Shown here one piece after another: positions 1 through 64,000 of a stretch of DNA of 64,000 nucleotides. The notes below the pieces were generated by a model, which saw only the letters and a list, made by a program, of their open reading frames with translations, did not search any database and was not told where the DNA came from. Source of the stretch: Ignavibacteriota bacterium (lineage in GTDB: Bacteria > Bacteroidota > Ignavibacteria > Ignavibacteriales > Melioribacteraceae); the NCBI GenBank assembly GCA_013112585.1, contig JABFGH010000025.1:1-64000 (forward strand), in the 5' to 3' direction. The first letter of the stretch is position 1; each line of letters opens with the position of its first letter. The position numbers were made by a program, and so were the translations under genes.

Positions 1-270
1 TGCAGCGCAGAGCGGTTTGGTAACTCCGCCTATACAGCGTTACCGATACTTCGTCCCGATTGCTTTTGGGATTGTATCATCTTTATTACAGCATGTCAAA
101 GAGCTTTTCTTTAACTTCACGGCACAAACGCAGAGACGCGGAGCCGCTAAGAGAAAACTTCTGCACAAAACATCCGGGATAATCATTCGTCCAATCACTA
201 TATTTGGTTAGTATAATTATCATCATTAAATTTTTAATAAAAGATTTTTTAAAATAAGGATAGATAAAAA
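1..270. other. non-coding left edge
   Basis: No gene can be supported here. The stretch holds a degenerate low-complexity segment around 120-150 (acgcagagacgcggag), of a kind often met between genes in environmental genomes, and an AT-rich leader before the lipoprotein gene at 271. An open frame at 17-211 runs through it but has no family resemblance and no usual start context. Confidence 0.5.
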
Positions 271-1002
271 ATGAAAAGAAACATTTTGACCGCTACCCTA
301 TTTTTATTTGCCGCCTTACTATTTATAAGCTGCGATACTGTTGATAATAACGAAACAATTCAAGGTACAGGAAATCTTGTAACCTTAGATCAAAACTTTA
401 GCGACTTCACAAATATTCAAACGGGCTTTGCATTTGAATCCACAATCAGGCGGGATACCGTTTACAAAGTGACTGTTACATTAGATGATAACATTGTTGA
501 TCATCTTAAAATATCAAAAGAAAGCAGCACACTTAAAATTTTGATGGATGAGAATCTTGACTACCACGATGTAACTTTAAAAGTTGATATTACTCTGCCC
601 GATGTGCAGAATATAAATCTCAGCGGTGCATCCGCATCTGTAATTTCCGGTTTCAGCTTTACACACGATCTAAAAATTATTTTAAGCGGAGCAAGTGCGG
701 TAAGCGGAACAATAAACACAGGCAATTTAACATTGGAATTGTCCGGTGCAAGCAATGTCTCCTTTACCGGTAATGGAACCAATTTATTTGTTGATGGCAG
801 CGGAGCAAGTGTTTTGAGTCTGGGCAATTTTAATTTGAGCGGAGATGCAACCTTAGTTTTAAGCGGGGCATCAGTTTCGACAATTAGAGTTAACGGCACA
901 TTAAATGCAACACTAAGCGGGGCTTCGGTTTTAAGGTATTATGGTGATCCGCAAATCGGCAGCATAAATACCACCGGCGGCTCCGTTGTAATTAAATTAT
1001 AA
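271..1002 (+). CDS. GIN-domain (DUF2807-type) lipoprotein
   Basis: A 243-residue exported lipoprotein. The first 20 residues are a hydrophobic signal peptide ending FISC, with Cys21 the likely lipidated residue. The rest matches the putative auto-transporter adhesin head GIN domain (DUF2807): an early IQTGFAF segment and then a short motif of the LSGAS type that recurs at least six times from about residue 115 to 220, as expected of a right-handed beta-helix with one motif per turn. Such proteins are common in Bacteroidota and their role is unproven; surface structure or adhesion is the usual guess. An AAGGA box lies about 10 bases before the ATG. The gene stands alone, with an AraC regulator 73 bases downstream. 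Confidence 0.8.
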   Translation: MKRNILTATLFLFAALLFISCDTVDNNETIQGTGNLVTLDQNFSDFTNIQTGFAFESTIRRDTVYKVTVTLDDNIVDHLKISKESSTLKILMDENLDYHDVTLKVDITLPDVQNINLSGASASVISGFSFTHDLKIILSGASAVSGTINTGNLTLELSGASNVSFTGNGTNLFVDGSGASVLSLGNFNLSGDATLVLSGASVSTIRVNGTLNATLSGASVLRYYGDPQIGSINTTGGSVVIKL

Positions 1003-1075
1003 ATTTAACTTTTTATGAATCTAAATTATTTATTCATAAATTTTATTTTTTCACTAAACTAAAATCATATCATAT

Positions 1076-2197
1076 ATGACTTCATCATTAGATATAATAG
1101 GGATATTAACTGCATTTATTTTTTTTATTGTAATAATAGTTCTTACTAAAAAAAAATCGCCCTATAATTCCGGAAATAAACTATTTGCACTCTTCCTTCT
1201 AATTAATTTAATTATTATAACTCTATCACTTCTTTACAGAAATCAATTATTAGTACCGCGGAATTTTCCCATATTTTATTTTTCAATCGCTTCATTATTT
1301 TTTCTATTTGGTCCTCTGCTCTATTTTTACTTTTTAAAAATTGTATCTCAAACTAGGCTAAAATCTTCAAAATTAATTGTTCATTTAATTCCGGCTATAA
1401 CAAGTGCACTAATTCTAACTGTTAGTTATTATATAAGAATAGAAGGATCAGTAGATAATTCAGCTACCCATTTATGGACAAATACTTCTTACCACATTTA
1501 TCTTGCATCAGTAAATATTCAAATATTGGTTTACTTAATTTTAACTATTAGAGCTGTACGCAGGTATTTCAACACTGCAAAGGATAATTTTTCCGAACTA
1601 ACAAAACTAAAAACCTCTTGGTATTTGTTAGTGCTATCTGTTTTTATAATTCATTGGCTATTGGATTTATTTACTTCATATTCAATAATTTGGTTTCGAC
1701 AATTTACTTCAACTTTAGAATTTCTATCAATTGCTGCGCTGTTAGTTTTTGCCGTAATAATTATTTACAGGGGGTTACAAAGTGAATCAATATTTTTTAA
1801 GCTTGATGAAAAAGAAAAATACTCAAATTCAGCCATTACCGAATTACAAAAAAATGAGTATGTAGAACGAATTAATGAATTCATGAAAAATGAAAAGCCA
1901 TACCTTTCACCCGGACTAACATTAAATGAACTGGCTGAATTAATTGAAATCCAACCCAAGTATTTGTCACAAATTATTAATGAATCCTTCAAGCTAAACT
2001 TTTTTGATTTTATAAATAGTTATAGAATTGATGAAGCAAAAAGCAAATTAGAACAAATGAATGGAAATAATGGTCATAAAACAATATTAGAACTTTTATA
2101 TGAAGTCGGGTTCAATTCTAAATCTGCATTTAACAGGGCATTTAAAAAGCAGCTCGGACTCACACCAACAGAATTTAGAAAAACACTTATTACATAA
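1076..2197 (+). CDS. membrane-anchored AraC-family transcriptional regulator
   Basis: A 373-residue regulator. The N-terminal 240 residues contain about seven hydrophobic segments, and the C-terminal 110 residues form an AraC/XylS DNA-binding domain with two helix-turn-helix units (LTLNELAELIEIQPKYLSQ, then LLYEVGFNSKSAFNRAFKKQ, and the end LTPTEFRK). The 7TM-plus-AraC layout is common in Bacteroidota and implies sensing in or at the membrane, with the ligand unknown. A paralogue with the same layout is at 18447-19571. The ATG at 1076 has no clear ribosome binding site, as is usual in this lineage. Its target cannot be read from the sequence; the neighbouring GIN lipoprotein and kelch protein are candidates by position only. 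Confidence 0.85.
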   Translation: MTSSLDIIGILTAFIFFIVIIVLTKKKSPYNSGNKLFALFLLINLIIITLSLLYRNQLLVPRNFPIFYFSIASLFFLFGPLLYFYFLKIVSQTRLKSSKLIVHLIPAITSALILTVSYYIRIEGSVDNSATHLWTNTSYHIYLASVNIQILVYLILTIRAVRRYFNTAKDNFSELTKLKTSWYLLVLSVFIIHWLLDLFTSYSIIWFRQFTSTLEFLSIAALLVFAVIIIYRGLQSESIFFKLDEKEKYSNSAITELQKNEYVERINEFMKNEKPYLSPGLTLNELAELIEIQPKYLSQIINESFKLNFFDFINSYRIDEAKSKLEQMNGNNGHKTILELLYEVGFNSKSAFNRAFKKQLGLTPTEFRKTLIT

Positions 2198-2348
2198 TAG
2201 TTATTACCGCGAAAAAGCTTCCTCAAGCAAAATTCAAAAAATATTTTGAACAAAAGCGTGCCACTTCTTGAAAAGTGACGATTAACCTCTTGTATCAAAC
2301 TATATTTGCCCTCATATTTTTCAAATTAAACCTTTGGGGGAACAAATT

Positions 2349-3722
2349 ATGAGAAAGTCACTTTTTACAATCCTTTATTTTTGTTTATCAATCACATGTT
2401 TTTCACAATGGACAACTCACAATCTGGGAGTTGCACGCAGTTTAGCCGCAAGCACATCAAATGGATCAAAAATTTTTATCGGCGGAGGTGCAGCATACAA
2501 CAGAACGCAGGAACAAACAGTTGTAGATATTTATGATGTTGATTCAGACACCTGGTCAAGTGCGGCACTTTCACAGGGTAGGTTTGCACTGGCTGCGGCT
2601 TCCACATCTAACAAGGTAATTTTTGCGGGCGGAGTAAGCAATATGACACAATTTGCAACATCCAACAGAATAGACATTTATGACACAGTTACCGACACCT
2701 GGTCAACCGGTTCCCTTTCTGAAAGCAGAGGCGCAGTAATTGGCACAAGTGATGGGAATAAAGCTTTAATTATTGGGGGTTTCAAAAGTTTTGTAACGGG
2801 AACTCCATCATCGGCAGTAGATATTTACGATGAAGGTGCAGATAGCTGGACGACAAAAAACCTTACCGTTGCACGCGGATATTTAGCTGCCGCTACAATT
2901 GGCAGTAAGGCATACATTGCCGGCGGAATAACAGGCGCCGGAGGAAGCCCGCTTACTGCTTTGGTTGAAATTTATAACTATGACACTGATACATGGACTT
3001 ATGATTCTTTATCCGTTGCAAGGGGCGGATTAGCTGTCGGGGCTGTGGGGACCAAAGTAATTTTTGCAGGCGGACACGATATAAATAACACCGCAATGGA
3101 TATAGTTGATATTTACGATACATCAACCGACACCTGGACAACATTTTCACTGACGGAAGCAAGAGGAGAATTAACAGCTGTAACTTTAGGAAGCAAAATT
3201 TATTTTGCCGGCGGATACAGCAATTATAGCAGCAACACTATGTCCGATAGAGTTGATATTTATGATGATGTTTCCGGCACATGGTCAACTGCAGCATTGT
3301 CTCAGGCTCGTTCCGAATTATGCTCAGCATCTGCAGGCAATAAACTCTTAATTTCAGTAGGCGGTTCTTACGGATCAACACAGCAATTTAACAATGTTGA
3401 TATTTATACCGATACACCAACGGGAATAAAAGGAGAAGGCAGCCTGCCGCAAAAAATAAAATTGCTGAACAATTATCCAAATCCATTTAACCCCAAAACA
3501 AATATTAAATTTACCATTCCAGTGGGTAACGGAAATGTCCGTTCCTTACTTCAGATATTTGATGCACTCGGTAATGAAATCGCAATCCTCGTCGATGAAC
3601 AAAAATCACCGGGAAGCTACAAATATGAATTTGACGGTGAGAATATTTCAAGCGGTGTTTATTATTATCAATTGCAATCCGGTACATATTCTGAAACGAA
3701 AAAAATGTTACTGCTGAAATAA
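2349..3722 (+). CDS. secreted kelch-repeat protein with T9SS type A sorting domain
   Basis: About 457 residues, starting at the ATG at 2349; a TTG five codons upstream is in frame, but the ATG begins a clean signal peptide (MRKSLFTILYFCLSITCFSQ). Six to seven kelch units follow, each with VDIYD, a TW pair and a FAGG or IGG glycine pair, predicting a beta-propeller. The last 80 residues are a type IX sorting domain: LLNNYPNPFNPKTNIKF followed by an Ig-like fold and the terminal KKMLLLK. The protein is therefore expected to cross the outer membrane through the SprA translocon encoded at 35302-42162 and to be anchored at the surface or released. Its ligand is unknown. A hairpin with a U-run lies about 140 bases after the stop. 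Confidence 0.9.
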   Translation: MRKSLFTILYFCLSITCFSQWTTHNLGVARSLAASTSNGSKIFIGGGAAYNRTQEQTVVDIYDVDSDTWSSAALSQGRFALAAASTSNKVIFAGGVSNMTQFATSNRIDIYDTVTDTWSTGSLSESRGAVIGTSDGNKALIIGGFKSFVTGTPSSAVDIYDEGADSWTTKNLTVARGYLAAATIGSKAYIAGGITGAGGSPLTALVEIYNYDTDTWTYDSLSVARGGLAVGAVGTKVIFAGGHDINNTAMDIVDIYDTSTDTWTTFSLTEARGELTAVTLGSKIYFAGGYSNYSSNTMSDRVDIYDDVSGTWSTAALSQARSELCSASAGNKLLISVGGSYGSTQQFNNVDIYTDTPTGIKGEGSLPQKIKLLNNYPNPFNPKTNIKFTIPVGNGNVRSLLQIFDALGNEIAILVDEQKSPGSYKYEFDGENISSGVYYYQLQSGTYSETKKMLLLK

Positions 3723-3780
3723 TTTGCTCAAGTAGAAGTAGAGAAGTTTAGGAGTTTAGAAGGTTGAAAGGCGAAGCGAT

Positions 3781-3834
3781 AATCGTTAATCGTATAATCG
3801 TTAATCGAAAATTTTTAATCAGTAATCGTTAATC
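3781..3834. repeat. three copies of AATCGTTAATC
   Basis: Exact 11-mers AATCGTTAATC occur at 3781-3791, 3796-3806 and 3824-3834, with near-copies between them. They form a short irregular direct-repeat cluster in non-coding DNA. No function is known to me; replication slippage or a local protein-binding cluster are both possible. Confidence 0.7.
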
Positions 3835-3864
3835 ATTATTTGTTTCATTTTGATATGTAATCAG

Positions 3865-3921
3865 ATGCTGCAAGTCCGGTATTTACACCGGTTAAATGAA
3901 CTGCTTGTAGCATGTTTTTTT
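3865..3921 (+). terminator. branched hairpin with U-run (terminator or small RNA 3' end)
   Basis: An outer stem pairs ATGCTGCAAG (3865-3874) with CTTGTAGCAT (3904-3913), with one G-U pair. Inside it TCCGGT and ACCGGT form a second stem around ATTTAC. The outer stem is followed by G and seven T residues. This is a good intrinsic terminator signature on the + strand. It is about 140 bases past the kelch gene stop, which is rather far, so it may instead end an unannotated small RNA. Confidence 0.55.
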
Positions 3922-4586
3922 CTTTGGCTCCCCTGCTCAAAATCTCCTTTGCATTAAATACCTATTTAACTTATTTTTAATTGTTCTTTGATTGGGTTAT
4001 AAATTAGTTCAACATGTTATTAATAACCGGAGAAATAATTGTATAGAGGCACCAACGGCAAACAGACTTACTTTATTCTTCTTCCTTCATTTAATTGTTT
4101 CACTAGTTCGATTATTTTTATAAAATTGAGAAAGATTTGAAATTACTTACTCAAATAAATGATCAAATGCGCACATCGGTAAAAACAATAAAACCTTTTA
4201 GATGGAAATATCCCAAATGTAGAAGTATACTTGACCGTAGATCAGGATCAATCTCTGCATTAATTATTAATAAAAATGCTCTATCAATAAATAATAATAT
4301 GCACTACATAAACAACAAATCTAAATTTATTTGGTGTGGGAAAAATTTATGAGGATCTTTTTTCACAGCCTCGTATTATTAGATTATATTAATAAAACAA
4401 AAACTAAATTAAATCCCCATAGAATTAGAGTGGGTGGTTTCGCATTTATCCGCCGTGGCGGACAACAAAATTTTACCTGTAAATGAAAATTGTATCATCA
4501 CCACTAATATTTTTTTGATCATTTCCAGATTTATCCACCTTTTTCTTGGTGGATAAAATTCTTTAAAGTTGGCTGGATATTAAATT

Positions 4587-5792
4587 ATGGATGAAAGAAA
4601 CATACTTTTTAATAACAAGTCTTTTTTTGATGTCAGAAGAAATTATCAATCTCAACTAAATGAAGAAATAAAAAGCTTTAAACGAGATTATTTATTAAGT
4701 GTCAACACAAATGATGTCATCGATTATTTGGTGAAAAAGTATTGCTTTGAACCAATATCTCTTTTGGAGGACAAAATAGAAGTTGTCAAACAAGGCGAAA
4801 AAGATGTTGTAGATAGAAGTTGGGGTGAACCGATTACAATAAGAGCGAACTATTATATTTTTGCAGTTCCTTTTACGGGGCATAGTGAGTTGTTTCTATA
4901 CCAGCCTTCTACTTTTAATTATAATCCCCCACGTGCTGAAATTAGAAACAGCGAATTAATCCTTTCAATTCAACAGAATGAAAATAACCCTGAGGAAATA
5001 AAAACTAATTTAAGCAGCCAACTTGGGAGTATTAAAACTTACCTTGCCTGGATTAATGCGGACGCTCTTCAATATAATAGCCAAATAAAGGCTTCAATTA
5101 CCCAGTCTGTAAGTTCGCGTAAAGCTAAATTATTGGAAGATCAAAAAACTCTTTCTTCTTTAGGTTTTCCTTTACGCGAAAGAAAAGATTCAATGCCAAC
5201 ATATATTAGTGACGTTAAAAGGAAAATAAATATTCAACCACCTGTCGCAAATAACAAACCTTATCAACCAGAACCAGAACTTGAGTTGAAAGAATATGAA
5301 GCAATATTAAAAACTCTCAAAAACATGATTGTTGTTATGGAAAGAAGCCCTAAGGCATTTGCTAATATGGATGAAGAAACTCTTAGAACACACTTTTTAG
5401 TCCAATTGAATGCAATGTATGAGGGAAGTGCTACTGGTGAAACATTTAACTACGAAGGGAAGACAGATATTTTGATTCGAGTTAATGGCAAAAATATATT
5501 TATTGCAGAATGCAAATTTTGGAAAGGTCCAAAAACAATAACTGAAACAATAACCCAATTGTTAGGCTATTTGTCGTGGAGAGATACTAAAACATCGATA
5601 TTAATTTTCAATAGGAATAAAGATACGACGAATGTTATTTCGCAAATACCAGATTTAATAAAAGGTCATTCAAATTATAAAAAAGACTTTCAGAAAATAA
5701 GTGAAACAGATTTTAGATTTATTCTAAAAAGTAAAGACGATGCTGAAAGAGAACTTATAAATACACTTATGGTTTTTGATATTCCTAAATAA
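4587..5792 (+). CDS. PD-(D/E)XK nuclease-like protein (cassette 1 cargo)
   Basis: A 401-residue protein of no family I can name. The N-terminal 220 residues are unassigned and rich in charged residues. The C-terminal third, from about residue 245, has a helix with an RTHFLVQLN segment, then TDILIRVNGKNIFIAECKFW, which fits the PD-(D/E)XK core (Asp, then Glu-x-Lys on the next strand), then a conserved-looking Q-L-LGYLSWR helix and a strand ILIFNRN. This fold is that of many restriction and defence nucleases; a catalytic role is inferred from those residues. The gene starts 18 bases inside cassette 1 and ends 3 bases before its R'' box, so it fills the cassette almost exactly. Confidence 0.6.
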   Translation: MDERNILFNNKSFFDVRRNYQSQLNEEIKSFKRDYLLSVNTNDVIDYLVKKYCFEPISLLEDKIEVVKQGEKDVVDRSWGEPITIRANYYIFAVPFTGHSELFLYQPSTFNYNPPRAEIRNSELILSIQQNENNPEEIKTNLSSQLGSIKTYLAWINADALQYNSQIKASITQSVSSRKAKLLEDQKTLSSLGFPLRERKDSMPTYISDVKRKINIQPPVANNKPYQPEPELELKEYEAILKTLKNMIVVMERSPKAFANMDEETLRTHFLVQLNAMYEGSATGETFNYEGKTDILIRVNGKNIFIAECKFWKGPKTITETITQLLGYLSWRDTKTSILIFNRNKDTTNVISQIPDLIKGHSNYKKDFQKISETDFRFILKSKDDAERELINTLMVFDIPK

Positions 5793-5795
5793 ATG

Positions 5796-6020
5796 TCCAG
5801 CTAACAAGCCGCTCAAGACCGACCGCCGAAACGGTTTGAGTTAAGTGCAATTTTAGAGTTTACGTTTTTCGTTCGGCATTTTGTTCTAAGGAATTTGTAA
5901 ATGTAAGTTAGGTCGCCGCCAGTTCGGTGGAATTTACTGGCGGCTACAAATTATAAACATTCGTTGTTTGTTAAGCATTGCTGTTCTGGGCGGCGGCTTA
6001 ACGGCAACACCGTTATGTGC
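5796..6020 (+). other. attC-like recombination site 1
   Basis: The left arm has R'' GCTAACAA and an L'' box CAAGACCGACCGCC. The right arm ends GGCGGCGGCTTAACGG, then CCGTTATGTGC. The inverse complement of the right arm (TTAAGCCGCCGCC) matches the left arm if two A residues in the left arm are left unpaired, which is the extrahelical-base pattern of attC sites. The middle has GTTCGGCA (5871-5878), a 9-bp hairpin GCCGCCAGT/ACTGGCGGC (5915-5944), AATTATAAA (5949-5957) and GCATT (5975-5979). At 225 bases it is longer than the usual attC. Confidence 0.7.
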
Positions 6021-6052
6021 TAAAATATTTTTGATATAATTATAGGAATATA

Positions 6053-6865
6053 ATGCCTAGAGATACTATAAAAAGGATTTTTAAGGAAGGAGAGATTGAA
6101 AGAATTTCAAAGATTATTGGGGATACCGGGAATGGCTTAACCGGGACTGAGATAGGTCATACATTACGGAGTTCTGGAATAGCAGATACTGATCCTGGTA
6201 TTACAAAGTGGCAAAGACTATATAATGCACTAGCTAAGGCGCATAATGATAGAGGATCTGGGAATCATATTCTTGGATATATCGCTAAAGCATTCGAACC
6301 TGCAAAATGGGCTGGAGAAATTGATAGGTATAATGGAATAATAGCTGATTTAAATGTAATTCTTGCTTTTCACGGGCTTGAGTTTAGAGATGATGGTAAA
6401 TTTCATAAGATTACACAAGTAGATAATTTAACAGATGCTGAAAAAAGGGCTCGAAAACTTCACCGTATCTTAGAAGAACGAGCGTTACACCAAAAAGTAT
6501 TTGAATACTGTAATGCTGAGCTTCTGGAAAATAATTATTTCCATGCAGTTCTTGAAGCTTCAAAAGGTGTTGCTGATATGATACGGAATAAATCAGATTT
6601 AACTTTTGACGGCGCTGAACTTGTAGATGCAGCTTTTGGTGGAAATGATCCTGTACTTAAAATAAATTCTTATATAAGTGAAACGGAAAAATCAGAACAG
6701 AGAGGATTTACAAATTTGTTGAAAGGTCTTTTTGGTACTTTTAGAAATCCAACTGCGCACGCATTAAGGATTGAATGGAATATGAGTGAGATAGATGCGC
6801 TCGATTTATTCAGCTTAGTTTCTTATGCTTTTAGACGAATAGATTCTTCTTCCAAACGAACATGA
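6053..6865 (+). CDS. TIGR02391 (Ymh-type) protein with HEPN-like R-x4-H motif
   Basis: A 270-residue protein, first gene of cassette 2. The C-terminal half (about 130-270) looks like the TIGR02391 family: LHQKVFEYCNAELL, NYFHAVLEASKGVADMIR, a glycine-rich middle, and GLFGTFRNPTAHA near residue 240. RNPTAH fits the R-x4-H active-site motif of HEPN-domain RNases, so a toxin or abortive-infection RNase activity is an inference from that motif. The N-terminal 125 residues (with GLTGTEIGHTLRSSGI) may be a winged-helix-like or regulatory part. The small gene 18 bases downstream shares the cassette and could be a partner. Family members occur on phages, plasmids and other mobile DNA. Confidence 0.75.
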   Translation: MPRDTIKRIFKEGEIERISKIIGDTGNGLTGTEIGHTLRSSGIADTDPGITKWQRLYNALAKAHNDRGSGNHILGYIAKAFEPAKWAGEIDRYNGIIADLNVILAFHGLEFRDDGKFHKITQVDNLTDAEKRARKLHRILEERALHQKVFEYCNAELLENNYFHAVLEASKGVADMIRNKSDLTFDGAELVDAAFGGNDPVLKINSYISETEKSEQRGFTNLLKGLFGTFRNPTAHALRIEWNMSEIDALDLFSLVSYAFRRIDSSSKRT

Positions 6866-6883
6866 TTTATTGATGAATTTAGA

Positions 6884-7264
6884 ATGATAGATAGATTATC
6901 TAACTATATTATTAGGGCTTATAAAAAGCGAGACGGAAAGATTTCCTTTCATTTAAGATCACATCTATTTGTCAAATCTAATTCCTCATTTAGTGTTTCC
7001 CATTATTTAAATCCTTTTGAAGTGTATTTTATATTACCTTCTGGTGAAAAGATTATTTTCGATGATAGATCTGTCACAGTAAATTCTTTTTGTAAGTATG
7101 ATGGAGAATTTTTAATCAACGATATTCATTTAAAAACGGTCACCAATCTAACAAATATTAAAGACTGCCTTGTTGATCTATACATTCAGTATGGATTCTT
7201 TCATCATCCTTGCTTAGATCTAGATTTATATAAAAGTAAAGCTCTGGTTCGCTGGATGTATTAA
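6884..7264 (+). CDS. unknown small protein, second gene of cassette 2
   Basis: A 126-residue protein I do not recognise. It has no signal peptide or membrane segment and looks like a mixed alpha/beta soluble protein, with strands such as EVYFILPSGEKIIF, a run of aromatic residues (QYGFFHHP) and a C-terminal RWMY. The ATG at 6884 follows the HEPN-like gene by 18 bases, and the pair sits alone between two attC sites, so they move together. That arrangement invites the idea of an antidote or accessory factor for the HEPN protein, which is speculation from position only. Confidence 0.6.
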   Translation: MIDRLSNYIIRAYKKRDGKISFHLRSHLFVKSNSSFSVSHYLNPFEVYFILPSGEKIIFDDRSVTVNSFCKYDGEFLINDIHLKTVTNLTNIKDCLVDLYIQYGFFHHPCLDLDLYKSKALVRWMY

Positions 7265-7295
7265 TAGAAATTGATTTCAGTACAATATCAAAAAC

Positions 7296-7525
7296 GCACA
7301 TAACCCGCAAATCAACACTGACGCCGCAATGTAAGCGGCATCAGTGTCGTTCTTAAGTTTTGCGAAATAAATAATATTGCTGTTCGGCAGTAGTGAAATA
7401 AACTAAATTGTTGCAACCGGCGATCAGGTCGAAAGTTAATCACCAGTTGCTAATTATAAAAGGGTGTGCAATAATTCGGCATTCCAGTGTTGGGGCGCCG
7501 GCTAGTTGCCACGTCGTTATACAAC
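7296..7525 (+). other. attC-like recombination site 2
   Basis: The left arm is GCACATAAC (7296-7304) with CAACACTGACGCC. The right arm has GGGGCGCCGGCTAGTTG and then GTCGTTATACAAC. The arms pair less cleanly than in site 1, but the internal layout is the same: GTTCGGCA (7382-7389), an 8-bp stem GCAACCGG/CCAGTTGC with one mismatch (7413-7450), AATTATAAA (7452-7460) and GCATT (7479-7483). The distance from GCATT to the crossover G is 33 bases in both sites, which shows common descent. Total length is 230 bases. Confidence 0.65.
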
Positions 7526-7535
7526 ATAAAAGATT

Positions 7536-7922
7536 ATGAAAATAAGTGACCTACAAAATTATTTTAATAGTCGAAAAGAAGAGTTTTCACTTTCTTATAA
7601 ATTTGGTGCACCAATAGGCAAAGATGAAATAAGTAATGTGGAAGAGAAATTTGAGATATTATTTCCAGAACAAGTAAGAGAATTTTATACAAATTATAAT
7701 GGAATGAAAGTTCAAGAACCAGCCTTTGAGATTTACTCATTAAATAAATTAAGAATATTAGATAATTATCTGATTTTCGCTAAATTCAATAATGAACATG
7801 AAGTCGCATTTGATATAAGTAAAATAAATCAAGCTGATCAATGGAATATCATGAATATTGAGAATGGTTATTGTGTTACATTAACCATGGCAAGTTTTTG
7901 GAGTAATAAAATTCCAGCATAG
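7536..7922 (+). CDS. SMI1/KNR4 (SUKH) family protein, cut short by an amber codon
   Basis: A 128-residue SUKH-domain protein; this superfamily contains many immunity proteins of contact-dependent toxin systems. Visible family features are ISNVEEKFEILFPEQVREFY (helix and strand after the N-terminal helix), NYNGMKV, and the later FAKFNNEHEVAFDI and ASFW segments. The TAG at 7920-7922 falls where a Trp (TGG) would be expected. Reading on in frame gives 13 more residues (VIKERTIWDKEIF) and a TAA at 7962-7964, directly before the R'' box at 7965. So the original gene probably ran to 7964 and a point mutation removed the last helix. TAG is used as an ordinary stop in this genome (for example at 25325-25327), so readthrough is unlikely. 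No toxin gene is adjacent. Confidence 0.75.
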   Translation: MKISDLQNYFNSRKEEFSLSYKFGAPIGKDEISNVEEKFEILFPEQVREFYTNYNGMKVQEPAFEIYSLNKLRILDNYLIFAKFNNEHEVAFDISKINQADQWNIMNIENGYCVTLTMASFWSNKIPA

Positions 7923-7964
7923 GTAATTAAAGAAAGAACAATTTGGGATAAGGAAATATTCTAA

Positions 7965-8010
7965 GTTGTATAAACAGCCGTAATACAAATTATAAAAAGA
8001 TAAATATTTA
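7965..8010 (+). other. decayed attC remnant closing cassette 3
   Basis: GTTGTATAA at 7965-7973 is the inverse complement of the cassette start GTTATACAAC, apart from an extra A before the final C. Only 14 bases later AATTATAAA (7988-7996) appears, the same 9-mer found in both complete sites. The left-arm L box, the internal hairpin and the whole right arm are missing, so the site has probably lost most of its body by deletion and should not recombine. Confidence 0.55.
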
Positions 8011-8030
8011 ATATTTATTGGTGTCATACC

Positions 8031-8309
8031 ATGTCAAAAAAAATAAAAGAGTTCCTTAAATCACCGCATATCCAAATCGCTTTAGCAACCGGAATTAGCA
8101 TCATAGTTATGGCATACTTTTCAAAACGTGTGCTACCAAAGCCTATTGGATATTTGCCAACGGCAATACCACCCTTTTTGATGGTGATCTATGAAGGGAT
8201 AAGACAAAAATATGAAGACAAAAAAATATCTAAGGTTAAGTATTGGATTGCCGCTATCTTCTTATCTTCTGCAATAATAATAGTACTCACTTGGTATAAA
8301 ATAATTTAA
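8031..8309 (+). CDS. small hypothetical membrane protein
   Basis: A 92-residue protein with a hydrophobic stretch near residues 15-30, a second around 40-53 and a third at 70-88, separated by basic loops (RQKYEDKKISKVKYW). I recognise no family. It lies just past the decayed attC and may be former cassette cargo or resident DNA; no R'' box follows it. The ATG at 8031 has no clear ribosome binding site. Confidence 0.5.
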   Translation: MSKKIKEFLKSPHIQIALATGISIIVMAYFSKRVLPKPIGYLPTAIPPFLMVIYEGIRQKYEDKKISKVKYWIAAIFLSSAIIIVLTWYKII

Positions 8310-8484
8310 ATCATTTTTGGGTTATCAACATCTTACCATAACACTGATAGGATAAATTGATTGAATTTAAGAAGGGCTTTATAAATTCAAAACTATTATA
8401 ATAAATTACACCATTAGCTTAATGGAACTACCTAAAGGAAATTTCGGTTTTCATTTACATTAACATCATAACTTTAAATTAATC

Positions 8485-9498
8485 ATGGATTCACTAACTC
8501 AAATAGCGCTCGGAGCCGCCGTTTCGGAAGCGGTAATGCAGAATAAAGTTGGACGCAAAGCATCTTTATGGGGAGCAATATGCGGCACTCTCCCCGATCT
8601 GGATGTTTTAATTCCAATGGGCAATGCCGTTAAAGATTTCACTTATCACAGAGCAGAGAGTCATGCTTTTTTTTATATGGCATTGGCAGCACCATTATTT
8701 GTCTGGCTGATAACAAAAATTCATCCATCAACCAAAGAGCACAAAGTTAGGTGGCTGCTTGCGGTATTCCTTACCTTCATTACTCATGCTTTACTCGATA
8801 GCTTTACAGTTTACGGAACACAGCTTCTACTCCCTTTTTCAAATTTTCCCGTCGGGTGGAATACCATTTTTGTAATTGATCCCCTTTACACAATTCCCCT
8901 GCTGCTTGGCTTAGCATCCCTCTTTTTTATTAAACGAAATCCGAAGCGGTCATTGAAATTAAACATAGCAGGATTGATTGTAAGCAGTTTATACCTGGTT
9001 TGGAGTGTTGGAGTAAAAGCTCACGTAAGTTCAATTGCTGAAAATTCTTTAATCAATCAAAATATTACTGCTTCAAAAATACTTGCAGGACCATCACCAT
9101 TTAATACAGTGCTGTGGCGGGTAATCGGCATTACAGACAGCGGCTACGTTGAAGGAAGCTATTCTCTATTTGATGAATCGGATGAAATTAAATTCATATT
9201 TCACTCTTCCGAAAATGAATTTTTGAAGCCCATTGCCGATGATTGGAATGTGAAGAGACTGCAATGGTTTACGAAAGGATTTTACCGCGTAAGTAATATT
9301 GATAACAAAATTGTGATTACCGATTTAAGAATGGGTGTAGGTTCTTTGTACTTTTTTAGATTTGCCGTTGGAGAAATAAATAATAAAATCATCTCTACTT
9401 CTCAAGTTGAAAAACTTGATCCCGAAGAAATTGATAGTCTTGAACCGTTAGTAAAATTATGGCAGAGAATTTGGGATGAAGATGTTGAGATTTATTAA
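8485..9498 (+). CDS. YdjM/DUF457-type membrane-bound metal-dependent hydrolase
   Basis: A 337-residue integral membrane protein. The N-terminus MDSLTQIALGAAVSEAV, the LPDLDVLIP motif and HRAESHAFF carry the Asp and His residues typical of the PF04307 (YdjM-like, DUF457) family, with a further HALLDSFTVYGTQ motif near residue 110. Four or five hydrophobic segments follow up to residue 180, and then a soluble C-terminal domain of about 150 residues. Family members are annotated as inner-membrane metal-dependent hydrolases; the substrate is not known. The gene stands alone. Confidence 0.8.
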   Translation: MDSLTQIALGAAVSEAVMQNKVGRKASLWGAICGTLPDLDVLIPMGNAVKDFTYHRAESHAFFYMALAAPLFVWLITKIHPSTKEHKVRWLLAVFLTFITHALLDSFTVYGTQLLLPFSNFPVGWNTIFVIDPLYTIPLLLGLASLFFIKRNPKRSLKLNIAGLIVSSLYLVWSVGVKAHVSSIAENSLINQNITASKILAGPSPFNTVLWRVIGITDSGYVEGSYSLFDESDEIKFIFHSSENEFLKPIADDWNVKRLQWFTKGFYRVSNIDNKIVITDLRMGVGSLYFFRFAVGEINNKIISTSQVEKLDPEEIDSLEPLVKLWQRIWDEDVEIY

Positions 9499-9649
9499 GC
9501 TCAATGAAATAATTTATCCGCACTTTTGGAATATACTTGATAGCCCGGCTGATATATCTGAAAGCGGTAACCTGCTGAAGCTATTGAATATTAAAAGAAA
9601 TTCTTAGATTTAAATTTTAATAATTATACTTTTCTTGAATCAATAAATT

Positions 9650-10240
9650 ATGAAAAAATATTACGCCTACTTTTCCGTTATTACATTTACAATTATCTAC
9701 TCTGTTTTACGATATAATATTTTTAATGATGTGCCCTGGCAAGATTTACCCCTTTATGTATTAAATAAAGCAGTTTCACTCTCAATAATATTTCTGATAT
9801 TTATCAATCAATTCTATTTATCAAAAAATAAATCTCTTACCGATTTCAGAACTATCATTACCTCTCTTCTTATTATGCATATTTTATTTTCATTGATTTT
9901 GCTAAGCCCTGAATTTTACAGTAAATTTTTCAACGGTAATAAACTAAACTTAATTGGTTCTTTAAGCATGCTGTTCGGTGCTGCTGCAATTTCAGCACTC
10001 TATTATTACGATATTAAAAATTTCTTAACCGTAACTCACAATTCAATAATCGATAAACTAAATATTGAAAAGACTAAAATTGCGGGACTAATATTTGTCT
10101 CACTTCATCTATTTGCAATGGGAATAAAGGGATGGTTAACCCCGCTTAGCTGGGCTGGATTTTTACCGCCAATTAGTTTGATTGCTTTTATTTTTGTTCT
10201 TATTATAATATTTATGAAGGTTAAAATACTCGTGAAATAA
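9650..10240 (+). CDS. hypothetical polytopic membrane protein
   Basis: A 196-residue protein with about six hydrophobic segments (roughly 5-22, 38-52, 68-85, 100-117, 142-160 and 170-190) and few conserved-looking polar residues. I do not recognise a family; ferric-reductase-like or DoxX-like four-to-six-helix proteins are possible but unproven. The start at 9650 has no strong ribosome binding site. The next gene follows by 39 bases, so co-transcription is likely. Confidence 0.55.
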   Translation: MKKYYAYFSVITFTIIYSVLRYNIFNDVPWQDLPLYVLNKAVSLSIIFLIFINQFYLSKNKSLTDFRTIITSLLIMHILFSLILLSPEFYSKFFNGNKLNLIGSLSMLFGAAAISALYYYDIKNFLTVTHNSIIDKLNIEKTKIAGLIFVSLHLFAMGIKGWLTPLSWAGFLPPISLIAFIFVLIIIFMKVKILVK

Positions 10241-10279
10241 AAATTAGCAATGCTAAAAATAATTAAGATGAGGTATAAT

Positions 10280-10750
10280 ATGACTCGATACTTACTTTTA
10301 TCATCAATTTTATTTTTACTAATTTTTTCTGCCTCTAAATTAAATTCTGATATCGAAGTAAAAGGAACATTTAAACCATCAGGTCCGCCTACAGAAGGTC
10401 CGGTTAGATTAAATGCCGGGACCGGTTGTATTATAGAATTAAAGCAGCCATACACAATTGCCGGAACATTATCCGGTTCACTCGAAATAGATTATCGAAT
10501 ATTAGTTAAAGGTCCATGCGGCGCTCCAATGGGAACATACGATGAAACCTGGATTGCCTATGGCTCATTCACCGGCAATATTGATGGCAATTCTAAATCG
10601 GGAAAATTTACTTACACCGCAAATGTAAAAGCGGGCGGCGAAGTATTTGGGACTATTATTTTTGGACAAGGCATTAATGGTGAGTTGAAAGTTGAAGGGA
10701 AATTCAGCGACGGCATACTCTCGTATAAAGGCTGGATAACGAAACCATAA
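10280..10750 (+). CDS. hypothetical exported protein
   Basis: About 156 residues from the ATG at 10280. Two in-frame ATGs lie upstream at 10250 and 10268, but an AGG box six bases before 10280 and a signal peptide beginning MTRYLLLSSILFLLIFSASK favour the third. The mature part is glycine- and beta-strand-rich with two Cys (GTGCIIEL and KGPCGAPM), which could form a disulfide. I recognise no family; a small beta-barrel or lipocalin-like fold would fit the strand pattern. Confidence 0.55.
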   Translation: MTRYLLLSSILFLLIFSASKLNSDIEVKGTFKPSGPPTEGPVRLNAGTGCIIELKQPYTIAGTLSGSLEIDYRILVKGPCGAPMGTYDETWIAYGSFTGNIDGNSKSGKFTYTANVKAGGEVFGTIIFGQGINGELKVEGKFSDGILSYKGWITKP

Positions 10751-10939
10751 GCCGGTAATCTTTTAGATTATTTGCAATTTATTTTTCTGCATAAATATTT
10801 TTAAGCTATTCTGTAAAGAATGAATTAGTTAAAATAATCTTAATTGGTTATCCTCATAAATATCAAAAATAAAAATTGATTTATGTTTCACTGGTAAATA
10901 AAAGGTTAATCATCTAATCATCAATTATTAAGGATTGTT

Positions 10940-11467
10940 TTGAATAAATACATTGCACTATTCCGCGGAATAAATGTCGGCGGCAGAAATATTCTTCCGA
11001 TGAAGGACTTGAAAAATATTCTCGAAGAACTAAATTGCACAAATGTTACCACATACATTCAAAGCGGCAATGTTGTATTTAATTATGAAAATGATTCAAA
11101 GAAAATCATAAATAAAATTCAATCTGCCATTTTAAATAATTTCGGTTTCAAGCCCACTCTCCTTCTATTCACCTCAAAGGAGTTTATAACTGCAGTTAAT
11201 AATAATCCTTTTACTTCCGATACCGGGAAAACAATTCATTTCTTTTTTTCCTCAGTAACTCCCGCAAATCCGGATTTACTAAAATTGAATGAACTCAAAT
11301 CTGAATCTGAAAAATATAAATTGATAGGAAATTTATTTTATCTTCATGCACCGGAAGGTATTGGCAGATCCAAATTAGCCGCCGCGGTTGAAAGATGTTT
11401 AGGTGTACCGGTAACGGCGCGAAATCTAAATACCGTAAATAAAATTATTTCTTTGATCGGAATTTAA
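10940..11467 (+). CDS. DUF1697 family protein
   Basis: A 175-residue protein of the DUF1697 family, with the characteristic opening YIALFRGINVGGRNILPMKD, the TYIQSGNVVF segment, and the end GRSKLAAAVERCLGVPVTARNLNTV. The family is widespread in bacteria, and its molecular role is not established. The start is TTG at 10940, with an AAGGA box about six bases upstream and no ATG nearby. It stands alone, 190 bases after the previous gene. Confidence 0.88.
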   Translation: MNKYIALFRGINVGGRNILPMKDLKNILEELNCTNVTTYIQSGNVVFNYENDSKKIINKIQSAILNNFGFKPTLLLFTSKEFITAVNNNPFTSDTGKTIHFFFSSVTPANPDLLKLNELKSESEKYKLIGNLFYLHAPEGIGRSKLAAAVERCLGVPVTARNLNTVNKIISLIGI

Positions 11468-11537
11468 TTTATAACAAATTTTAACTATTGCCGTCTAAAA
11501 CTTTTAACAAACATCCAATAGATTTTACAAAACATTT

Positions 11538-12515
11538 ATGAAAGCAATTTACAGAGAAAATTATGGAACAGAGGAAGAGCTTAAATTAACTGAGGTTGAG
11601 AATCCTGAAGTTAAAGAGAATGAAGTTTTAGTAAAAGTAATTGCTGCTTCAATAAATGCCTCTGATGTAGAGTTTTTAACAGGCTCACCATTTTATACCC
11701 GTATGTGGGGTTTATTCAAACCAAAGATTAAAGTACTCGGATCAGATATTGCAGGTTATGTTGAGAGTACGGGAAGTAATGCCGTAAAGTTTAAACCCGG
11801 CGATAAAGTTTTCGGAGATATTTTTGATACATGGGGAGGTTTGGCTGAGTATGTTTCAGTGAATGAAAGTAAACTGCTGGTGAAACCGGATTTTATTTCG
11901 TTTGAAGAGGCGGCGGCTATTCCGCAGGCTTCTCTTGTTGCACTGCAGGGTTTAACTGCAAAAATAAATTTACAACCCGGACAAAAAGTTTTGATAAATG
12001 GTGCCGGAGGGGGTGCAGGTTCATTCGCTATTCAAATTGCCAAAACATTCGGCACCGAGGTTACAGGTGTTGATAGCGCAGCAAAGCTTGATATGATAAA
12101 AGATTTAGGCGCAGATAATGTAATTGATTATACAAATACTGATTTTACAAAAATTGGTGAACGCTATGATCTCATTCTTGATTTAGTCGCCGGTCATCCA
12201 ATTCGTAATTATAAACGCACATTAGCTGATGACGGAACTTACTTATTTGTAGGAGGCTCGTTACTACAATTACTTAAAACAGTAATCGTATCTGCATTAA
12301 TGCTTGTTGCAAATAAATTTATGATTTCAAAAAAGAAGATTGGAATTTTAACTCATAAACCAAATAAGGGAATGGAATATATTTTAAGCATGATCGAATC
12401 AAAAAAAATGAAGTGTGTTATCGATAAGGTATATAAACTTAATGATATTGCAGAAGCAATGAGACACCTTATGAACGGTAATGCTAAAGGAAAAATTGTT
12501 ATTAACATTAATTAA
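11538..12515 (+). CDS. NAD(P)H-dependent MDR oxidoreductase (quinone oxidoreductase-like)
   Basis: A 325-residue medium-chain dehydrogenase/reductase of the zinc-less quinone-oxidoreductase type. A GroES-like domain (1-115) contains GSDIAGYVES and KPGDKVFGD, and a Rossmann domain has the cofactor loop INGAGGGAGSFAIQIAK near residue 155. The Cys and His ligands of the structural zinc are absent. The reaction is probably NADPH-dependent reduction of a quinone or enone. A paralogue follows 26 bases downstream, so the two form a tandem duplication and probably one transcript. Confidence 0.85.
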   Translation: MKAIYRENYGTEEELKLTEVENPEVKENEVLVKVIAASINASDVEFLTGSPFYTRMWGLFKPKIKVLGSDIAGYVESTGSNAVKFKPGDKVFGDIFDTWGGLAEYVSVNESKLLVKPDFISFEEAAAIPQASLVALQGLTAKINLQPGQKVLINGAGGGAGSFAIQIAKTFGTEVTGVDSAAKLDMIKDLGADNVIDYTNTDFTKIGERYDLILDLVAGHPIRNYKRTLADDGTYLFVGGSLLQLLKTVIVSALMLVANKFMISKKKIGILTHKPNKGMEYILSMIESKKMKCVIDKVYKLNDIAEAMRHLMNGNAKGKIVININ

Positions 12516-12541
12516 ATTTAATAGATAGAAAGGCTTAAATA

Positions 12542-13549
12542 TTGAACGATAATAAAATGAAAGCAGCTGTTTACAACAAGTTCGGACCGCCCGAAGTTGT
12601 TAAAATTGTTGAAGTAGAAAAACCTGTTCCCAAGAGTAACGAAGTGCTGATTAAAATCCGTGCATCAACTGTGACAACGGTTGACAGCATTTTTAGAAAT
12701 GGTAAAAATTTATTTGCACGCTTAGCAGTAGGAATAACAAAACCGAAAAACAAAATTCAAGGTTCAGAGTTCAGCGGTGTCATTGAGGAAATAGGTGATA
12801 AAGTTACAAAATTTAATGTCGGTGATCACGTCTTTGGTCCCGCTGATGATAATTTCGGCTGCCATGCCGAATATAAATGTTTGAATGAAGAGCATACAAT
12901 CTTAACTAAACCCGATAACCTCTCTCTTATCGATTGCGCAGCCGTTCCTTCCGGTGCACTGACTGCAGTGCCCTTTTTACGTGACGGAGCAAAACTAACC
13001 AGTTCTTCCAAACACCCCAAAAGAATAGTGATCATTGGAGCATCGGGTTCTGTAGGCACGTATGCCGTGCAGATTGCAAAGTATTACGGTGCTCATGTTA
13101 CCGGTGTGTGCAGTGCCAAAAATATCGAGCTTGTTAAAAGCATTGGCGCAGACGAAGTTATTGATTACACTAAAGATGACTTTACAAATAATGGTAAGAG
13201 TTATGATGTTGTTTTTGATACGATTGGTAAAAATCCTTATAACCAATGTAAAAATTCACTTAGCGAAAATGGAATTTATTTAACTGCATATATCACATGG
13301 TCAATTTTATTTCAAATGCTTTTTACAACAAAGATTTTTAAGTCCCGTAGAAAAGCAATGATATTGTTTACCGGATTACGAAAGAGCAGCGAGAAGACGG
13401 CAGACCTAAAATTTATAAAAGAACTAATTGAATCAAATAAAATTAAACCTGTCATCGATAAGAAATATCCATTAGAACAAATTACCGATGCACATAAATA
13501 TGTTGATACCGGACATAAAAAAGGTAATGTTATTATAACTTTGGGATGA
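12542..13549 (+). CDS. NAD(P)H-dependent MDR oxidoreductase (paralogue of the preceding gene)
   Basis: A 335-residue paralogue of the upstream gene, with the same GroES-like domain (GSEFSGVIEEIGD) and the Rossmann motif IIGASGSVGTYAVQIAKYYG near residue 165, and no structural zinc ligands. The start may be TTG at 12542, which has an AAAGG box eight bases before it, or ATG at 12557, which aligns with the start of the upstream paralogue; the ribosome binding site favours TTG. Its end is 21 bases from the SRPBCC gene, so it belongs to the same presumed operon. Confidence 0.84.
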   Translation: MNDNKMKAAVYNKFGPPEVVKIVEVEKPVPKSNEVLIKIRASTVTTVDSIFRNGKNLFARLAVGITKPKNKIQGSEFSGVIEEIGDKVTKFNVGDHVFGPADDNFGCHAEYKCLNEEHTILTKPDNLSLIDCAAVPSGALTAVPFLRDGAKLTSSSKHPKRIVIIGASGSVGTYAVQIAKYYGAHVTGVCSAKNIELVKSIGADEVIDYTKDDFTNNGKSYDVVFDTIGKNPYNQCKNSLSENGIYLTAYITWSILFQMLFTTKIFKSRRKAMILFTGLRKSSEKTADLKFIKELIESNKIKPVIDKKYPLEQITDAHKYVDTGHKKGNVIITLG

Positions 13550-13570
13550 CCTTAAAAAGAATAGAATATT

Positions 13571-14008
13571 ATGAAAACAAATGAAAGACCTGTAATTGTT
13601 GAACAATCTTTTGATGCCCCTATTAAAATGGTTTGGCGGGCAATTACCGAAGTCGTACATATGCGAAAATGGTTCTTTGATAATATTCCGGAATTTGAAC
13701 CGGAGGCTGGTTTTAAAACTGAGTTTAATGTAAAAAGTGGGGGAAATAATTTCCTCCATCAATGGGAAATTACGGAGGTTATACCATATAAATTTTTGAT
13801 ATATAATTGGAAATATAAAGGCTGCCCGGGCGATTCATATGTTTTATTCGAATTGAATGAACATGAAAGTAAAGTTGTTCTGAAGTTAACTCACAAAGTA
13901 GTTGAAGATTTCCCCGATGATGTTGAAGAGTTTAAGAGAGAGAGTTGTAAAAGCGGATGGGAATACTTTATAAATAATTCTCTAAAAGAATATCTAACGG
14001 TAAAATAA
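13571..14008 (+). CDS. SRPBCC/AHSA1-domain protein
   Basis: A 145-residue START-like protein of the AHSA1 type. VEQSFDAPIKMVWRAITEV is the typical opening strand and helix, WFFDNIPEFEPEAGFKTEF the following strands, and CKSGWEYFINNSLKEYL the C-terminal helix lining the hydrophobic cavity. Members bind hydrophobic ligands or modulate Hsp90; the ligand here is unknown. It sits between the MDR pair and a small helical protein 6 bases downstream, probably in one transcript. Confidence 0.85.
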   Translation: MKTNERPVIVEQSFDAPIKMVWRAITEVVHMRKWFFDNIPEFEPEAGFKTEFNVKSGGNNFLHQWEITEVIPYKFLIYNWKYKGCPGDSYVLFELNEHESKVVLKLTHKVVEDFPDDVEEFKRESCKSGWEYFINNSLKEYLTVK

Positions 14009-14014
14009 TTTTAG

Positions 14015-14518
14015 ATGAAAGAAAGTCTTAATGATATATTGACGAGAACTCTTAAAAAGCAAGTACTGGTCGATTACCTAACCACCTACCCCAATGAATT
14101 TGAAAATGCTGTAACAATTGCAATGGGCAATGATAAACCGCAGTCGTGGCGCGCAGCATGGCTTCTCTTTCACTGTATGAAGGATAATGACAGCAGAATA
14201 AAAAAACATTTAACAAAAATTTTAAAACTACTTATCAGTTTTGAAGATGGGCATCAGCGGGAATGGCTTAAAATTATTGAAAGAATGAAGCTGACCGAAG
14301 ATCAAACGAGCAGGTTGTTTGATGCCTGCTTAACTATTTGGGAAGAGATCACAAAAAGTCCTTCGGTAAGAAGCACAGCATTTAGAGTACTGCTTAACAT
14401 TGCAAAGAAATATCCTGAACTAAAAGAAGAGATTGATCATCTTACTCAGAATCATTATACAGAAAATCTTTCGCCGGGAATAAAAAATTCACTTATCAAA
14501 ATATTGAATAGTAAATAG
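14015..14518 (+). CDS. small helical-repeat (HEAT-like) protein
   Basis: A 167-residue, nearly all-helical soluble protein with repeated helix pairs (for example SWRAAWLLFHCMKDND and SVRSTAFRVLLNIAKKYPEL), reminiscent of HEAT or DNA-alkylation-repair-type solenoids. I assign no family. It starts 6 bases after the SRPBCC gene and so is probably translated from the same message. A scaffold role is a guess. Confidence 0.6.
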   Translation: MKESLNDILTRTLKKQVLVDYLTTYPNEFENAVTIAMGNDKPQSWRAAWLLFHCMKDNDSRIKKHLTKILKLLISFEDGHQREWLKIIERMKLTEDQTSRLFDACLTIWEEITKSPSVRSTAFRVLLNIAKKYPELKEEIDHLTQNHYTENLSPGIKNSLIKILNSK

Positions 14519-14704
14519 GTTAAATCCTATTTGCAGTATATTTTTCTGACCAATTATTTATTGAAGTTCTAAGAATAATAAATTTTATTTTGAATCAGAA
14601 TTTTTGTTCAATAGTCTAAACTTCAATTAAATAGAAAACTTTTTTTGAAAATATTAAAACTATTTTTAACATTGACATACAAATATTAAACAATGAGAGA
14701 ATGA

Positions 14705-15247
14705 ATGGAAAAACTGATTGAAATTAAATCAACATCTGACATACCTTCTGAATATAAAGGCACTCCAATTGCTGATCTATTGGAATACCACAACCTGGAT
14801 AAGGAATACCGTGAATACACCCAAGCTGAATTACTCATTGGAATGTGTATGGATCATAGGGAACACTTAAGTATTCCGGGCAATTTTTCGTATATAATTA
14901 GAACAGGCGGAGCAAACTTAAAGTTTAGCGAGTTTAAAGTTTCATTTGCCATTGCTGTCGGCGGTGTTAGGCACATTGCTTTAATTGGTCATAATAATTG
15001 CGGCATGGTAAATTTAAAATCAAAACAGAAAAAATTTATAGATGGAATGGTTGATAATGCCGGATGGGATGCGGAGATAGCCGAAGAGCATTTTAAAAGA
15101 TTTGAACCGATATTTGAAATAGAAAATGAAATTGAATTTCTAAAAAGTGAGGCAATCAGGCTGCGCATGCGCTACCCAAAAATTGTTTTTGCTCCAATGC
15201 TTTTTAAGGTTGAGAATAGTAAGATTTATCTTATTAAAGAAAATTGA
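14705..15247 (+). CDS. beta-carbonic-anhydrase-like protein
   Basis: A 180-residue protein with the zinc and catalytic pattern of beta-class carbonic anhydrases: C48-x-D50-x-R52 (CMDHR) and H96-x-x-C99 (GHNNCG), plus the strand GGVRHIALIGH before the second motif. The intervening IIRTGGANLK takes the place of the usual RNAGN. All three zinc ligands and the Asp-Arg dyad are present, so activity in hydrating carbon dioxide is plausible. It is on the short side for the family, and divergent members with other roles exist. The ATG at 14705 follows GAGAGA. Confidence 0.75.
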   Translation: MEKLIEIKSTSDIPSEYKGTPIADLLEYHNLDKEYREYTQAELLIGMCMDHREHLSIPGNFSYIIRTGGANLKFSEFKVSFAIAVGGVRHIALIGHNNCGMVNLKSKQKKFIDGMVDNAGWDAEIAEEHFKRFEPIFEIENEIEFLKSEAIRLRMRYPKIVFAPMLFKVENSKIYLIKEN

Positions 15248-15365
15248 ATACTAATTTACCGTACCCGATTTTTGCATATTCATTCTTTAATTTTTTAATA
15301 ATTTTTGAGTGAAGATTTAATTTTGTTTTAAATAATTATTGTTAATTAAAAATTATGAGCGTGTT

Positions 15366-16010
15366 ATGCAAAAATTGATTGTCATATTTTTATTATTGTT
15401 TTCACTGACTGCTTACGCTCAGAAACCTTTATCAATTCAAGTTAACGGGGGTTTTATTAATCCGATTGATTCTCATAAGGGTTTATCCGGCTCCGTTCAA
15501 TTCAATTATTCACTCAACTCAATATTTAATTTGTATTTTTATTCCGGCTACTCCAATTGGGATAGAAATAAAATAATTTTTTATGAGGAATTGACGGGTT
15601 CACAAACTCAGCAATATTTCCCTTCTTACTCAAAAGATAACCACAAGCTGATGACATTTAATTTCGGCGGTAAAATTAATCTTCACACAAATAAAATATT
15701 TACCTCTTTCGTTAATATCGAACTTGGTTACTCGCATTTAAGCTACACTAAATACCTCGTATGGAATAAGGGTCATGACGAATCTGGTGAAGTAATAGGT
15801 TATTATGTTGACCCTTCTGCTAAGATTGATGTAAATGATGATTTATTCGGCGTTGGGTTGGGCGGAGGCGTATTTAGAAACATCGGAAACAATATCAGCT
15901 TGGTTTTATCTTTTAAGCTGAACAGTTTTCTAAATTCAAATTATGAAGGACTGTTTACACGTAAGGGAACTTATACAATGTTTCTTGCCGGATTCAATTT
16001 TGCCGTATAG
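15366..16010 (+). CDS. outer-membrane beta-barrel-like protein
   Basis: About 214 residues from the ATG at 15366; a TTG nine codons upstream is in frame, but the ATG gives a clean signal peptide (MQKLIVIFLLLFSLTAYAQ). The mature protein alternates polar and aromatic residues in amphipathic strands and ends FLAGFNFAV with a terminal hydrophobic residue, as expected of a small outer-membrane barrel of the OmpA/OmpX-like kind. No function can be given. It stands alone. Confidence 0.65.
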   Translation: MQKLIVIFLLLFSLTAYAQKPLSIQVNGGFINPIDSHKGLSGSVQFNYSLNSIFNLYFYSGYSNWDRNKIIFYEELTGSQTQQYFPSYSKDNHKLMTFNFGGKINLHTNKIFTSFVNIELGYSHLSYTKYLVWNKGHDESGEVIGYYVDPSAKIDVNDDLFGVGLGGGVFRNIGNNISLVLSFKLNSFLNSNYEGLFTRKGTYTMFLAGFNFAV

Positions 16011-16159
16011 TATTAGATGAATCAGTTATAATTATTTTTTATTCCTATTGCTACTTTCCATTAACATGGGTTAATTTCCTTTTCAAAATAACTATGCTTA
16101 GCTGCTTTGTATAAATGATAAATACAGAGCTTGCTGTTCACAAAGTAAGGTGTACCTAA

Positions 16160-17461
16160 ATGAGTAAAAAATATTTTTTCTATTTGATAATACTATTGTC
16201 TTTTTCAGTTTTCACATCATGCAACAATTCCGATTTGTTTGAGGCTGATGATTTTATTTCTGAAAGAACAATTAAAAGTGAAAGGGATAATTTTAAGTCT
16301 GCGTTAATTGAGAGCACGATTGAACAGAATTTGAAGACGGAACTAAACTCTGATAATGAAGAAAAATGGCTGAACGCATTCCGTGCAATGCAGTTGATAC
16401 AGTACAAATCTGAAACAACAGAAAATGCAATTGAACATGGCTTAAATAAATTTGAAGGGACAAGCTACAACTTCAAACGCGGATTGCTTGAAGCAGCATA
16501 TAGTATGCATCCGGGTACTTTCACATCTCAAATAGAGAAACTGCTTTCTCAAATTGATGATAGAAAATTATATGTGATGGCAGTTCTTTATCTAATAAAA
16601 GATGACAGCTCGAAAGAGAACGCTGAAAAGTATTTAACCAAACTTAAAGATAAATATTACGATTGGGGATATCATCCAATCACGCTTATGCTTTACACAC
16701 AATTGGATGAAATTGTTAACCACAAATCCGAACCCCTACCCCCGATTGAAGATTTATTATTAATGGATTTAGGAGCGAATACTTCAGTCATTTATTCTTT
16801 TCACAGAACGAACCGAAACTATCCGGGCATTTCTATAATTAGAAAACCCGATGGAAGTTTTGTTCGAAATGAAGACAGCTCACTTTTTACTGTTAACCAG
16901 TTAGCACGTTCAATTAGCGGTTTACCTTTTTATATTACCAACGGAAATACACCTTCGGGTATTTACAAAATTATGGGTATATCAAAATCGGAAGATGTAT
17001 ATATCGGACCTTCGCCAACTTTAGTAACAGCATTACCTTTTGAGGAGGAGTATTTAAACTTTACAACCCCAATAAGCAAAGGCGATACCTTGTGGGATAA
17101 AAAATCCTACAGACAAATTTTTCCTATTACCTGGCATTATCATATTCCAATTTACGAAAGCTTTTTTGCGGGATGGGCAGGCAGAAATGAAATAATTGTT
17201 CACGGCTCAACTATTGATCCCGAATACTACTCGGATAAACCTTACTACCCTTTTACCCCTTTTATCGGCTGCGTCACATCGTTTGAAAGATGGTCGGATA
17301 AAACGGGAGAGCTATTGGAAAGTGAGCAGATTGAATTAGTAAATAAATACACACAGCTTCAATCAGAAAAAGGTTATATGATTGTTGTTGACCTTGATGA
17401 TAAGCATGAACCCGTGACAACTAAAGATATTATGGAATTTATTGTACGTACGGGAAAATAG
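16160..17461 (+). CDS. L,D-transpeptidase-like lipoprotein
   Basis: A 433-residue protein with a lipoprotein signal (hydrophobic segment ending FTSC, lipidated Cys near residue 21). The middle, to about residue 190, is helical and repeat-like. The C-terminal part resembles a YkuD-type L,D-transpeptidase: a TPSGIYKIMGIS segment, then IIVHGST and, after a spacer of about 20 residues, FIGCVTS, which matches the H-G-S/T ... G-C catalytic pattern. If active it would cross-link peptidoglycan or attach proteins to it in the periplasm. The catalytic assignment rests on these residues only. An inverted repeat at 17561-17582 may terminate the transcript. Confidence 0.6.
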   Translation: MSKKYFFYLIILLSFSVFTSCNNSDLFEADDFISERTIKSERDNFKSALIESTIEQNLKTELNSDNEEKWLNAFRAMQLIQYKSETTENAIEHGLNKFEGTSYNFKRGLLEAAYSMHPGTFTSQIEKLLSQIDDRKLYVMAVLYLIKDDSSKENAEKYLTKLKDKYYDWGYHPITLMLYTQLDEIVNHKSEPLPPIEDLLLMDLGANTSVIYSFHRTNRNYPGISIIRKPDGSFVRNEDSSLFTVNQLARSISGLPFYITNGNTPSGIYKIMGISKSEDVYIGPSPTLVTALPFEEEYLNFTTPISKGDTLWDKKSYRQIFPITWHYHIPIYESFFAGWAGRNEIIVHGSTIDPEYYSDKPYYPFTPFIGCVTSFERWSDKTGELLESEQIELVNKYTQLQSEKGYMIVVDLDDKHEPVTTKDIMEFIVRTGK

Positions 17462-17560
17462 ACGGATAAATAATTAATTAGCAAATTGTAATAGAAACTC
17501 AAGGTAAAGTAGATTGCTTGTCCCGAAAGGATTACCTTGAGGCAATCTGCTTATTAAACT

Positions 17561-17582
17561 AACAGATTGCAAGCAATCTGTT
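17561..17582. terminator. perfect 10-bp inverted repeat after the transpeptidase-like gene
   Basis: AACAGATTGC and GCAATCTGTT are exact complements separated by AA, about 100 bases after the stop at 17461. The following TTTTACTT is only a weak U-run, so termination is plausible but not strong. The flanking bases (gattgcttgtcccgaaagg) resemble the hairpin-repeat family at 58913-59235, so it may instead be a repeat remnant. Confidence 0.4.
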
Positions 17583-17703
17583 TTACTTATAAATAAACCA
17601 ATTTAATTTTTAGAATTTTGAGTAACTCATTAATATATCATTACTTATCAACATACTTTAATTCTATTGATGAAATGGGTTTAAGAAAGGAACCGGAATA
17701 ATA

Positions 17704-18165
17704 ATGAGTTTGACAACTTCAATTGCATTGCTGAAAAAAGAGCGGGCACTAATTCTTAGCGTAATAGATAAACTGAGTGATGAACAGTTATTAAAAATTC
17801 CAGCCGGATACAATAATAATGTGCTTTGGAATTTGGGACATATCCTTATCACCCAGCAATCACTCCATTATTTTTTATCGAGATTGGAAATGTATATTTC
17901 AAGAGAGATGATACAAACATTCCGCACGGGCACTTCACCTTCCGATTGGAAAACTCAGCCCGATATTATTGAGTTAAAGCAATTGTTTCTCGAACTACCA
18001 GACAAATTTTCTGAAGATTATAAGAAAGGAATATTTAAAGATTATCGGCCCTATAAAACCTCTGTCGGTGTTTCAATAGATAATTTTGAAGAAGCTGTTG
18101 CGTTCAATCATTTTCATGAAGGCACGCATACAGGAATTATTTTGGGATTGATGAAACAAATTTAA
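17704..18165 (+). CDS. DinB-superfamily protein
   Basis: A 153-residue four-helix protein of the DinB/YfiT-like group. The opening helix is LLKKERALILSVIDKLSDEQ, then NNVLWNLGHILITQQSLHYF with a candidate metal His, and near the C-terminus FNHFHEGTHTGIILGLM with two more His residues. Three His ligands for a divalent metal are typical. Members include thiol-dependent transferases, and the substrate here is unknown. Its stop codon lies inside a 40-base sequence identical to the 3' end of the gene at 20690-23338. Confidence 0.85.
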   Translation: MSLTTSIALLKKERALILSVIDKLSDEQLLKIPAGYNNNVLWNLGHILITQQSLHYFLSRLEMYISREMIQTFRTGTSPSDWKTQPDIIELKQLFLELPDKFSEDYKKGIFKDYRPYKTSVGVSIDNFEEAVAFNHFHEGTHTGIILGLMKQI

Positions 18166-18202
18166 ACATCAAACCAATAAGAGAACTTCATCAAGAAAAC
18201 AT
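18163..18202. repeat. 40-base direct repeat, copy A
   Basis: This segment is identical over 40 bases to 20691-20730, in the same orientation. It begins at the DinB stop codon and runs into non-coding DNA. In copy B the same bases encode, on the - strand, the last residues of the DUF5916 protein (VFLMKFSYWFDV). Copy A therefore looks like the leftover 3' end of a second DUF5916-type gene, or an ectopic duplication. Confidence 0.85.
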
Positions 18203-18446
18203 GACAAACTCCTGAGTTAAAGAAATTTTAAATAGTAGTCGGTATTTATTTTATTCAATTAAACTCCAGCAAGCTGTTTCAGCAGATAATTTCAACTAAA
18301 TAGATTATCTATATTTCAATTTGTTAATTCACCAATAATTAGTATATAAACTTTCAAATAACTTTATTACAAAACATATTTGCTTTATATCTGATTTAGC
18401 AATCTATTAGGATACTAACTTTATCGAATTTATTGAGCATATATTA
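18203..18446. other. non-coding stretch between DinB and AraC genes
   Basis: AT-rich DNA without a supportable gene. Apart from the 40-base repeat at its left edge I see no family or structure. An in-frame stop at 18408-18410 limits how far upstream the following AraC gene could start. Confidence 0.5.
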
Positions 18447-19571
18447 TTGCTGGGCGCCGGGCAGGGAATTTTATTAGCAGTATTATTGTTCACAAAAAAA
18501 ATCAACCATACTGCTAATGTTTTTCTCGCAATTGCAATAATTGCACTTTCTATTGATGTGTTTAACTCAGCTTACATACTTTTTAACTACTATACTGCAT
18601 TCCCTCACTTCCTTGGAGTAACATTCTCATTTCCATTTTTATATGGACCAATTTTTTATTTATATGCCAAATTATTAAGCTCTAATGATCAAACTTTTTA
18701 TAAGAAACTTTATTTACATTTTATTCCTTTTATAGTTGCCATTATTTACGCACTGGTCTTTTTTTATTTTAAGACGGGCGAGAACAAAATTGAGCTTGTT
18801 AAGTTGGGAATTGAAAATTCATTGCCAGGTTTAGAAATAATTAACTACTTAAAACCGGTTCATGGAATTATCTATGTAATTCTAACAATAATACTTGTAC
18901 GTGAATACAATAAAAAAATAAAATCCTCTTATTCTAATATTGACCAAATTAATTTAGATTGGCTATTGCATCTAACAATTGGTTTAAGTTTGATTTGGGG
19001 TATTGTTATTTTTAGTTATGTATATAATGAATTCAATAAAGAAGAAATTGAATTAGATTTTCTAATTTATATTGCAGCTTCAGTGCTAATTTATTCAATT
19101 GGTTATCTGAGTTTACGGCAACCGCAAATCTTTACTCAGTCTTTTATCGATACAGAAAATAAAACATTGCCTACAGAAAATAATTCAAATCAAAGAAAAA
19201 GTTATAAGCAGTCCGGTCTTAAGGCTGAAGAAGCTGAGCTGCATTTAAATAATCTTATTAAGTTGATGGAAAATGAAAAACCATATTTGACAACAAATCT
19301 TACTCTAAAAGATTTAGCGGATAAGCTGAATATATCAACTCATAATTTATCGGAAATAATTAATACTCAGCTTAACCAAAATTTTTATGATTTTGTTAAT
19401 AGTTATAGAGTTGAGGAAGTGAAGCGAAAGTTAACAGAAGATGACTCATTAAAATTTAGTTTAATTGCAATTGCTTTTGATTCCGGCTTTAACTCAAAAT
19501 CAGCTTTTAATTCAATATTTAAAAAACATACAAATGTAACGCCCTCACAGTATCGCAATCAATTAAAATAG
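18447..19571 (+). CDS. membrane-anchored AraC-family transcriptional regulator
   Basis: A 374-residue paralogue of the regulator at 1076-2197. About seven hydrophobic segments are followed by a linker and a C-terminal AraC domain with both helix-turn-helix units (LTLKDLADKLNISTHNLSE and IAFDSGFNSKSAFNSIFKKH, then VTPSQYRNQ). The start is uncertain. TTG at 18447 is the first usual start codon, but the reading frame stays open back to 18411 and encodes residues that fit the N-terminus of the family (FIEFIEHILLLGAGQG), without any ATG, GTG or TTG. An ATT or ATC start near 18423-18432 is possible. Targets are unknown. Confidence 0.82.
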   Translation: MLGAGQGILLAVLLFTKKINHTANVFLAIAIIALSIDVFNSAYILFNYYTAFPHFLGVTFSFPFLYGPIFYLYAKLLSSNDQTFYKKLYLHFIPFIVAIIYALVFFYFKTGENKIELVKLGIENSLPGLEIINYLKPVHGIIYVILTIILVREYNKKIKSSYSNIDQINLDWLLHLTIGLSLIWGIVIFSYVYNEFNKEEIELDFLIYIAASVLIYSIGYLSLRQPQIFTQSFIDTENKTLPTENNSNQRKSYKQSGLKAEEAELHLNNLIKLMENEKPYLTTNLTLKDLADKLNISTHNLSEIINTQLNQNFYDFVNSYRVEEVKRKLTEDDSLKFSLIAIAFDSGFNSKSAFNSIFKKHTNVTPSQYRNQLK

Positions 19572-19715
19572 TTTTCCAAATCGATTTCTAAAAACTTTTT
19601 TAGTATGATTAATAGAAGCGCAATAAAAACGAACAGGACAGTTAAAAAACTTATCATTTTTGCAATTGTGTTACGCATAAATATTTTTGCACCTTCATTT
19701 GAAGTTTTGTAATAC

Positions 19716-19773
19716 AAAAATTGGCAGAGGATTATTTCTAAAATTTTCTAAATAAAGCCTTCTGCCAATTTTT
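19716..19773. terminator. bidirectional terminator between convergent genes
   Basis: AAAAATTGGCAGA (19716-19728) and TCTGCCAATTTTT (19761-19773) are perfect 13-base complements. The stem has T-runs on its 3' side in both directions. It lies between the AraC gene ending at 19571 (+) and the outer-membrane protein gene ending at 19815 (-), so it can stop both transcripts. Confidence 0.75.
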
Positions 19774-19814
19774 CTATGCTGATTATATTAATTCATTTCA
19801 TTTTAAATGATAAA

Positions 19815-20387
19815 CTAAAATCCAAATTTAAAACCTAATTCCATTGACCAGCCGCTAAAGCTTTTATTGTAGAAATCTGCATAATTGACACCGGTTGCTA
19901 ATCTATAATTAACTGAATAACCCAATCCGAACCACTCGGTAATTCTAAAATTTACTGATGTTCCCGGTTCGAACACAAAGAAATAATCATGTCCGCCTAA
20001 GGTTTTAAGAGCAATTCGACCCATACCTGCCATAAAAGTCCCTGTTAAATAAAAGTTTTCTGAAAGATTATATTTATAGTTAGACTCAATCCCGCCATAG
20101 CCAAATGTAAGTTCGTCTTTGCCGGTTTGATTAATATAATTGCTCTCTCTAATATCTGGAATTAATCCGTGAGCAGTTAAACCAAAACTGACATTTTCAG
20201 TAAGATTATATCCGGCTCTCATTCCTCCGAACAAACCCCACTTACCATCTATCCTTTCTGCTCTACTTGTCAAGTCGATATAAAACTTATTTAACTCAAC
20301 CTCCCCGGATTGTTTTTGGGAAAAGTCTTGTGCAAATAATTGTGCTGAGATTAGTGCTGCCAATACTATGATTACTATATGTTTCAT
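19815..20387 (-). CDS. outer-membrane beta-barrel-like protein
   Basis: About 190 residues. The start is the ATG at 20387 and not the in-frame ATG at 20426, because an AAGGA box lies eight bases before it and it opens a signal peptide (MKHIVIIVLAALISAQLFAQ). The mature part is a run of amphipathic strands with many Tyr, Gly and Asn, ending MELGFKFGF with a C-terminal Phe, as in outer-membrane barrels. No function is assigned. It faces the AraC regulator across a shared terminator. Confidence 0.7.
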   Translation of the reverse strand: MKHIVIIVLAALISAQLFAQDFSQKQSGEVELNKFYIDLTSRAERIDGKWGLFGGMRAGYNLTENVSFGLTAHGLIPDIRESNYINQTGKDELTFGYGGIESNYKYNLSENFYLTGTFMAGMGRIALKTLGGHDYFFVFEPGTSVNFRITEWFGLGYSVNYRLATGVNYADFYNKSFSGWSMELGFKFGF

Positions 20388-20689
20388 TTTGTGCTTCCTT
20401 TTGTTAGTTAAAAATTGTTGATGCAAATCTGGGGAAATAAAAAGAGGTTTGCGCTCTTATTGATGGGATTGGACTTAATAGTATATTTTTTTAAGTCCAG
20501 ACTGATGGGACTGTACTTTTCACGTTTGTAGATTATAGTTAAATATTTGATTTAAGGGTTTTATCGAACAAAATGGTGGGAAAACTATTTGAGGTAAATT
20601 TTATAAAAAATAGTTGTATTAATAAAAAAATAATTGCAGTTAAAATAAATATTTTGAAAAAGGAAATCGGCAGAAGAATGAAATACTTT
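20388..20689. other. intergenic stretch
   Basis: No gene is supportable. The direct motif GTCCAGACTGATGGGACTG near 20490-20515 partly repeats GATGGGATTGGACTT just upstream, which might mark an operator or promoter region for the outer-membrane protein gene on the - strand, but the match is loose. Confidence 0.35.
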
Positions 20690-23338
20690 CTAAACATCAA
20701 ACCAATAAGAGAACTTCATCAAGAAAACATTGTTTGCTTCAGATTTCCAAACATTTGTAAAGTCTCTGCTTAAATCCAAATTACCGGGATGGTCTTCATC
20801 AATTTTATCGTGCGTCCAAACTAAATAGAATATGGAACCCGGCAGCACCTCCCATCGCAGAACAACATTTCCTCTTATTGATGTAAAATTAAAATCGGGA
20901 TTATCAAAAGTTTCTTGAACTGCCGGACCATCCCCATCCGCATCTATTATATATTCAAAGTTTTCTTCATCATAAATTATTGTTGAGCCATTTTGTCCGT
21001 AAACATTATATTCCATCGAATTCGGTTTTGCAAATTCTTTAAACATTGTGTATTTGCCTGTAGTAAAAAAAGGCTGAAGATATATTTGCAAACTTAATTG
21101 CGGACTAAATGACCAGTTCAATCTCATTTCAGCAGAGAAAGTTTCACGATCAATATCTGCAAAAACATATCTATCGCCGAATGTGGCTGTAGCGAGATCA
21201 TCTTCATAACTTGTAACCCACTGGTATTTTGAATTACTAAATTCATACTCCGGTTCAATTTCAAATTCAAGCTGCGGCATTGGTTTCCATTCAATTTCTA
21301 AACCGTAGTAGAAATTATATCCTCCCAATCCATTGCTTGAATAACCGCCGAATGGTTCAAAAACAATTTTCTCCCTGTTATCAGTATAGGCACTTAATCC
21401 AAAGGAATAATTTTCGGGAACACGTGCTTTGGGTCCGCCTCTTGTAAGAGTCACAGACACAGCCTCTGAATTGTAACTGAAGCTTGTATTGAATCCATAA
21501 AGATTAAGAAATTCAGCACCTCCGCTAACATAAATACCGCTGCGTGAAACATTTCCCTCGTAATCTGAAGTTCTGTTGTAGGCAGCATAAATATTTTTTC
21601 TTCTGAAAATATTATCCGGTTCGTACCAGCGGTAGCCGGTTACAACATGCCCGTTTATTCTATCGGCAAACCATTGCGAACCCAGATCATTATACTCAAA
21701 CCCCGGTGTGGCAGTGCCAATGGCAGCGTTCAAATAAAAGTTGCCCTTCTGTTTGTTTAGCATAAGTCTTGAATACATTCCTGCTAAAGATGTTCTGTTA
21801 GAATCAAGAGGCATAAAAGTTTTATCCGGTCGCTGCATATAACGATACGGCATTTCCTGAAGTTTTGTTATTGAACTTTTATTACCATGCAGGTAAGAAC
21901 CAATAAGCGAACCGGTAATAACGTATGTTTGATCTTCATCTAAAAATGTCCAGCCGTCCAATCCAAATGTAAATGCATTTTTTGCCAATAGTTTTTTGAG
22001 GTTATCATTTTCTATTTTTCTATTGACAGAAGTAAAAATAAAACCTAATGCTTGATTGCCGCTGTTAAACTCTTTTCGGGATCGAAGCACGGCATAGTGT
22101 GTTAAAGGTTCAACCGCTGCTTTAATTATTCTATTATCTTCAGTAAATATTTTAGCCTTAGTTTGCTCGGTAAATGCACTTAGTGCGCCAATGGACCAAG
22201 AATCATTAAACTTGCCTGTTAATTTTGCTGCCCCGATAATTTTTGTTTCCTCCGGATAATCTTCCCTTCCATCAGTTTCTATATCACCCTGCGGAGTTCG
22301 TCCAATTCTACGTGAATAAAATAGAGATGGTGTGCCGAAGTTAAATCCCCAATTTCTATTTGCACCTCCTCTTCCAAAATCAAAAATGTTTGAACCTTCA
22401 ATAAAAAAAGGACGCTTTTCTGAAAAGAAGTTTTCGAATGCTGATAAATTAACAATTGCAGGGTCAACTTCAACCTGTCCAAAATCTGGATTAATAGTTG
22501 CATCTAAATTTAAATTGCTGCCTATACTTATTTTTATATCACCGCCTATTGAAGTACGATACTGATTACTTTTGTAAAACGGATCATCTGCATCATGCCG
22601 TAAATATTGTGCTCTTTGAACAAAATACGGGAGTAATTCAATCCGCTGTTTAGTTTTAATTCCTTTCAATCCCTTTAAATCAGCAAACTTAGAAACAAAG
22701 CCGCTCTCCACTTTAGGCACCATAACCAGGTATGCAAATTCATGTTTACGTTTTATGTCACGATTTAAATTAATTCCCCAGGTCATTTCTTCGGCTTCGT
22801 TAAACCTAAGCTGGGTAAAGGGTATTCTTACTTCGGTGTACCAGCCCAAACTATCTACCCTCGATTCTGCCTCCCAAATTCCATCCCACGATTTATCCCT
22901 CCATACATCGTTGTAGAGTATCCCATCCGCAACTGAACCGCCGGGATTTACAGCAAAATAGTATCCGGTTCTATCATCGTTATAAGGATCAAGAAAAATC
23001 CAAAACCAATCAGACTCGGAAAATTTATCCCGTCTCATAAGAGCTAAGTCAATGGAATCGGGCTGAGAGTCATAAAACCTTCCGCTAAAATAGATGTTCG
23101 ATTCATCGTATGAAACCCATATCTCTGTAGGCTCGGTAACACCCATCCCCTCATTCGGATCTTTTTGCGTAAAGTTTCTTAAAGGCTCATTTAAATAAAG
23201 CGGTTCATTTAAGTAACCGTCAATCTCTAATGGTTCATCTAATTTGTAGGCGTGTACTGTAATTGTGCTGTCAGAATTTAGTGCAGGTATTATTGAAGTT
23301 GAGATAAATAGAAGGAAAAAGATGGATAAAATTTTCAT
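20690..23338 (-). CDS. CBM9-like / DUF5916 outer-membrane protein
   Basis: An 882-residue exported protein. After the signal peptide (to about residue 20) comes a carbohydrate-binding family 9-like domain (EPLEIDGYLNEPLY, later WVSYDESNIYFSGRFYD and DRTGYYFAVNPGGS), and from about residue 230 a long DUF5916 region of beta-barrel character (PYFVQRAQYLR, INPDFGQVEVDPAIVNLSAF, FFSEKRPFFIEG). The PDFGQVE and EKRPFF motifs are hallmarks of this Bacteroidota family. It probably resides in the outer membrane; its function is unknown. It ends FSYWFDV, and the DNA for this tail is duplicated at 18163-18202. Confidence 0.85.
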   Translation of the reverse strand: MKILSIFFLLFISTSIIPALNSDSTITVHAYKLDEPLEIDGYLNEPLYLNEPLRNFTQKDPNEGMGVTEPTEIWVSYDESNIYFSGRFYDSQPDSIDLALMRRDKFSESDWFWIFLDPYNDDRTGYYFAVNPGGSVADGILYNDVWRDKSWDGIWEAESRVDSLGWYTEVRIPFTQLRFNEAEEMTWGINLNRDIKRKHEFAYLVMVPKVESGFVSKFADLKGLKGIKTKQRIELLPYFVQRAQYLRHDADDPFYKSNQYRTSIGGDIKISIGSNLNLDATINPDFGQVEVDPAIVNLSAFENFFSEKRPFFIEGSNIFDFGRGGANRNWGFNFGTPSLFYSRRIGRTPQGDIETDGREDYPEETKIIGAAKLTGKFNDSWSIGALSAFTEQTKAKIFTEDNRIIKAAVEPLTHYAVLRSRKEFNSGNQALGFIFTSVNRKIENDNLKKLLAKNAFTFGLDGWTFLDEDQTYVITGSLIGSYLHGNKSSITKLQEMPYRYMQRPDKTFMPLDSNRTSLAGMYSRLMLNKQKGNFYLNAAIGTATPGFEYNDLGSQWFADRINGHVVTGYRWYEPDNIFRRKNIYAAYNRTSDYEGNVSRSGIYVSGGAEFLNLYGFNTSFSYNSEAVSVTLTRGGPKARVPENYSFGLSAYTDNREKIVFEPFGGYSSNGLGGYNFYYGLEIEWKPMPQLEFEIEPEYEFSNSKYQWVTSYEDDLATATFGDRYVFADIDRETFSAEMRLNWSFSPQLSLQIYLQPFFTTGKYTMFKEFAKPNSMEYNVYGQNGSTIIYDEENFEYIIDADGDGPAVQETFDNPDFNFTSIRGNVVLRWEVLPGSIFYLVWTHDKIDEDHPGNLDLSRDFTNVWKSEANNVFLMKFSYWFDV
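20691..20730. repeat. 40-base direct repeat, copy B
   Basis: Identical to 18163-18202. Here the bases are the end of the DUF5916 coding region on the - strand, including most of the stop codon. The two copies flank about 2.5 kb holding the AraC regulator and an outer-membrane protein gene, which recombination between them could delete. Confidence 0.85.
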
Positions 23339-23454
23339 CAGTGATACGTAATATTGAGCTTTAATTTTTTTCTGTTTATTCAGAAATTTTAGAATTATTT
23401 TATAACTAAAATTACAAAATTATTAACTCTTGTTAAATTCAATTTTTAATCTAA

Positions 23455-23934
23455 TTGAAATCTCTATTACTTTTTACCGATGGAAGCGTTAACACTAAAG
23501 TAAAAACCGGTTACGGTGCTTATTTAGCGGTGAATGATCTGAGTTTGTCGATAGACCAGATTGGATCATCTGTAAAGCTAAAACGATTTGAAAATACATC
23601 ATCGACAAAGTTAGAACTGCAGACTTTGCTATGGGCTTTGAATGAAATTAAATCAATGGAAAATAATATTATCGTTTACACAGATTCCCAAAATATTTTA
23701 GGACTGCAGAAAAGACGAACGAGACTGGAGGGAAATGATTATCGGACAAAGCAAAATAAACTCCTTAAAAACCATGAACTCTATAAAGAGTTTTTCAAGT
23801 TAATAGATCAGCTTGATTGTGAATTTATTAAAGTTGATGGTCACATGCCTACACGTAACAAATCTGATATTGATAAACTGTTTTCCCTTGTTGATAAGGC
23901 TTCGAGGAATGCACTGAGAAATCATAATACTTAA
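23455..23934 (+). CDS. ribonuclease H-like protein
   Basis: A 159-residue protein with an RNase H fold. It has the carboxylate triad D9 (FTDGS), E54 (STKLELQTL) and D77 (VYTDSQN), and a likely fourth acidic residue in SDIDKLFSLVDKASR near the end. It probably cleaves RNA in RNA-DNA hybrids in the cytoplasm. The start is TTG at 23455: the codon just before is TAA, so no longer N-terminus is possible, and the next residues fit the first strand of the fold. Confidence 0.8.
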   Translation: MKSLLLFTDGSVNTKVKTGYGAYLAVNDLSLSIDQIGSSVKLKRFENTSSTKLELQTLLWALNEIKSMENNIIVYTDSQNILGLQKRRTRLEGNDYRTKQNKLLKNHELYKEFFKLIDQLDCEFIKVDGHMPTRNKSDIDKLFSLVDKASRNALRNHNT

Positions 23935-24034
23935 TCTCATTGCCTCATCTTAATTCATTGCAATTTTCATTTGCAAAAACTATTCAAGAACAATTATATT
24001 AGTCCCCAAATTGAAATAAACTTACGGAGCATTG

Positions 24035-24505
24035 ATGAGCACACATATTGTTGCAAGTTTTGAAGAACTGGAAAAGATTGTCGGAATTGAATTAGGTCCA
24101 ACCGAATATATTGATGTGGATCAAGAGCGAATAAATAAATTTGCTGAGGCTACGGGTGATTACCAATGGATACACGTTGATGTTGAAAGAGCTAAAGTTG
24201 AATCCCCTTTTAAGAAAACTATTGCACACGGTTATTTAACGGTTTCGCTAATACCCGCAATGATCGATAAGGTTTTGGAATTCCAGAATACAGAAATGAC
24301 TGTAAATTATGAGATAGAAAAAATGCGCTTCATGCAGCCTGTATTGGTTGGCAGCAGAGTAAGGATGCATGCTAAAATTGTTGATGTAAAACTTCTACGC
24401 GGCATTTCAAAAGTTACTTCCGAAATTTCATTTGAGATTGAAGGTGAAAAGAAACCCGCATGCAAGGGTAACATTATTATCCTTTATTATTTTAAGCAAG
24501 ATTAA
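24035..24505 (+). CDS. MaoC-family (R)-hydratase
   Basis: A 156-residue hot-dog-fold enzyme of the MaoC type. The hydratase motif is clear: INKFAEATGDYQWIHVD with the catalytic Asp and His, followed by IAHGYLTVSLIP. It probably hydrates enoyl-CoA to (R)-3-hydroxyacyl-CoA. The start is the ATG at 24035 with GGAG five bases before it; the TTG immediately upstream is less likely. It is single-domain, without a dehydrogenase fusion. Confidence 0.87.
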   Translation: MSTHIVASFEELEKIVGIELGPTEYIDVDQERINKFAEATGDYQWIHVDVERAKVESPFKKTIAHGYLTVSLIPAMIDKVLEFQNTEMTVNYEIEKMRFMQPVLVGSRVRMHAKIVDVKLLRGISKVTSEISFEIEGEKKPACKGNIIILYYFKQD

Positions 24506-24550
24506 CTTCATAAAATATTTTCACCTTCCTTAAACTAATCAAAATTGTTT

Positions 24551-25327
24551 ATGAAAAGTGAATCAAAAATGAGTGTTGCAGAATCATTAGAAGCAGATGA
24601 AGAACTTGTGCAGTATATGCCTTATATGCTTCAAGATCTGTGGGCTCTTGGTAGTTCCGCCGATCAGATAGTTCAAATATTTGAAAGTCTTACCTTCCCT
24701 AAAAATAATAATTGTGTTTTAGATTTAGCATGCGGCAAAGGCGCAGTATCAGTAAAACTGGCTAAAGAATTTGGGTATTCCATTACCGGTGTGGATGCAA
24801 TGCCGGAATTTATTGATGATGCGAATAGGTATGCAAAATCTTATCATGTTGAAAATCTCTGCAAATTTATTGTTGATGATATTTTAATTTACACTAAAAA
24901 GATAAATAGCTTTCATGCAGTAATATTAGCTTCGCTCGGAGGAATTTTCGGTAATAACATACAGACTATCAACACCTTGCGAAATCAAGTTGCTCGAGGA
25001 GGATATATAATTATTGATGATGGTTATCTGAAAAGCAAATCCTCTTCTAATAGAAAGGGGTATGAAAATTATAGTAATTACCGAGAGACGAAGCGTGAAC
25101 TTTCCTCTGCCGGCGATAAAATAATTAAAGAGGTTTCAACTACAGAGTTTAATAAAATTATTAATGATGAATATCTGAAAAATATAAATAAACGGTGCGA
25201 TGAATTAATAAATAAGCATCCGGATAAGAGGGATAGTTTATTAAAGTATATTGATCTACAGAAAGAGGAATGTAAATATTTAGAGAAAGAGCTGGAGGGT
25301 GTCATTTGGGTAATTCAAAAAAAATAG
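24551..25327 (+). CDS. class I SAM-dependent methyltransferase
   Basis: About 258 residues. The methyltransferase fold is shown by motif I VLDLACGKGAVSVKLA, the acidic residue after strand 2 (GVDAMPEF), KFIVDDI, and a later YIIIDDGYLK strand. The C-terminal 70 residues are helical and charged. The substrate is not identifiable. The ATG at 24551 is preferred over the TTG two codons earlier. Its stop codon forms the first bases of a terminator hairpin. Confidence 0.82.
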   Translation: MKSESKMSVAESLEADEELVQYMPYMLQDLWALGSSADQIVQIFESLTFPKNNNCVLDLACGKGAVSVKLAKEFGYSITGVDAMPEFIDDANRYAKSYHVENLCKFIVDDILIYTKKINSFHAVILASLGGIFGNNIQTINTLRNQVARGGYIIIDDGYLKSKSSSNRKGYENYSNYRETKRELSSAGDKIIKEVSTTEFNKIINDEYLKNINKRCDELINKHPDKRDSLLKYIDLQKEECKYLEKELEGVIWVIQKK

Positions 25328-25360
25328 GGAAATCCATTTTTATATCTAAACAGATTTCCC
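25327..25360. terminator. hairpin between convergent genes
   Basis: GGGAAATC (25327-25334) pairs with GATTTCCC (25353-25360). The loop carries a run of T on the + strand. It lies between the methyltransferase stop and the end of the gene on the other strand at 25382. Confidence 0.55.
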
Positions 25361-25381
25361 ATAATAATTAGAGAATGACTT

Positions 25382-26683
25382 TTACAAATTATCTAAATTC
25401 TCTTGAAGGTATTTAAAGTCAGGAGTCAATTCCCCTTTATATAATATTACCGCTCTTTTAATTTCATCAGGGTAACCGCAATCATCAAAAGATTTGTTCA
25501 AATCTGCATTAACAATACCCGGTACAAACGGCAGTAATGAAGTTGAGAAACTAACGGAGGAATCCTTCGGTAACTCTGTGGGTAGGTTATCAACAGCAAT
25601 ATCAACAACACCTTTACCCTCGTACCCGTCTGTAATATCATCCGTATCCGGATTATAAACATAAGCTGGGTTATCTGATTCAGTTGCTTTAGAGGTAAAT
25701 TCAATTGCGCCGTCTATATCGCAAGTTATATCACCAATTACCTGAAGCTTAAGCTCATTAATGTTACGCTTAATAAAATCTTTAGTAACAAATCTCGGAT
25801 ATCTTTCATCCCAATAAATTGCATTTACAAGGACGCTAAGTTTTTTCAAGTATTGTTCAAAATTAGATTTATATTTTTCAGGATAATCGTAATAATCCTG
25901 CAGTACGAATTTCATTTGGCTATCGATAGGAGCAGCCATATGTTCTTCCTTAAAAACAACTTTGTATAAAATGTTATTCTCATATTCTTTTTGATTCAAC
26001 AACTCCTCCGGTGAAATTTCTTTATGCGGCAAGAGGTCAAAAACTTCCTGCGCACCTTGCGAAACATTACCGTAGCCTGCAAATCCGATTACGAGCGGAC
26101 AAAGTTCATCCGGAATTTCATTTTTTTCAAATTCAGATTTTAATTCTGCAATTTGTTTTTTTGCATCATCAACATCTGCGTATTCATAAGCCGGTTTAAT
26201 TTTATTAAATGGTGTTTCGTAGCCCAATGCAGTATATCTTTTACCCATTCCGTGGAATGTATCAATCATTCCTGCAAGTCCGGCATAATTACCAAAAAAT
26301 ACTTTCCTTCTGCCTTTATCATCTTTAATGCACTCATAATCTATAAGTGTACATTTCAAATCAATTAATTTTTGGAGCATAGGCATGTTATAAGGCTGAC
26401 CTTTAATCGTGTGTGAAAATTCGATATAAGTTCTATTTGGCTTTAGTAATTTTATTGGAATTTCTTTTACTGCAAATACAATTGGGCACTCATCTAAATC
26501 CTCTTTAATCGTTCCGCCGGCTTCAATATATTCAGCATCACTAAATGCTCTAGTCTTAAATGATTGAAGAACAGTTTCAATATTATGCTTTTCCTTTAAT
26601 TCTTTAACATGCTTCGGAATTATCGGAACTCTTCGTTCCCAGATATTCTTATCTTCTCTTCGTACGCCAATAATTTTTTTCAT
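25382..26683 (-). CDS. lysine 2-oxoglutarate reductase-like protein (LKR/SDH family, AlaDh/PNT N domain)
   Basis: About 433 residues. The start is the ATG at 26683, which has GGAG five bases before it; an in-frame ATG at 26707 lacks this. The N-terminal domain belongs to the AlaDh/PNT type (GVRREDKNIWERRVPIIP, FAVKEIP, EFSHTIKGQPYNMPML), in the version seen in the lysine-ketoglutarate-reductase half of alpha-aminoadipic semialdehyde synthase; VIGFAGYGNVSQGAQEVFDL is the nucleotide-binding loop. The saccharopine dehydrogenase domain is not fused to it. The likely reaction joins lysine and 2-oxoglutarate to give saccharopine. A partner dehydrogenase is not in the window. Confidence 0.75.
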   Translation of the reverse strand: MKKIIGVRREDKNIWERRVPIIPKHVKELKEKHNIETVLQSFKTRAFSDAEYIEAGGTIKEDLDECPIVFAVKEIPIKLLKPNRTYIEFSHTIKGQPYNMPMLQKLIDLKCTLIDYECIKDDKGRRKVFFGNYAGLAGMIDTFHGMGKRYTALGYETPFNKIKPAYEYADVDDAKKQIAELKSEFEKNEIPDELCPLVIGFAGYGNVSQGAQEVFDLLPHKEISPEELLNQKEYENNILYKVVFKEEHMAAPIDSQMKFVLQDYYDYPEKYKSNFEQYLKKLSVLVNAIYWDERYPRFVTKDFIKRNINELKLQVIGDITCDIDGAIEFTSKATESDNPAYVYNPDTDDITDGYEGKGVVDIAVDNLPTELPKDSSVSFSTSLLPFVPGIVNADLNKSFDDCGYPDEIKRAVILYKGELTPDFKYLQENLDNL

Positions 26684-26782
26684 ATTATCTCCATAAACTT
26701 CATTCATAAATTTTCAAACTTAAATTTCAATCTAACAAAAAACGATATGATTGTCACTATATAGAATGTGTTTAAAAATAAA

Positions 26783-26803
26783 AACCCCGCATTACGCGGG
26801 GTT
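26783..26803 (-). terminator. intrinsic terminator of dnaK
   Basis: AACCCCGC (26783-26790) pairs with GCGGGGTT (26796-26803) around ATTAC. Read on the - strand, the stem is followed by a T-rich tract. It sits 24 bases past the dnaK stop and is a strong GC-rich stem in AT-rich surroundings. Confidence 0.9.
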
Positions 26804-26826
26804 CTACAAATATCATTTAGGATATT

Positions 26827-28782
26827 TTACTTTTTATCTTTGTCTTGTTCATCGTCATCAACTACTTCGTATGAAGCATCCTGTACTTCTTTTTCCTGTT
26901 TTTCATCACTACCGGAATCGGATTGCGCCTGCTGTTCTTGCTGGGCACCATCTGCTCCGGGATCAGCACCGGGCTGAGCGCCTGCTTGCTGATATAGATT
27001 CTGAGCAATTTCGTTCCATACTTTGTTCAGCTCTTCAGTAGCAGATTTAATTGCATCAGTATTGTCGGTTTTTAACGCCTCTTCTACTTTTGTAATTTCT
27101 GCTTCAAGTTTAGTTTTTGAATCAGCAGGAATTTTATCCTTCATATCTTCAATCTGCTTTTTAGTTTGGAAAACTAAATTATCAGCTTGATTTCTAACTT
27201 CAACAGATTCTTTTTTCTTCTTGTCCTCTGCAGCATGTTCTTTTGCAGCATTTTTCATTTTATCAACTTCCTCTTCTGATAATCCGCTTGAAGAAGTAAT
27301 TCTAATACTCTGCTCTTTTCCTGTAGCTTTATCTTTAGCATAAACTTGAAGAATACCGTTAGCATCAATATCAAAAGTTACTTCTACCTGAGGCATGCCT
27401 CTCGGTGCAGGAGGAATTCCGTCTAAGTGAAATCTTCCTAATGTTCTGTTATCCTGTGCCATTGGTCTTTCACCTTGAAGCACATGAATTTCAACTGAAG
27501 CCTGATTATCGGCAGCAGTTGAGAAAACTTCACTTTTCTTTGTAGGAATTGTTGTGTTAGCATCAATAAGCTTTGTCATCACTCCGCCTAAAGTTTCAAT
27601 ACCAAGTGAAAGGGGTGTAACATCAAGCAGTAAAACATCTTTAACATCACCGGCTAAAACGCCGCCTTGAATTGCTGCTCCAATTGCTACAACCTCATCG
27701 GGATTAACACCTCTGTGAGGCTCTCTTCCAAATACTTCTTTTACCATTTCTTGAACCTTTGGTACGCGGGTGGAACCGCCAACTAATATTACTTCGTCAA
27801 TTTGCGAAGCTGTAAGCCCGGCATCTTTAATTGCAGTTTCGCAAGGAGCAACTGTTCTTGTTAAAAGATCATCAACAAGCTGTTCAAATTTTGAACGTGA
27901 TAGTGTTATGTTCAAGTGTTTTGGTCCATCTTGCGTTGCAGTAACAAACGGTAAATTAACATCAGTCTGCATTGATGATGACAATTCAATTTTAGCTTTT
28001 TCTGCAGCTTCTCTTAGTCGCTGCAATGCCATCGGGTCTTTCCTTAAATCAATTCCTTCCTGCTTCTTGAATTCGTCAGCAAGGTAATCAATAATTCTTT
28101 GGTCAAAGTCATCACCGCCTAAGTGTGTATCACCGTTAGTTGATTTAACTTCAAAAACACCTTCGCCTAGTTGAAGTATTGAAATATCAAATGTACCGCC
28201 GCCTAAGTCATAAACAGCAACCATTTGTTCTTTGGTTTTCTTATCCAATCCGTAAGCTAAAGCTGCTGCGGTAGGTTCATTTATAATTCTCTTAACAGTA
28301 AGACCTGCAATTTCCCCTGCATCTTTGGTTGCTTGTCTCTGTGCATCATTAAAGTATGCAGGCACAGTTACAACAGCTTCAGAAACTTCTTGACCTAAAT
28401 ATTCTTCAGCAGTTTTTTTCATTTTCTGCAGAACCATTGCACTGATTTCAGGCGGTGAATATAGCCTGTCTTCTATTTTAACTCTGGCAGAATCATTATC
28501 GCCTGACTCTACTTTATATGGTACTTCTGTGATTTCATTTCCAACTTCACTTTTCTTTCTACCCATAAATCTTTTAATTGAAAAGATTGTGTTTGTAGGA
28601 TTCGTAACCGCCTGTCTTTTTGCAGGCTGACCAACTAATCGATCCCCGTTTTTTGCAAATGCCACAACAGAAGGAGTAGTTCTTCCCCCTTCGGAATTCG
28701 GGATCACGACCGGTTCGTTACCTTCCATAACCGAAACACACGAGTTCGTTGTTCCTAAATCAATACCTATTATTTTTCCCAT
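26827..28782 (-). CDS. dnaK: molecular chaperone DnaK (Hsp70)
   Basis: A 651-residue Hsp70 of full length. The ATPase domain begins [16 protein letters not shown] and includes [34 protein letters not shown] and [17 protein letters not shown]. The substrate domain follows from about 390 ([14 protein letters not shown]), and the helical lid ends in an acidic tail finishing DKDKK. It folds proteins in the cytoplasm together with DnaJ and GrpE, neither of which is encoded here. The gene is monocistronic: divergent from birA, with its own terminator. No CIRCE element is visible upstream; a sigma-54-like -24/-12 sequence is. Confidence 0.98.
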
Positions 28783-28927
28783 TTTTTTACTCCTTAATTT
28801 TTACAGTTATTAAACTGATTTATTATTTATTTTTAATTAAATTTCTTTTTGATTTCGATTTCTTTATCGTATCTTTTTCCTTTTGTAAACTTAAATTAAT
28901 TGTAATATTAAAATTTACATACTTATT

Positions 28928-28946
28928 TATTCAATGAACGTGCCAA
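28928..28946 (-). promoter_or_regulatory. sigma-54-like promoter candidate for dnaK
   Basis: Read on the - strand, TTGGCACG, four bases, then TTGAAT. This matches the sigma-54 consensus TTGGCACGNNNNTTGC with correct -24/-12 spacing, except that the -12 element has GA where GC is usual. It would give a leader of roughly 135 bases before the dnaK ATG. The missing C in the -12 element weakens the call. Confidence 0.35.
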
Positions 28947-29033
28947 CATCATATTCTTGCCCTTAACTTATTGTTATCATTGATGTTACAGTTTTTACTT
29001 AAAGTTTGCATGTTTTTTGTTTATGGCACTACT

Positions 29034-29050
29034 TATGACTATTAGTCATA
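29034..29050. promoter_or_regulatory. 17-base palindrome, candidate operator
   Basis: TATGACTA T TAGTCATA is a perfect inverted repeat about 50 bases before the birA start. The size and symmetry suit a dimeric repressor. The BirA here lacks a DNA-binding domain and cannot be the regulator. Confidence 0.45.
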
Positions 29051-29100
29051 GATGTACAAAAGGACGTTAATTATGTCATCATTTAAGAACGGAGATTAAA

Positions 29101-29871
29101 TTGTTAAAATTAGAAGAATTTAACATAAAACTTGATACAGATTTGATCGGGAGAAGTTTTGTCTATTTAGAGGAATGTGATTCCACTAATAATTTTCTAT
29201 TTAATACAAAAGATTATAATCATCATGGAACTGTTGTTCTTTCGGAATATCAATCTAAAGGAAAGGGCAGAAAAGACAGGACGTGGGAAAGTAGCAAAGG
29301 GCAGAATTTAACACTCTCCATCTTGCTCCGCAAAGACATTAAATCAAAATTACTTGGTATAATTAACTTGGGAGCATCCTTGGCAGTTGCGCAAACATTG
29401 GAAAATTTATATCAGCTTGATGTTGAACTTAAATGGCCGAATGATGTTTTAATTAAGCGTAAAAAAATTGCAGGCATTCTTCTAGAGTCCTCTTCTAAAG
29501 GAAGTAAAATAGAAAAACTGGTCGTTGGGATTGGAATAAATGTTAACCAGGTTGGTTTTCAGGGCAAATTTATCATTCCGCCTACTTCTGTAAAAAAAGA
29601 ATTTCACGAAACTATTAGCCGTGAAAGACTACTGAGTGAACTTTTAAATAATTTTGAAGAAATACTTAAAATATGTTTTGACAATCCGAATAAAATTATT
29701 GAGTATTGGAAAGAAAGATGCGATATGATTGGGGAGCATATTAAAGTTGTTGAAAATGATGAATCTAAATTCGGTATTTTCTCTAATATTGACGATGAAG
29801 GATATTTAATACTAAAAAGCAAAGATAAAACTGAAAGAATACACTTCGGAGATGTTAGTCTCCGCCAATAA
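29101..29871 (+). CDS. birA: biotin--[acetyl-CoA carboxylase] ligase
   Basis: A 256-residue biotin protein ligase without the N-terminal helix-turn-helix (monofunctional). The biotinyl-AMP loop is GKGRKDRTWESSKGQNLTLS, and LKWPNDVLIKRKKIAGILLE is the catalytic core with the conserved Lys; VVGIGINVNQ follows. It attaches biotin to the biotin carboxyl carrier protein of acetyl-CoA carboxylase, whose AccD subunit is encoded nearby at 31045-31896. The TTG start is supported by GGAG six bases upstream. The cysteine desulfurase gene follows by 18 bases. Confidence 0.93.
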   Translation: MLKLEEFNIKLDTDLIGRSFVYLEECDSTNNFLFNTKDYNHHGTVVLSEYQSKGKGRKDRTWESSKGQNLTLSILLRKDIKSKLLGIINLGASLAVAQTLENLYQLDVELKWPNDVLIKRKKIAGILLESSSKGSKIEKLVVGIGINVNQVGFQGKFIIPPTSVKKEFHETISRERLLSELLNNFEEILKICFDNPNKIIEYWKERCDMIGEHIKVVENDESKFGIFSNIDDEGYLILKSKDKTERIHFGDVSLRQ

Positions 29872-29889
29872 ATAAAAAGAAAGCTAATT

Positions 29890-31041
29890 ATGAAAGTATA
29901 TTTAGATAATGCAGCTACTACCCCGGTTCATCCAAAAGTTCTGGAAAAGATGCTGCCTTTTCTGAAAGAAAGTTTTGGTAACCCATCTTCAATTCATTCT
30001 TTTGGAAGGAGTGTAAGAGTTGCAATTGAAGAAGCAAGAGAAAATGTTGCCGACTTTATTAATGCTGATGCAAGTGAAATTTATTTTACAAGCAGCGGTA
30101 CCGAAGCATTGAATTTTGCAATTCTGGGAATGTCGAGAACCATTAGGGATGAGAATGGCAAAAGTAAAATTGTAACAGGAGCTAATGAACATTACGCCGT
30201 TATTGAATCTTTTAAAGCATTGGATAAAGAAGGTTTTGATACTCATTTTATAGATTCAAAATACAATGGTGAAATCGATTATGATGAACTTAAAGAGAAT
30301 TCCGAAGGAGCCGCTTTAATTTCAGTAATGCATGTTAATAATGTTCTCGGTTCAATCAATAATTTAAGCAGCGTTAGAAAATTAGCAGGTGAATCCAATG
30401 CTTTTTTTCATACGGATGCCGTGCAGAGTTTTGGTAAAATTAAAATTGATGTTAATGAAATCGGCTGCCATGCTTTGTGTGCATCCGGACATAAACTAAA
30501 CGGACCGAAGGGAATTGGAATGGCGTATATAAAAAGTGAAACTCCAATAGCTCCAATGATGCTGGGCGGGTCGCAGGAACGCAGCAGAAGAGGCGGAACT
30601 GAAAATGTTGCAGGTATAATCGGATTTTCGGAAGCAGTAAATTTGATTAGGGAAAATATTGACTATAAATTTGATTATGCATCGAAATTAAAAAACAGAT
30701 TAATTACAGGATTGAGATCAATAGATAAAGCCGGGATAATTATAAACTGTTTGGATAACTCGACCCCGCATATATGCAGCGTAACTTTGAGCGAAGAATA
30801 TTATAATAATGATGCCGAAGCAATGCTGATGTATTTAGATATTAATGGAGTAGCTGTTTCGGGCGGTGCAGCCTGTACATCCGGCACACTAAAACCATCT
30901 CATGCAGTTCTGGCAATCGGTCATTCAAAAAATAATGCAGCAGGAACTTTTAGGTTTTCATTCGGAGCCCAAAACAGAGATGAAGAAATTGATTACACCC
31001 TGGAAGTGTTAAAAAAAATGACAGATAAATTCCGTAAATAA
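29890..31041 (+). CDS. cysteine desulfurase (NifS/IscS family)
   Basis: A 383-residue PLP enzyme. The opening YLDNAATTPVHPKVLEKM, the PLP-lysine segment SGHKLNGPKG, and the sulfur-accepting Cys in GGAACTSGTLKPSH are all present, as is RRGGTENVAGIIGF. It removes sulfur from cysteine for iron-sulfur cluster or tRNA thiolation pathways. The short interval between the PLP lysine and the Cys loop and the overall length fit the class I NifS/IscS group. No iscU or mnmA is adjacent. It is 18 bases after birA and converges on accD with 3 bases between the stops. Confidence 0.93.
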   Translation: MKVYLDNAATTPVHPKVLEKMLPFLKESFGNPSSIHSFGRSVRVAIEEARENVADFINADASEIYFTSSGTEALNFAILGMSRTIRDENGKSKIVTGANEHYAVIESFKALDKEGFDTHFIDSKYNGEIDYDELKENSEGAALISVMHVNNVLGSINNLSSVRKLAGESNAFFHTDAVQSFGKIKIDVNEIGCHALCASGHKLNGPKGIGMAYIKSETPIAPMMLGGSQERSRRGGTENVAGIIGFSEAVNLIRENIDYKFDYASKLKNRLITGLRSIDKAGIIINCLDNSTPHICSVTLSEEYYNNDAEAMLMYLDINGVAVSGGAACTSGTLKPSHAVLAIGHSKNNAAGTFRFSFGAQNRDEEIDYTLEVLKKMTDKFRK

Positions 31042-31044
31042 ATT

Positions 31045-31896
31045 TTAGTTAAGATCGTTCGAAACATATTCCAACACTGATCCTAATTTTTCCTTCAATT
31101 CCTTACGCGGAATTATCAAATCTATAAACCCATGTTCGAGTAAAAACTCAGATCTCTGAAATCCTTCGGGTAAGTCCTTACCAATAGTTTCTTTTATTAC
31201 TCTGGGTCCGGCAAAACCGATTAATGCATTTGGTTCAGCAATAATAACATCACCAAGCATTGCATAACTTGCTGTTGTACCACCGGTGGTAGGGTCTGTA
31301 AGAATTGATATGTAAGGAATATTATTATCCGCTAACCGGGCTAACCTTGCGCTTGTTTTTGCCATCTGCATTAAGGAAAAAGCTCCTTCCATCATTCTGG
31401 CACCGCCGCTCTGCGAAATAATAATCATTGGAATTTTAGAAGTATAAGCTTTATCAATCGCTCTGGCAATTTTTTCACCAACCACTGCACCCATACTTCC
31501 GCCGATGAATTTAAAATCCATGCAGGCAAAAGCCACCCGCTTGCCGTCAATTCTTCCAGTACCTGTTTTTACTGCGTCATTCAAGCCCGATTTTTTTATC
31601 GTAGTCTCTACCCTATCCTTATAATTTTTTGTATCGGAAAATTTAAGCGGGTCTCCCGATTTCATTTTTTTATCCATTTCACGGAAGGTGTTTTTATCGA
31701 ACAGAATTGAAATGTACTCTCTGCTTCCGATTCTCGAATGATGATCACACTTTGTGCACACCCAGTTATTTATTTCAAATTGCGATTTATGAATTATCTC
31801 ACTGCAGGAAACACACTTAACCCACTGTCCGTCAGGCAGTTCACGCTTTATGCTGTCAGGTGAAATATTTTCTTTCGATCTTTTAAACCAGCTCAT
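31045..31896 (-). CDS. accD: acetyl-CoA carboxylase carboxyltransferase subunit beta
   Basis: A 283-residue subunit with the N-terminal zinc ribbon (CVSCSEIIH and CTKCDHH, four Cys) and the crotonase-like carboxyltransferase domain (GSMGAVVGEKIARAID, SQSGGARMMEGAFSLMQM, PTTGGTTASYAMLGD). With AccA it transfers the carboxyl group from biotin to acetyl-CoA for fatty-acid synthesis. AccA is not in the window. The start overlaps the stop of the DUF1573 gene (TAATG), so it is the last gene of the sprA operon as read from the sequence. Confidence 0.95.
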   Translation of the reverse strand: MSWFKRSKENISPDSIKRELPDGQWVKCVSCSEIIHKSQFEINNWVCTKCDHHSRIGSREYISILFDKNTFREMDKKMKSGDPLKFSDTKNYKDRVETTIKKSGLNDAVKTGTGRIDGKRVAFACMDFKFIGGSMGAVVGEKIARAIDKAYTSKIPMIIISQSGGARMMEGAFSLMQMAKTSARLARLADNNIPYISILTDPTTGGTTASYAMLGDVIIAEPNALIGFAGPRVIKETIGKDLPEGFQRSEFLLEHGFIDLIIPRKELKEKLGSVLEYVSNDLN

Positions 31897-32621
31897 TATG
31901 TTTTTCGCTTATTTATTGCAACATACAAAGTTATTATCTGACGCGGCTGTTCAGGATCATCTGAAAATACAGTTACAGTTCGCGTAACTTTACCGCTTCT
32001 ATCTTTTGTGTCGAACTTAATATTTAATTTTCCCTCTTCACCGGGCTTTAAACTTTTACTGCTTACTACCGCTGCTGCACAGCCGCACGATGATTTAACT
32101 TCCTTAATGTTAAGCGGTTTATTTCCTAAATTCCTAAATCCAACATTCCATTCGGCTACTTCACCTTCGGTTACCCGACCAAAGTTATGCTGGTATTTAT
32201 CAAATTTTAGAACCGGTTTTGCTGCTGATTTTTCACCCCCGGCACCTTTAATTATATTTGCAGTAAAACTTAAACGCACTTCGGGATTTAACGGATCATT
32301 TGACAACACATAAACATGCTTACGCTGATTACCTTTTCGGCGGGCAGTGTTAAATGAAACTTTTATTGTAGTACCTTCACCCGGCTCCAAAACATCTTTT
32401 TCTGGTTTAACGGCAGTGCACCCGCAAGAGGCTCTTACATGATTTATTCTTAGTACGTCTCCGCCGGTATTATAAATTTCAAAATTATGCTCTACAACTT
32501 CACCTTCATTCACAGTCCCGAAATCATAATTACTTTCTTGATATGATATTTTAGGACCAACTATCTGGCTGTATGTAATTGAAAATAAAATCAACAGAAA
32601 ACCTAAAGTCAATCTTTTCAT
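31896..32621 (-). CDS. DUF1573 exported protein, two domains
   Basis: A 241-residue protein with a signal peptide (MKRLTLGFLLILFSITYSQ) and two copies of the DUF1573 Ig-like domain. Each has the family core: NYDFGTVNEGEVVEHNF with RASCGCTAVKPEKD, and NFGRVTEGEVAEWNV with KSSCGCAAAVVS. The paired Cys-Gly-Cys in each domain is characteristic. It is probably periplasmic or outer-membrane-associated; the function is unknown. It overlaps tsaB by 4 bases and accD by 1. Confidence 0.9.
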   Translation of the reverse strand: MKRLTLGFLLILFSITYSQIVGPKISYQESNYDFGTVNEGEVVEHNFEIYNTGGDVLRINHVRASCGCTAVKPEKDVLEPGEGTTIKVSFNTARRKGNQRKHVYVLSNDPLNPEVRLSFTANIIKGAGGEKSAAKPVLKFDKYQHNFGRVTEGEVAEWNVGFRNLGNKPLNIKEVKSSCGCAAAVVSSKSLKPGEEGKLNIKFDTKDRSGKVTRTVTVFSDDPEQPRQIITLYVAINKRKT

Positions 32622-33274
32622 TTTTTTCCTTTTACTATAAAATTTTTAATGTAATTCGGTTCTAAATAATCGTAGTCCGAAGTTACTAAATCTTTTCCAA
32701 AAATATAAGCCCACTTTGCTACGAACAGTGCATTAGGTGCTGTGTAATCACTATACTCCATCTGCTCTGAATAATTACCGATAATGATATAATCTTGATA
32801 CTTATCAGGAGAAAAATCTTTTTTATTTACAAGATGTACTTCCGTAAGAGTTTCGTAACCATCATTTTGTTTTTTGTATTCGGCAGAGTATAATTCATCC
32901 ATATTAACACTGTTGGCAATAACAAATTTTTCAATGTTATTTATTTCATTACTAATTTGAAGTGCAAGCGCCTCGTAAGTGGGAACAGGTATTATTGGTA
33001 CTTCTAACCCGAATGCTAAACCTTTTGCAACTGACATACCGATTCGTAAACCTGTAAATGAACCCGGACCAACAGAAACTGCAATTGATTTTACTGATTT
33101 AATTAATAATTTTTTTTCAACTAATAATTCGTCAATTGTTGTTAATAATTTTTCAGAATGAAGATGCTTACCGGTTATAGTTTTTTCGTAAGATTCATTT
33201 TCACTGTAATATAGTGCCGCACTGCATTTACTGCCGGTTGTTTCAATTGCTAATATTGGTGAATATTTAATCAT
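32618..33274 (-). CDS. tsaB: tRNA threonylcarbamoyladenosine biosynthesis protein TsaB
   Basis: A 218-residue ASKHA-fold protein with the TsaB signatures ILAIETTGSKCSAALY at the start and VGPGSFTGLRIGMSVAKGLA near residue 70. It is the dimerisation partner of TsaD in making t6A37 of ANN-decoding tRNAs. The C-terminal region is short, as in other Bacteroidota. It overlaps tsaE by 8 bases, so the two t6A genes are coupled; tsaD and tsaC are elsewhere. Confidence 0.92.
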   Translation of the reverse strand: MIKYSPILAIETTGSKCSAALYYSENESYEKTITGKHLHSEKLLTTIDELLVEKKLLIKSVKSIAVSVGPGSFTGLRIGMSVAKGLAFGLEVPIIPVPTYEALALQISNEINNIEKFVIANSVNMDELYSAEYKKQNDGYETLTEVHLVNKKDFSPDKYQDYIIIGNYSEQMEYSDYTAPNALFVAKWAYIFGKDLVTSDYDYLEPNYIKNFIVKGKK

Positions 33275-33695
33275 GTTTCATTATACTAATCTTTCTTGAA
33301 CTATTATTAATAAATTCTAATTTAATTTCAAAATGTTTTGATGGTAAAACTTCAGGCATAAGTTCCGCCCACTCAATAAATTTTATTGCTTCACTGTTAT
33401 AAATATATTCATCAATCCCTATGTCATACAATTCTTCCAACCTATTTATCCTGTAAAAATCGAAATGATAAACCGGCACATCCCCGGCATATTCATTAAT
33501 AATTGAAAAGGTTGGGCTATCCGCATCATTAATACCGAGCATCTGACAAAACTTTTTAATAAAAAAGGTTTTACCCGAACCTAAATTACCGTTTAATGCA
33601 ATAACATTTCCGGGGTTTACTTCATTAAAAAATAGCTTTACAACTTTGGCTGTTTCAGTTTCCGAATTAACAATAATTGAAAATGGAAATTCCAC
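33267..33695 (-). CDS. tsaE: tRNA threonylcarbamoyladenosine biosynthesis ATPase TsaE
   Basis: A 142-residue P-loop ATPase with the Walker A GNLGSGKTFFIKKFC and the family features SPTFSIINEY, VYHFDFYRI and IKFIEWAELMPEVLP. It supports the TsaB-TsaD complex in t6A synthesis. The stop-to-start distance from porX is zero (33696/33695), and its end overlaps tsaB. The porX-tsaE neighbourhood is known from other T9SS bacteria. Confidence 0.94.
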   Translation of the reverse strand: MEFPFSIIVNSETETAKVVKLFFNEVNPGNVIALNGNLGSGKTFFIKKFCQMLGINDADSPTFSIINEYAGDVPVYHFDFYRINRLEELYDIGIDEYIYNSEAIKFIEWAELMPEVLPSKHFEIKLEFINNSSRKISIMKHD

Positions 33696-35267
33696 TTAAA
33701 CCTTGCTCTCCATTGTTATCACAGGTAATATCATCTCTTCCATCGAAATACCGCCATGCTGAAATGAATCTTTATAATAGCTTAAATATTTATGATAATC
33801 AGTAGGATAAACAAAATAATAATCTTCCTTTGAAATAATATAACTAATCGTAAGTCCCCTTTTGGGTAATTTCCAATCTGCCGGATTTTTAATAAATACA
33901 GCATGCTTATCTTCGGCTTTCAAATTTCTGCCGAACTTAAAACGCAAATTAGTAGATGCCTCCTTATCTCCTAAAACTTTTGCTCCCCGCAGCGTTCTTA
34001 TGCTTCCGTGATCCGTAGTTACAATTATCTTAGCATTTTTCATTCGCGATAAAACCTGAAAAGTACCAAGTAGCGAGGAATGCTTGAACCAGCTATTAGT
34101 CAGTGATCGGTAGGCAGCTTCATTGGGTGCAATTTCTTTTAATATTTCAGAGTCCGATCGTCCGTGAGCAATCATATCGAGAAAGTTTACAACTACCGCC
34201 ATCAGATGAGTTTTAACATGCGACCTAATATTCTGTTCAAAATTTCTTCCAACTTCCGGGTCAATCACTTTCATATATTTCAAATCATTTTTTAACCGTT
34301 TATTATTTCTATCTAACAAAAGTTGAAGCAATTCTTTTTCATGTTTATTCTGGCTGCTTTCATCATCTCTGTTACTCTGCCATAAATCGGGATAGTATTT
34401 TTCTATCTCCGACGGATATAAACCTGCAAAAAGTGAATTACGAGCATAAGGAGTTGCGGTAGGCAGTATCGAAAAATAGTAATCCTTTTCAATTGTAAAC
34501 ATATCCCGCAGATGCTTTTCCATTACCAGCCATTGATCCATTCTCAAACAATCTATAACGAAAAAAAATACCGGACCTTCAGCATCATCTAAATGAGGGA
34601 ACACATATTTTTTCACAATGTCGGTAGTAAGTGTAGGTCTATCTTCTTCACTTTTCTGATTTATCCATTTCGTATAGTTTTTTTCGATGTATTTACTGAA
34701 CTCTTTATTACATTCTTTTGTTTGATCAGTTAATGTTTGGCGTAAGTCAACTTCAGGGTGCTGATCCAATTCCAAACCACTGTTTACAAGTTTCAAATAA
34801 ATATCAATCCAGTCAATATAATCGGGGTTCTCTAAAAGCTTCATTGTTATTTGATTAAAATCCTGAAGATAATCTTTGGCAACATACTCGCTCGATATTT
34901 TTTTTCTTTCAAATATTTTTTTACAGACCAAAAGTATTTGCGAAGGAACAACAGGCTTAATAAGATAATCATCAATCTTACTTCCGATTGCATCATTCAT
35001 TAAACTTTCTTCTTCACTTTTAGTAACCATAACTACAGGTATGTTCGGATTCAAATCTTTAATTTCAGCTAAAGTTTCCAAGCCTCCCATCCCCGGCATC
35101 ATTTCATCTAAAAAGATCAAATCAACACTTTCATTCTTAATAAAATCAATTGCATCTTCGCCGTTAGTTACGGTATCAACCTGGTAACCTTTTTCCGATA
35201 GAAATATAATGTGCGATCTTAACAATTCTATTTCATCATCAATCCAAAGAATTTTTTTCTTATTCAT
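33696..35267 (-). CDS. porX: PorX-type response regulator with PglZ domain
   Basis: About 523 residues. The start is the ATG at 35267, with GAGG four bases before it; longer in-frame extensions run into sprA and lack this. Residues 1-120 form a receiver domain (ILWIDDEIELL, phosphoacceptor Asp in IFLDEMMPGMGG, VMVTKS). The C-terminal half is an alkaline-phosphatase-like PglZ domain with FFVIDCLRMDQW, ATPYARNSLFAGLYP, NFLDMIAHGRSD and IIVTTDHGSIR carrying metal ligands. PorX controls type IX secretion in Porphyromonas and relatives. Here it sits 34 bases after sprA, within the same operon. The PorY kinase is not in the window. Confidence 0.92.
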   Translation of the reverse strand: MNKKKILWIDDEIELLRSHIIFLSEKGYQVDTVTNGEDAIDFIKNESVDLIFLDEMMPGMGGLETLAEIKDLNPNIPVVMVTKSEEESLMNDAIGSKIDDYLIKPVVPSQILLVCKKIFERKKISSEYVAKDYLQDFNQITMKLLENPDYIDWIDIYLKLVNSGLELDQHPEVDLRQTLTDQTKECNKEFSKYIEKNYTKWINQKSEEDRPTLTTDIVKKYVFPHLDDAEGPVFFFVIDCLRMDQWLVMEKHLRDMFTIEKDYYFSILPTATPYARNSLFAGLYPSEIEKYYPDLWQSNRDDESSQNKHEKELLQLLLDRNNKRLKNDLKYMKVIDPEVGRNFEQNIRSHVKTHLMAVVVNFLDMIAHGRSDSEILKEIAPNEAAYRSLTNSWFKHSSLLGTFQVLSRMKNAKIIVTTDHGSIRTLRGAKVLGDKEASTNLRFKFGRNLKAEDKHAVFIKNPADWKLPKRGLTISYIISKEDYYFVYPTDYHKYLSYYKDSFQHGGISMEEMILPVITMESKV

Positions 35268-35301
35268 TTTTCCTCGTGTAAAAAGTAAATGGTGTAATAA
35301 T

Positions 35302-38300
35302 TTACTGAATAGAGATGTGAACATCCAATCCGGCTTCACTGGTTGAAGTTTCCGGAATTCTTGCAGCACCTTCGGGCACAACTGTTGTTGATTTGTAAAA
35401 TAAGGATAAGGTAACTTTAGAACTGATTACATATTTTATACGCGGTTCAATTGTAGTTCTTGTTGTTCCGTCCTGCGGTTTACCTTCCTCAATAAAATCA
35501 TCCATTTCAAAAATAACAATTGAGTTTCTTCCGCTTGTATAGGAAAGTGAAATTTCGATATCGTTTTTAAGTGATACTCCAAATAATGGAATCTCGAATC
35601 CTGATTTACTGAAACTTGCCGTAAAGCTGATATCCTTTTGGAAGGACTCACTAATGTTTCTAGTTGCAATACCTAAGTCGAACGAGGTTTTTGTAGAGTA
35701 TTTAGCGCTGCCTGTTAAATTACCGCCCCACATATCATTAAATGTTAAATTCAAACCAATTAGGGGTGCAAAGCCGTAGCTTACTGTCTGTTTCTGAATC
35801 TCTTCATTCCCGTCGGGACTAATTCGCAAACCTTCGCTATAATTTGATGTATAGGCATGATTTAATGAAACTCGTTTTGTAAAATTTTTAAAAAATCCAA
35901 TTTTCTCTAACCCTGTCCAGCTTAAACGCCAATTTGGTCTTGGTATATATTTAGTAAAATCTTTTAAAAGTGGAAGTTTACTGACAAAAGGTGCGCTTTC
36001 AAATCCTTCAAGAAAAGCATCGGATAAACTTTTATTTGGATCATCGGAATCGGGGTCGTAAAGTTCCGCTACTTTTGTGATACCCGAATTAAAACTGCTT
36101 AAGAAAAACGTAGGCGGAAAACTTATGAATGATCTATTGATATTTTTAGATGAAGCAATATTAGTAATCGTAACACCGCCGTCAGCATCTGTTTGAATTG
36201 TGCTCGTTTTATTTATTCCCCAATCAACCTTCCAATTTAAATCAATTTGGGCTCCTTCCCACAATGGTCTGGATGTTTTAAAGTCAATGGAGTTTTTCTG
36301 TGAAAAATTATCCGATAAGTTTCCGTTTGGTGCTCTGTCACCGGGATCATGAGAAAGCCCAAGCTGATAAAGTCTTCCGGGTCCACTTCTATCACTCTGA
36401 TTAAATCCCCAGAAGTTACTAAGTCCTGTCCCTTCAGATTTTAGTCCGCTGTTTGCTACTGTGTTCTGCTGACTAAAATTAATTGAGAACTGATCGTAAT
36501 CGAAGAAGAGCCACTTGGCACTCAACTTCATAAAATTTAAAAATTTCATAATTGTAGAAGGTCCATCATCTATCGTGGAATCCTGCAGAGCTTCAGCATC
36601 GATAATTCCACTCGCGCTATCCTCCTGCACAATATTAGTTCTCTTAATCTCATCATCTAAATCGCGTTCATTTCTTCCCCGCGATCTTCCCCTTGACCTT
36701 GAAGCAGGTGTTCTTCCCCTACTGCCCGCCTGCGTATCCTCTTTGAATAGCGGTGCAGTTAAGGATTTCCATCTTAATGTTAAGCCTGCTCTTATGTTAT
36801 TTGTAAATTGAGAGCTTCTGCCAAGTGTATCCTGCTGAAAATTGAAACGCCAGTTATAGTTCACATTATAATTTGCAGTTAGAGTAAAGTATCTGTTAAT
36901 ATCCCATAATGTAGGCAGCGATGGGTTAAGTTTGAAATCGACTGACTGCCTGTAATTATTATCCTTTCCGAAAAACTCACCTTCAAAAATATCTCCGAAA
37001 ACTGCACTGGAATTCCTTTCTCTATCGTTCTCGCCTGTTAGTAAGTGAGCTAATGATGAGGCAATATCTAAAGAATAATTAATAGATGGATTTAAGAATC
37101 CGCCCTCACTAAGTTTCCAGCTAAACTGCATACTACGGTTAGCAGTAAAATCTCTTTGTACATTTGGTGATGAACCGGAAGTTCTATTTTGAGAAAATGT
37201 TCTGTTCCTTTTTGCTGTAAGATTAAATGAAAAATTCTGCGGTGTAAAATAAAATTTAACATTTCTGTAATCATCAAAAATGGAGAATAGCCAACCCAGT
37301 ATTGGTATATTTGCCGGATAAATAAAATAATCATTACTTAGATTGATTGAATATTTAGCCGATGCATTCCAAATCCAACTGGAGTTTTTAGATACTGTAG
37401 GATTACGGCTTAATGTTTTACTGTAATTGAAACCAAAAACCAAACTGTTAAAAGTATCCCTGAAGTACCATTTATTTGAAGGCACTTTTAGTTTGATGTT
37501 AGACAGAGTCCAAGTTTCTTTAACACTTATAGTCTGTGAATTAGTTCTTATATCTTGTGCCAGTTCCTTAGCTTTTTCGGGTGATGCACCTTGATCATCA
37601 ATAAATCTTCTTTCCGCTTGAGCAGCGGCGCTATCAACAAATATATCCGTACCGGGTATATACAGAGGCTTTGCAACAGATTCATTTCTTGAGTAGTTTA
37701 CTTTTAAATTGCTTCCCTCAAGATTAATGGGCAGCGCTTTAAGAGCATCAAGTTCAAGAGAAACTCCCCAATTTGTTCTATCAACCCGTGATCCGAATCT
37801 ATCGGCTAATCGGTGAAAGTAAGGATCGGTCTTGCTCATATTTGCATTAACAGTAAGCAGATCTGCGAAAGCCACAGTACCGGATGTACTGTAAGCCCAG
37901 CCGGGTGAGTCGTCTGCCTCGAGTACACGGAGTTCATTTATCCAGATGTTACCGGAAACTGATTCATTAAGATCATCTTGCTGCACAGGATTAAGAATAC
38001 CCACTAAAAAGAATTGAACGGAAGTAAGGGTCGGAAGCCCCTTAACGCCAAATGTATGACCGGGTTGTTCGGCAACCTCTTTTGTTATAAGTTGTCTTCT
38101 CTGTTCAAGTGTTCTGCCTTCTTTTATTGCAGTTATTTCTTCAAATATAATCCTAACCTCATTCCAGCCTGCCTTCACCGGCTGCCGGTATTCATAAAAG
38201 TTTGCCGTGTCTGTACCAAATCGGAAGTACACCTCCGATCCATAATAATTTTCATCTTGATAAAAAGAAACCGAAGAGGTTGGTCCATTGAATTCATCGC

Positions 38301-41300
38301 CGTGAACAAAAAATTTCATCTCTTTATAGTTGAAAACGTCAAGCGGGCGATAGAGATATTTTATTGCCTCACGACTGTCGCCATTTTCTAAGTCAGTAAT
38401 TAATAATTCTAAAGATTGTTCATTTTTGAAAACTTCCTGATCAGGCTTACTTCTGTCTCGTTCCCTAAATACTCCCGGCGGGCTAAAGTAAGCCGGGTTA
38501 TCTTCAACGTTTATTGTTCCAATTGATAAAGTTGTGTCAGATTCATCTACTTGATCATTTAAAACTTTTTGCCACTGGTTGCCAACAAGGTTAATTTCTG
38601 CAAAACGAAGATGAACTTCCTGATCGTATCCGCCTACCCAAAATCTTATATTTTCAACAACGGTAAAAGTAGGGTCACCAATTGATGTAACAGAGTCCTG
38701 CAGAGGAATTCTATATAAATACCAGCTTGATCCTTCTCCCCCGCCGATAATAAATTCATTTGTACCGCTTGTATCAAGGCTTACTTCATATCGGTAAAAG
38801 CTATTTACTTTATCAAGACTTAAGTTACGGTTTAAGTCTTCAGTATCAGGAAGCTTAATGCCTGCGTTTCTAAATTCTCTATTTCCTTCGGTGCCATTTA
38901 TACCCACATAATTATCGGGGTTAAAAATTTCATCACCGCTTGGCAATGTAAAGAAAAAATTATCGTTATTTGGATCGGGGTTGGTTATTGGATCATAACC
39001 GGGTTCTTGTTCGTCAAATAAACCGTCAATACCTGTATCTTCGTCAGGTTCTTCAATATCATTAACATTAATTACATCTTCTGTATCCAAAACATTATTA
39101 GGAATTACATCTTCACTAATCAGTCCCAAATCGACAAACATTTTAGCATCGGGAGGAAGAGGATTTTCAGAATCTATCTTTAAATAGAATTCAATAAATT
39201 GAATATTTTCTTCAACAAGGTTGCTTGCTGTTGAAGATAATCCTTTCATTATTCCGCCCCAGTTCTGTGTCGGGTTGGATAAATCTGCAGGATTATTATA
39301 AGCACCGGGTAAGTTTGGTCTAAATACAAAATCAAGCACTGTTACCTGTTCCTCTTCACGTGCTACCTGTTTTCTATCTCCATAAATCTGTTCAACAGTT
39401 ACATCCGAAGGTGAAATATTATACCAGAAAGCTTTACCCTTATTACTCATTAAAGCTGAATCTCCAATTGCAAAATTCTCTATAATTTCCATTCCCCTCG
39501 GAATACTAATATCTTTCCATGACCTATCAGACATTCCGATTGGTATTGTTCTTTTAGCTCCCTCGAAATCATCAATGTAGGCAATACTTTCATTGTTATC
39601 ACTTGCAATTGTACTCTTCTTTGTATTGGGGTCGGGATTTATATAAGCAAATTCACCTTTAAGAGAAATAGAGGAAGGAGCACTTGTAGAAATTATATTG
39701 CTTAGTCCATTTGTCAAAAAGGGTAAATCATGCCGCGTTTGAAAATCAAGTCCGTAAATTGAATTGTTAAGCGGTTCTTCACCAATTCTTACTTTATCAC
39801 TTAAAGTCTGTTGATTCAAATTCAAAAATGAAAATCCAAGCTTTGTATCTTTGCTGAATTCATAAAGCCCCCTTAACCCGACAAGAGTTTTTGAAGCTAA
39901 TGCAAAAAGATCATTCTGCTCATAGGTAATTCTTAAATCGGCACCGGGAGTAAGTGCGGCATCGTTTCTAATAATCACCTGACCAATATTATAATCTACA
40001 CTATAATCGGCACCTGCGCGAAGTTCATTGCCGTTAAGCAGCACCTTAACCGAGTTTTCAACAACATTAAACCCAATATTGTAAGTGGATGTTACTGAAG
40101 CGGAATATTCACCTGTAATTACAAATTTATCAAGGGCTTTTTCCTGCTGCGCAAAAGTAACAGTGGTATCATATACTGCTTGATATCTTTTTTCAGGGTC
40201 TAAATCACTAGGAAAATCCCTGCCGAAAGGCTGAAGTGTCGGGAAGATTATTTCACCCGTTTTTGTAAAAATTGTTTTACCCGGTTCAAAATCAAATGCT
40301 CCGTCAGGGTTTGCCGATCCTGCATCATCTGTATTATCAAGTCCAAATAACTGAATCAATTTTTTACTTTGTAATTCACTTACAGGCTCCTGACCTGCAA
40401 TATGATATTTTATGTCAAGAATAAAACCTTCTTTCTTTACATTACGCCCGCCGATAGGATAAATATTTTTTAATTGCAGGCTCCATGCAGTGGTAAATTT
40501 TGGCTGAAGATTTTTCGGTTTTACTAATTTTAGAAGAAGTACCTGTGATGTATCTGACGACTCTCGAATAAATTCACCATAATAAGTATCATCATCACTT
40601 CCTTCATCATTAGCCTGCCTATAAGCAACAGCTATTTGGTCATCATTCTGTATCTGCGAAGTAAAACTAATAACACCCGTGTATTCATTATAGGTATAAT
40701 CAACACCTTGTTCGAGCGGTAAGAACCTTCCGTTGATAACAGAATTTCCCGGCACCTCATCCTGACTGATATCTCTTAATGGATCATTCGGGTCATATTG
40801 TGAACCCGTAGCTCTACCGGGTAAATCTATAAAAGCGTTTACCTTTCTTTCCCGCTGAAGGTCAATGTAACCTTGAGAGGTTTTCCAAACTTCAATTTCT
40901 ACTATTCTAAATCGAGGATTTATAATGGGATTTGCGGACGCATAATAATCATTATACAAATTTAAATTCGGGTCGGCATAAGCTTTATCAATAAAATAAT
41001 GATTCTGCGAGTACTCGTACGCCCGTTTTTCAAATGGCTGAGTAGTTGAACCGCCGCTTACGGAAACCTCTTTCACTTCACCTTTTTTCTGCGATGCGAG
41101 CGCGGTTAAACTTAAAGGACCTAATTGAAATTGTGCCTTTACGCCAAATAGTGCCTCACTGCCGCCCACCAATGATGATGTTTGAAGTGAAACGTTTCCC
41201 GCTTCAATACTTTGTATTATTTCATCTTCATAGCCTTTGTAATGCAGTTTCAACTGGTTTTCATATTCAAAAGTTCTCTCAGTATTCCAGTCAGCATTAA

Positions 41301-42162
41301 TTGTAAGTTTATCGCCAATTGTACCGCTTACATTTATCTGCACCTGCTGTTTAAAATCGGGTTCGTTACGCGTGTTGCCAAGCCGCGAGGAAGTTATTCC
41401 TTCCGTAGTTTCACTTCGCCATGCGCCGTGTATATCCACAGCACCGCTTATGCGTAAATTAATTACCGGCGGACCAAATATACTGAGGAACGACGCACTC
41501 GGTAAAGGAATTTGAATATTTGTAATATCTGTAAGCAGCTGGCTTAAATCTGTATTTAAATCCTTGAGTTCATAAGCGTAAACTATATCCTCCCAATTAT
41601 CCTTATTCACTTTATCCAGCTTCATTCTAATAAAATCATCAATCGGGATTTTTAGAAATACTTTTGCTTCCTGATCGCCGTATTTTTCCTTAATAGTAAC
41701 AAATTGCTTTGATGAATCGAGTTCAACAGTTCTTGTATAAAAACCTTGAGGTGGTTTCGCAAAAAAAGCTGAAGTTCTGCCCGGATAAAATTCGGTATAT
41801 ACTTTTGATTTTCTACTATGCCTGAAGTGTTTAATTCTTGCTGTGGAATCAATTTTTTGAGGATCAATTTTTACGGAATCTGCAAGTAATGAATCAGCAG
41901 CTGTGGAATCTGACATAGCTTTAATAAACCCGCTATCCGGAGGCGCAAATTCTGTTGAATCCTGCGGGGGCGGAATTATAAAGTTCAAATTATTGTTTAA
42001 GTTTATAGATTTACTTACAACAATACTTGAAGCATATAGAGAATTATCTAATGCTATAGATAAAAACTCGAATGAAATCCCTGATGTAGATAGGAATAAA
42101 ACAATTAAGAATGGATTCAATAATTTTTTAAATCCACGGCTTATAAAATATTTCACTGACAA
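35302..42162 (-). CDS. sprA: type IX secretion outer-membrane translocon SprA (Sov)
   Basis: A 2286-residue protein, the usual giant size of SprA/Sov. The N-terminus has a basic stretch and hydrophobic segment (FLIVLFLSTSGISF) for export. The body has the hallmark SprA motifs, for example FGPPVINLRISGAVDIHGAW, YVGINGTEGN and the repeated strand pattern of a 36-strand barrel, ending SEAGLDVHISIQ. It forms the outer-membrane pore through which sorting-domain proteins such as the kelch protein at 2349-3722 pass. The start is TTG (42162) or GTG (42156); an AAGG lies about 12 bases upstream. An odd Arg/Ser-rich insert (SRGRSRGRNERD) lies about three quarters along the protein. No frameshift is seen over 6.9 kb. 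Confidence 0.95.
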   Translation of the reverse strand: MSVKYFISRGFKKLLNPFLIVLFLSTSGISFEFLSIALDNSLYASSIVVSKSINLNNNLNFIIPPPQDSTEFAPPDSGFIKAMSDSTAADSLLADSVKIDPQKIDSTARIKHFRHSRKSKVYTEFYPGRTSAFFAKPPQGFYTRTVELDSSKQFVTIKEKYGDQEAKVFLKIPIDDFIRMKLDKVNKDNWEDIVYAYELKDLNTDLSQLLTDITNIQIPLPSASFLSIFGPPVINLRISGAVDIHGAWRSETTEGITSSRLGNTRNEPDFKQQVQINVSGTIGDKLTINADWNTERTFEYENQLKLHYKGYEDEIIQSIEAGNVSLQTSSLVGGSEALFGVKAQFQLGPLSLTALASQKKGEVKEVSVSGGSTTQPFEKRAYEYSQNHYFIDKAYADPNLNLYNDYYASANPIINPRFRIVEIEVWKTSQGYIDLQRERKVNAFIDLPGRATGSQYDPNDPLRDISQDEVPGNSVINGRFLPLEQGVDYTYNEYTGVISFTSQIQNDDQIAVAYRQANDEGSDDDTYYGEFIRESSDTSQVLLLKLVKPKNLQPKFTTAWSLQLKNIYPIGGRNVKKEGFILDIKYHIAGQEPVSELQSKKLIQLFGLDNTDDAGSANPDGAFDFEPGKTIFTKTGEIIFPTLQPFGRDFPSDLDPEKRYQAVYDTTVTFAQQEKALDKFVITGEYSASVTSTYNIGFNVVENSVKVLLNGNELRAGADYSVDYNIGQVIIRNDAALTPGADLRITYEQNDLFALASKTLVGLRGLYEFSKDTKLGFSFLNLNQQTLSDKVRIGEEPLNNSIYGLDFQTRHDLPFLTNGLSNIISTSAPSSISLKGEFAYINPDPNTKKSTIASDNNESIAYIDDFEGAKRTIPIGMSDRSWKDISIPRGMEIIENFAIGDSALMSNKGKAFWYNISPSDVTVEQIYGDRKQVAREEEQVTVLDFVFRPNLPGAYNNPADLSNPTQNWGGIMKGLSSTASNLVEENIQFIEFYLKIDSENPLPPDAKMFVDLGLISEDVIPNNVLDTEDVINVNDIEEPDEDTGIDGLFDEQEPGYDPITNPDPNNDNFFFTLPSGDEIFNPDNYVGINGTEGNREFRNAGIKLPDTEDLNRNLSLDKVNSFYRYEVSLDTSGTNEFIIGGGEGSSWYLYRIPLQDSVTSIGDPTFTVVENIRFWVGGYDQEVHLRFAEINLVGNQWQKVLNDQVDESDTTLSIGTINVEDNPAYFSPPGVFRERDRSKPDQEVFKNEQSLELLITDLENGDSREAIKYLYRPLDVFNYKEMKFFVHGDEFNGPTSSVSFYQDENYYGSEVYFRFGTDTANFYEYRQPVKAGWNEVRIIFEEITAIKEGRTLEQRRQLITKEVAEQPGHTFGVKGLPTLTSVQFFLVGILNPVQQDDLNESVSGNIWINELRVLEADDSPGWAYSTSGTVAFADLLTVNANMSKTDPYFHRLADRFGSRVDRTNWGVSLELDALKALPINLEGSNLKVNYSRNESVAKPLYIPGTDIFVDSAAAQAERRFIDDQGASPEKAKELAQDIRTNSQTISVKETWTLSNIKLKVPSNKWYFRDTFNSLVFGFNYSKTLSRNPTVSKNSSWIWNASAKYSINLSNDYFIYPANIPILGWLFSIFDDYRNVKFYFTPQNFSFNLTAKRNRTFSQNRTSGSSPNVQRDFTANRSMQFSWKLSEGGFLNPSINYSLDIASSLAHLLTGENDRERNSSAVFGDIFEGEFFGKDNNYRQSVDFKLNPSLPTLWDINRYFTLTANYNVNYNWRFNFQQDTLGRSSQFTNNIRAGLTLRWKSLTAPLFKEDTQAGSRGRTPASRSRGRSRGRNERDLDDEIKRTNIVQEDSASGIIDAEALQDSTIDDGPSTIMKFLNFMKLSAKWLFFDYDQFSINFSQQNTVANSGLKSEGTGLSNFWGFNQSDRSGPGRLYQLGLSHDPGDRAPNGNLSDNFSQKNSIDFKTSRPLWEGAQIDLNWKVDWGINKTSTIQTDADGGVTITNIASSKNINRSFISFPPTFFLSSFNSGITKVAELYDPDSDDPNKSLSDAFLEGFESAPFVSKLPLLKDFTKYIPRPNWRLSWTGLEKIGFFKNFTKRVSLNHAYTSNYSEGLRISPDGNEEIQKQTVSYGFAPLIGLNLTFNDMWGGNLTGSAKYSTKTSFDLGIATRNISESFQKDISFTASFSKSGFEIPLFGVSLKNDIEISLSYTSGRNSIVIFEMDDFIEEGKPQDGTTRTTIEPRIKYVISSKVTLSLFYKSTTVVPEGAARIPETSTSEAGLDVHISIQ

Positions 42163-42306
42163 TGGAATAGTTTAACCTTAAATAAGTATCAATTACAGTA
42201 AAAAATATCTATAGAACCTCCAAAATTTTAGATTACCAGCTCAAAACATATTTATTTGAACAATTAAATTCAATTTCTTTTTTGAGTAGGATGAATAATT
42301 GCATCT

Positions 42307-42996
42307 TTATACAATATCATTCAAATGGGTCGGTTCCTCTATTACCTCAACAAGTTTACTTCGTTCAAAAATTGCAGCCGTTAATTTGTTGCCGGAACAA
42401 GCTCCGGTATCAATATAATATGCGTTGGTTTTGCTTTCTACAATAATTTCCTGCGTTTTTGTATGACCTAAAACCTGTGCTTTTCCTAAATTAAGCAATT
42501 CTCCTCTCGTCCACATAACACCGTAATCTTTTTCATAATCATCATAAACTAATTCTTTTAATTCTGTAATCATGTTTGGCGAATTTAAATTAACTTTATT
42601 TTTATATGCTATTGATATTCCGGCATGACTTATAAAGCAATCATCAGTATCAATAATAAGCGGAGCATTTTGAATAATTTTAATATGCTCTTCCATCTTA
42701 TCAGGGTTGTTTTCGTATGAATTTAATGTTGCTTCATTACCGTTGTAAAGCCATGACTTTGCAAAAATAGTATCGGGCTTTTTGAAATAATGATAAAACA
42801 TATAATCGTGATTACCCGGTGTGAATTCAATTTCTTTTTCAGTAATAAAATCAATTACCTCTTTCGTATTATTACCTCTATCAACTAAATCGCCAACACA
42901 ATAAATTTTAATGCCGGAATACTTTGCTTCGATTTTTAAGTACAATTCTACTAAAGTAAAGTAGCATCCGTGAACATCTCCAATAACTGCTATCAT
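42307..42996 (-). CDS. metallophosphoesterase (PrpE/ApaH-like)
   Basis: A 229-residue calcineurin-type phosphoesterase with the full motif series: IGDVHGC, VGDLVDRGNN, PGNHDYM, a later LGHTKTQ and HAG. These bind two metal ions. The size and order fit small serine/threonine-type phosphatases or diadenosine-polyphosphate hydrolases; the substrate is not settled by sequence. It follows the CoA-transferase gene by 11 bases and is followed by 144 bases before sprA. Confidence 0.9.
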   Translation of the reverse strand: MIAVIGDVHGCYFTLVELYLKIEAKYSGIKIYCVGDLVDRGNNTKEVIDFITEKEIEFTPGNHDYMFYHYFKKPDTIFAKSWLYNGNEATLNSYENNPDKMEEHIKIIQNAPLIIDTDDCFISHAGISIAYKNKVNLNSPNMITELKELVYDDYEKDYGVMWTRGELLNLGKAQVLGHTKTQEIIVESKTNAYYIDTGACSGNKLTAAIFERSKLVEVIEEPTHLNDIV

Positions 42997-43007
42997 AAAA
43001 TTAATGC

Positions 43008-44360
43008 TTATATAAAATAATTATTTTGTGCGAACTCTGTTAGTTCATCCCTGAATTTAGGATGAGAAATATTGATCAAAGCTCTGGCTCGTTCCTGAAT
43101 AGTTTTTCCGAATAAATATGCTACACCATACTCGGTTACAACATAATGCACATCACCGCGTGAGGTTACAACTCCGGCACCCGGTTTAAGCATTGGCACA
43201 ATTCGGGAAAACTTTAAATCTTTTGTGGCAGCCGGTAAAGCAATTATAGGTTTTCCCCCTTCGGAATGTGCAGCACCCCTAATAAAATCAACTTGACCGC
43301 CAATGCCGCTGTAAAATTTTGTTCCTATAGAATCGCTGCAAACCTGCCCGGTTAAATCAACTTCAATAGCAGAATTAATTGCTACCATTTTATCATTCTG
43401 CGAAATTATAAAAGGATTATTAACATACTCTTGCGGGTGAAATTCAAATATCGGGTTATTATCGAGAAAGTCGTACGATTTTTTTGTACCGAGAACAAAA
43501 CCGGCAATAAGTTTACCGGGATGAAGAGATTTTTTTTCACCGTTAATTATTCCTTCTTCAACAAGATCAATCATACCATCGGAGAACATTTCTGTATGAA
43601 TGCCGAGGTCTTTATGATTTCGTAAATATTTAAGCACCGAATCGGGAATAGCACCAATACCCATCTGAAGGGTAGCACCGTTTTCAATCATGCCCGCAAC
43701 ATATTGACCGATTTTATCATAAATTTTTAATTGTTCCTGGCTAGTTGACGGATCAACCTGCGGAAGTTCGAGCAAACCTTCATTATGTTCAACTATATAA
43801 TCAATCTTATTAACGTGTATAAAACTGTTGCCTAAACCGCGCGGCATTTCTTTATTAACTTGTGCAATAACTAAGTTGGCTTTTTCGGCGGGAGTTTTAA
43901 TGTTGCCTACGTCAATTCCGTAACTGCAGAAACCATGATCATCCGGCGGAGAGACATGAATTAAAGCAACATCAGCTTTTAGTACTTCTCTTTTAAACAG
44001 CATTGTTACTTCAGATAAAAATATAGGAATGAACTCTGCCCTGCCTTCGTTTACTGCTTTACGCATATTGCCGCCAATAAAAAATGCCTTGTGCCTAAAA
44101 TGTTTTTCCATTCCCGGCTGCGAATAAGGCAGATCACCTACAATTAAAATATGATAAATATTTACATCCAATAAATCATCTTTTCTGTTAACCATGGCTC
44201 TGATTAGTTCCATAGGTGCGGCACAGCCCGGCTGTATAACAACGTTATCGCCCGATTTAAGAACTCTGAGTGCATCATCGGCACTCACCAATTTTGAAGT
44301 ATATTTTTTTATCCAAGCCGCGTTAACAGGTCTGGCAATATTTGTTTCTTCAATTGTCAT
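43008..44360 (-). CDS. acetyl-CoA hydrolase/transferase family protein
   Basis: A 450-residue CoA-transferase of the Cat1/AbfT type. The catalytic Glu is in the segment DLGIHTEMFSDGMIDL; GIGAIPDSVLKYL and GGQVDFIRGAAHSEGGKP are the other family motifs. It probably exchanges CoA between acetyl-CoA and a carboxylic acid such as 4-hydroxybutyrate or succinate, or hydrolyses acetyl-CoA; the sequence alone does not distinguish these. It is 12 bases after ald and 11 before the phosphoesterase, so these three look co-transcribed. Confidence 0.9.
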   Translation of the reverse strand: MTIEETNIARPVNAAWIKKYTSKLVSADDALRVLKSGDNVVIQPGCAAPMELIRAMVNRKDDLLDVNIYHILIVGDLPYSQPGMEKHFRHKAFFIGGNMRKAVNEGRAEFIPIFLSEVTMLFKREVLKADVALIHVSPPDDHGFCSYGIDVGNIKTPAEKANLVIAQVNKEMPRGLGNSFIHVNKIDYIVEHNEGLLELPQVDPSTSQEQLKIYDKIGQYVAGMIENGATLQMGIGAIPDSVLKYLRNHKDLGIHTEMFSDGMIDLVEEGIINGEKKSLHPGKLIAGFVLGTKKSYDFLDNNPIFEFHPQEYVNNPFIISQNDKMVAINSAIEVDLTGQVCSDSIGTKFYSGIGGQVDFIRGAAHSEGGKPIIALPAATKDLKFSRIVPMLKPGAGVVTSRGDVHYVVTEYGVAYLFGKTIQERARALINISHPKFRDELTEFAQNNYFI

Positions 44361-44372
44361 CTGAATCTCTAT

Positions 44373-45494
44373 TTAATTCGTTGGGAAAATATGTAATCTG
44401 CGAAACTCTATATTAAAAGTTTCAGAAATTATTTCATTAGAACACAAACCGTTATAAGTGCAAACACCTTTAGATAAACCTTGATCACCCATTAAGGCAT
44501 TAGATAAACCGTTATCAGCAATAGATAATATATATTCTAATGATGCATTAGTTAAGCCATAGCTGGCGGATCTACAGGTTAGTGCAGGCATATTCGGTAC
44601 ACAATAATGTATTACATTATACTTAGTATAAACCGGATCGGAAAGAGTTGTAGGTCTGCTGGTTTCAATGCACCCGCCTTGATCTATAGAAACATCAACA
44701 ATTACAGCACCCTTCTTCATTTGCTTAACCATTTCTTCGGTAATAATATGAGGTGATTTTTCACCTTTGATATGAATAGCTCCTATTAGTAAATCGGCAA
44801 ACTTAGCACCGCGCGCCAATGTATAAGGGTTTGCAACAACTGTGGTAATATTTTTAGATACAGTATCTTCGACATATCTTAGTCTATCCAAATCGGTATC
44901 GAGAACAATAATATGAGCGCCTCTGCCGTGTGCTGCTCTTGCGGCATTAAGTCCTACAACACCGGCACCAAGAATAACGACAGCCGCAGGTGCAACCCCG
45001 GTTACTCCGCCCATTAAAATTCCGCGGCTCTTTTCTATATCGCTCTGAAAATACCTCTCACCAATTTGAACGGAAATTTGTCCTGCAATTTCACTCATAG
45101 ATTGTAAAACCGGAAGGCTTCCATTCTTTTCGATAAGTTCATAGCTAATAGCGGTAACTTTCTTTTCAAGTAACTTATCTAAAATATTTTTTTTCCCGAC
45201 GGCTAAATGTAAAAATGAAAATAAAATTTGTTCTTCTTCTAATAATTCAGCTTCTTCATTTGTAAGAGGAGCAATTTTTGCAATAAGTTCCGCGCGCTGA
45301 AAAACTTCTTCGGCTGTATAAACTATTTTAGCACCAACATTTCTATAGAGTTCATCGGTAAAATGACTTTCAAGCCCGGCTTCGCTTTCAATATAAACAC
45401 TATGCCCTGCTCTAACTAAAGCATCTACTCCGGCGGGTGCAAGTGCAACTCTTTTTTCTTGATTAAGCCTTTCTTTTGGTATGCCTATTCTCAT
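44373..45494 (-). CDS. ald: alanine dehydrogenase
   Basis: About 373 residues. MRIGIPKERLNQEKRVALAP opens the AlaDh/PNT domain, followed by LFSFLHLA and MSEIAGQISVQIGERYF, and the NAD-binding loop is VVILGAGVVGLNAARAAHGRG, followed by the conserved VLDTDLDRLR. It converts alanine to pyruvate and ammonia with NAD. ATG at 45494 is preferred over a TTG four codons upstream, since it opens the family consensus. The residues RSASYGLTNASLEYI near the C-terminus are typical of the family. Confidence 0.93.
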   Translation of the reverse strand: MRIGIPKERLNQEKRVALAPAGVDALVRAGHSVYIESEAGLESHFTDELYRNVGAKIVYTAEEVFQRAELIAKIAPLTNEEAELLEEEQILFSFLHLAVGKKNILDKLLEKKVTAISYELIEKNGSLPVLQSMSEIAGQISVQIGERYFQSDIEKSRGILMGGVTGVAPAAVVILGAGVVGLNAARAAHGRGAHIIVLDTDLDRLRYVEDTVSKNITTVVANPYTLARGAKFADLLIGAIHIKGEKSPHIITEEMVKQMKKGAVIVDVSIDQGGCIETSRPTTLSDPVYTKYNVIHYCVPNMPALTCRSASYGLTNASLEYILSIADNGLSNALMGDQGLSKGVCTYNGLCSNEIISETFNIEFRRLHIFPTN

Positions 45495-45636
45495 AAGTGT
45501 ATTCAATTAATTATTAAATAAAGTGAAAAATAGCGATATCTCTTTGCAGATTCAAGAAATAAGATTAGCAAAATAAATATTCATTTTGGGGTTTGAGACG
45601 TTTTGCCAAATATCTCTACAAATTTTTAGTGGGAAT

Positions 45637-46599
45637 TTATGGAATGGGGGTAATTGCTTTTTTACCTTTAAGTACGCTTACAACATTTTCAGCACAGCAT
45701 TCTGCCATTTTTGTTCTTGCCTCAACTGTGGCGCTGCCTATGTGCGGTAATAATACAACATTTTTTAAATTCATAAATTTCTTATTTACATTTGGTTCAT
45801 TTTCAAACACATCCAAACCCGCGGAAAATAAATGTTTACTCTTCAATAATTTGATCAAACTTTTTTCATCAATAATTTCCCCGCGTGCAGTATTAATAAT
45901 TACCGCACCTTTTTTAATTTTGGTTAGATTTTCTGAGTTCAAAAGATGATAAGTTTTATCCGTTAGCGGAACGTGAACGGAAATAATGTCTGAAATTTTA
46001 AGCAGTTTATTTAGTGAAACCTTTCCGGCATTATATTTCTCTTCAATTTCTAGCGACTTTGAATTGCTGAAATATAGAATCTTCAATCCAAAACCAGCTG
46101 CTCGCTTTACCACTGCTTTACCAATTCTGCCTGCACCAATTATTCCTAATGTCTTACCTTTCAGTTCCATTCCAAGAAGCAGTTCCGGCTGCCATGAGGT
46201 AAATTTACCTTCACGAAGATAAGTGTCGCTTTCAACAATTCTTCTTGTACAGGCAAGCAGTAAAGCCATTGTAAGGTCGGCTGTTGCATCAGTTAAAATA
46301 CCGGGAGTATTTGTAACCTCTATCCCTTTTTGCCGTGCATATTCTACATCAATATTGTTATAACCAACGGCATAGTTTGCAATTATTCTGCAGTCAATTA
46401 AATTATCAATAAACTCCTCATCAATTTTTTCAGTTAATAATGAAATAACAGCATCAGCATTTTTTGTTCTCTTAAGCAGTTCGACTCTTTCGATCGGCTC
46501 GCTGCCTTTATGCTGTAATATTTTAATTCCATTCTTTTTAAGAATATCTAAAGCTGATGATGGAATTTTTCTTGTTATAAAAACTGTTTTTTCACTCAT
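45637..46599 (-). CDS. D-2-hydroxyacid dehydrogenase (glyoxylate/hydroxypyruvate reductase type)
   Basis: A 320-residue NAD(P)-dependent enzyme. The substrate domain has AVGYNNIDVEYARQKGIEVT, and the nucleotide loop is LGIIGAGRIGKAVVKRAAGFG. The catalytic Arg lies in INTARGEIIDEKSL, with Glu in the GLDVFENEPNVNKKF segment and His in LLPHIGSATVEART. It most resembles glyoxylate or hydroxypyruvate reductases, acting on a 2-oxoacid. It lies 18 bases downstream of the SpmA/B-like gene. Confidence 0.9.
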   Translation of the reverse strand: MSEKTVFITRKIPSSALDILKKNGIKILQHKGSEPIERVELLKRTKNADAVISLLTEKIDEEFIDNLIDCRIIANYAVGYNNIDVEYARQKGIEVTNTPGILTDATADLTMALLLACTRRIVESDTYLREGKFTSWQPELLLGMELKGKTLGIIGAGRIGKAVVKRAAGFGLKILYFSNSKSLEIEEKYNAGKVSLNKLLKISDIISVHVPLTDKTYHLLNSENLTKIKKGAVIINTARGEIIDEKSLIKLLKSKHLFSAGLDVFENEPNVNKKFMNLKNVVLLPHIGSATVEARTKMAECCAENVVSVLKGKKAITPIP

Positions 46600-46617
46600 A
46601 ACAAATTTTTACTTCCA

Positions 46618-48249
46618 TTAACCAAAAAGTAATCTCACAATAAATACTGCACCGAGTATTCCTGCAATATCAGCAAGCAGACCGGCAGCAAGTGCATGCC
46701 TGGTTTTTCTGATATTTACTGCACCAAAATAAACTGCCAACACATAAAATGTCGTTTCCGTGCTTCCGAAAAATGTAGAAACTAAAATACCGATAAATGA
46801 ATCAGGACCGTGAGTTGAAATAATTTCTGCCATAATACCGAGAGAACCGCTGCCGGAAAGCGGACGCATAATAGCCATTGGTAATGCTTCGGCAGGCATA
46901 CCTATAAAGTTTGTAAACGGCTCTAAAAATATTATTAGAAACTCCATTGCTCCGCCCGCTCTAAAAATTCCTATTGCAACCAGCATAGCAACTAAGTAGG
47001 GAATAATCTTTACTGCAACATCAAAGCCTTCCTTCGCCCCTTCAACAAATACCTCATAAATTTTCACACGTTTAAGTGCACCATATCCAATAAAAATAAA
47101 AATGAGCATTGGTATTGCGAGAATTGAAATTACCTGTATAATGCTTTTAAATAATTCAGGATTAACAAAACTGAAAAATGAACCGATGCTTGATAGAGCT
47201 CCGGTTACGGCAAGCAGTAAAATAACAGCAGCCAATCCTAATAGTATTGAAAATCCTTTTACATTCGACTTAAACCAATTTGAAGCATCACCTTTTTTTA
47301 ATGGAAATTTCTCAAATATTTTAGTAGCGGTTATACCGACAGTAGTAGCGCATAATGCACCAAAAATTGCAGTACCAATAATAATTGCCGGATCGCTGCT
47401 GCCAGCCGCAGACCTAATAGCAATTGCCGTTGCGGGTATTAAAGTTAAGCCTGCGGTGTTTACCGTTAAAAATGTACACATTGTATTTGTTGCAGTTCCT
47501 TTTTCAGGATTAAGCTTATCTAACTCCTCCATAGCTTTTAGCCCGAAAGGAGTTGCTGCATTACCGAGACCGAGCATGTTTGCCGAAATATTCATGATCA
47601 TTGCACCCATTGCCGGGTGATCGGATGGAACATCCGGGAATAGGAATTTTGTTATTGGTCTTACTGAATTAGCAATAATTCTTATCAATCCTGCTTCTTC
47701 GGCTACTTTCATCACACCAAGCCAAAGTGCCATAATTCCAATTAATCCGAGAGCTATTTCAACTGCAATACCTGCATAATCCAGCGCCGAGTTTGTTACT
47801 TCTTTCATTTTTGAAAAGGTAATTTTTTCGAGTATGATTGAACCTACTGCAGCAGTTTCGCCGGTGATTTCTGTTAACTCAACAGTTCCGGTTAAATCAT
47901 CTTCATCACCCGAAACCTTTGCCATATTTTTCCAAAAATTTGGAGTATTTTCATCAACCTTAAAAAAGAGCAGCTTTATATTCTTTTCTGTGTTAACAGT
48001 AACTCTTGCTTTTTGTTTTATATCTTCATCAACAACAGTGTTGTAAAATTGATTAAACTTTTTGTTATCAACAGAAAGTGTAACTTCATAAGTTTTATCA
48101 ACATTTTCTTGGTAAGGTTCATCAAATTGAATTTCAACTGGAAGAGGATCACCGTTTCTGAACTTGTTTTCTGATTGGTAAATAATATCCGTACTTAATG
48201 CTACTCCTATGCCGAGGAAAAGGAGACCAAGCCATACATAATTCAGCAT
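46618..48249 (-). CDS. SpmA/SpmB-like nucleoside-recognition (Gate) fusion membrane protein
   Basis: A 543-residue protein that joins two Gate-domain halves like SpmA and SpmB in one chain. About 25 residues of a first membrane segment are followed by a soluble insert (to about residue 135) of beta character. Then come the first Gate half (LGLIGIMALWLGVMKVAEEAGLI, NMLGLGNAATPFG) and, from about residue 320, the second (IPYLVAMLVAIGIFRAGG, LSGSGSLGIMAEII, STFFGSTETTFYVLAVYFG). Transport is likely; the substrate is unknown and sporulation is not implied. It begins the group ending with the phosphoesterase. Confidence 0.8.
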   Translation of the reverse strand: MLNYVWLGLLFLGIGVALSTDIIYQSENKFRNGDPLPVEIQFDEPYQENVDKTYEVTLSVDNKKFNQFYNTVVDEDIKQKARVTVNTEKNIKLLFFKVDENTPNFWKNMAKVSGDEDDLTGTVELTEITGETAAVGSIILEKITFSKMKEVTNSALDYAGIAVEIALGLIGIMALWLGVMKVAEEAGLIRIIANSVRPITKFLFPDVPSDHPAMGAMIMNISANMLGLGNAATPFGLKAMEELDKLNPEKGTATNTMCTFLTVNTAGLTLIPATAIAIRSAAGSSDPAIIIGTAIFGALCATTVGITATKIFEKFPLKKGDASNWFKSNVKGFSILLGLAAVILLLAVTGALSSIGSFFSFVNPELFKSIIQVISILAIPMLIFIFIGYGALKRVKIYEVFVEGAKEGFDVAVKIIPYLVAMLVAIGIFRAGGAMEFLIIFLEPFTNFIGMPAEALPMAIMRPLSGSGSLGIMAEIISTHGPDSFIGILVSTFFGSTETTFYVLAVYFGAVNIRKTRHALAAGLLADIAGILGAVFIVRLLFG

Positions 48250-48470
48250 TCAAAACTCCTGATGCAATTTTTAAATTTAATTCACTTAATTAGTATTTAT
48301 AAGTCTTATTAAGATAAAAATCTTTGTTCATAATAGCACGAAATTTTCAACATAAAATAAACTTTTCATACTTTTTTCTGTTACATTTTGCTAACAATGA
48401 ACTAATCAATTTTTAATTTGTTTTTATTAATAATAAATTGATTTCAATTTTTCAGTTAAGGATAATAAAA

Positions 48471-49232
48471 ATGAAAATCGGACTTTTTCAATACTCGCCC
48501 GAATGGGAAAACCCGGAAGCAAATATTGCAAAGATAAATGATATTTTGGATAACGAAATAAGTGATGAGGAAATGATAGTTTTCCCAGAGATGACACTTA
48601 CCGGCTTTACAATGAACTCGGAAAAATTTGCTGAAGAATTAGACGGCAAGAGTACCCGGTTTTTTATGGATTTAGCGAGGCAGACAAAAAAACATATCTT
48701 TGCCGGAATTATTGAACGAGATAATTTTGATATCTATAACACACTTGTTCATTTCAATAATCAAGGATTGATTACTGCACGGTATCGAAAAATTCACCCA
48801 TTTTCATTTGCCGATGAACATAAATACTATTCCGCAGGAAGGGATATTTTTATAACCAAAATTGAGAAATGCGCTATCGGTTTATCGGTTTGTTATGATT
48901 TAAGATTCCCTGAACTTTATAGGCTGTATGCTAAAGAAAAAGTTGACCTAATTATTGATATTGCAAATTGGCCGCTTAAAAGAGTTGAGCATTGGAAGTA
49001 TTTATTAAAAGCACGAGCAATTGAAAATCAGTGTTTTGTAGTTGGAGTAAATAGAGTCGGTGAAGATCCCTTTAACGAATACAACGGATGCAGCGCTGTT
49101 TTCAGCCCTATGGGTGATGAAATTATTATGGTTGCAGATAAAGCCGGCTTAATTAAAACCGAATTAAATTTAGCCGATGTAGAAGCGGTTAGAACTCGTT
49201 TACCATTTTTACATGATATAAAATTAATTTAG
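48471..49232 (+). CDS. carbon-nitrogen hydrolase (omega-amidase YafV-like)
   Basis: About 253 residues from the ATG at 48471, with AAGGA nine bases before it; a TTG eleven codons upstream is in frame but has no such box. The nitrilase triad is visible as Glu40 (VFPEMTLTG), Lys in ARYRKIHPF and Cys in GLSVCYDLRFPEL. The family hydrolyses omega-amides of 2-oxoacids, as in methionine salvage. The stop overlaps the end of the convergent glycosidase gene by 9 bases, leaving no room for a terminator between them. Confidence 0.9.
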   Translation: MKIGLFQYSPEWENPEANIAKINDILDNEISDEEMIVFPEMTLTGFTMNSEKFAEELDGKSTRFFMDLARQTKKHIFAGIIERDNFDIYNTLVHFNNQGLITARYRKIHPFSFADEHKYYSAGRDIFITKIEKCAIGLSVCYDLRFPELYRLYAKEKVDLIIDIANWPLKRVEHWKYLLKARAIENQCFVVGVNRVGEDPFNEYNGCSAVFSPMGDEIIMVADKAGLIKTELNLADVEAVRTRLPFLHDIKLI

Positions 49233-50369
49233 TTTGTAAGTAACATAGAGAAAATTATGTACCTTCCTCTCCCCAGTTTTATCGGAGGGTGAATTTACTA
49301 ATCTGTTTTTAACAACCATCGCCGAGGATCCGCCGCCATCCAAATTTACTGCATTATAGCATCCCAGTTCCAGCATCAATTCGGCAAGTTTTTTCAATTC
49401 GATACCTATGCTCAAATTTTCCTGCCTTCCATCAGCAAGTACCAAAATTAATTTTGTGCTGTCTTGCGTAAACCCAACAGCAGTGCGGGGATGACGTAAA
49501 AGAAATCTTTCACTTGCCAGGCTTTCTTTTCCCAAATAAGTTTCCGGTATTTTTCCATTTGAAATTAATCTTGGAAGACCTCCGATCAATGATTGTATGT
49601 TAGCGATTCGGGGATGAGTACCTAAAAAATATTTTATCGAATCTCTCTCATCAATATTCGTCAGTTCACTTATTGTTTTTTCATTAATAATTAAAACAGA
49701 TTCATTTGGTTTATAATAAACAGTATCAACACCCTGATAAATATTTTTTATTTTGCCCGTATGCCATTCGTTAGGTTTTTGCAATGAAGAGTGATCAATC
49801 AATATTGCAAGACAGCTGTCACCAATCGCCGACTTATTACCATAAAACTTATTTAGTAAGGCGGTTGAAAAATCATCCGGTTTATCGTTGAGTGCATCAA
49901 TATTAATTGTGTCATTTTCAAAAACTGCCATACCGTTAAAAACAATATTTTCCGCTATTGGTTTTTTATTATTTGTAATTCCAAATAAAGTTCTATCGAG
50001 CACAACTCCCTTTGCAAACTCGCCATCAACAACCATACAGTTTTGTGCAGTGTGCGGCACGCCCCCGAAAAAATCTCCGTTTACAGCCCCGACAATAATT
50101 ATAGAATCACTTTGATTTCTGTTAACAAATGATGAGACTGTTTCTCCTCCCGTACCAATAATATCATTTGCAATGCCGACTTCAACACCAATATTCTCCT
50201 TAGTTAAATCAATTTCCAGTATGTGAATACTCAACGGAATGGAATCATTTTGAATGTGTTGATAATTGATTCCGGGAAATAAACTTTCTGTTTTTATCCT
50301 CTCTTGAGCATTAAGCAGATGCACAAAAAGGAGGAGCGCAAAAAATAAAATTGCGGATTTAATCTTCAT
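49224..50369 (-). CDS. phosphodiester glycosidase (NAGPA/DUF2233) family protein
   Basis: A 381-residue exported protein (signal MKIKSAILFFALLLFVHLLNA). The domain shows VGAVNGDFFG with FGI downstream, PRTAVGFTQDSTKLILVLADG and the end motif NLDGGGSSAMVVKNRLVN, all standard for NAGPA-type glycosidases. It probably cleaves a sugar phosphodiester in the periplasm. The start lies inside the SGNH gene's last codons (11-base overlap), and it is the last gene of the plug-lptD operon. Confidence 0.88.
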   Translation of the reverse strand: MKIKSAILFFALLLFVHLLNAQERIKTESLFPGINYQHIQNDSIPLSIHILEIDLTKENIGVEVGIANDIIGTGGETVSSFVNRNQSDSIIIVGAVNGDFFGGVPHTAQNCMVVDGEFAKGVVLDRTLFGITNNKKPIAENIVFNGMAVFENDTINIDALNDKPDDFSTALLNKFYGNKSAIGDSCLAILIDHSSLQKPNEWHTGKIKNIYQGVDTVYYKPNESVLIINEKTISELTNIDERDSIKYFLGTHPRIANIQSLIGGLPRLISNGKIPETYLGKESLASERFLLRHPRTAVGFTQDSTKLILVLADGRQENLSIGIELKKLAELMLELGCYNAVNLDGGGSSAMVVKNRLVNSPSDKTGERKVHNFLYVTYKLN

Positions 50370-50901
50370 TTTTTAATTCTTCCAAATAGTATTTTTTAAA
50401 TTCTTCAGCCCATTTTTTATAAGCGGCTTCTGTTAGGTGAAGTCCGTCATCAGTAAATTCACTTCTCAATTGACCCGCTTCATCAGTAAAATGTGGGTGG
50501 AGATTGAAGAAGTTGAAATTATTTTCACCCGCTAACTTTTTTAGTTTATAATTAAATTTAACTATTCTGCTATTGGGTCTGGGCTGATTATTTTTTGTGG
50601 GAAATACCGGTATTAATATAATTTTTGATGAGGGTGTTTTTTTGATGCAGTAGTTCGAAATAATTTTAATGTTTTGCAAAACTTCTTCATCACTTACATT
50701 TCTTGCAAAATCATTTGTACCTATACAGATAAAAATATAATCGGGATTTTCCTTAAACCAAACATCGGATGCATAATTTAGTACTTCGTAACTGGCTAAA
50801 CCGGATATACCAAAATTTGAAATGTCGAACTCACTTAAATGCTTCTCAACCGAAAAGCCTTCCGTAATCGAATCTCCAATAAAAATTATTTTCTCCTTCA
50901 T
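50359..50901 (-). CDS. SGNH/GDSL hydrolase
   Basis: A 180-residue hydrolase with block I IFIGDSITEG (nucleophile Ser), block III IGTNDFAR and block V DDGLHLTEAAYKKWAE with the Asp and His. It has no signal peptide, so it acts in the cytoplasm unless the start is wrong. Esterase or lipase activity is expected; the substrate is unknown. It starts 6 bases after the beta-lactamase-like gene. Confidence 0.88.
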   Translation of the reverse strand: MKEKIIFIGDSITEGFSVEKHLSEFDISNFGISGLASYEVLNYASDVWFKENPDYIFICIGTNDFARNVSDEEVLQNIKIISNYCIKKTPSSKIILIPVFPTKNNQPRPNSRIVKFNYKLKKLAGENNFNFFNLHPHFTDEAGQLRSEFTDDGLHLTEAAYKKWAEEFKKYYLEELKNED

Positions 50902-50907
50902 TGTACA

Positions 50908-51795
50908 TTAATTCATATAATCATAAATCATTTTTGAGATTTCAGCCATTGCAGTAATTGCCGGTCTTCTTTCAACTAGATTTTTTGATAAGAAAATAAT
51001 TGCATACTTTTTTCCGTTCGGCAGAAATACCAGTCCGGTATCATGCTGCACGCCGTCAATTGAACCTGTTTTATGTGCAGTGACCACATCATCAGGAAGC
51101 AGAGAAGGTATAACCGAATTAAATTTCTGATCGGATAAAATTTTAATCATTTCTTTGCATGAAGTATCATTAACCATTTTACAATTTGCAATAGATTCAA
51201 ATATCAGCATCATATCAAAAGCTGTTGTGGAGTTATTCAATCCGGCATCAAAGGCTTTCATATCTTCAACCCCTCTTAAAACTTGAATTTTTTCCGCTCC
51301 CAACTTTCGCATTGTTTCGGTTACTTTTTCTGCATCAACAATTTCTATTACAATGTTTGTTGCTAAGTTGCTGCTCACCGTAATCATATCATAAACGAGG
51401 TTATAAATTGTAGTTTTCTTACCGAGCAAATCGTATAACGCATCTCCGCTATCCCTTGTAATATCCATCTGATAAGAGCTTCCGTCAACTATGCTCTTAA
51501 AATTATTTTCCACCAGAATCGAATCATCCAATGAAAATTTTCCTGCTTCAACTTGACGAAACACTTCAATCAAAACCGGGGTTTTCATTGTGCTTGCTGC
51601 ATGAAAAACTTCTTGTTCATTAATTAGTATTTGATTTTCAGGATTCCCGATTTCACGGAAAGCAAAACCAAAATCACCTTCTACATTCTTAAATTTGTTT
51701 TCAATTTTAGATTTTAATTCATTCAATTCCATTCCCCTCTTATTACATGATAGAATTAGTAAGCCGGTTAGTAAAAATATTGTTAAGGTTCTCAT
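50908..51795 (-). CDS. class A beta-lactamase-like serine hydrolase, lipoprotein
   Basis: A 295-residue serine hydrolase with the active-site triads of penicillin-recognising enzymes: STMK (Ser-x-x-Lys) in FHAASTMKTP, SSN in ITVSSNLATN and KTG in TAHKTGSIDGVQHD. The signal ends LILSC, a lipobox. The usual Omega-loop Glu of class A beta-lactamases is not obvious, so it may be an envelope hydrolase and not a resistance enzyme. Gaps to neighbours are 23 and 6 bases. Confidence 0.83.
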   Translation of the reverse strand: MRTLTIFLLTGLLILSCNKRGMELNELKSKIENKFKNVEGDFGFAFREIGNPENQILINEQEVFHAASTMKTPVLIEVFRQVEAGKFSLDDSILVENNFKSIVDGSSYQMDITRDSGDALYDLLGKKTTIYNLVYDMITVSSNLATNIVIEIVDAEKVTETMRKLGAEKIQVLRGVEDMKAFDAGLNNSTTAFDMMLIFESIANCKMVNDTSCKEMIKILSDQKFNSVIPSLLPDDVVTAHKTGSIDGVQHDTGLVFLPNGKKYAIIFLSKNLVERRPAITAMAEISKMIYDYMN

Positions 51796-51818
51796 ATTTC
51801 ACCTTATAGTTTATTGGA

Positions 51819-52274
51819 TTAATCAACGCCAAAAAGGCGTTTAATTTCTTCATTATTTATATCCTTAATTTTTACCTCTTCAATATTATTATCCTCTTTC
51901 CTAAATATTTCTTCTGCAAATTCTTCACTATTAATTACTGTGCAGCTATTCAGTTTAGCATATTGCTTAACACTATTATCGCTGCTTACAACAGCAATTA
52001 ACTTAGGGTTTTTCGATTGATCAATTTCAATTTTAATTTTTGAATCTGCCGTTTTATTATCGGAATATTTAATTTTTATTTTTGAAGTTCTAATAGCATC
52101 AGCGGCAAAGCCGTCAAAGTGGAGTGATACTTTTGTTTTCTTTTTGATGAAGTATCTATCGAGCAGAAATGCTAATTTTTCGCGCGAGGCTTGCTTATCT
52201 TTTTTCTGTACTTCCCAAATAGATTTTATTTTACCTATTAAATTATTTCCGTCAATTATGTAATGTTTATTCAT
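51819..52274 (-). CDS. NYN-domain protein (YacP-like)
   Basis: A 151-residue protein of the YacP-like NYN group. YIIDGNNLIGKI opens the PIN-like fold with the conserved Asp and Asn, then SLHFDG and VVSSDNSVKQYAK carry further acidic residues. Such proteins are putative RNases of tRNA or mRNA processing. The C-terminal 30 residues are a charged tail. It lies 11 bases downstream of lptD. Confidence 0.8.
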   Translation of the reverse strand: MNKHYIIDGNNLIGKIKSIWEVQKKDKQASREKLAFLLDRYFIKKKTKVSLHFDGFAADAIRTSKIKIKYSDNKTADSKIKIEIDQSKNPKLIAVVSSDNSVKQYAKLNSCTVINSEEFAEEIFRKEDNNIEEVKIKDINNEEIKRLFGVD

Positions 52275-52285
52275 AATTATCTAAC

Positions 52286-54913
52286 TCAGTATGCCACAAC
52301 ATTTCCACCCGCTTTATTAACTTTAATATCACTAAGCTCCGGTGCTTTTAATCTAATCTCAAACCTAAATCCGCGAAGCGAACCGGTTGGATACCATTGC
52401 AAGTTCATTTCCCAGCATTCCAAATCACGGTAAATAGTTATATGCGGAGTAAGAAGTTTTTTTTCTTTTAGGTCATAATTAGCATTGAAAGTCAGCTTCC
52501 AATTCTTGGTCAAATTTATTCCGAGGTTACCGCCAATGTTGCTTCTGATATTTGCCATTGAGGGATTTCTTTTATCTAAATTAAAATTGTAGTTCAAACT
52601 TAAATTCCATGGTACAGTAAAATCAGCAGGGGGTTCATCATAGATTCCTATGTAATCGTTTCTCTGCATTTGTTCAAACTCGCCGAGCGTTTCGTCTTCA
52701 ATTCCGGTACGCTCCTCCCCCGCTATTTTATCACCCGATAGTGTTGTAGATAATGAAAATGACAGATTCGTCAATCGCATCAATCCCCTGCCCTTTGAAG
52801 CTAAAAATGTATTTATTGTTCTACCTTCAATATTATCATAAAATGTGTATGAAGAAGAACCCTGTAAATTTAAGTAGTCACCAATCTGCGTGCGGTAACT
52901 CAGTCGTAAATCTGATAAGCGTAAACTATCGGCAGCAAAATTATAACCGGAGCTTAAGTTTAAATTCAATAATTGAATTTTTTGAGCCTCGGATGTTGTA
53001 TCAGTCGGATTTTTTAATGTTTTCATCTCAAAAATATTGCCGATAGAAAAATTTATACTTTGGCTTTCTCCCGAACTTGCACCCCCAAAAACTTCAGTTC
53101 CATATTTGTCGTACTCAACTACTCTTCCATCAGTTGCTGTGTATTCATCATAATAGCCCCATGATTCTTTTGAAAAATCTGGACGATAATTATAACTGAT
53201 TGAAGGAGTTACCGTATGCCGAATTGCATCAATTCCAAATGAGTTAACGGGGAACATTCCGTAAATTTTTGTATTCGCAGAAACGGATGCATCATAAGTT
53301 CGTACCATATTTATATCGTGAATATCTTCAGTAACAAGACTATCCTTTACAAATACATCCGCCGAATCATAAATGGGCACAACACTTTTCTTCACTCTTT
53401 TGTTGTACCACTTTTCAGTGTATCTAAAACTTGGTGAAATTGAAAAGTAGCTAAGTTTTGGCGAAGCGCTGAAATTCATATTATGCTGAATACCGCCCCG
53501 TACTTTTAAGTTTCCGTCAATTTTATTTCTGTTGTTTTTAAACTGTCCCGAATAATTATAACCTAAATATTCATACCACATTTTATCCTTCGATTTACCT
53601 GTTCCATCAGCAAAGGGATAGGATAAGGGTTTATTAAAATTAAGGCTCGGCAGTACTTCTCTAATATTTCCGTTTTCTAAATTTTGGCTTCTTTGATAAT
53701 TAACCGACATACTGTTGCCTGACCCTTCCCACCTTTTATGCAAAGTAGCTGATGAATTAATATCTTTAGTTAGCCTACTCGTATAATCAAAAGTATTATT
53801 TTGGTTGTAATTGCCTGTTTGAAAACTAAGATTAGCATCTATCTTTGTCGTTGGATTAAATTCTTGATGATGTGCGATTGCAATTTTCCAGTCACGTGAT
53901 CTATCACCACCTGGATCATTTGATTCACCCAATTTGCTAAATTTATAATCAAAAAAAAGATTACCGTTAAATGAATACCTTTTGGTATATCTAAATCGAC
54001 TTCCAACCCTAAAACCACCTCTCGTATAATAATCGCCAGTCAGATTTATATCCATGTAATCGTTAATAGCTAAGAAATATCCAAAGTTCTTAAAGTACCA
54101 ACCTCGTTCTGAGGTTATGCCATATGTAGGTATAATTACTCCTGACCGTCTTCCTGTTTCATTTGGAAAAACAGCAAATGGCAGCGGAATGGGAATTGGT
54201 ACTCCGCCGATGTGCATAAAAATCCAGCGGGCAATTATTTTGTCACCCTGAATTACTTTCATTTTACTTGCACTAAAATGTGTATGGGGCGGGTCTTGCG
54301 AGCAGGTTGTATATATTCCATCTTCAATAAAGTAAACGTCTTTATTAACTTTTCGCACACGTTCACCTTCGTAGCGGGAATTTTCCTCCTTGTTTTTTGC
54401 CATTGAAATATATCCGGCTTGAGTTTTAAAGTTATATTTCAACTCAAATCCTTCATACTCTTCCCCTGCTTCTGAAAGCACGGGAGTTTGAATATAATTT
54501 ATACCTGTGCTGTCAGCCGTATCTATAATTCCATTTGCGTTTAGTGTGTTTGTTTTAAAATCTGCAACTACTTCACCACCGGTTAATTGTGATTGTTTGT
54601 ATTTCAATTCACCTGATCCGTAGATATACATTTTTTTATTTTTAACATCAAAGGTAAGTGAATCGGTTGAACTTGCATAAATCACCGCGTCAATATCACC
54701 CGATTCTTTCTGTTCCGTTGTATCTATTATTTCGGGCTGATCGCTAATCAAGGTGTCTAATTCATTTAAGAAAGGATTACTTCGGGTTGTATCGATTGTA
54801 TAAACCGGGTAATTATCTGAGGGTATTACAGCAGTTGTATCATTAATCTGCGCAAATGCTTGTATTGAAATGAAAAAAACTATTGCTGCAAAAGCTTTCA
54901 ATTCTAAATCCAA
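52286..54913 (-). CDS. lptD: LPS assembly outer-membrane protein LptD
   Basis: An 875-residue protein. The signal is FAAIVFFISIQAFA. Residues 70-230 resemble an OstA-like beta-jellyroll (IYASSTDSLTFDVKNKKMYI, GEVVADFKTNTLNANG), and the remainder is a large C-terminal barrel with motifs such as FPNETGRRSGVIIPTYG and SERGWYFKNFGYF typical of LptD. It inserts lipopolysaccharide into the outer leaflet with LptE. The start is TTG at 54913 (another TTG four codons on); the distance to the ROK gene stop is 5 bases. Confidence 0.87.
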   Translation of the reverse strand: MDLELKAFAAIVFFISIQAFAQINDTTAVIPSDNYPVYTIDTTRSNPFLNELDTLISDQPEIIDTTEQKESGDIDAVIYASSTDSLTFDVKNKKMYIYGSGELKYKQSQLTGGEVVADFKTNTLNANGIIDTADSTGINYIQTPVLSEAGEEYEGFELKYNFKTQAGYISMAKNKEENSRYEGERVRKVNKDVYFIEDGIYTTCSQDPPHTHFSASKMKVIQGDKIIARWIFMHIGGVPIPIPLPFAVFPNETGRRSGVIIPTYGITSERGWYFKNFGYFLAINDYMDINLTGDYYTRGGFRVGSRFRYTKRYSFNGNLFFDYKFSKLGESNDPGGDRSRDWKIAIAHHQEFNPTTKIDANLSFQTGNYNQNNTFDYTSRLTKDINSSATLHKRWEGSGNSMSVNYQRSQNLENGNIREVLPSLNFNKPLSYPFADGTGKSKDKMWYEYLGYNYSGQFKNNRNKIDGNLKVRGGIQHNMNFSASPKLSYFSISPSFRYTEKWYNKRVKKSVVPIYDSADVFVKDSLVTEDIHDINMVRTYDASVSANTKIYGMFPVNSFGIDAIRHTVTPSISYNYRPDFSKESWGYYDEYTATDGRVVEYDKYGTEVFGGASSGESQSINFSIGNIFEMKTLKNPTDTTSEAQKIQLLNLNLSSGYNFAADSLRLSDLRLSYRTQIGDYLNLQGSSSYTFYDNIEGRTINTFLASKGRGLMRLTNLSFSLSTTLSGDKIAGEERTGIEDETLGEFEQMQRNDYIGIYDEPPADFTVPWNLSLNYNFNLDKRNPSMANIRSNIGGNLGINLTKNWKLTFNANYDLKEKKLLTPHITIYRDLECWEMNLQWYPTGSLRGFRFEIRLKAPELSDIKVNKAGGNVVAY

Positions 54914-54918
54914 TAAAT

Positions 54919-55878
54919 TTAATTGCTGTAAAAAACTAATGCCGATGCACCTTTAATTCCCGCTTCATTTTTTAGTTTAGCAGGTTTAACGTCAATACGA
55001 TCTTTAAGAGGAATTAACACCCTCTCCTTAATTCCTCTTTCAATAGAATCAAAAAGGAGTTCACCGAAACCGGCAACTCCGCCGCCTATGATCACGTTTG
55101 TTATATCGAGCAGATTAATTATTGATGTAAGAGCAAATCCAATATTTTTTCCTAATTCAATAATTATGCTTTTTGAGTATGCATCGTTTTCAAGCGCGGC
55201 TTGATGAATTAATTTAGGTGTGAGAGTTTTATTATCAACATTTACAAAATGATATAAAAGTGAATCGATATGATTATTTAAATCTCTGCTTACATTTTGA
55301 ATTAAATAATTATTGCCTGCATAAGCTTCGATGCAGCCGTAAGAACCGCAATTACATTTCGGTCCATTATGGTCAATAGAAACATGACCAATTTCGCCTG
55401 CTGCACCGCTTTCACCACGGTATATTTTTTTATTTATAATTATACTGCCTCCAACACCTGTACCAAGAGTAACCATTAAAAAGTTATCCAGGTTTTTTCC
55501 GCTGCCGTATGCTAACTCACCAATGGCAGCAGCATTTGCATCATTTTCAACAAAAACATTTAGGTTAAATTCTTTGGTTAAAATAGTGCCTAAAGGTACT
55601 TTGCTCCAGCCGGGAAAATTAGGCGGATTTTCAACAGTGCCTTTTTTTAGTTTTACAATTCCGGGCGAACCGATACCGATGCCTGCAATTTTTTTATTAT
55701 TTTTTTTCAATAACCTGTGTATTGCTTTTTTAATTTGATTTACTACAGCTTCCGGACCTTGCCCGGCATTTGTTGGTAATGATAATTTTTCAATTATTTT
55801 CCCCTTCTTATCAGCAATACCAGCCTTTATTGAAGTTCCACCAAGATCAATTCCAACAGCATAATTTGTTTCAGGCAT
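54919..55878 (-). CDS. ROK-family sugar kinase
   Basis: A 319-residue ROK kinase, probably a glucokinase or N-acetylsugar kinase. AVGIDLGGTSIKAGIADKKG is the phosphate-binding start, VENDANAAAIGELAYG carries the catalytic Asp, and GHVSIDHNGPKCNCGSYGC is the zinc-binding motif with three Cys and His. The substrate is not settled by sequence. It is 12 bases after the LEA-like lipoprotein gene and 5 before lptD. Confidence 0.9.
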   Translation of the reverse strand: MPETNYAVGIDLGGTSIKAGIADKKGKIIEKLSLPTNAGQGPEAVVNQIKKAIHRLLKKNNKKIAGIGIGSPGIVKLKKGTVENPPNFPGWSKVPLGTILTKEFNLNVFVENDANAAAIGELAYGSGKNLDNFLMVTLGTGVGGSIIINKKIYRGESGAAGEIGHVSIDHNGPKCNCGSYGCIEAYAGNNYLIQNVSRDLNNHIDSLLYHFVNVDNKTLTPKLIHQAALENDAYSKSIIIELGKNIGFALTSIINLLDITNVIIGGGVAGFGELLFDSIERGIKERVLIPLKDRIDVKPAKLKNEAGIKGASALVFYSN

Positions 55879-55890
55879 TTCTATTCCGTT

Positions 55891-56490
55891 TTAATTAAAT
55901 GTATGATTTACTATGGTTAACGGTTCCGGATATGTCATATCCCCAATCGGTGTTCCAAGTGTTGGGCTGGCAACGAGTTTAATATTTGAAGATGCTGATT
56001 CATTACCGGATAATTTTAGTGCAAGATTCAGCAGCGAATCAAAATTTTTATTTGAGAAAAACTTCATCAAGTCCAGCCTAATTTCTAAAGGAATTATTTC
56101 AGTTTTAATTCCGCCGGGTATTACAACGGGACTTCCGATGGTGCCGGAAATTGTTTCATTATCATCAATGTAAAGTGTCCAGGGAAATTCCTTAAGAGTA
56201 ATATCAACCCCGCCGCTGTTTTTAGCTTCGTTTGGATTTTTAACTTCAACATTCAGCTTAAATGAAACAGGCAGATTTCCGGAAGCGAACTCACTGGAAA
56301 GTTTTAGTATCTGCAATGCTGTAAAATCCTTTAACTGAGATTTTTCTGAAACCGGAACTCCCGCAATTTTATAATCATTAACCGAATCGAGTTTAAATTT
56401 TAGTTTTGAAAAATTTGCAATAGTATTATAAATACTACACGAACTGAGCATGAGTAATGTTACAATTGAAATTAAAATTATCTTTTTCAT
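55891..56490 (-). CDS. LEA14-like lipoprotein
   Basis: A 199-residue lipoprotein (signal ending LMLSSC). The middle contains FKLNVEVKNPNEAKNSGGVDI, which fits the start of a LEA type 2 (WHy) beta domain, then WTLYIDDNETISG. Such domains are found in small outer-membrane lipoproteins of Bacteroidota, and their role is unknown. It overlaps the Gfo/Idh gene by 4 bases. Its position beside lptD makes an envelope role plausible. Confidence 0.6.
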   Translation of the reverse strand: MKKIILISIVTLLMLSSCSIYNTIANFSKLKFKLDSVNDYKIAGVPVSEKSQLKDFTALQILKLSSEFASGNLPVSFKLNVEVKNPNEAKNSGGVDITLKEFPWTLYIDDNETISGTIGSPVVIPGGIKTEIIPLEIRLDLMKFFSNKNFDSLLNLALKLSGNESASSNIKLVASPTLGTPIGDMTYPEPLTIVNHTFN

Positions 56491-57476
56491 GTAATGTTAG
56501 TCTCTTTAATTTTTTGAATAATAATTTGTGCAACTCTCAATGCCCGCAAGCCGTCTTCACCTGTAACAATCGGTTCAATATCTTTTTCAACGCAATCAAC
56601 AAAAAGCTGTATCTCATGCTGAAGTGCGTTCAATTCAATGTTTTCCGGTTTTTCAAAAACTATTGTTTTCTTTTTATCGGAGACACCAATTTCACCGTAT
56701 GAAATTGCGTAATCGGGCAACTCAACACCCGGCTCTTCTAATCTAAATACTTCAGAAACACCTGTTCCAAAATCCAATGAAATATAGGCATCACGCTGAA
56801 ACATTCTCATCTTACGCATTTTTTTCAGCGATATTCTGCTTGCTGTTACATTTGCAACAGCACCGTTTTCAAATTCGAGTCGCGCGTTGGCAATATCTAA
56901 ATTATCAGAGACCACAGCCACACCGCTTGCGCTGATATTTTTAACTTTACTTTTTATCAAACTCAAAATTATATCAATATCATGGATCATCAGATCGAGC
57001 ACAACGGCAACATCAGTTCCGCGCGGATTGAATTGTGCAAGCCTGTCTGTTTGAACAAACATCGGATCAAGATTATATTTTTCGAGCGATACAAGTGCAG
57101 GATTAAATCTTTCAATATGCCCGACTTGTATTTTTAGATTTTTAGATTTTGCTAGATCGATTAATTCCTGCGCTTCATCCAAAGTAGTGGTAATCGGTTT
57201 CTCTATCATCACATGATTACCTTTTTCGAGGGCAAGTTTTGCAATTTCGTAATGCGCGCTTGTAGTTGCAACAATTGAAACTGCCTCTGTTTCAGAAAGT
57301 AATTTTTCCAGGTCATCATACACTTTGGTTTTATGTGTTTCAGCTACTTTATTTGCCGTTTCAATATTTTTATCATAAATACCAACTAACTCGCAATTTT
57401 CAATGCTGCTGAAAAATTTTGTATGGAGATTTCCCAGGTGTCCTGTTCCTACCACACCAACTATTACTTTACTCAT
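56487..57476 (-). CDS. Gfo/Idh/MocA-family oxidoreductase
   Basis: A 329-residue NAD(P)-dependent sugar dehydrogenase. VGVVGTGHLGNLHTKFFSS is the Rossmann motif, and HVMIEKPITTTLDEAQELI carries the conserved EKP. The HIERFNPA segment and VVLDLMIHDIDIILSL (with Asp and His) are typical of the subgroup that oxidises UDP-sugars in LPS precursor pathways, which would suit the lptD neighbourhood; this is an inference. It overlaps both neighbours by 4 bases. Confidence 0.88.
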   Translation of the reverse strand: MSKVIVGVVGTGHLGNLHTKFFSSIENCELVGIYDKNIETANKVAETHKTKVYDDLEKLLSETEAVSIVATTSAHYEIAKLALEKGNHVMIEKPITTTLDEAQELIDLAKSKNLKIQVGHIERFNPALVSLEKYNLDPMFVQTDRLAQFNPRGTDVAVVLDLMIHDIDIILSLIKSKVKNISASGVAVVSDNLDIANARLEFENGAVANVTASRISLKKMRKMRMFQRDAYISLDFGTGVSEVFRLEEPGVELPDYAISYGEIGVSDKKKTIVFEKPENIELNALQHEIQLFVDCVEKDIEPIVTGEDGLRALRVAQIIIQKIKETNIT

Positions 57477-58747
57477 TTTATTCCGCTTCTAATTTTTGAA
57501 TAACCAATTATTTCATCGTACTCTCCGTAATCGGAGTTTTTATAATAAACAAAAATTCTGTACTCGCTTACAGTTGTCCATTTATTTCCTTCAAGTTCTA
57601 TCCAGTCTATATCAGTAAAATTCTCTCCGTCAAAATAAGCAGTTACATATTGATAATCATAGACTCCCCGTTTTAACTCAATTGTATTAGTATAGAGTCC
57701 CCCTTTGCCATTCATTTTATATCCTTCAAATAGATCCCAACCGGTAAATGAGCCGACAACAAATACATCTTTTTTAAAATAATCGGGCAATCTTAATCTA
57801 AATTTAACATCAATATATTCTGCATAATCATCGCGATAATCCTTCAATATCGAACCGCCGAAATTATCTCTTTCCTTATTCGGGAAAGTGAATCTCGAAG
57901 TTTCAATTCCTTCAAACTGAGCATTTGCGGCGGGTGCCGGGTACTTATTTATACTTCTGATATCAAGTAGTCGATAATTTTTACCCGGCTTAATATCTTT
58001 TGCAACAAAGGTAAAATCCCTATCTCCGTCCCATTCAAAATATCTATCACTGTCATATCTATCTCGGTTAATAATAATGGGATCGTAAATTTCGTGATTT
58101 TTAATAACTTCAACATTTAATAATCGACCCGGATAAAGTGAATCAGGTAAATTAAAGTCAACCCGTAAATTCAAAACTCTCCCTAATTCCACCTCTCTCG
58201 AAATACCATTTTCCATTCTGCTCCGCTGAAACCCGGTTTTAATCGGCATTACAGAATTAACAACAATAAAACGCCCCTCTTCATAAATTTCATTTTCATT
58301 ATTAGAGGCAGTGATGTAATAAATCCATTTGCCCGAAAAAGGGAATGTAACATTATCATTAGGAAATTTGCCCTTGTAGTGATAAGATGCCCCTTCAATA
58401 CTTAAAGGCAATCTTTCAAAATACAAGCTATACTCAGTATTTTTTAATGGGTTGTCGAGAAAAATATTATCGTAAGGCTGCCAGTTTTTATCGCAGAACT
58501 TAAAATGAATATTTAAGCTGGGTTGATAATCTGCTTCTATGTCAAATTCAATTGTAAATGAATTTGCCGCTTGACCGCTGTTAGAAATTAATGGGAACTT
58601 AGCCTGGGTACTTTGTGAGCTGCCTATATTTGCATAAGTTTGAAGACTTTTAATTGAAAAATCCTGCCCAACAATTAAAGTTGAAATAAACAAAAACCAC
58701 ATAGAAATTATTTTTACCATTTTACTACAGCCTGTATTTTTTTTCAT
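57473..58747 (-). CDS. type IX secretion system plug protein (DUF5103)
   Basis: A 424-residue exported protein of the DUF5103 family. MWFLFISTLIVGQDFSIKSL is the signal region, followed by IHFKFCDKNWQPYDNIFL, EYSLYFERLPLS and HYKGKFPNDNVTFPFSGKW, and later ISREVELGRVLNLRVDF and the ending YSKIRSGIK. In Flavobacterium johnsoniae a DUF5103 protein was found to plug the periplasmic face of SprA. Here it is about 15 kb from sprA, at the head of a nine-gene operon with lptD. The ATG at 58747 is the first start; the next in frame is at 58720. Confidence 0.87.
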   Translation of the reverse strand: MKKNTGCSKMVKIISMWFLFISTLIVGQDFSIKSLQTYANIGSSQSTQAKFPLISNSGQAANSFTIEFDIEADYQPSLNIHFKFCDKNWQPYDNIFLDNPLKNTEYSLYFERLPLSIEGASYHYKGKFPNDNVTFPFSGKWIYYITASNNENEIYEEGRFIVVNSVMPIKTGFQRSRMENGISREVELGRVLNLRVDFNLPDSLYPGRLLNVEVIKNHEIYDPIIINRDRYDSDRYFEWDGDRDFTFVAKDIKPGKNYRLLDIRSINKYPAPAANAQFEGIETSRFTFPNKERDNFGGSILKDYRDDYAEYIDVKFRLRLPDYFKKDVFVVGSFTGWDLFEGYKMNGKGGLYTNTIELKRGVYDYQYVTAYFDGENFTDIDWIELEGNKWTTVSEYRIFVYYKNSDYGEYDEIIGYSKIRSGIK

Positions 58748-58912
58748 TATTAATATTTCGGTATAAACTTGCTATAATTCCCCTGTGGAATATTCATTTA
58801 TAAACTGCACAAAAATATCGACTTTTAGGTTAATAATAAAGTGTTGAAATTGGGTAGATGGATAAATATTGTTTCGGAGTGATTGCTTATTCTCCACAGC
58901 ATAAAATAAATT

Positions 58913-59001
58913 GTCATTACGAGTCCGTTAGCTGACGCACGAAGTAATCTCAAACCAAAGATTGCTTCATTCAGATAAACGACATCGGAATTCGCAATGA
59001 C
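58913..59001. repeat. hairpin repeat, copy 1
   Basis: Begins GTCATTACGAGTCCG and ends CGGAATTCGCAATGAC, ends that are inverse complements with one or two mismatches. Between them are GAAGTAATCTC and GAGATTGCTTC-like arms. It can fold into a long stem of the kind seen in widely dispersed intergenic repeats. 89 bases. Confidence 0.85.
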
Positions 59002-59047
59002 AGAATAATGATAGAAAAAATATATTTTTAATGCCCCAAAATACCCT

Positions 59048-59135
59048 GTCATTACGAGTCGTGCTTTTTACGACGAAGTAATCTCAATGCGGAGATTGCT
59101 TCACTCCGATAAACGACATCGGAATTCGCAATGAC
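59048..59135. repeat. hairpin repeat, copy 2
   Basis: Same ends (GTCATTACGAGTC, CGGAATTCGCAATGAC) and same arms as copy 1. The left part differs (GTGCTTTTTACGACGAAG) and the loop is ATGCGG instead of AACCAA. 88 bases. Confidence 0.85.
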
Positions 59136-59146
59136 AAGTATAAATT

Positions 59147-59235
59147 GTCATTACGAGTCCGTCGGCTGACGGACGAAGTAATCTCAAACCAAAGATTGCT
59201 TCATCCCGATAAACAACATCGGAATTCGCAATGAC
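59147..59235. repeat. hairpin repeat, copy 3
   Basis: Nearly identical to copy 1, with CCGTCGGCTGACGGACGAAG in its left part and the same AACCAA loop. The distances between copies are 46 and 11 bases, so this is not a CRISPR. 89 bases. Confidence 0.85.
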
Positions 59236-59307
59236 ATTTTTTTCGCAAGTAAAGGTTTCGTACTACCTCTTAAGTTGGTATTAATACTTGGCGGAACAGA
59301 AATAAAA

Positions 59308-59330
59308 AACCCCGCAAAAAATGCAGGGTT
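59308..59330 (-). terminator. intrinsic terminator after the DUF4097 gene
   Basis: AACCCCGC (59308-59315) pairs with GCAGGGTT (59323-59330), with one mismatch. Read on the - strand a run of T follows, 24 bases past the stop at 59354. Confidence 0.8.
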
Positions 59331-59353
59331 TAATTCAATTATCTTTTATTCAG

Positions 59354-60259
59354 CTATAATGATCTAACCGTAATATCCCCGCCCGAGGTTCTGCAGTCCA
59401 ATTCATTTCCGCCGCCGTTAAATGTTCCTTCATATTTTCCGCTTTTAATTTTAGATGAGCTTTGAGCGGGATAATTAACTTCCACATCACCTCCGCTGGT
59501 TGATAAATAAACATCAGCACTAAAATTTTCGGGCAATTTTACGAGAATACTTCCGCCGCTGCTTCTTAGTTTAATACCTTCATTAGCTCCGTTGTAGTAA
59601 ACCATTACATCACCGCCCGAGGTGCCTGCATAAATTTTACCGTTTGATGCTTTTACTTTTATATCCCCGCCGGAAGTATTGGCATCTAAATTTCCTTCTG
59701 CATCAATCACTTCAATATCGCCGCCGGAAGTTTTTAATTCGGCATAACCAAAATGATTTTTAAGAACTACATCACCCCCGGAAGTTTTTGCTAATAAATT
59801 TCCAATATTATCATTTAGCGAAATGTCTCCGCCTGAAGTCTTGGCTGCAATTTCGCCTTCAACATTTATAATTTTTACATCCCCCCCGCTTGTGCGTGAT
59901 TCAATATTAAATTCAGCCGGTACTTTTATTTCGCATCTTAATTTTATACTGCTGAACCAACTAAACCACGAGCTGCCCTTTTTCTTAGCCTTAACAAAAA
60001 TACCTTTGTCTGTTTTCTCAAGAGTAAATTCCATTTTATCTACAGCTTTTGAGTTCCCGAATATTTTTACGCTTACACTATTTTCGTTCCATGAATCAAT
60101 TATTATATCCCCGGTTGATATTTCCAGCTCGAGCAATTCACCTTCACTCACATCAAATTTTTTATCATGCAATAAATCCAAACTAACAGCGAATAGTTGT
60201 GTGGATAGAAAACTTATTAAAACTATTGTGAGGACGAATTTGAAACTTTGTTTATTCAT
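59354..60259 (-). CDS. DUF4097-type SGGD-repeat exported protein
   Basis: A 301-residue protein with a signal peptide (MNKQSFKFVLTIVLISFLST). From about residue 120 the motif TSGGDI or TSGGDV recurs at spacings of about 17 to 20 residues (nine or so copies including RSSGGS), the pattern of a beta-helix or solenoid of the DUF4097 type. An aromatic cluster SSWFSWFSS lies before the repeats. It resembles in design the LSGAS lipoprotein at 271-1002. Function unknown. Confidence 0.8.
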   Translation of the reverse strand: MNKQSFKFVLTIVLISFLSTQLFAVSLDLLHDKKFDVSEGELLELEISTGDIIIDSWNENSVSVKIFGNSKAVDKMEFTLEKTDKGIFVKAKKKGSSWFSWFSSIKLRCEIKVPAEFNIESRTSGGDVKIINVEGEIAAKTSGGDISLNDNIGNLLAKTSGGDVVLKNHFGYAELKTSGGDIEVIDAEGNLDANTSGGDIKVKASNGKIYAGTSGGDVMVYYNGANEGIKLRSSGGSILVKLPENFSADVYLSTSGGDVEVNYPAQSSSKIKSGKYEGTFNGGGNELDCRTSGGDITVRSL

Positions 60260-60414
60260 AGATGAACTCCATTTTATTATTTCTTCACTTTAGACTGCTT
60301 TTTTACAACAATGTTACACTCTTTTTTTATTTAGACTCAAAATAAAAATAATTGTTGTATCAAATTTTCTATTCCTCCTAAAAACATTATATTTTGAAAA
60401 ATAAATTAAGAGTT

Positions 60415-60783
60415 ATGGTAAAATTTTTATTAGTCTTTTTAGGTGCCGGTTTCGGCGGCGGATTCCGATACTTGGTTTCTACATTTTCCTTCAAATTTCT
60501 CCCGGTCTATTTTCCTTACGGTACTTTGATCGTAAATGTTTTGGGCAGTTTGATCTTAGGAATTTTAATTTTTGGATTTGATGAAAAAGAACTGCTGAAC
60601 TCGAACTTAAAATTATTACTGGCGGTCGGCTTTTGCGGCGGATTTACTACCTTCTCCACTTTTTCTCTTGAGACAATAAATTTATTAAGAGATACTGAAT
60701 TCATGCTTGCTTCATTAAACATTTTATTAAATGTGGTTTTAACCATACTTGGTATTTACATCGGCTATTTAGTAACGAGGTGA
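60415..60783 (+). CDS. crcB: fluoride exporter CrcB/Fluc
   Basis: About 122 residues with four membrane segments and the Fluc signatures GAGFGGGFRYLVS, FPYGTLIVNVLGSLILGIL (pore Asn) and GFCGGFTTFSTFSLE (phenylalanine box and sodium site). It exports fluoride. The ATG at 60415 is preferred; a TTG seven codons earlier is in frame. The 130 bases upstream show no fluoride riboswitch. The DUF190 gene starts 3 bases after its stop. Confidence 0.92.
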   Translation: MVKFLLVFLGAGFGGGFRYLVSTFSFKFLPVYFPYGTLIVNVLGSLILGILIFGFDEKELLNSNLKLLLAVGFCGGFTTFSTFSLETINLLRDTEFMLASLNILLNVVLTILGIYIGYLVTR

Positions 60784-60786
60784 TAG

Positions 60787-61140
60787 ATGAAAATTGAAGG
60801 CGAAGCAAAATTATTAAGAATATTTGTCGGCGAAAATGATAAACACGGCACTGTTCCCGTTTATGAAAAAATAGTTGTTGAAGCAAGAAAAGCTGAACTT
60901 GCCGGCGCAACTGTTTATCGCGGCATTATGGGCTACGGCGGAAACAGCAGAATTCATTCAGCAAAGTTTTTAGCTATCTCAGAAGATCTGCCTCTTGTTA
61001 TTGAAATTGTTGATGAAGAAAATAAAATAGAAAAATTTATTCCAATGGTTGAAAAAATTTTTGAGGATGCAAATTCCGGCGGATTAATCACCATAGAAAA
61101 AGCTCAGATCATCAAATACACTCCCGCAAAGAAAAAGTAA
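60787..61140 (+). CDS. DUF190 protein
   Basis: A 117-residue PII-like protein of the DUF190 family (KLLRIFVGENDKHGTVPVYE, GATVYRGIMGYGGNSRIHSA, DLPLVIEIVDEE). It is often found beside crcB, as here, and may regulate the fluoride channel; this is not established. The Shine-Dalgarno GAGGTGA sits within the end of crcB. It lies 3 bases from each neighbour. Confidence 0.9.
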   Translation: MKIEGEAKLLRIFVGENDKHGTVPVYEKIVVEARKAELAGATVYRGIMGYGGNSRIHSAKFLAISEDLPLVIEIVDEENKIEKFIPMVEKIFEDANSGGLITIEKAQIIKYTPAKKK

Positions 61141-61143
61141 ATT

Positions 61144-61941
61144 ATGATATTTATTCTAAAGGAAATTCAAAAGTTAACAGCCGCAATTTTTATTTTAATA
61201 TTAATTAATTCACATCTATTTGCTCAGCAAAAATATGACTTCCCCCAATTCGGCGATGAGACGGCTGATTTTTTATCCCGCCCTGTAAAATGGAATTTAA
61301 CCGATTGGGCGATACTTGGCGGTTTAGGCAGCATAAGTTATTTACTGATGCACGTTGATGAAAATGTTAGAACAGAAATGTTAAAAGACCGCAGCTATGT
61401 AAAGAGTGTTCCAATGGTTTTTGGCACTTATTACGGCGAGCCTATTACTCCGGCAATTTTGGGCGGATTATTTTTAGCTCATGGAATTGCAAAAGATAAT
61501 AGAGCAAATAAAAAACTCGGTTTTGAGATTTTGCAGTCTTACGTTTACTCGGTAGCGGTTACAGGCTTGATTAAATTTTCATTCGGCAGAGCACGCCCGT
61601 TAACCGGTTCAAACGCTTTTAGCTTTTACCCATATTCATTTAAGAATCCTGATTATTTATCTTTCAGTTCAGGGCACACTGCAATTGCGTTTGCCATGTC
61701 CACGGTATTTTACAATAATGTTGATTCCGATATACTTAAAGCAATAAGCTATTTACCCGCTTTCATCACCGGGTTTTCAAGGATGTACCACAACAAGCAT
61801 TGGGCGTCGGATGTTTTTATGGGAGCCGCGGTAGGATATTTTGTTGCAAAGTTTGCTGTTGATCAGCATAAAAGAAAAGATGTACTAACAGAGACCGGCG
61901 TTCCATCCACTCCGGTAATATCAATACAAATGGCGTTTTGA
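61144..61941 (+). CDS. PAP2-family phosphatase
   Basis: A 265-residue membrane or exported protein with a signal-like start (LTAAIFILILINSHLFAQ). All three acid-phosphatase motifs are visible: KFSFGRARP, SFSSGHTAIAF and SRMYHNKHWASD, with the two catalytic His. It probably dephosphorylates lipid phosphates such as undecaprenyl pyrophosphate at the periplasmic face. It follows the DUF190 gene by 3 bases. The C-terminus converges with ORF6N, 6 bases apart. Confidence 0.88.
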   Translation: MIFILKEIQKLTAAIFILILINSHLFAQQKYDFPQFGDETADFLSRPVKWNLTDWAILGGLGSISYLLMHVDENVRTEMLKDRSYVKSVPMVFGTYYGEPITPAILGGLFLAHGIAKDNRANKKLGFEILQSYVYSVAVTGLIKFSFGRARPLTGSNAFSFYPYSFKNPDYLSFSSGHTAIAFAMSTVFYNNVDSDILKAISYLPAFITGFSRMYHNKHWASDVFMGAAVGYFVAKFAVDQHKRKDVLTETGVPSTPVISIQMAF

Positions 61942-61947
61942 GAAGAT

Positions 61948-62490
61948 TTAAAAACCAATTGGATTTTTATTTTTTGATTCAGGTTTAACTAATTCTTCAA
62001 TAATTTTATAAATATTATTTATGTGTTTGTTTTGCTCAGAATCTACTTTTTGAAGTTCATCGATTTTTTCCAGTAATTCTTTATAATTGGCAGCAAACTG
62101 CCGGATTTTTACAAAAACTCTCATAATCGCAATATTAACTTTAATAGCTTGATCACTATTCAGCACAGATGATAACATTGCTACACCTTGTTCAGTGAAT
62201 ACATATGGATTCGTCCTTCTTCCACCCCAATTTGAGGTCGAAATCTGCGACTTCAAATTTTCTTTTTTTGAGGTCGCAAATTGCGACTTCAAGTTTGACC
62301 ATTCTTCATCCGAAAGTTGGAACATAAAGTCTTTAGGAAATCTCTCAATATTTCTTTTTACTTGCTCGTTTAATCTTTTAGTCTCAACACCATAAAGTAC
62401 TGCTAAGTCACTATCAATCATCACTTTTTGATTCCTAATAAGCATGATTGAACTGAATATTTTTTCGTCAGTTAAAATGATATTAGCCAT
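61948..62490 (-). CDS. ORF6N-domain protein
   Basis: A 180-residue protein with an ORF6N DNA-binding domain: ILIRNQKVMIDSDLAVLYGV-like start, NEQVKRNIERFPKDFMFQLS, RRTNPYVFTEQGVAMLSSVL and the helical tail. The ORF6N fold is widespread in phages and in Bacteroidota chromosomes; a regulatory or defence role is assumed and not shown. A 12-residue unit is duplicated in it: LKSQFATSKKEN followed by LKSQISTSNWGG. Confidence 0.87.
   Translation of the reverse strand: MANIILTDEKIFSSIMLIRNQKVMIDSDLAVLYGVETKRLNEQVKRNIERFPKDFMFQLSDEEWSNLKSQFATSKKENLKSQISTSNWGGRRTNPYVFTEQGVAMLSSVLNSDQAIKVNIAIMRVFVKIRQFAANYKELLEKIDELQKVDSEQNKHINNIYKIIEELVKPESKNKNPIGF
62231..62293. repeat. in-frame tandem repeat of 36 bases inside the ORF6N gene
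   Basis: Two 27-base units (62231-62257 and 62267-62293) begin TTTGAGGTCG and end GCGACTTCAA, 36 bases apart, so the frame is kept. Each unit is also nearly palindromic (GTCG ... CGAC). They encode the LKSQxxTS repeat in the loop before RRTNPY. Confidence 0.8.
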
Positions 62491-62541
62491 TTTCCCTTTC
62501 CCATTTCTTACTTAATATTTGTGACAGGATAGATAAAATTT

Positions 62542-62568
62542 AGGCTGCCTGAAAAAATCAAACAGCCT
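62542..62568 (-). terminator. hairpin downstream of pntB
   Basis: AGGCTG (62542-62547) pairs with CAGCCT (62563-62568), extended by weaker pairs to about 11 bp. It lies 57 bases after the pntB stop (- strand) and before the ORF6N start. The following T-run is weak. Confidence 0.5.
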
Positions 62569-62595
62569 TTAAATGTTTTCGTTTCTTATTCTGAT

Positions 62596-62609
62596 TTCTG
62601 AATTCAGAA
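62596..62609. repeat. palindrome in TTCTGA-rich tract
   Basis: TTCTGAATTCAGAA is a perfect 14-base palindrome inside a tract with several TTCTGA copies. Such tracts are common between genes in AT-rich genomes; no function is known to me. Confidence 0.5.
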
Positions 62610-62624
62610 TTCTGACTTCTGCAC

Positions 62625-64000
62625 CTAAAGTTCCTTGATCTCATTAACCAATTTAGAAATAGCATCCTTGGCATCTCCAAAATACATTAATGTATTATCA
62701 AGATAGAACAATTCATTATCAATACCTGCATAGCCAACATTCATCGATCGTTTATTCACAATAACAGTTTTTGAATAGTCAACATTCAATATCGGCATTC
62801 CGTAAATAGGACTCGCTTGATCGTGCCTTGCCGCAGGATTAACAACATCGTTTGCACCAACTACAAAAACAACATCGGTATTTGGGAAATCATCGTTAAT
62901 ATCTTCAAGTGCATAAAGTTTATCATAAGAAACTTGTGCCTCTGCAAGAAGAACATTCATGTGACCGGGCATACGTCCGGCTACCGGGTGAATAGCAAAT
63001 CTAACTTTTATACCTTTTGATTCAAGGATATTTGCAAGATCACGAATTGCATGCTGAGCTTGAGCAACAGCCATACCATAGCCAGGAACAATAACAACAC
63101 TTGAAGCACTGTCAAATAGCATGGCTAGTTCTTCAGAATCAATTGATTTATGAGGTTTCTGCTCTCCACCGCCTGCAGCTGCACCACCGGCGCCGGCGGA
63201 TTCCCAACCTCCAAGAACTACGTTCATTAGGGAGCGATTCATTCCACGGCACATTATTAATGTTAAAATTATTCCTGAAGCACCGACCAATGCACCGGCG
63301 ATAATCAGCATATTATTACTGATAACAAATCCGGTCATAGAGGCTGCGATCCCTGAATATGAATTTAACAAGGAGACCGCAACAGGCATATCTGCACCGC
63401 CAATTGGTAAAACTAAAAGAACACCAAGTAATAAAGAAACTGCAACTATTCCAAGAAGCAATTCAATTTGGGTTTGATCAACTATGAGAAAAACCCCTGC
63501 TGCCAAAACAACTACAAAAAGTAAAACATTTATTGTGTTTTGAAGCGGGTATTTAACCACTTTACCAGTTACAATTCCTTGCAATTTACCAAATGCAATA
63601 AAAGAACCGGTGAATGTTACCGCACCAATTAGTACGGAAAGTACAATTGTGATGATAATATTAATTTCGAAATTTGGTGTATCAACTTTGAAAAACTCAC
63701 CAAGAGCCACAACGGCTGAAGCACCGCCTCCGAAACCATTTAATAAACCAACCATTTGAGGCATACCTGTCATTTGTACTTTAAGTGCCATCAAAGAGCC
63801 AATAAGTGAACCAATAATCAACCCTGCGATAATCCATTCATATGTAATAATCATGTGATCGAACAAAGTAATAACTACTGCCAGGAGCATACCAATTGAA
63901 GAAAGCATATTCCCTTGGCGTGCTGTCTTAGGAGAACCTAGTTTTTTTATACCAAAAATAAAGAGTATAGACGCGATTAAATAAATTATGTATGATACAA
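62625..64000 (-). CDS. pntB: NAD(P) transhydrogenase subunit beta (5' end outside window)
   Basis: About 457 visible residues. The ATG at 63908 is internal: reading on to the right edge adds 30 residues that fit the family start (FIFGIKKLGSPKTARQGNM). The membrane part (to about residue 270 of the visible portion) has some ten hydrophobic segments, and the NADP domain III follows with VVIVPGYGMAVAQAQHAI, VVGANDVVNPAARHD and VIVNKRSMNVGYAGIDN. Together with the alpha subunit, not in the window, it couples proton flow to NADP reduction. Length and end are normal for PntB. Confidence 0.95.
   Translation of the reverse strand, partial: VSYIIYLIASILFIFGIKKLGSPKTARQGNMLSSIGMLLAVVITLFDHMIITYEWIIAGLIIGSLIGSLMALKVQMTGMPQMVGLLNGFGGGASAVVALGEFFKVDTPNFEINIIITIVLSVLIGAVTFTGSFIAFGKLQGIVTGKVVKYPLQNTINVLLFVVVLAAGVFLIVDQTQIELLLGIVAVSLLLGVLLVLPIGGADMPVAVSLLNSYSGIAASMTGFVISNNMLIIAGALVGASGIILTLIMCRGMNRSLMNVVLGGWESAGAGGAAAGGGEQKPHKSIDSEELAMLFDSASSVVIVPGYGMAVAQAQHAIRDLANILESKGIKVRFAIHPVAGRMPGHMNVLLAEAQVSYDKLYALEDINDDFPNTDVVFVVGANDVVNPAARHDQASPIYGMPILNVDYSKTVIVNKRSMNVGYAGIDNELFYLDNTLMYFGDAKDAISKLVNEIKEL

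Follow-up and report, generated by a model that had tools for sequence, protein, structure and literature searches.

The window analysed here, a stretch of 64,000 nucleotides from an Ignavibacteriota bacterium, contains two identical 40-base sequences, one completing a DUF5916 gene and the other lying behind a DinB family gene (Table 1), which raises the question of how the end of one gene came to stand at the end of another. The repeat appears to be a rearrangement scar of an ordinary kind, most likely left by the insertion of a regulator/barrel gene unit into the DUF5916 3' end with duplication of 40 bases, an explanation that we consider the best available and to which we assign a probability of roughly 0.55.

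Table 1. Features of the locus, in window coordinates
Feature	Coordinates	Strand	Remarks
DinB_2 family gene	17704..18165	+	Pfam PF12867, 2e-15
TTAA, putative ancestral tail-to-tail junction	18162..18165	.	DinB stop (+) overlaps would-be DUF5916 stop (-)
40-bp repeat, copy 1	18163..18202	.	Orphan copy of DUF5916 3' end, starts at DinB stop
Segment between copies, putative insertion	18203..20690	.	2488 bp; gene pair elsewhere adjoins other genes
AraC-type regulator	18423..19571	+	HTH_18/HTH_AraC; probable ATC start 18423; first canonical in-frame start TTG 18447
Hairpin between convergent regulator and barrel genes	19712..19777	.	Inverted repeat and fold; possible bidirectional terminator
Outer-membrane protein, predicted 8-stranded barrel	19815..20387	-	ATG at 20387; ORF open from TTG 20426
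DUF5916 gene, intact	20690..23338	-	Pfam PF19313, 9.5e-63; 882 aa
40-bp repeat, copy 2	20691..20730	.	Last 12 codons and 2 stop bases of minus-strand DUF5916

The repeat and its edges

The two copies (18163-18202 and 20691-20730) agree at 40/40 bases in the same orientation, with a spacing of 2528. As the first-pass annotation had described, the second is the end of the DUF5916 gene, made up of 12 codons (VFLMKFSYWFDV) and two of the three stop bases, together with two bases of the preceding codon, and the first begins at the DinB stop codon (TAA, 18163-18165), beyond which no recognised gene covers it. A repeat of this length is far beyond chance, since the longest exact direct repeat reached only 15-21 bases in 100 random order-3 Markov sequences of 64 kb each. 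The flanks of the copies diverge immediately on both the left and the right, giving the repeat abrupt edges. An exception is the motif ATGAAA, found 12 or 13 bases to the left of each copy, as a result of which the BLAST match extends to 18151-18202 at 92%. BLAST searches of the 77-contig draft of this genome recovered no third copy (queries 18163-18450 at E <= 0.001 and 20427-20730 at E <= 1).

The lack of differences between the copies (0/40) sets a 95% upper bound of 7.2% on their divergence if copy 1 evolves neutrally. This bound is far below the distance that separates the gene pair lying between the copies from its known relatives (45-62% identity for the regulator and 48-59% for the barrel), and the repeat is judged young on account of the identity of its copies. 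Deletion of the 2528 bp between them, also raised in the first-pass annotation, may occur in principle.

Relation of copy 1 to DUF5916 genes

Homologs of DUF5916 occur in 79/79 genomes of the family, and the genome studied here carries two further DUF5916 genes, with protein identities of 58% and 44%. A C-terminal block K-[FL]-[ST]-Y, mostly KFSYWFD-like, is common to all 32 DUF5916 tails compared (3 from this genome and 29 from relatives), indicating that copy 2 occupies its native position. The last 40 bases of the adjacent DUF5916 gene match the repeat at 40/40 positions and those of the two paralogs at only 27/40 and 29/40, so that copy 1 fits the adjacent gene.

It had been suggested earlier that copy 1 may be the tail of a lost second DUF5916 gene, which would have stood between DinB and the regulator, with further decayed homology to be sought behind it. 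The codons and stop contained in copy 1 would agree with such a remnant, as would the presence of more than one DUF5916 match in 61/79 family genomes. However, when the three DUF5916 proteins encoded in this genome were compared by tblastn with 18203-18700, the matches were background only (best E 0.82). The tblastn match to 18163-18446 (E 6.8e-7) comprises 21 residues, 14 of them identical, of which 12 lie inside the repeat, leaving 2/9 identical outside it, and the minus-strand frame behind copy 1 is soon closed by stops. A decayed full-length gene would look otherwise, and the perfect match of copy 1 to the adjacent gene also speaks against a second gene, given how far the paralogs have diverged. 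We therefore rejected the remnant, which is very unlikely, and found no support for decayed homology beyond the repeat.

The junction between DinB and DUF5916

Read as the end of a minus-strand DUF5916 gene, copy 1 has its stop TAA at 18164-18162, overlapping the DinB TAA in the sequence TTAA. This is one of the four possible 4-bp overlaps of convergent genes, whose distribution of overlap lengths is described as jumping at 4 bp (PMC2174442). Five convergent pairs are present in the 56-gene list of the window, with gaps of 243 (the regulator/barrel pair), 54, 3, -9 and 6 bases, that is, 3/5 lie within 6 bp or overlap. Because convergent genes are packed this tightly here, tail-to-tail contact of DinB and DUF5916 is plausible as the ancestral state.

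DinB matches at E <= 0.001 were found in 3/79 genomes of the family and 13/391 genomes of the class, the genome studied here being included in both counts. In the three DinB relatives examined (G009, G019 and G141) DUF5916 is absent from beside DinB, and no empty site, meaning a DinB-DUF5916 junction that lacks the insert, was seen among them, DinB being rare. Neither was DinB found in four other DUF5916 neighbourhoods (G005, G038 and, within this genome, C35 and C30). In G009 a homolog (57% identity) of the window gene at 25382-26707 is found 2.2 kb away from DinB, a hint that DinB may formerly have had other neighbours.

The segment between the copies

The segment carries the regulator and the barrel gene in convergent orientation, and the hairpin between the two was not listed by the terminator scan. 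The 190-aa outer-membrane protein has no match in Pfam or NCBIfam. Its AlphaFold model, computed from an alignment of seven sequences, has 8 strands and a mean pLDDT of 71.9, with 38/203 residues under 50, and the best solved structures recovered by Foldseek are OmpA (8.0e-7) and NspA (1.6e-6; 14% identity), from which a small 8-stranded outer-membrane barrel is predicted.

Some match to the barrel occurs in 40/164 genomes of the order, this one included. Its six closest relatives, at 48-60% identity, are found in G158, G133, G023, G036 and G131 (another family) and G069 (same family), and in all six a regulator with 45-62% identity stands convergent beside the barrel gene. The genes around the pair differ: GMC oxidoreductase and peroxiredoxin in G023 and G133, which belong to one genus and have this neighbourhood in common; gamma-glutamyltranspeptidase and DUF559 in G036; a weak SnoaL match (below cut-off) and Memo in G158; a response regulator and TrmB in G131; and, in G069, DUF6530 and a protein lacking a Pfam match followed by a TonB receptor. 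With five neighbourhoods in six genomes, the pair is a unit found at different places. No exact direct repeats of more than 14 bases surround it in these six relatives (2.5 kb searched on each side, with about 600 bases for one flank in G069), so the pair does not generally generate flanking repeats.

The composition of the segment gave a mixed picture and was not used as evidence of foreign origin, the regulator ranking third lowest in G+C among the 56 genes and the barrel gene being average (rank 33). Trees, from which the G158 barrel was left out although that genome is present in all other counts, resolved no donor for the pair of the window, with no supported fork around it. The contigs of named relatives gave one distant match, with 27% identity.

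Origin of the repeat

We infer an ancestral junction at which DinB (plus strand) and DUF5916 (minus strand) would have met tail to tail with their stops overlapping in TTAA, and a direction of events in which a 2.49-kb segment with the convergent regulator/barrel pair would have entered the DUF5916 gene at 40 bases from its 3' end. These 40 bases would have been duplicated in the process, one copy completing DUF5916 and the other being left non-coding behind the DinB stop, and because of this duplication both neighbouring genes would have stayed intact. A single insertion that duplicated 40 bp of the DUF5916 end accounts for the identity of the copies, their edges at both stop codons, the integrity of both neighbours and the unit enclosed by the repeat. 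The earlier suggestion that the repeat is a trace of duplication thus stands as the duplication of a 40-bp gene end around a segment whose two genes also form a unit in other genomes. The repeat would then illustrate the addition of a gene unit at a tightly packed convergent junction, with the neighbours unharmed and a readable scar left behind.

Several observations count against an insertion. Beyond the missing empty site, the hint from G009 and the occurrence of the pair in six relatives without comparable flanking repeats, only the regulator is low in G+C and the trees resolve no donor. Also, no integrase or transposase domain was detected in the 8 window genes from 17704 to 26707 nor in 20 proteins neighbouring the pair in relatives, and Ku was not found in this genome (0/1) by a search that was positive in 1/14 control genomes, B. 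subtilis.

The anatomy of the locus would most closely resemble the work of a site-specific recombinase, since lost or acting in trans, that integrated DNA at the 3' end of a gene, and repair or template switching at a break has about the same likelihood; both are mechanisms of the same insertion, so that their odds overlap with those of the insertion itself. In its most specific form the former would make the copies attL and attR of a decayed integrative element, similar to a CIME, whose tyrosine integrase recombined at the DUF5916 3' end and whose integrase and transfer genes were subsequently lost, leaving the two att sites and two cargo genes. Decayed elements of this class retain attL and attR (PMC5704250), and the resemblance extends to direct repeats within the 8-60 bp range, to the target gene's 3' end serving as one of them, and to an intact, here restored, target gene with no integrase left (PMC5704250). 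In contrast to such elements, the segment is very small (2.5 kb), no recombinase domain was found nearby, and no second example was found, the pair in relatives being free of exact flanking repeats above 14 bases. Since a recombinase is a defining feature that was looked for and not found, the segment is not classed as an integrative element, and the att reading is unlikely. Should the copies form an active att pair, it would be worth seeking small units with cargo alone at the 3' ends of protein genes in this group. To our knowledge, no DUF5916 gene is a target of integrative elements. The target-site duplications of transposons likewise consist of direct repeats on both sides of inserted DNA; they are usually shorter than 40 bp, and no transposase domain was found here. 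The alternative mechanism, in which template switching or fill-in at a break in the junction copied 40 bases of the DUF5916 end, whether or not the segment was captured at the same time, is rather unlikely as a specific account; it agrees with abrupt edges formed without a mobile enzyme and with the ATGAAA match near both left edges, but by itself it leaves the position of the edges at both stop codons unexplained, and Ku-type end joining was not found. Template switching or break repair independent of Ku may have acted instead.

Explanations other than insertion fare worse. The genome is a 77-contig draft, and an assembly artefact at one copy could be invoked on that ground; yet both copies join complete genes, a misjoin through the repeat would itself require two repeat copies, and 40 bases are short relative to usual read lengths. 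An artefact is highly improbable, and the repeat is genuine. A selected function, whereby a DinB readthrough RNA with a perfect 40-nt complement would regulate the end of the DUF5916 mRNA, is barely credible, even though a plus-strand transcript passing through copy 1 would complement the tail of that mRNA. As to the region left of the repeat, with its many plus-strand genes of mixed function, an integron-like array was considered and dropped, no regularly repeated spacer being present among the 20 repeat families listed of 39.

The start codon of the regulator

Sequence conservation in the regulator protein starts at ATC 18423, a point more surprising and more easily tested than the repeat. 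Bacterial genes starting at AUU, AUC or AUA include infC, pcnB, ccpN and cvfC1, and in Staphylococcus the AUA start conserved in the repressor gene ccpN and the AUU start of the small gene cvfC1 are reported to lower translation (PMC13009471). The regulator would resemble ccpN and cvfC1 in combining a regulator gene, a non-AUG start that is conserved and an upstream stretch similar to a Shine-Dalgarno sequence, and differs from them (PMC13009471) in having mainly ATC, in being of the AraC type and in being known here from sequence alone. The literature searched, with most subscription journals outside its reach, held no precedent for an AraC family regulator with an AUC start, and such a start, if true, would add a transcription-factor clade to this short list.

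In 6/7 barrel-paired regulators (those of the window, G023, G131, G133, G158 and G069) coding conservation begins at the homologous codon with no canonical start at or before it, and any in-frame ATG, GTG or TTG first appears at codon 8 or later; the seventh, from G036, starts with ATG. Five of the six have ATC as their first codon and one has ATT, and in G069 the ATC is immediately preceded by TAA. ATC makes up 36/236 of the other isoleucine codons in these genes, and codon usage alone would give at least 5/6 ATC with a probability of 4e-4, in a test that was chosen after the codons had been seen. Pairwise synonymous and non-synonymous codon differences number 64:82 in codons 2-16, 132:105 in codons 17-40 and 399:399 in codons 41-120, and 4:67 in the five codons just upstream of ATC/ATT, counts which come from six related sequences compared without gaps and are not independent. 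The contrast between the upstream and downstream ratios suggests that coding constraint sets in at the ATC/ATT codon. In addition, all six have a G-rich stretch (GGAG, AGGA or AAGG) at a distance of 7-10 bases upstream of the first codon.

From these comparisons a conserved AUC/AUU start of the barrel-paired regulators is quite probable. Alternative initiation codons, TTG or ATG, are present downstream (codons 8-17). Starting there would remove conserved residues, and they could serve if the first residues were dispensable. More tentatively, and at somewhat less than even odds, the repeats may bound a transferable two-gene unit that was inserted at the 3' end of a gene. This unit would pair a small outer-membrane barrel with an AraC-type regulator whose N-terminus is hydrophobic, and the conserved AUC/AUU start, having replaced AUG, would keep translation of the regulator low or tied to the level of initiation factor 3.

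Regulator orthologs at E <= 1e-90 were recovered from 5/395 genomes of the phylum, this one included, and added no new member to the AUC clade. Among 25 other homologs, drawn from the best 30 loci of a longer list and including G036, 24 carry a canonical start (ATG, GTG or TTG) no later than position 1, and the remaining one has it at position 6.

Start codon of the regulator and its gene context

The AraC-type regulator at 18423-19571 is one of seven that are paired with a predicted outer-membrane barrel gene, and an AUC or AUU start codon is, judging from the sequences, probably conserved in six of them, none of which has an ATG, GTG or TTG before codon 8. All 20 genes compiled for the run that ends with the regulator lie on the plus strand, in a list that omits two overlapping minus-strand ORFs. 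They belong to mixed families (SUKH, YdjM, DUF1697, AHSA1, DinB and, by a weak match, carbonic anhydrase), and no integron-like repeated spacers were seen in the run among the 20 of 39 repeat families listed.

Upstream of DinB, a strong hairpin (computed fold, -33.5 kcal/mol) forms part of an interspersed repeat, and contigs C7, C9, C12, C17 and C42 of the same genome carry related copies of it. A cluster of short exact direct repeats elsewhere in the window perhaps represents another such family.

Positions of the features discussed
Feature	Location	Coordinates
Plus-strand gene run	window	271-19571
Hairpin	window	17500-17610
Probable AUC/AUU start codon	window	18423-18425
Gene with homolog near DinB	window	25382-26707
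PglZ/receiver ORF	window	33696-35381
Direct-repeat cluster	window	58906-59240
DinB and homolog	G009 (relative)	L051:7914-11886
DUF1572 protein	G023 (relative)	L048:5811-6269

DinB neighbourhoods in relatives

In G009, a homolog (57%) of one window gene is found at a distance of 2.2 kb from DinB, and the window gene itself is separated from its own DinB by 7 kb; this arrangement is possibly the remnant of an older common neighbourhood. A DUF1572 protein, presumably DinB-related, is encoded near the regulator/barrel pair of G023, which may be coincidence. Elsewhere in the window, a single ORF combines a PglZ domain with a response-regulator receiver domain.
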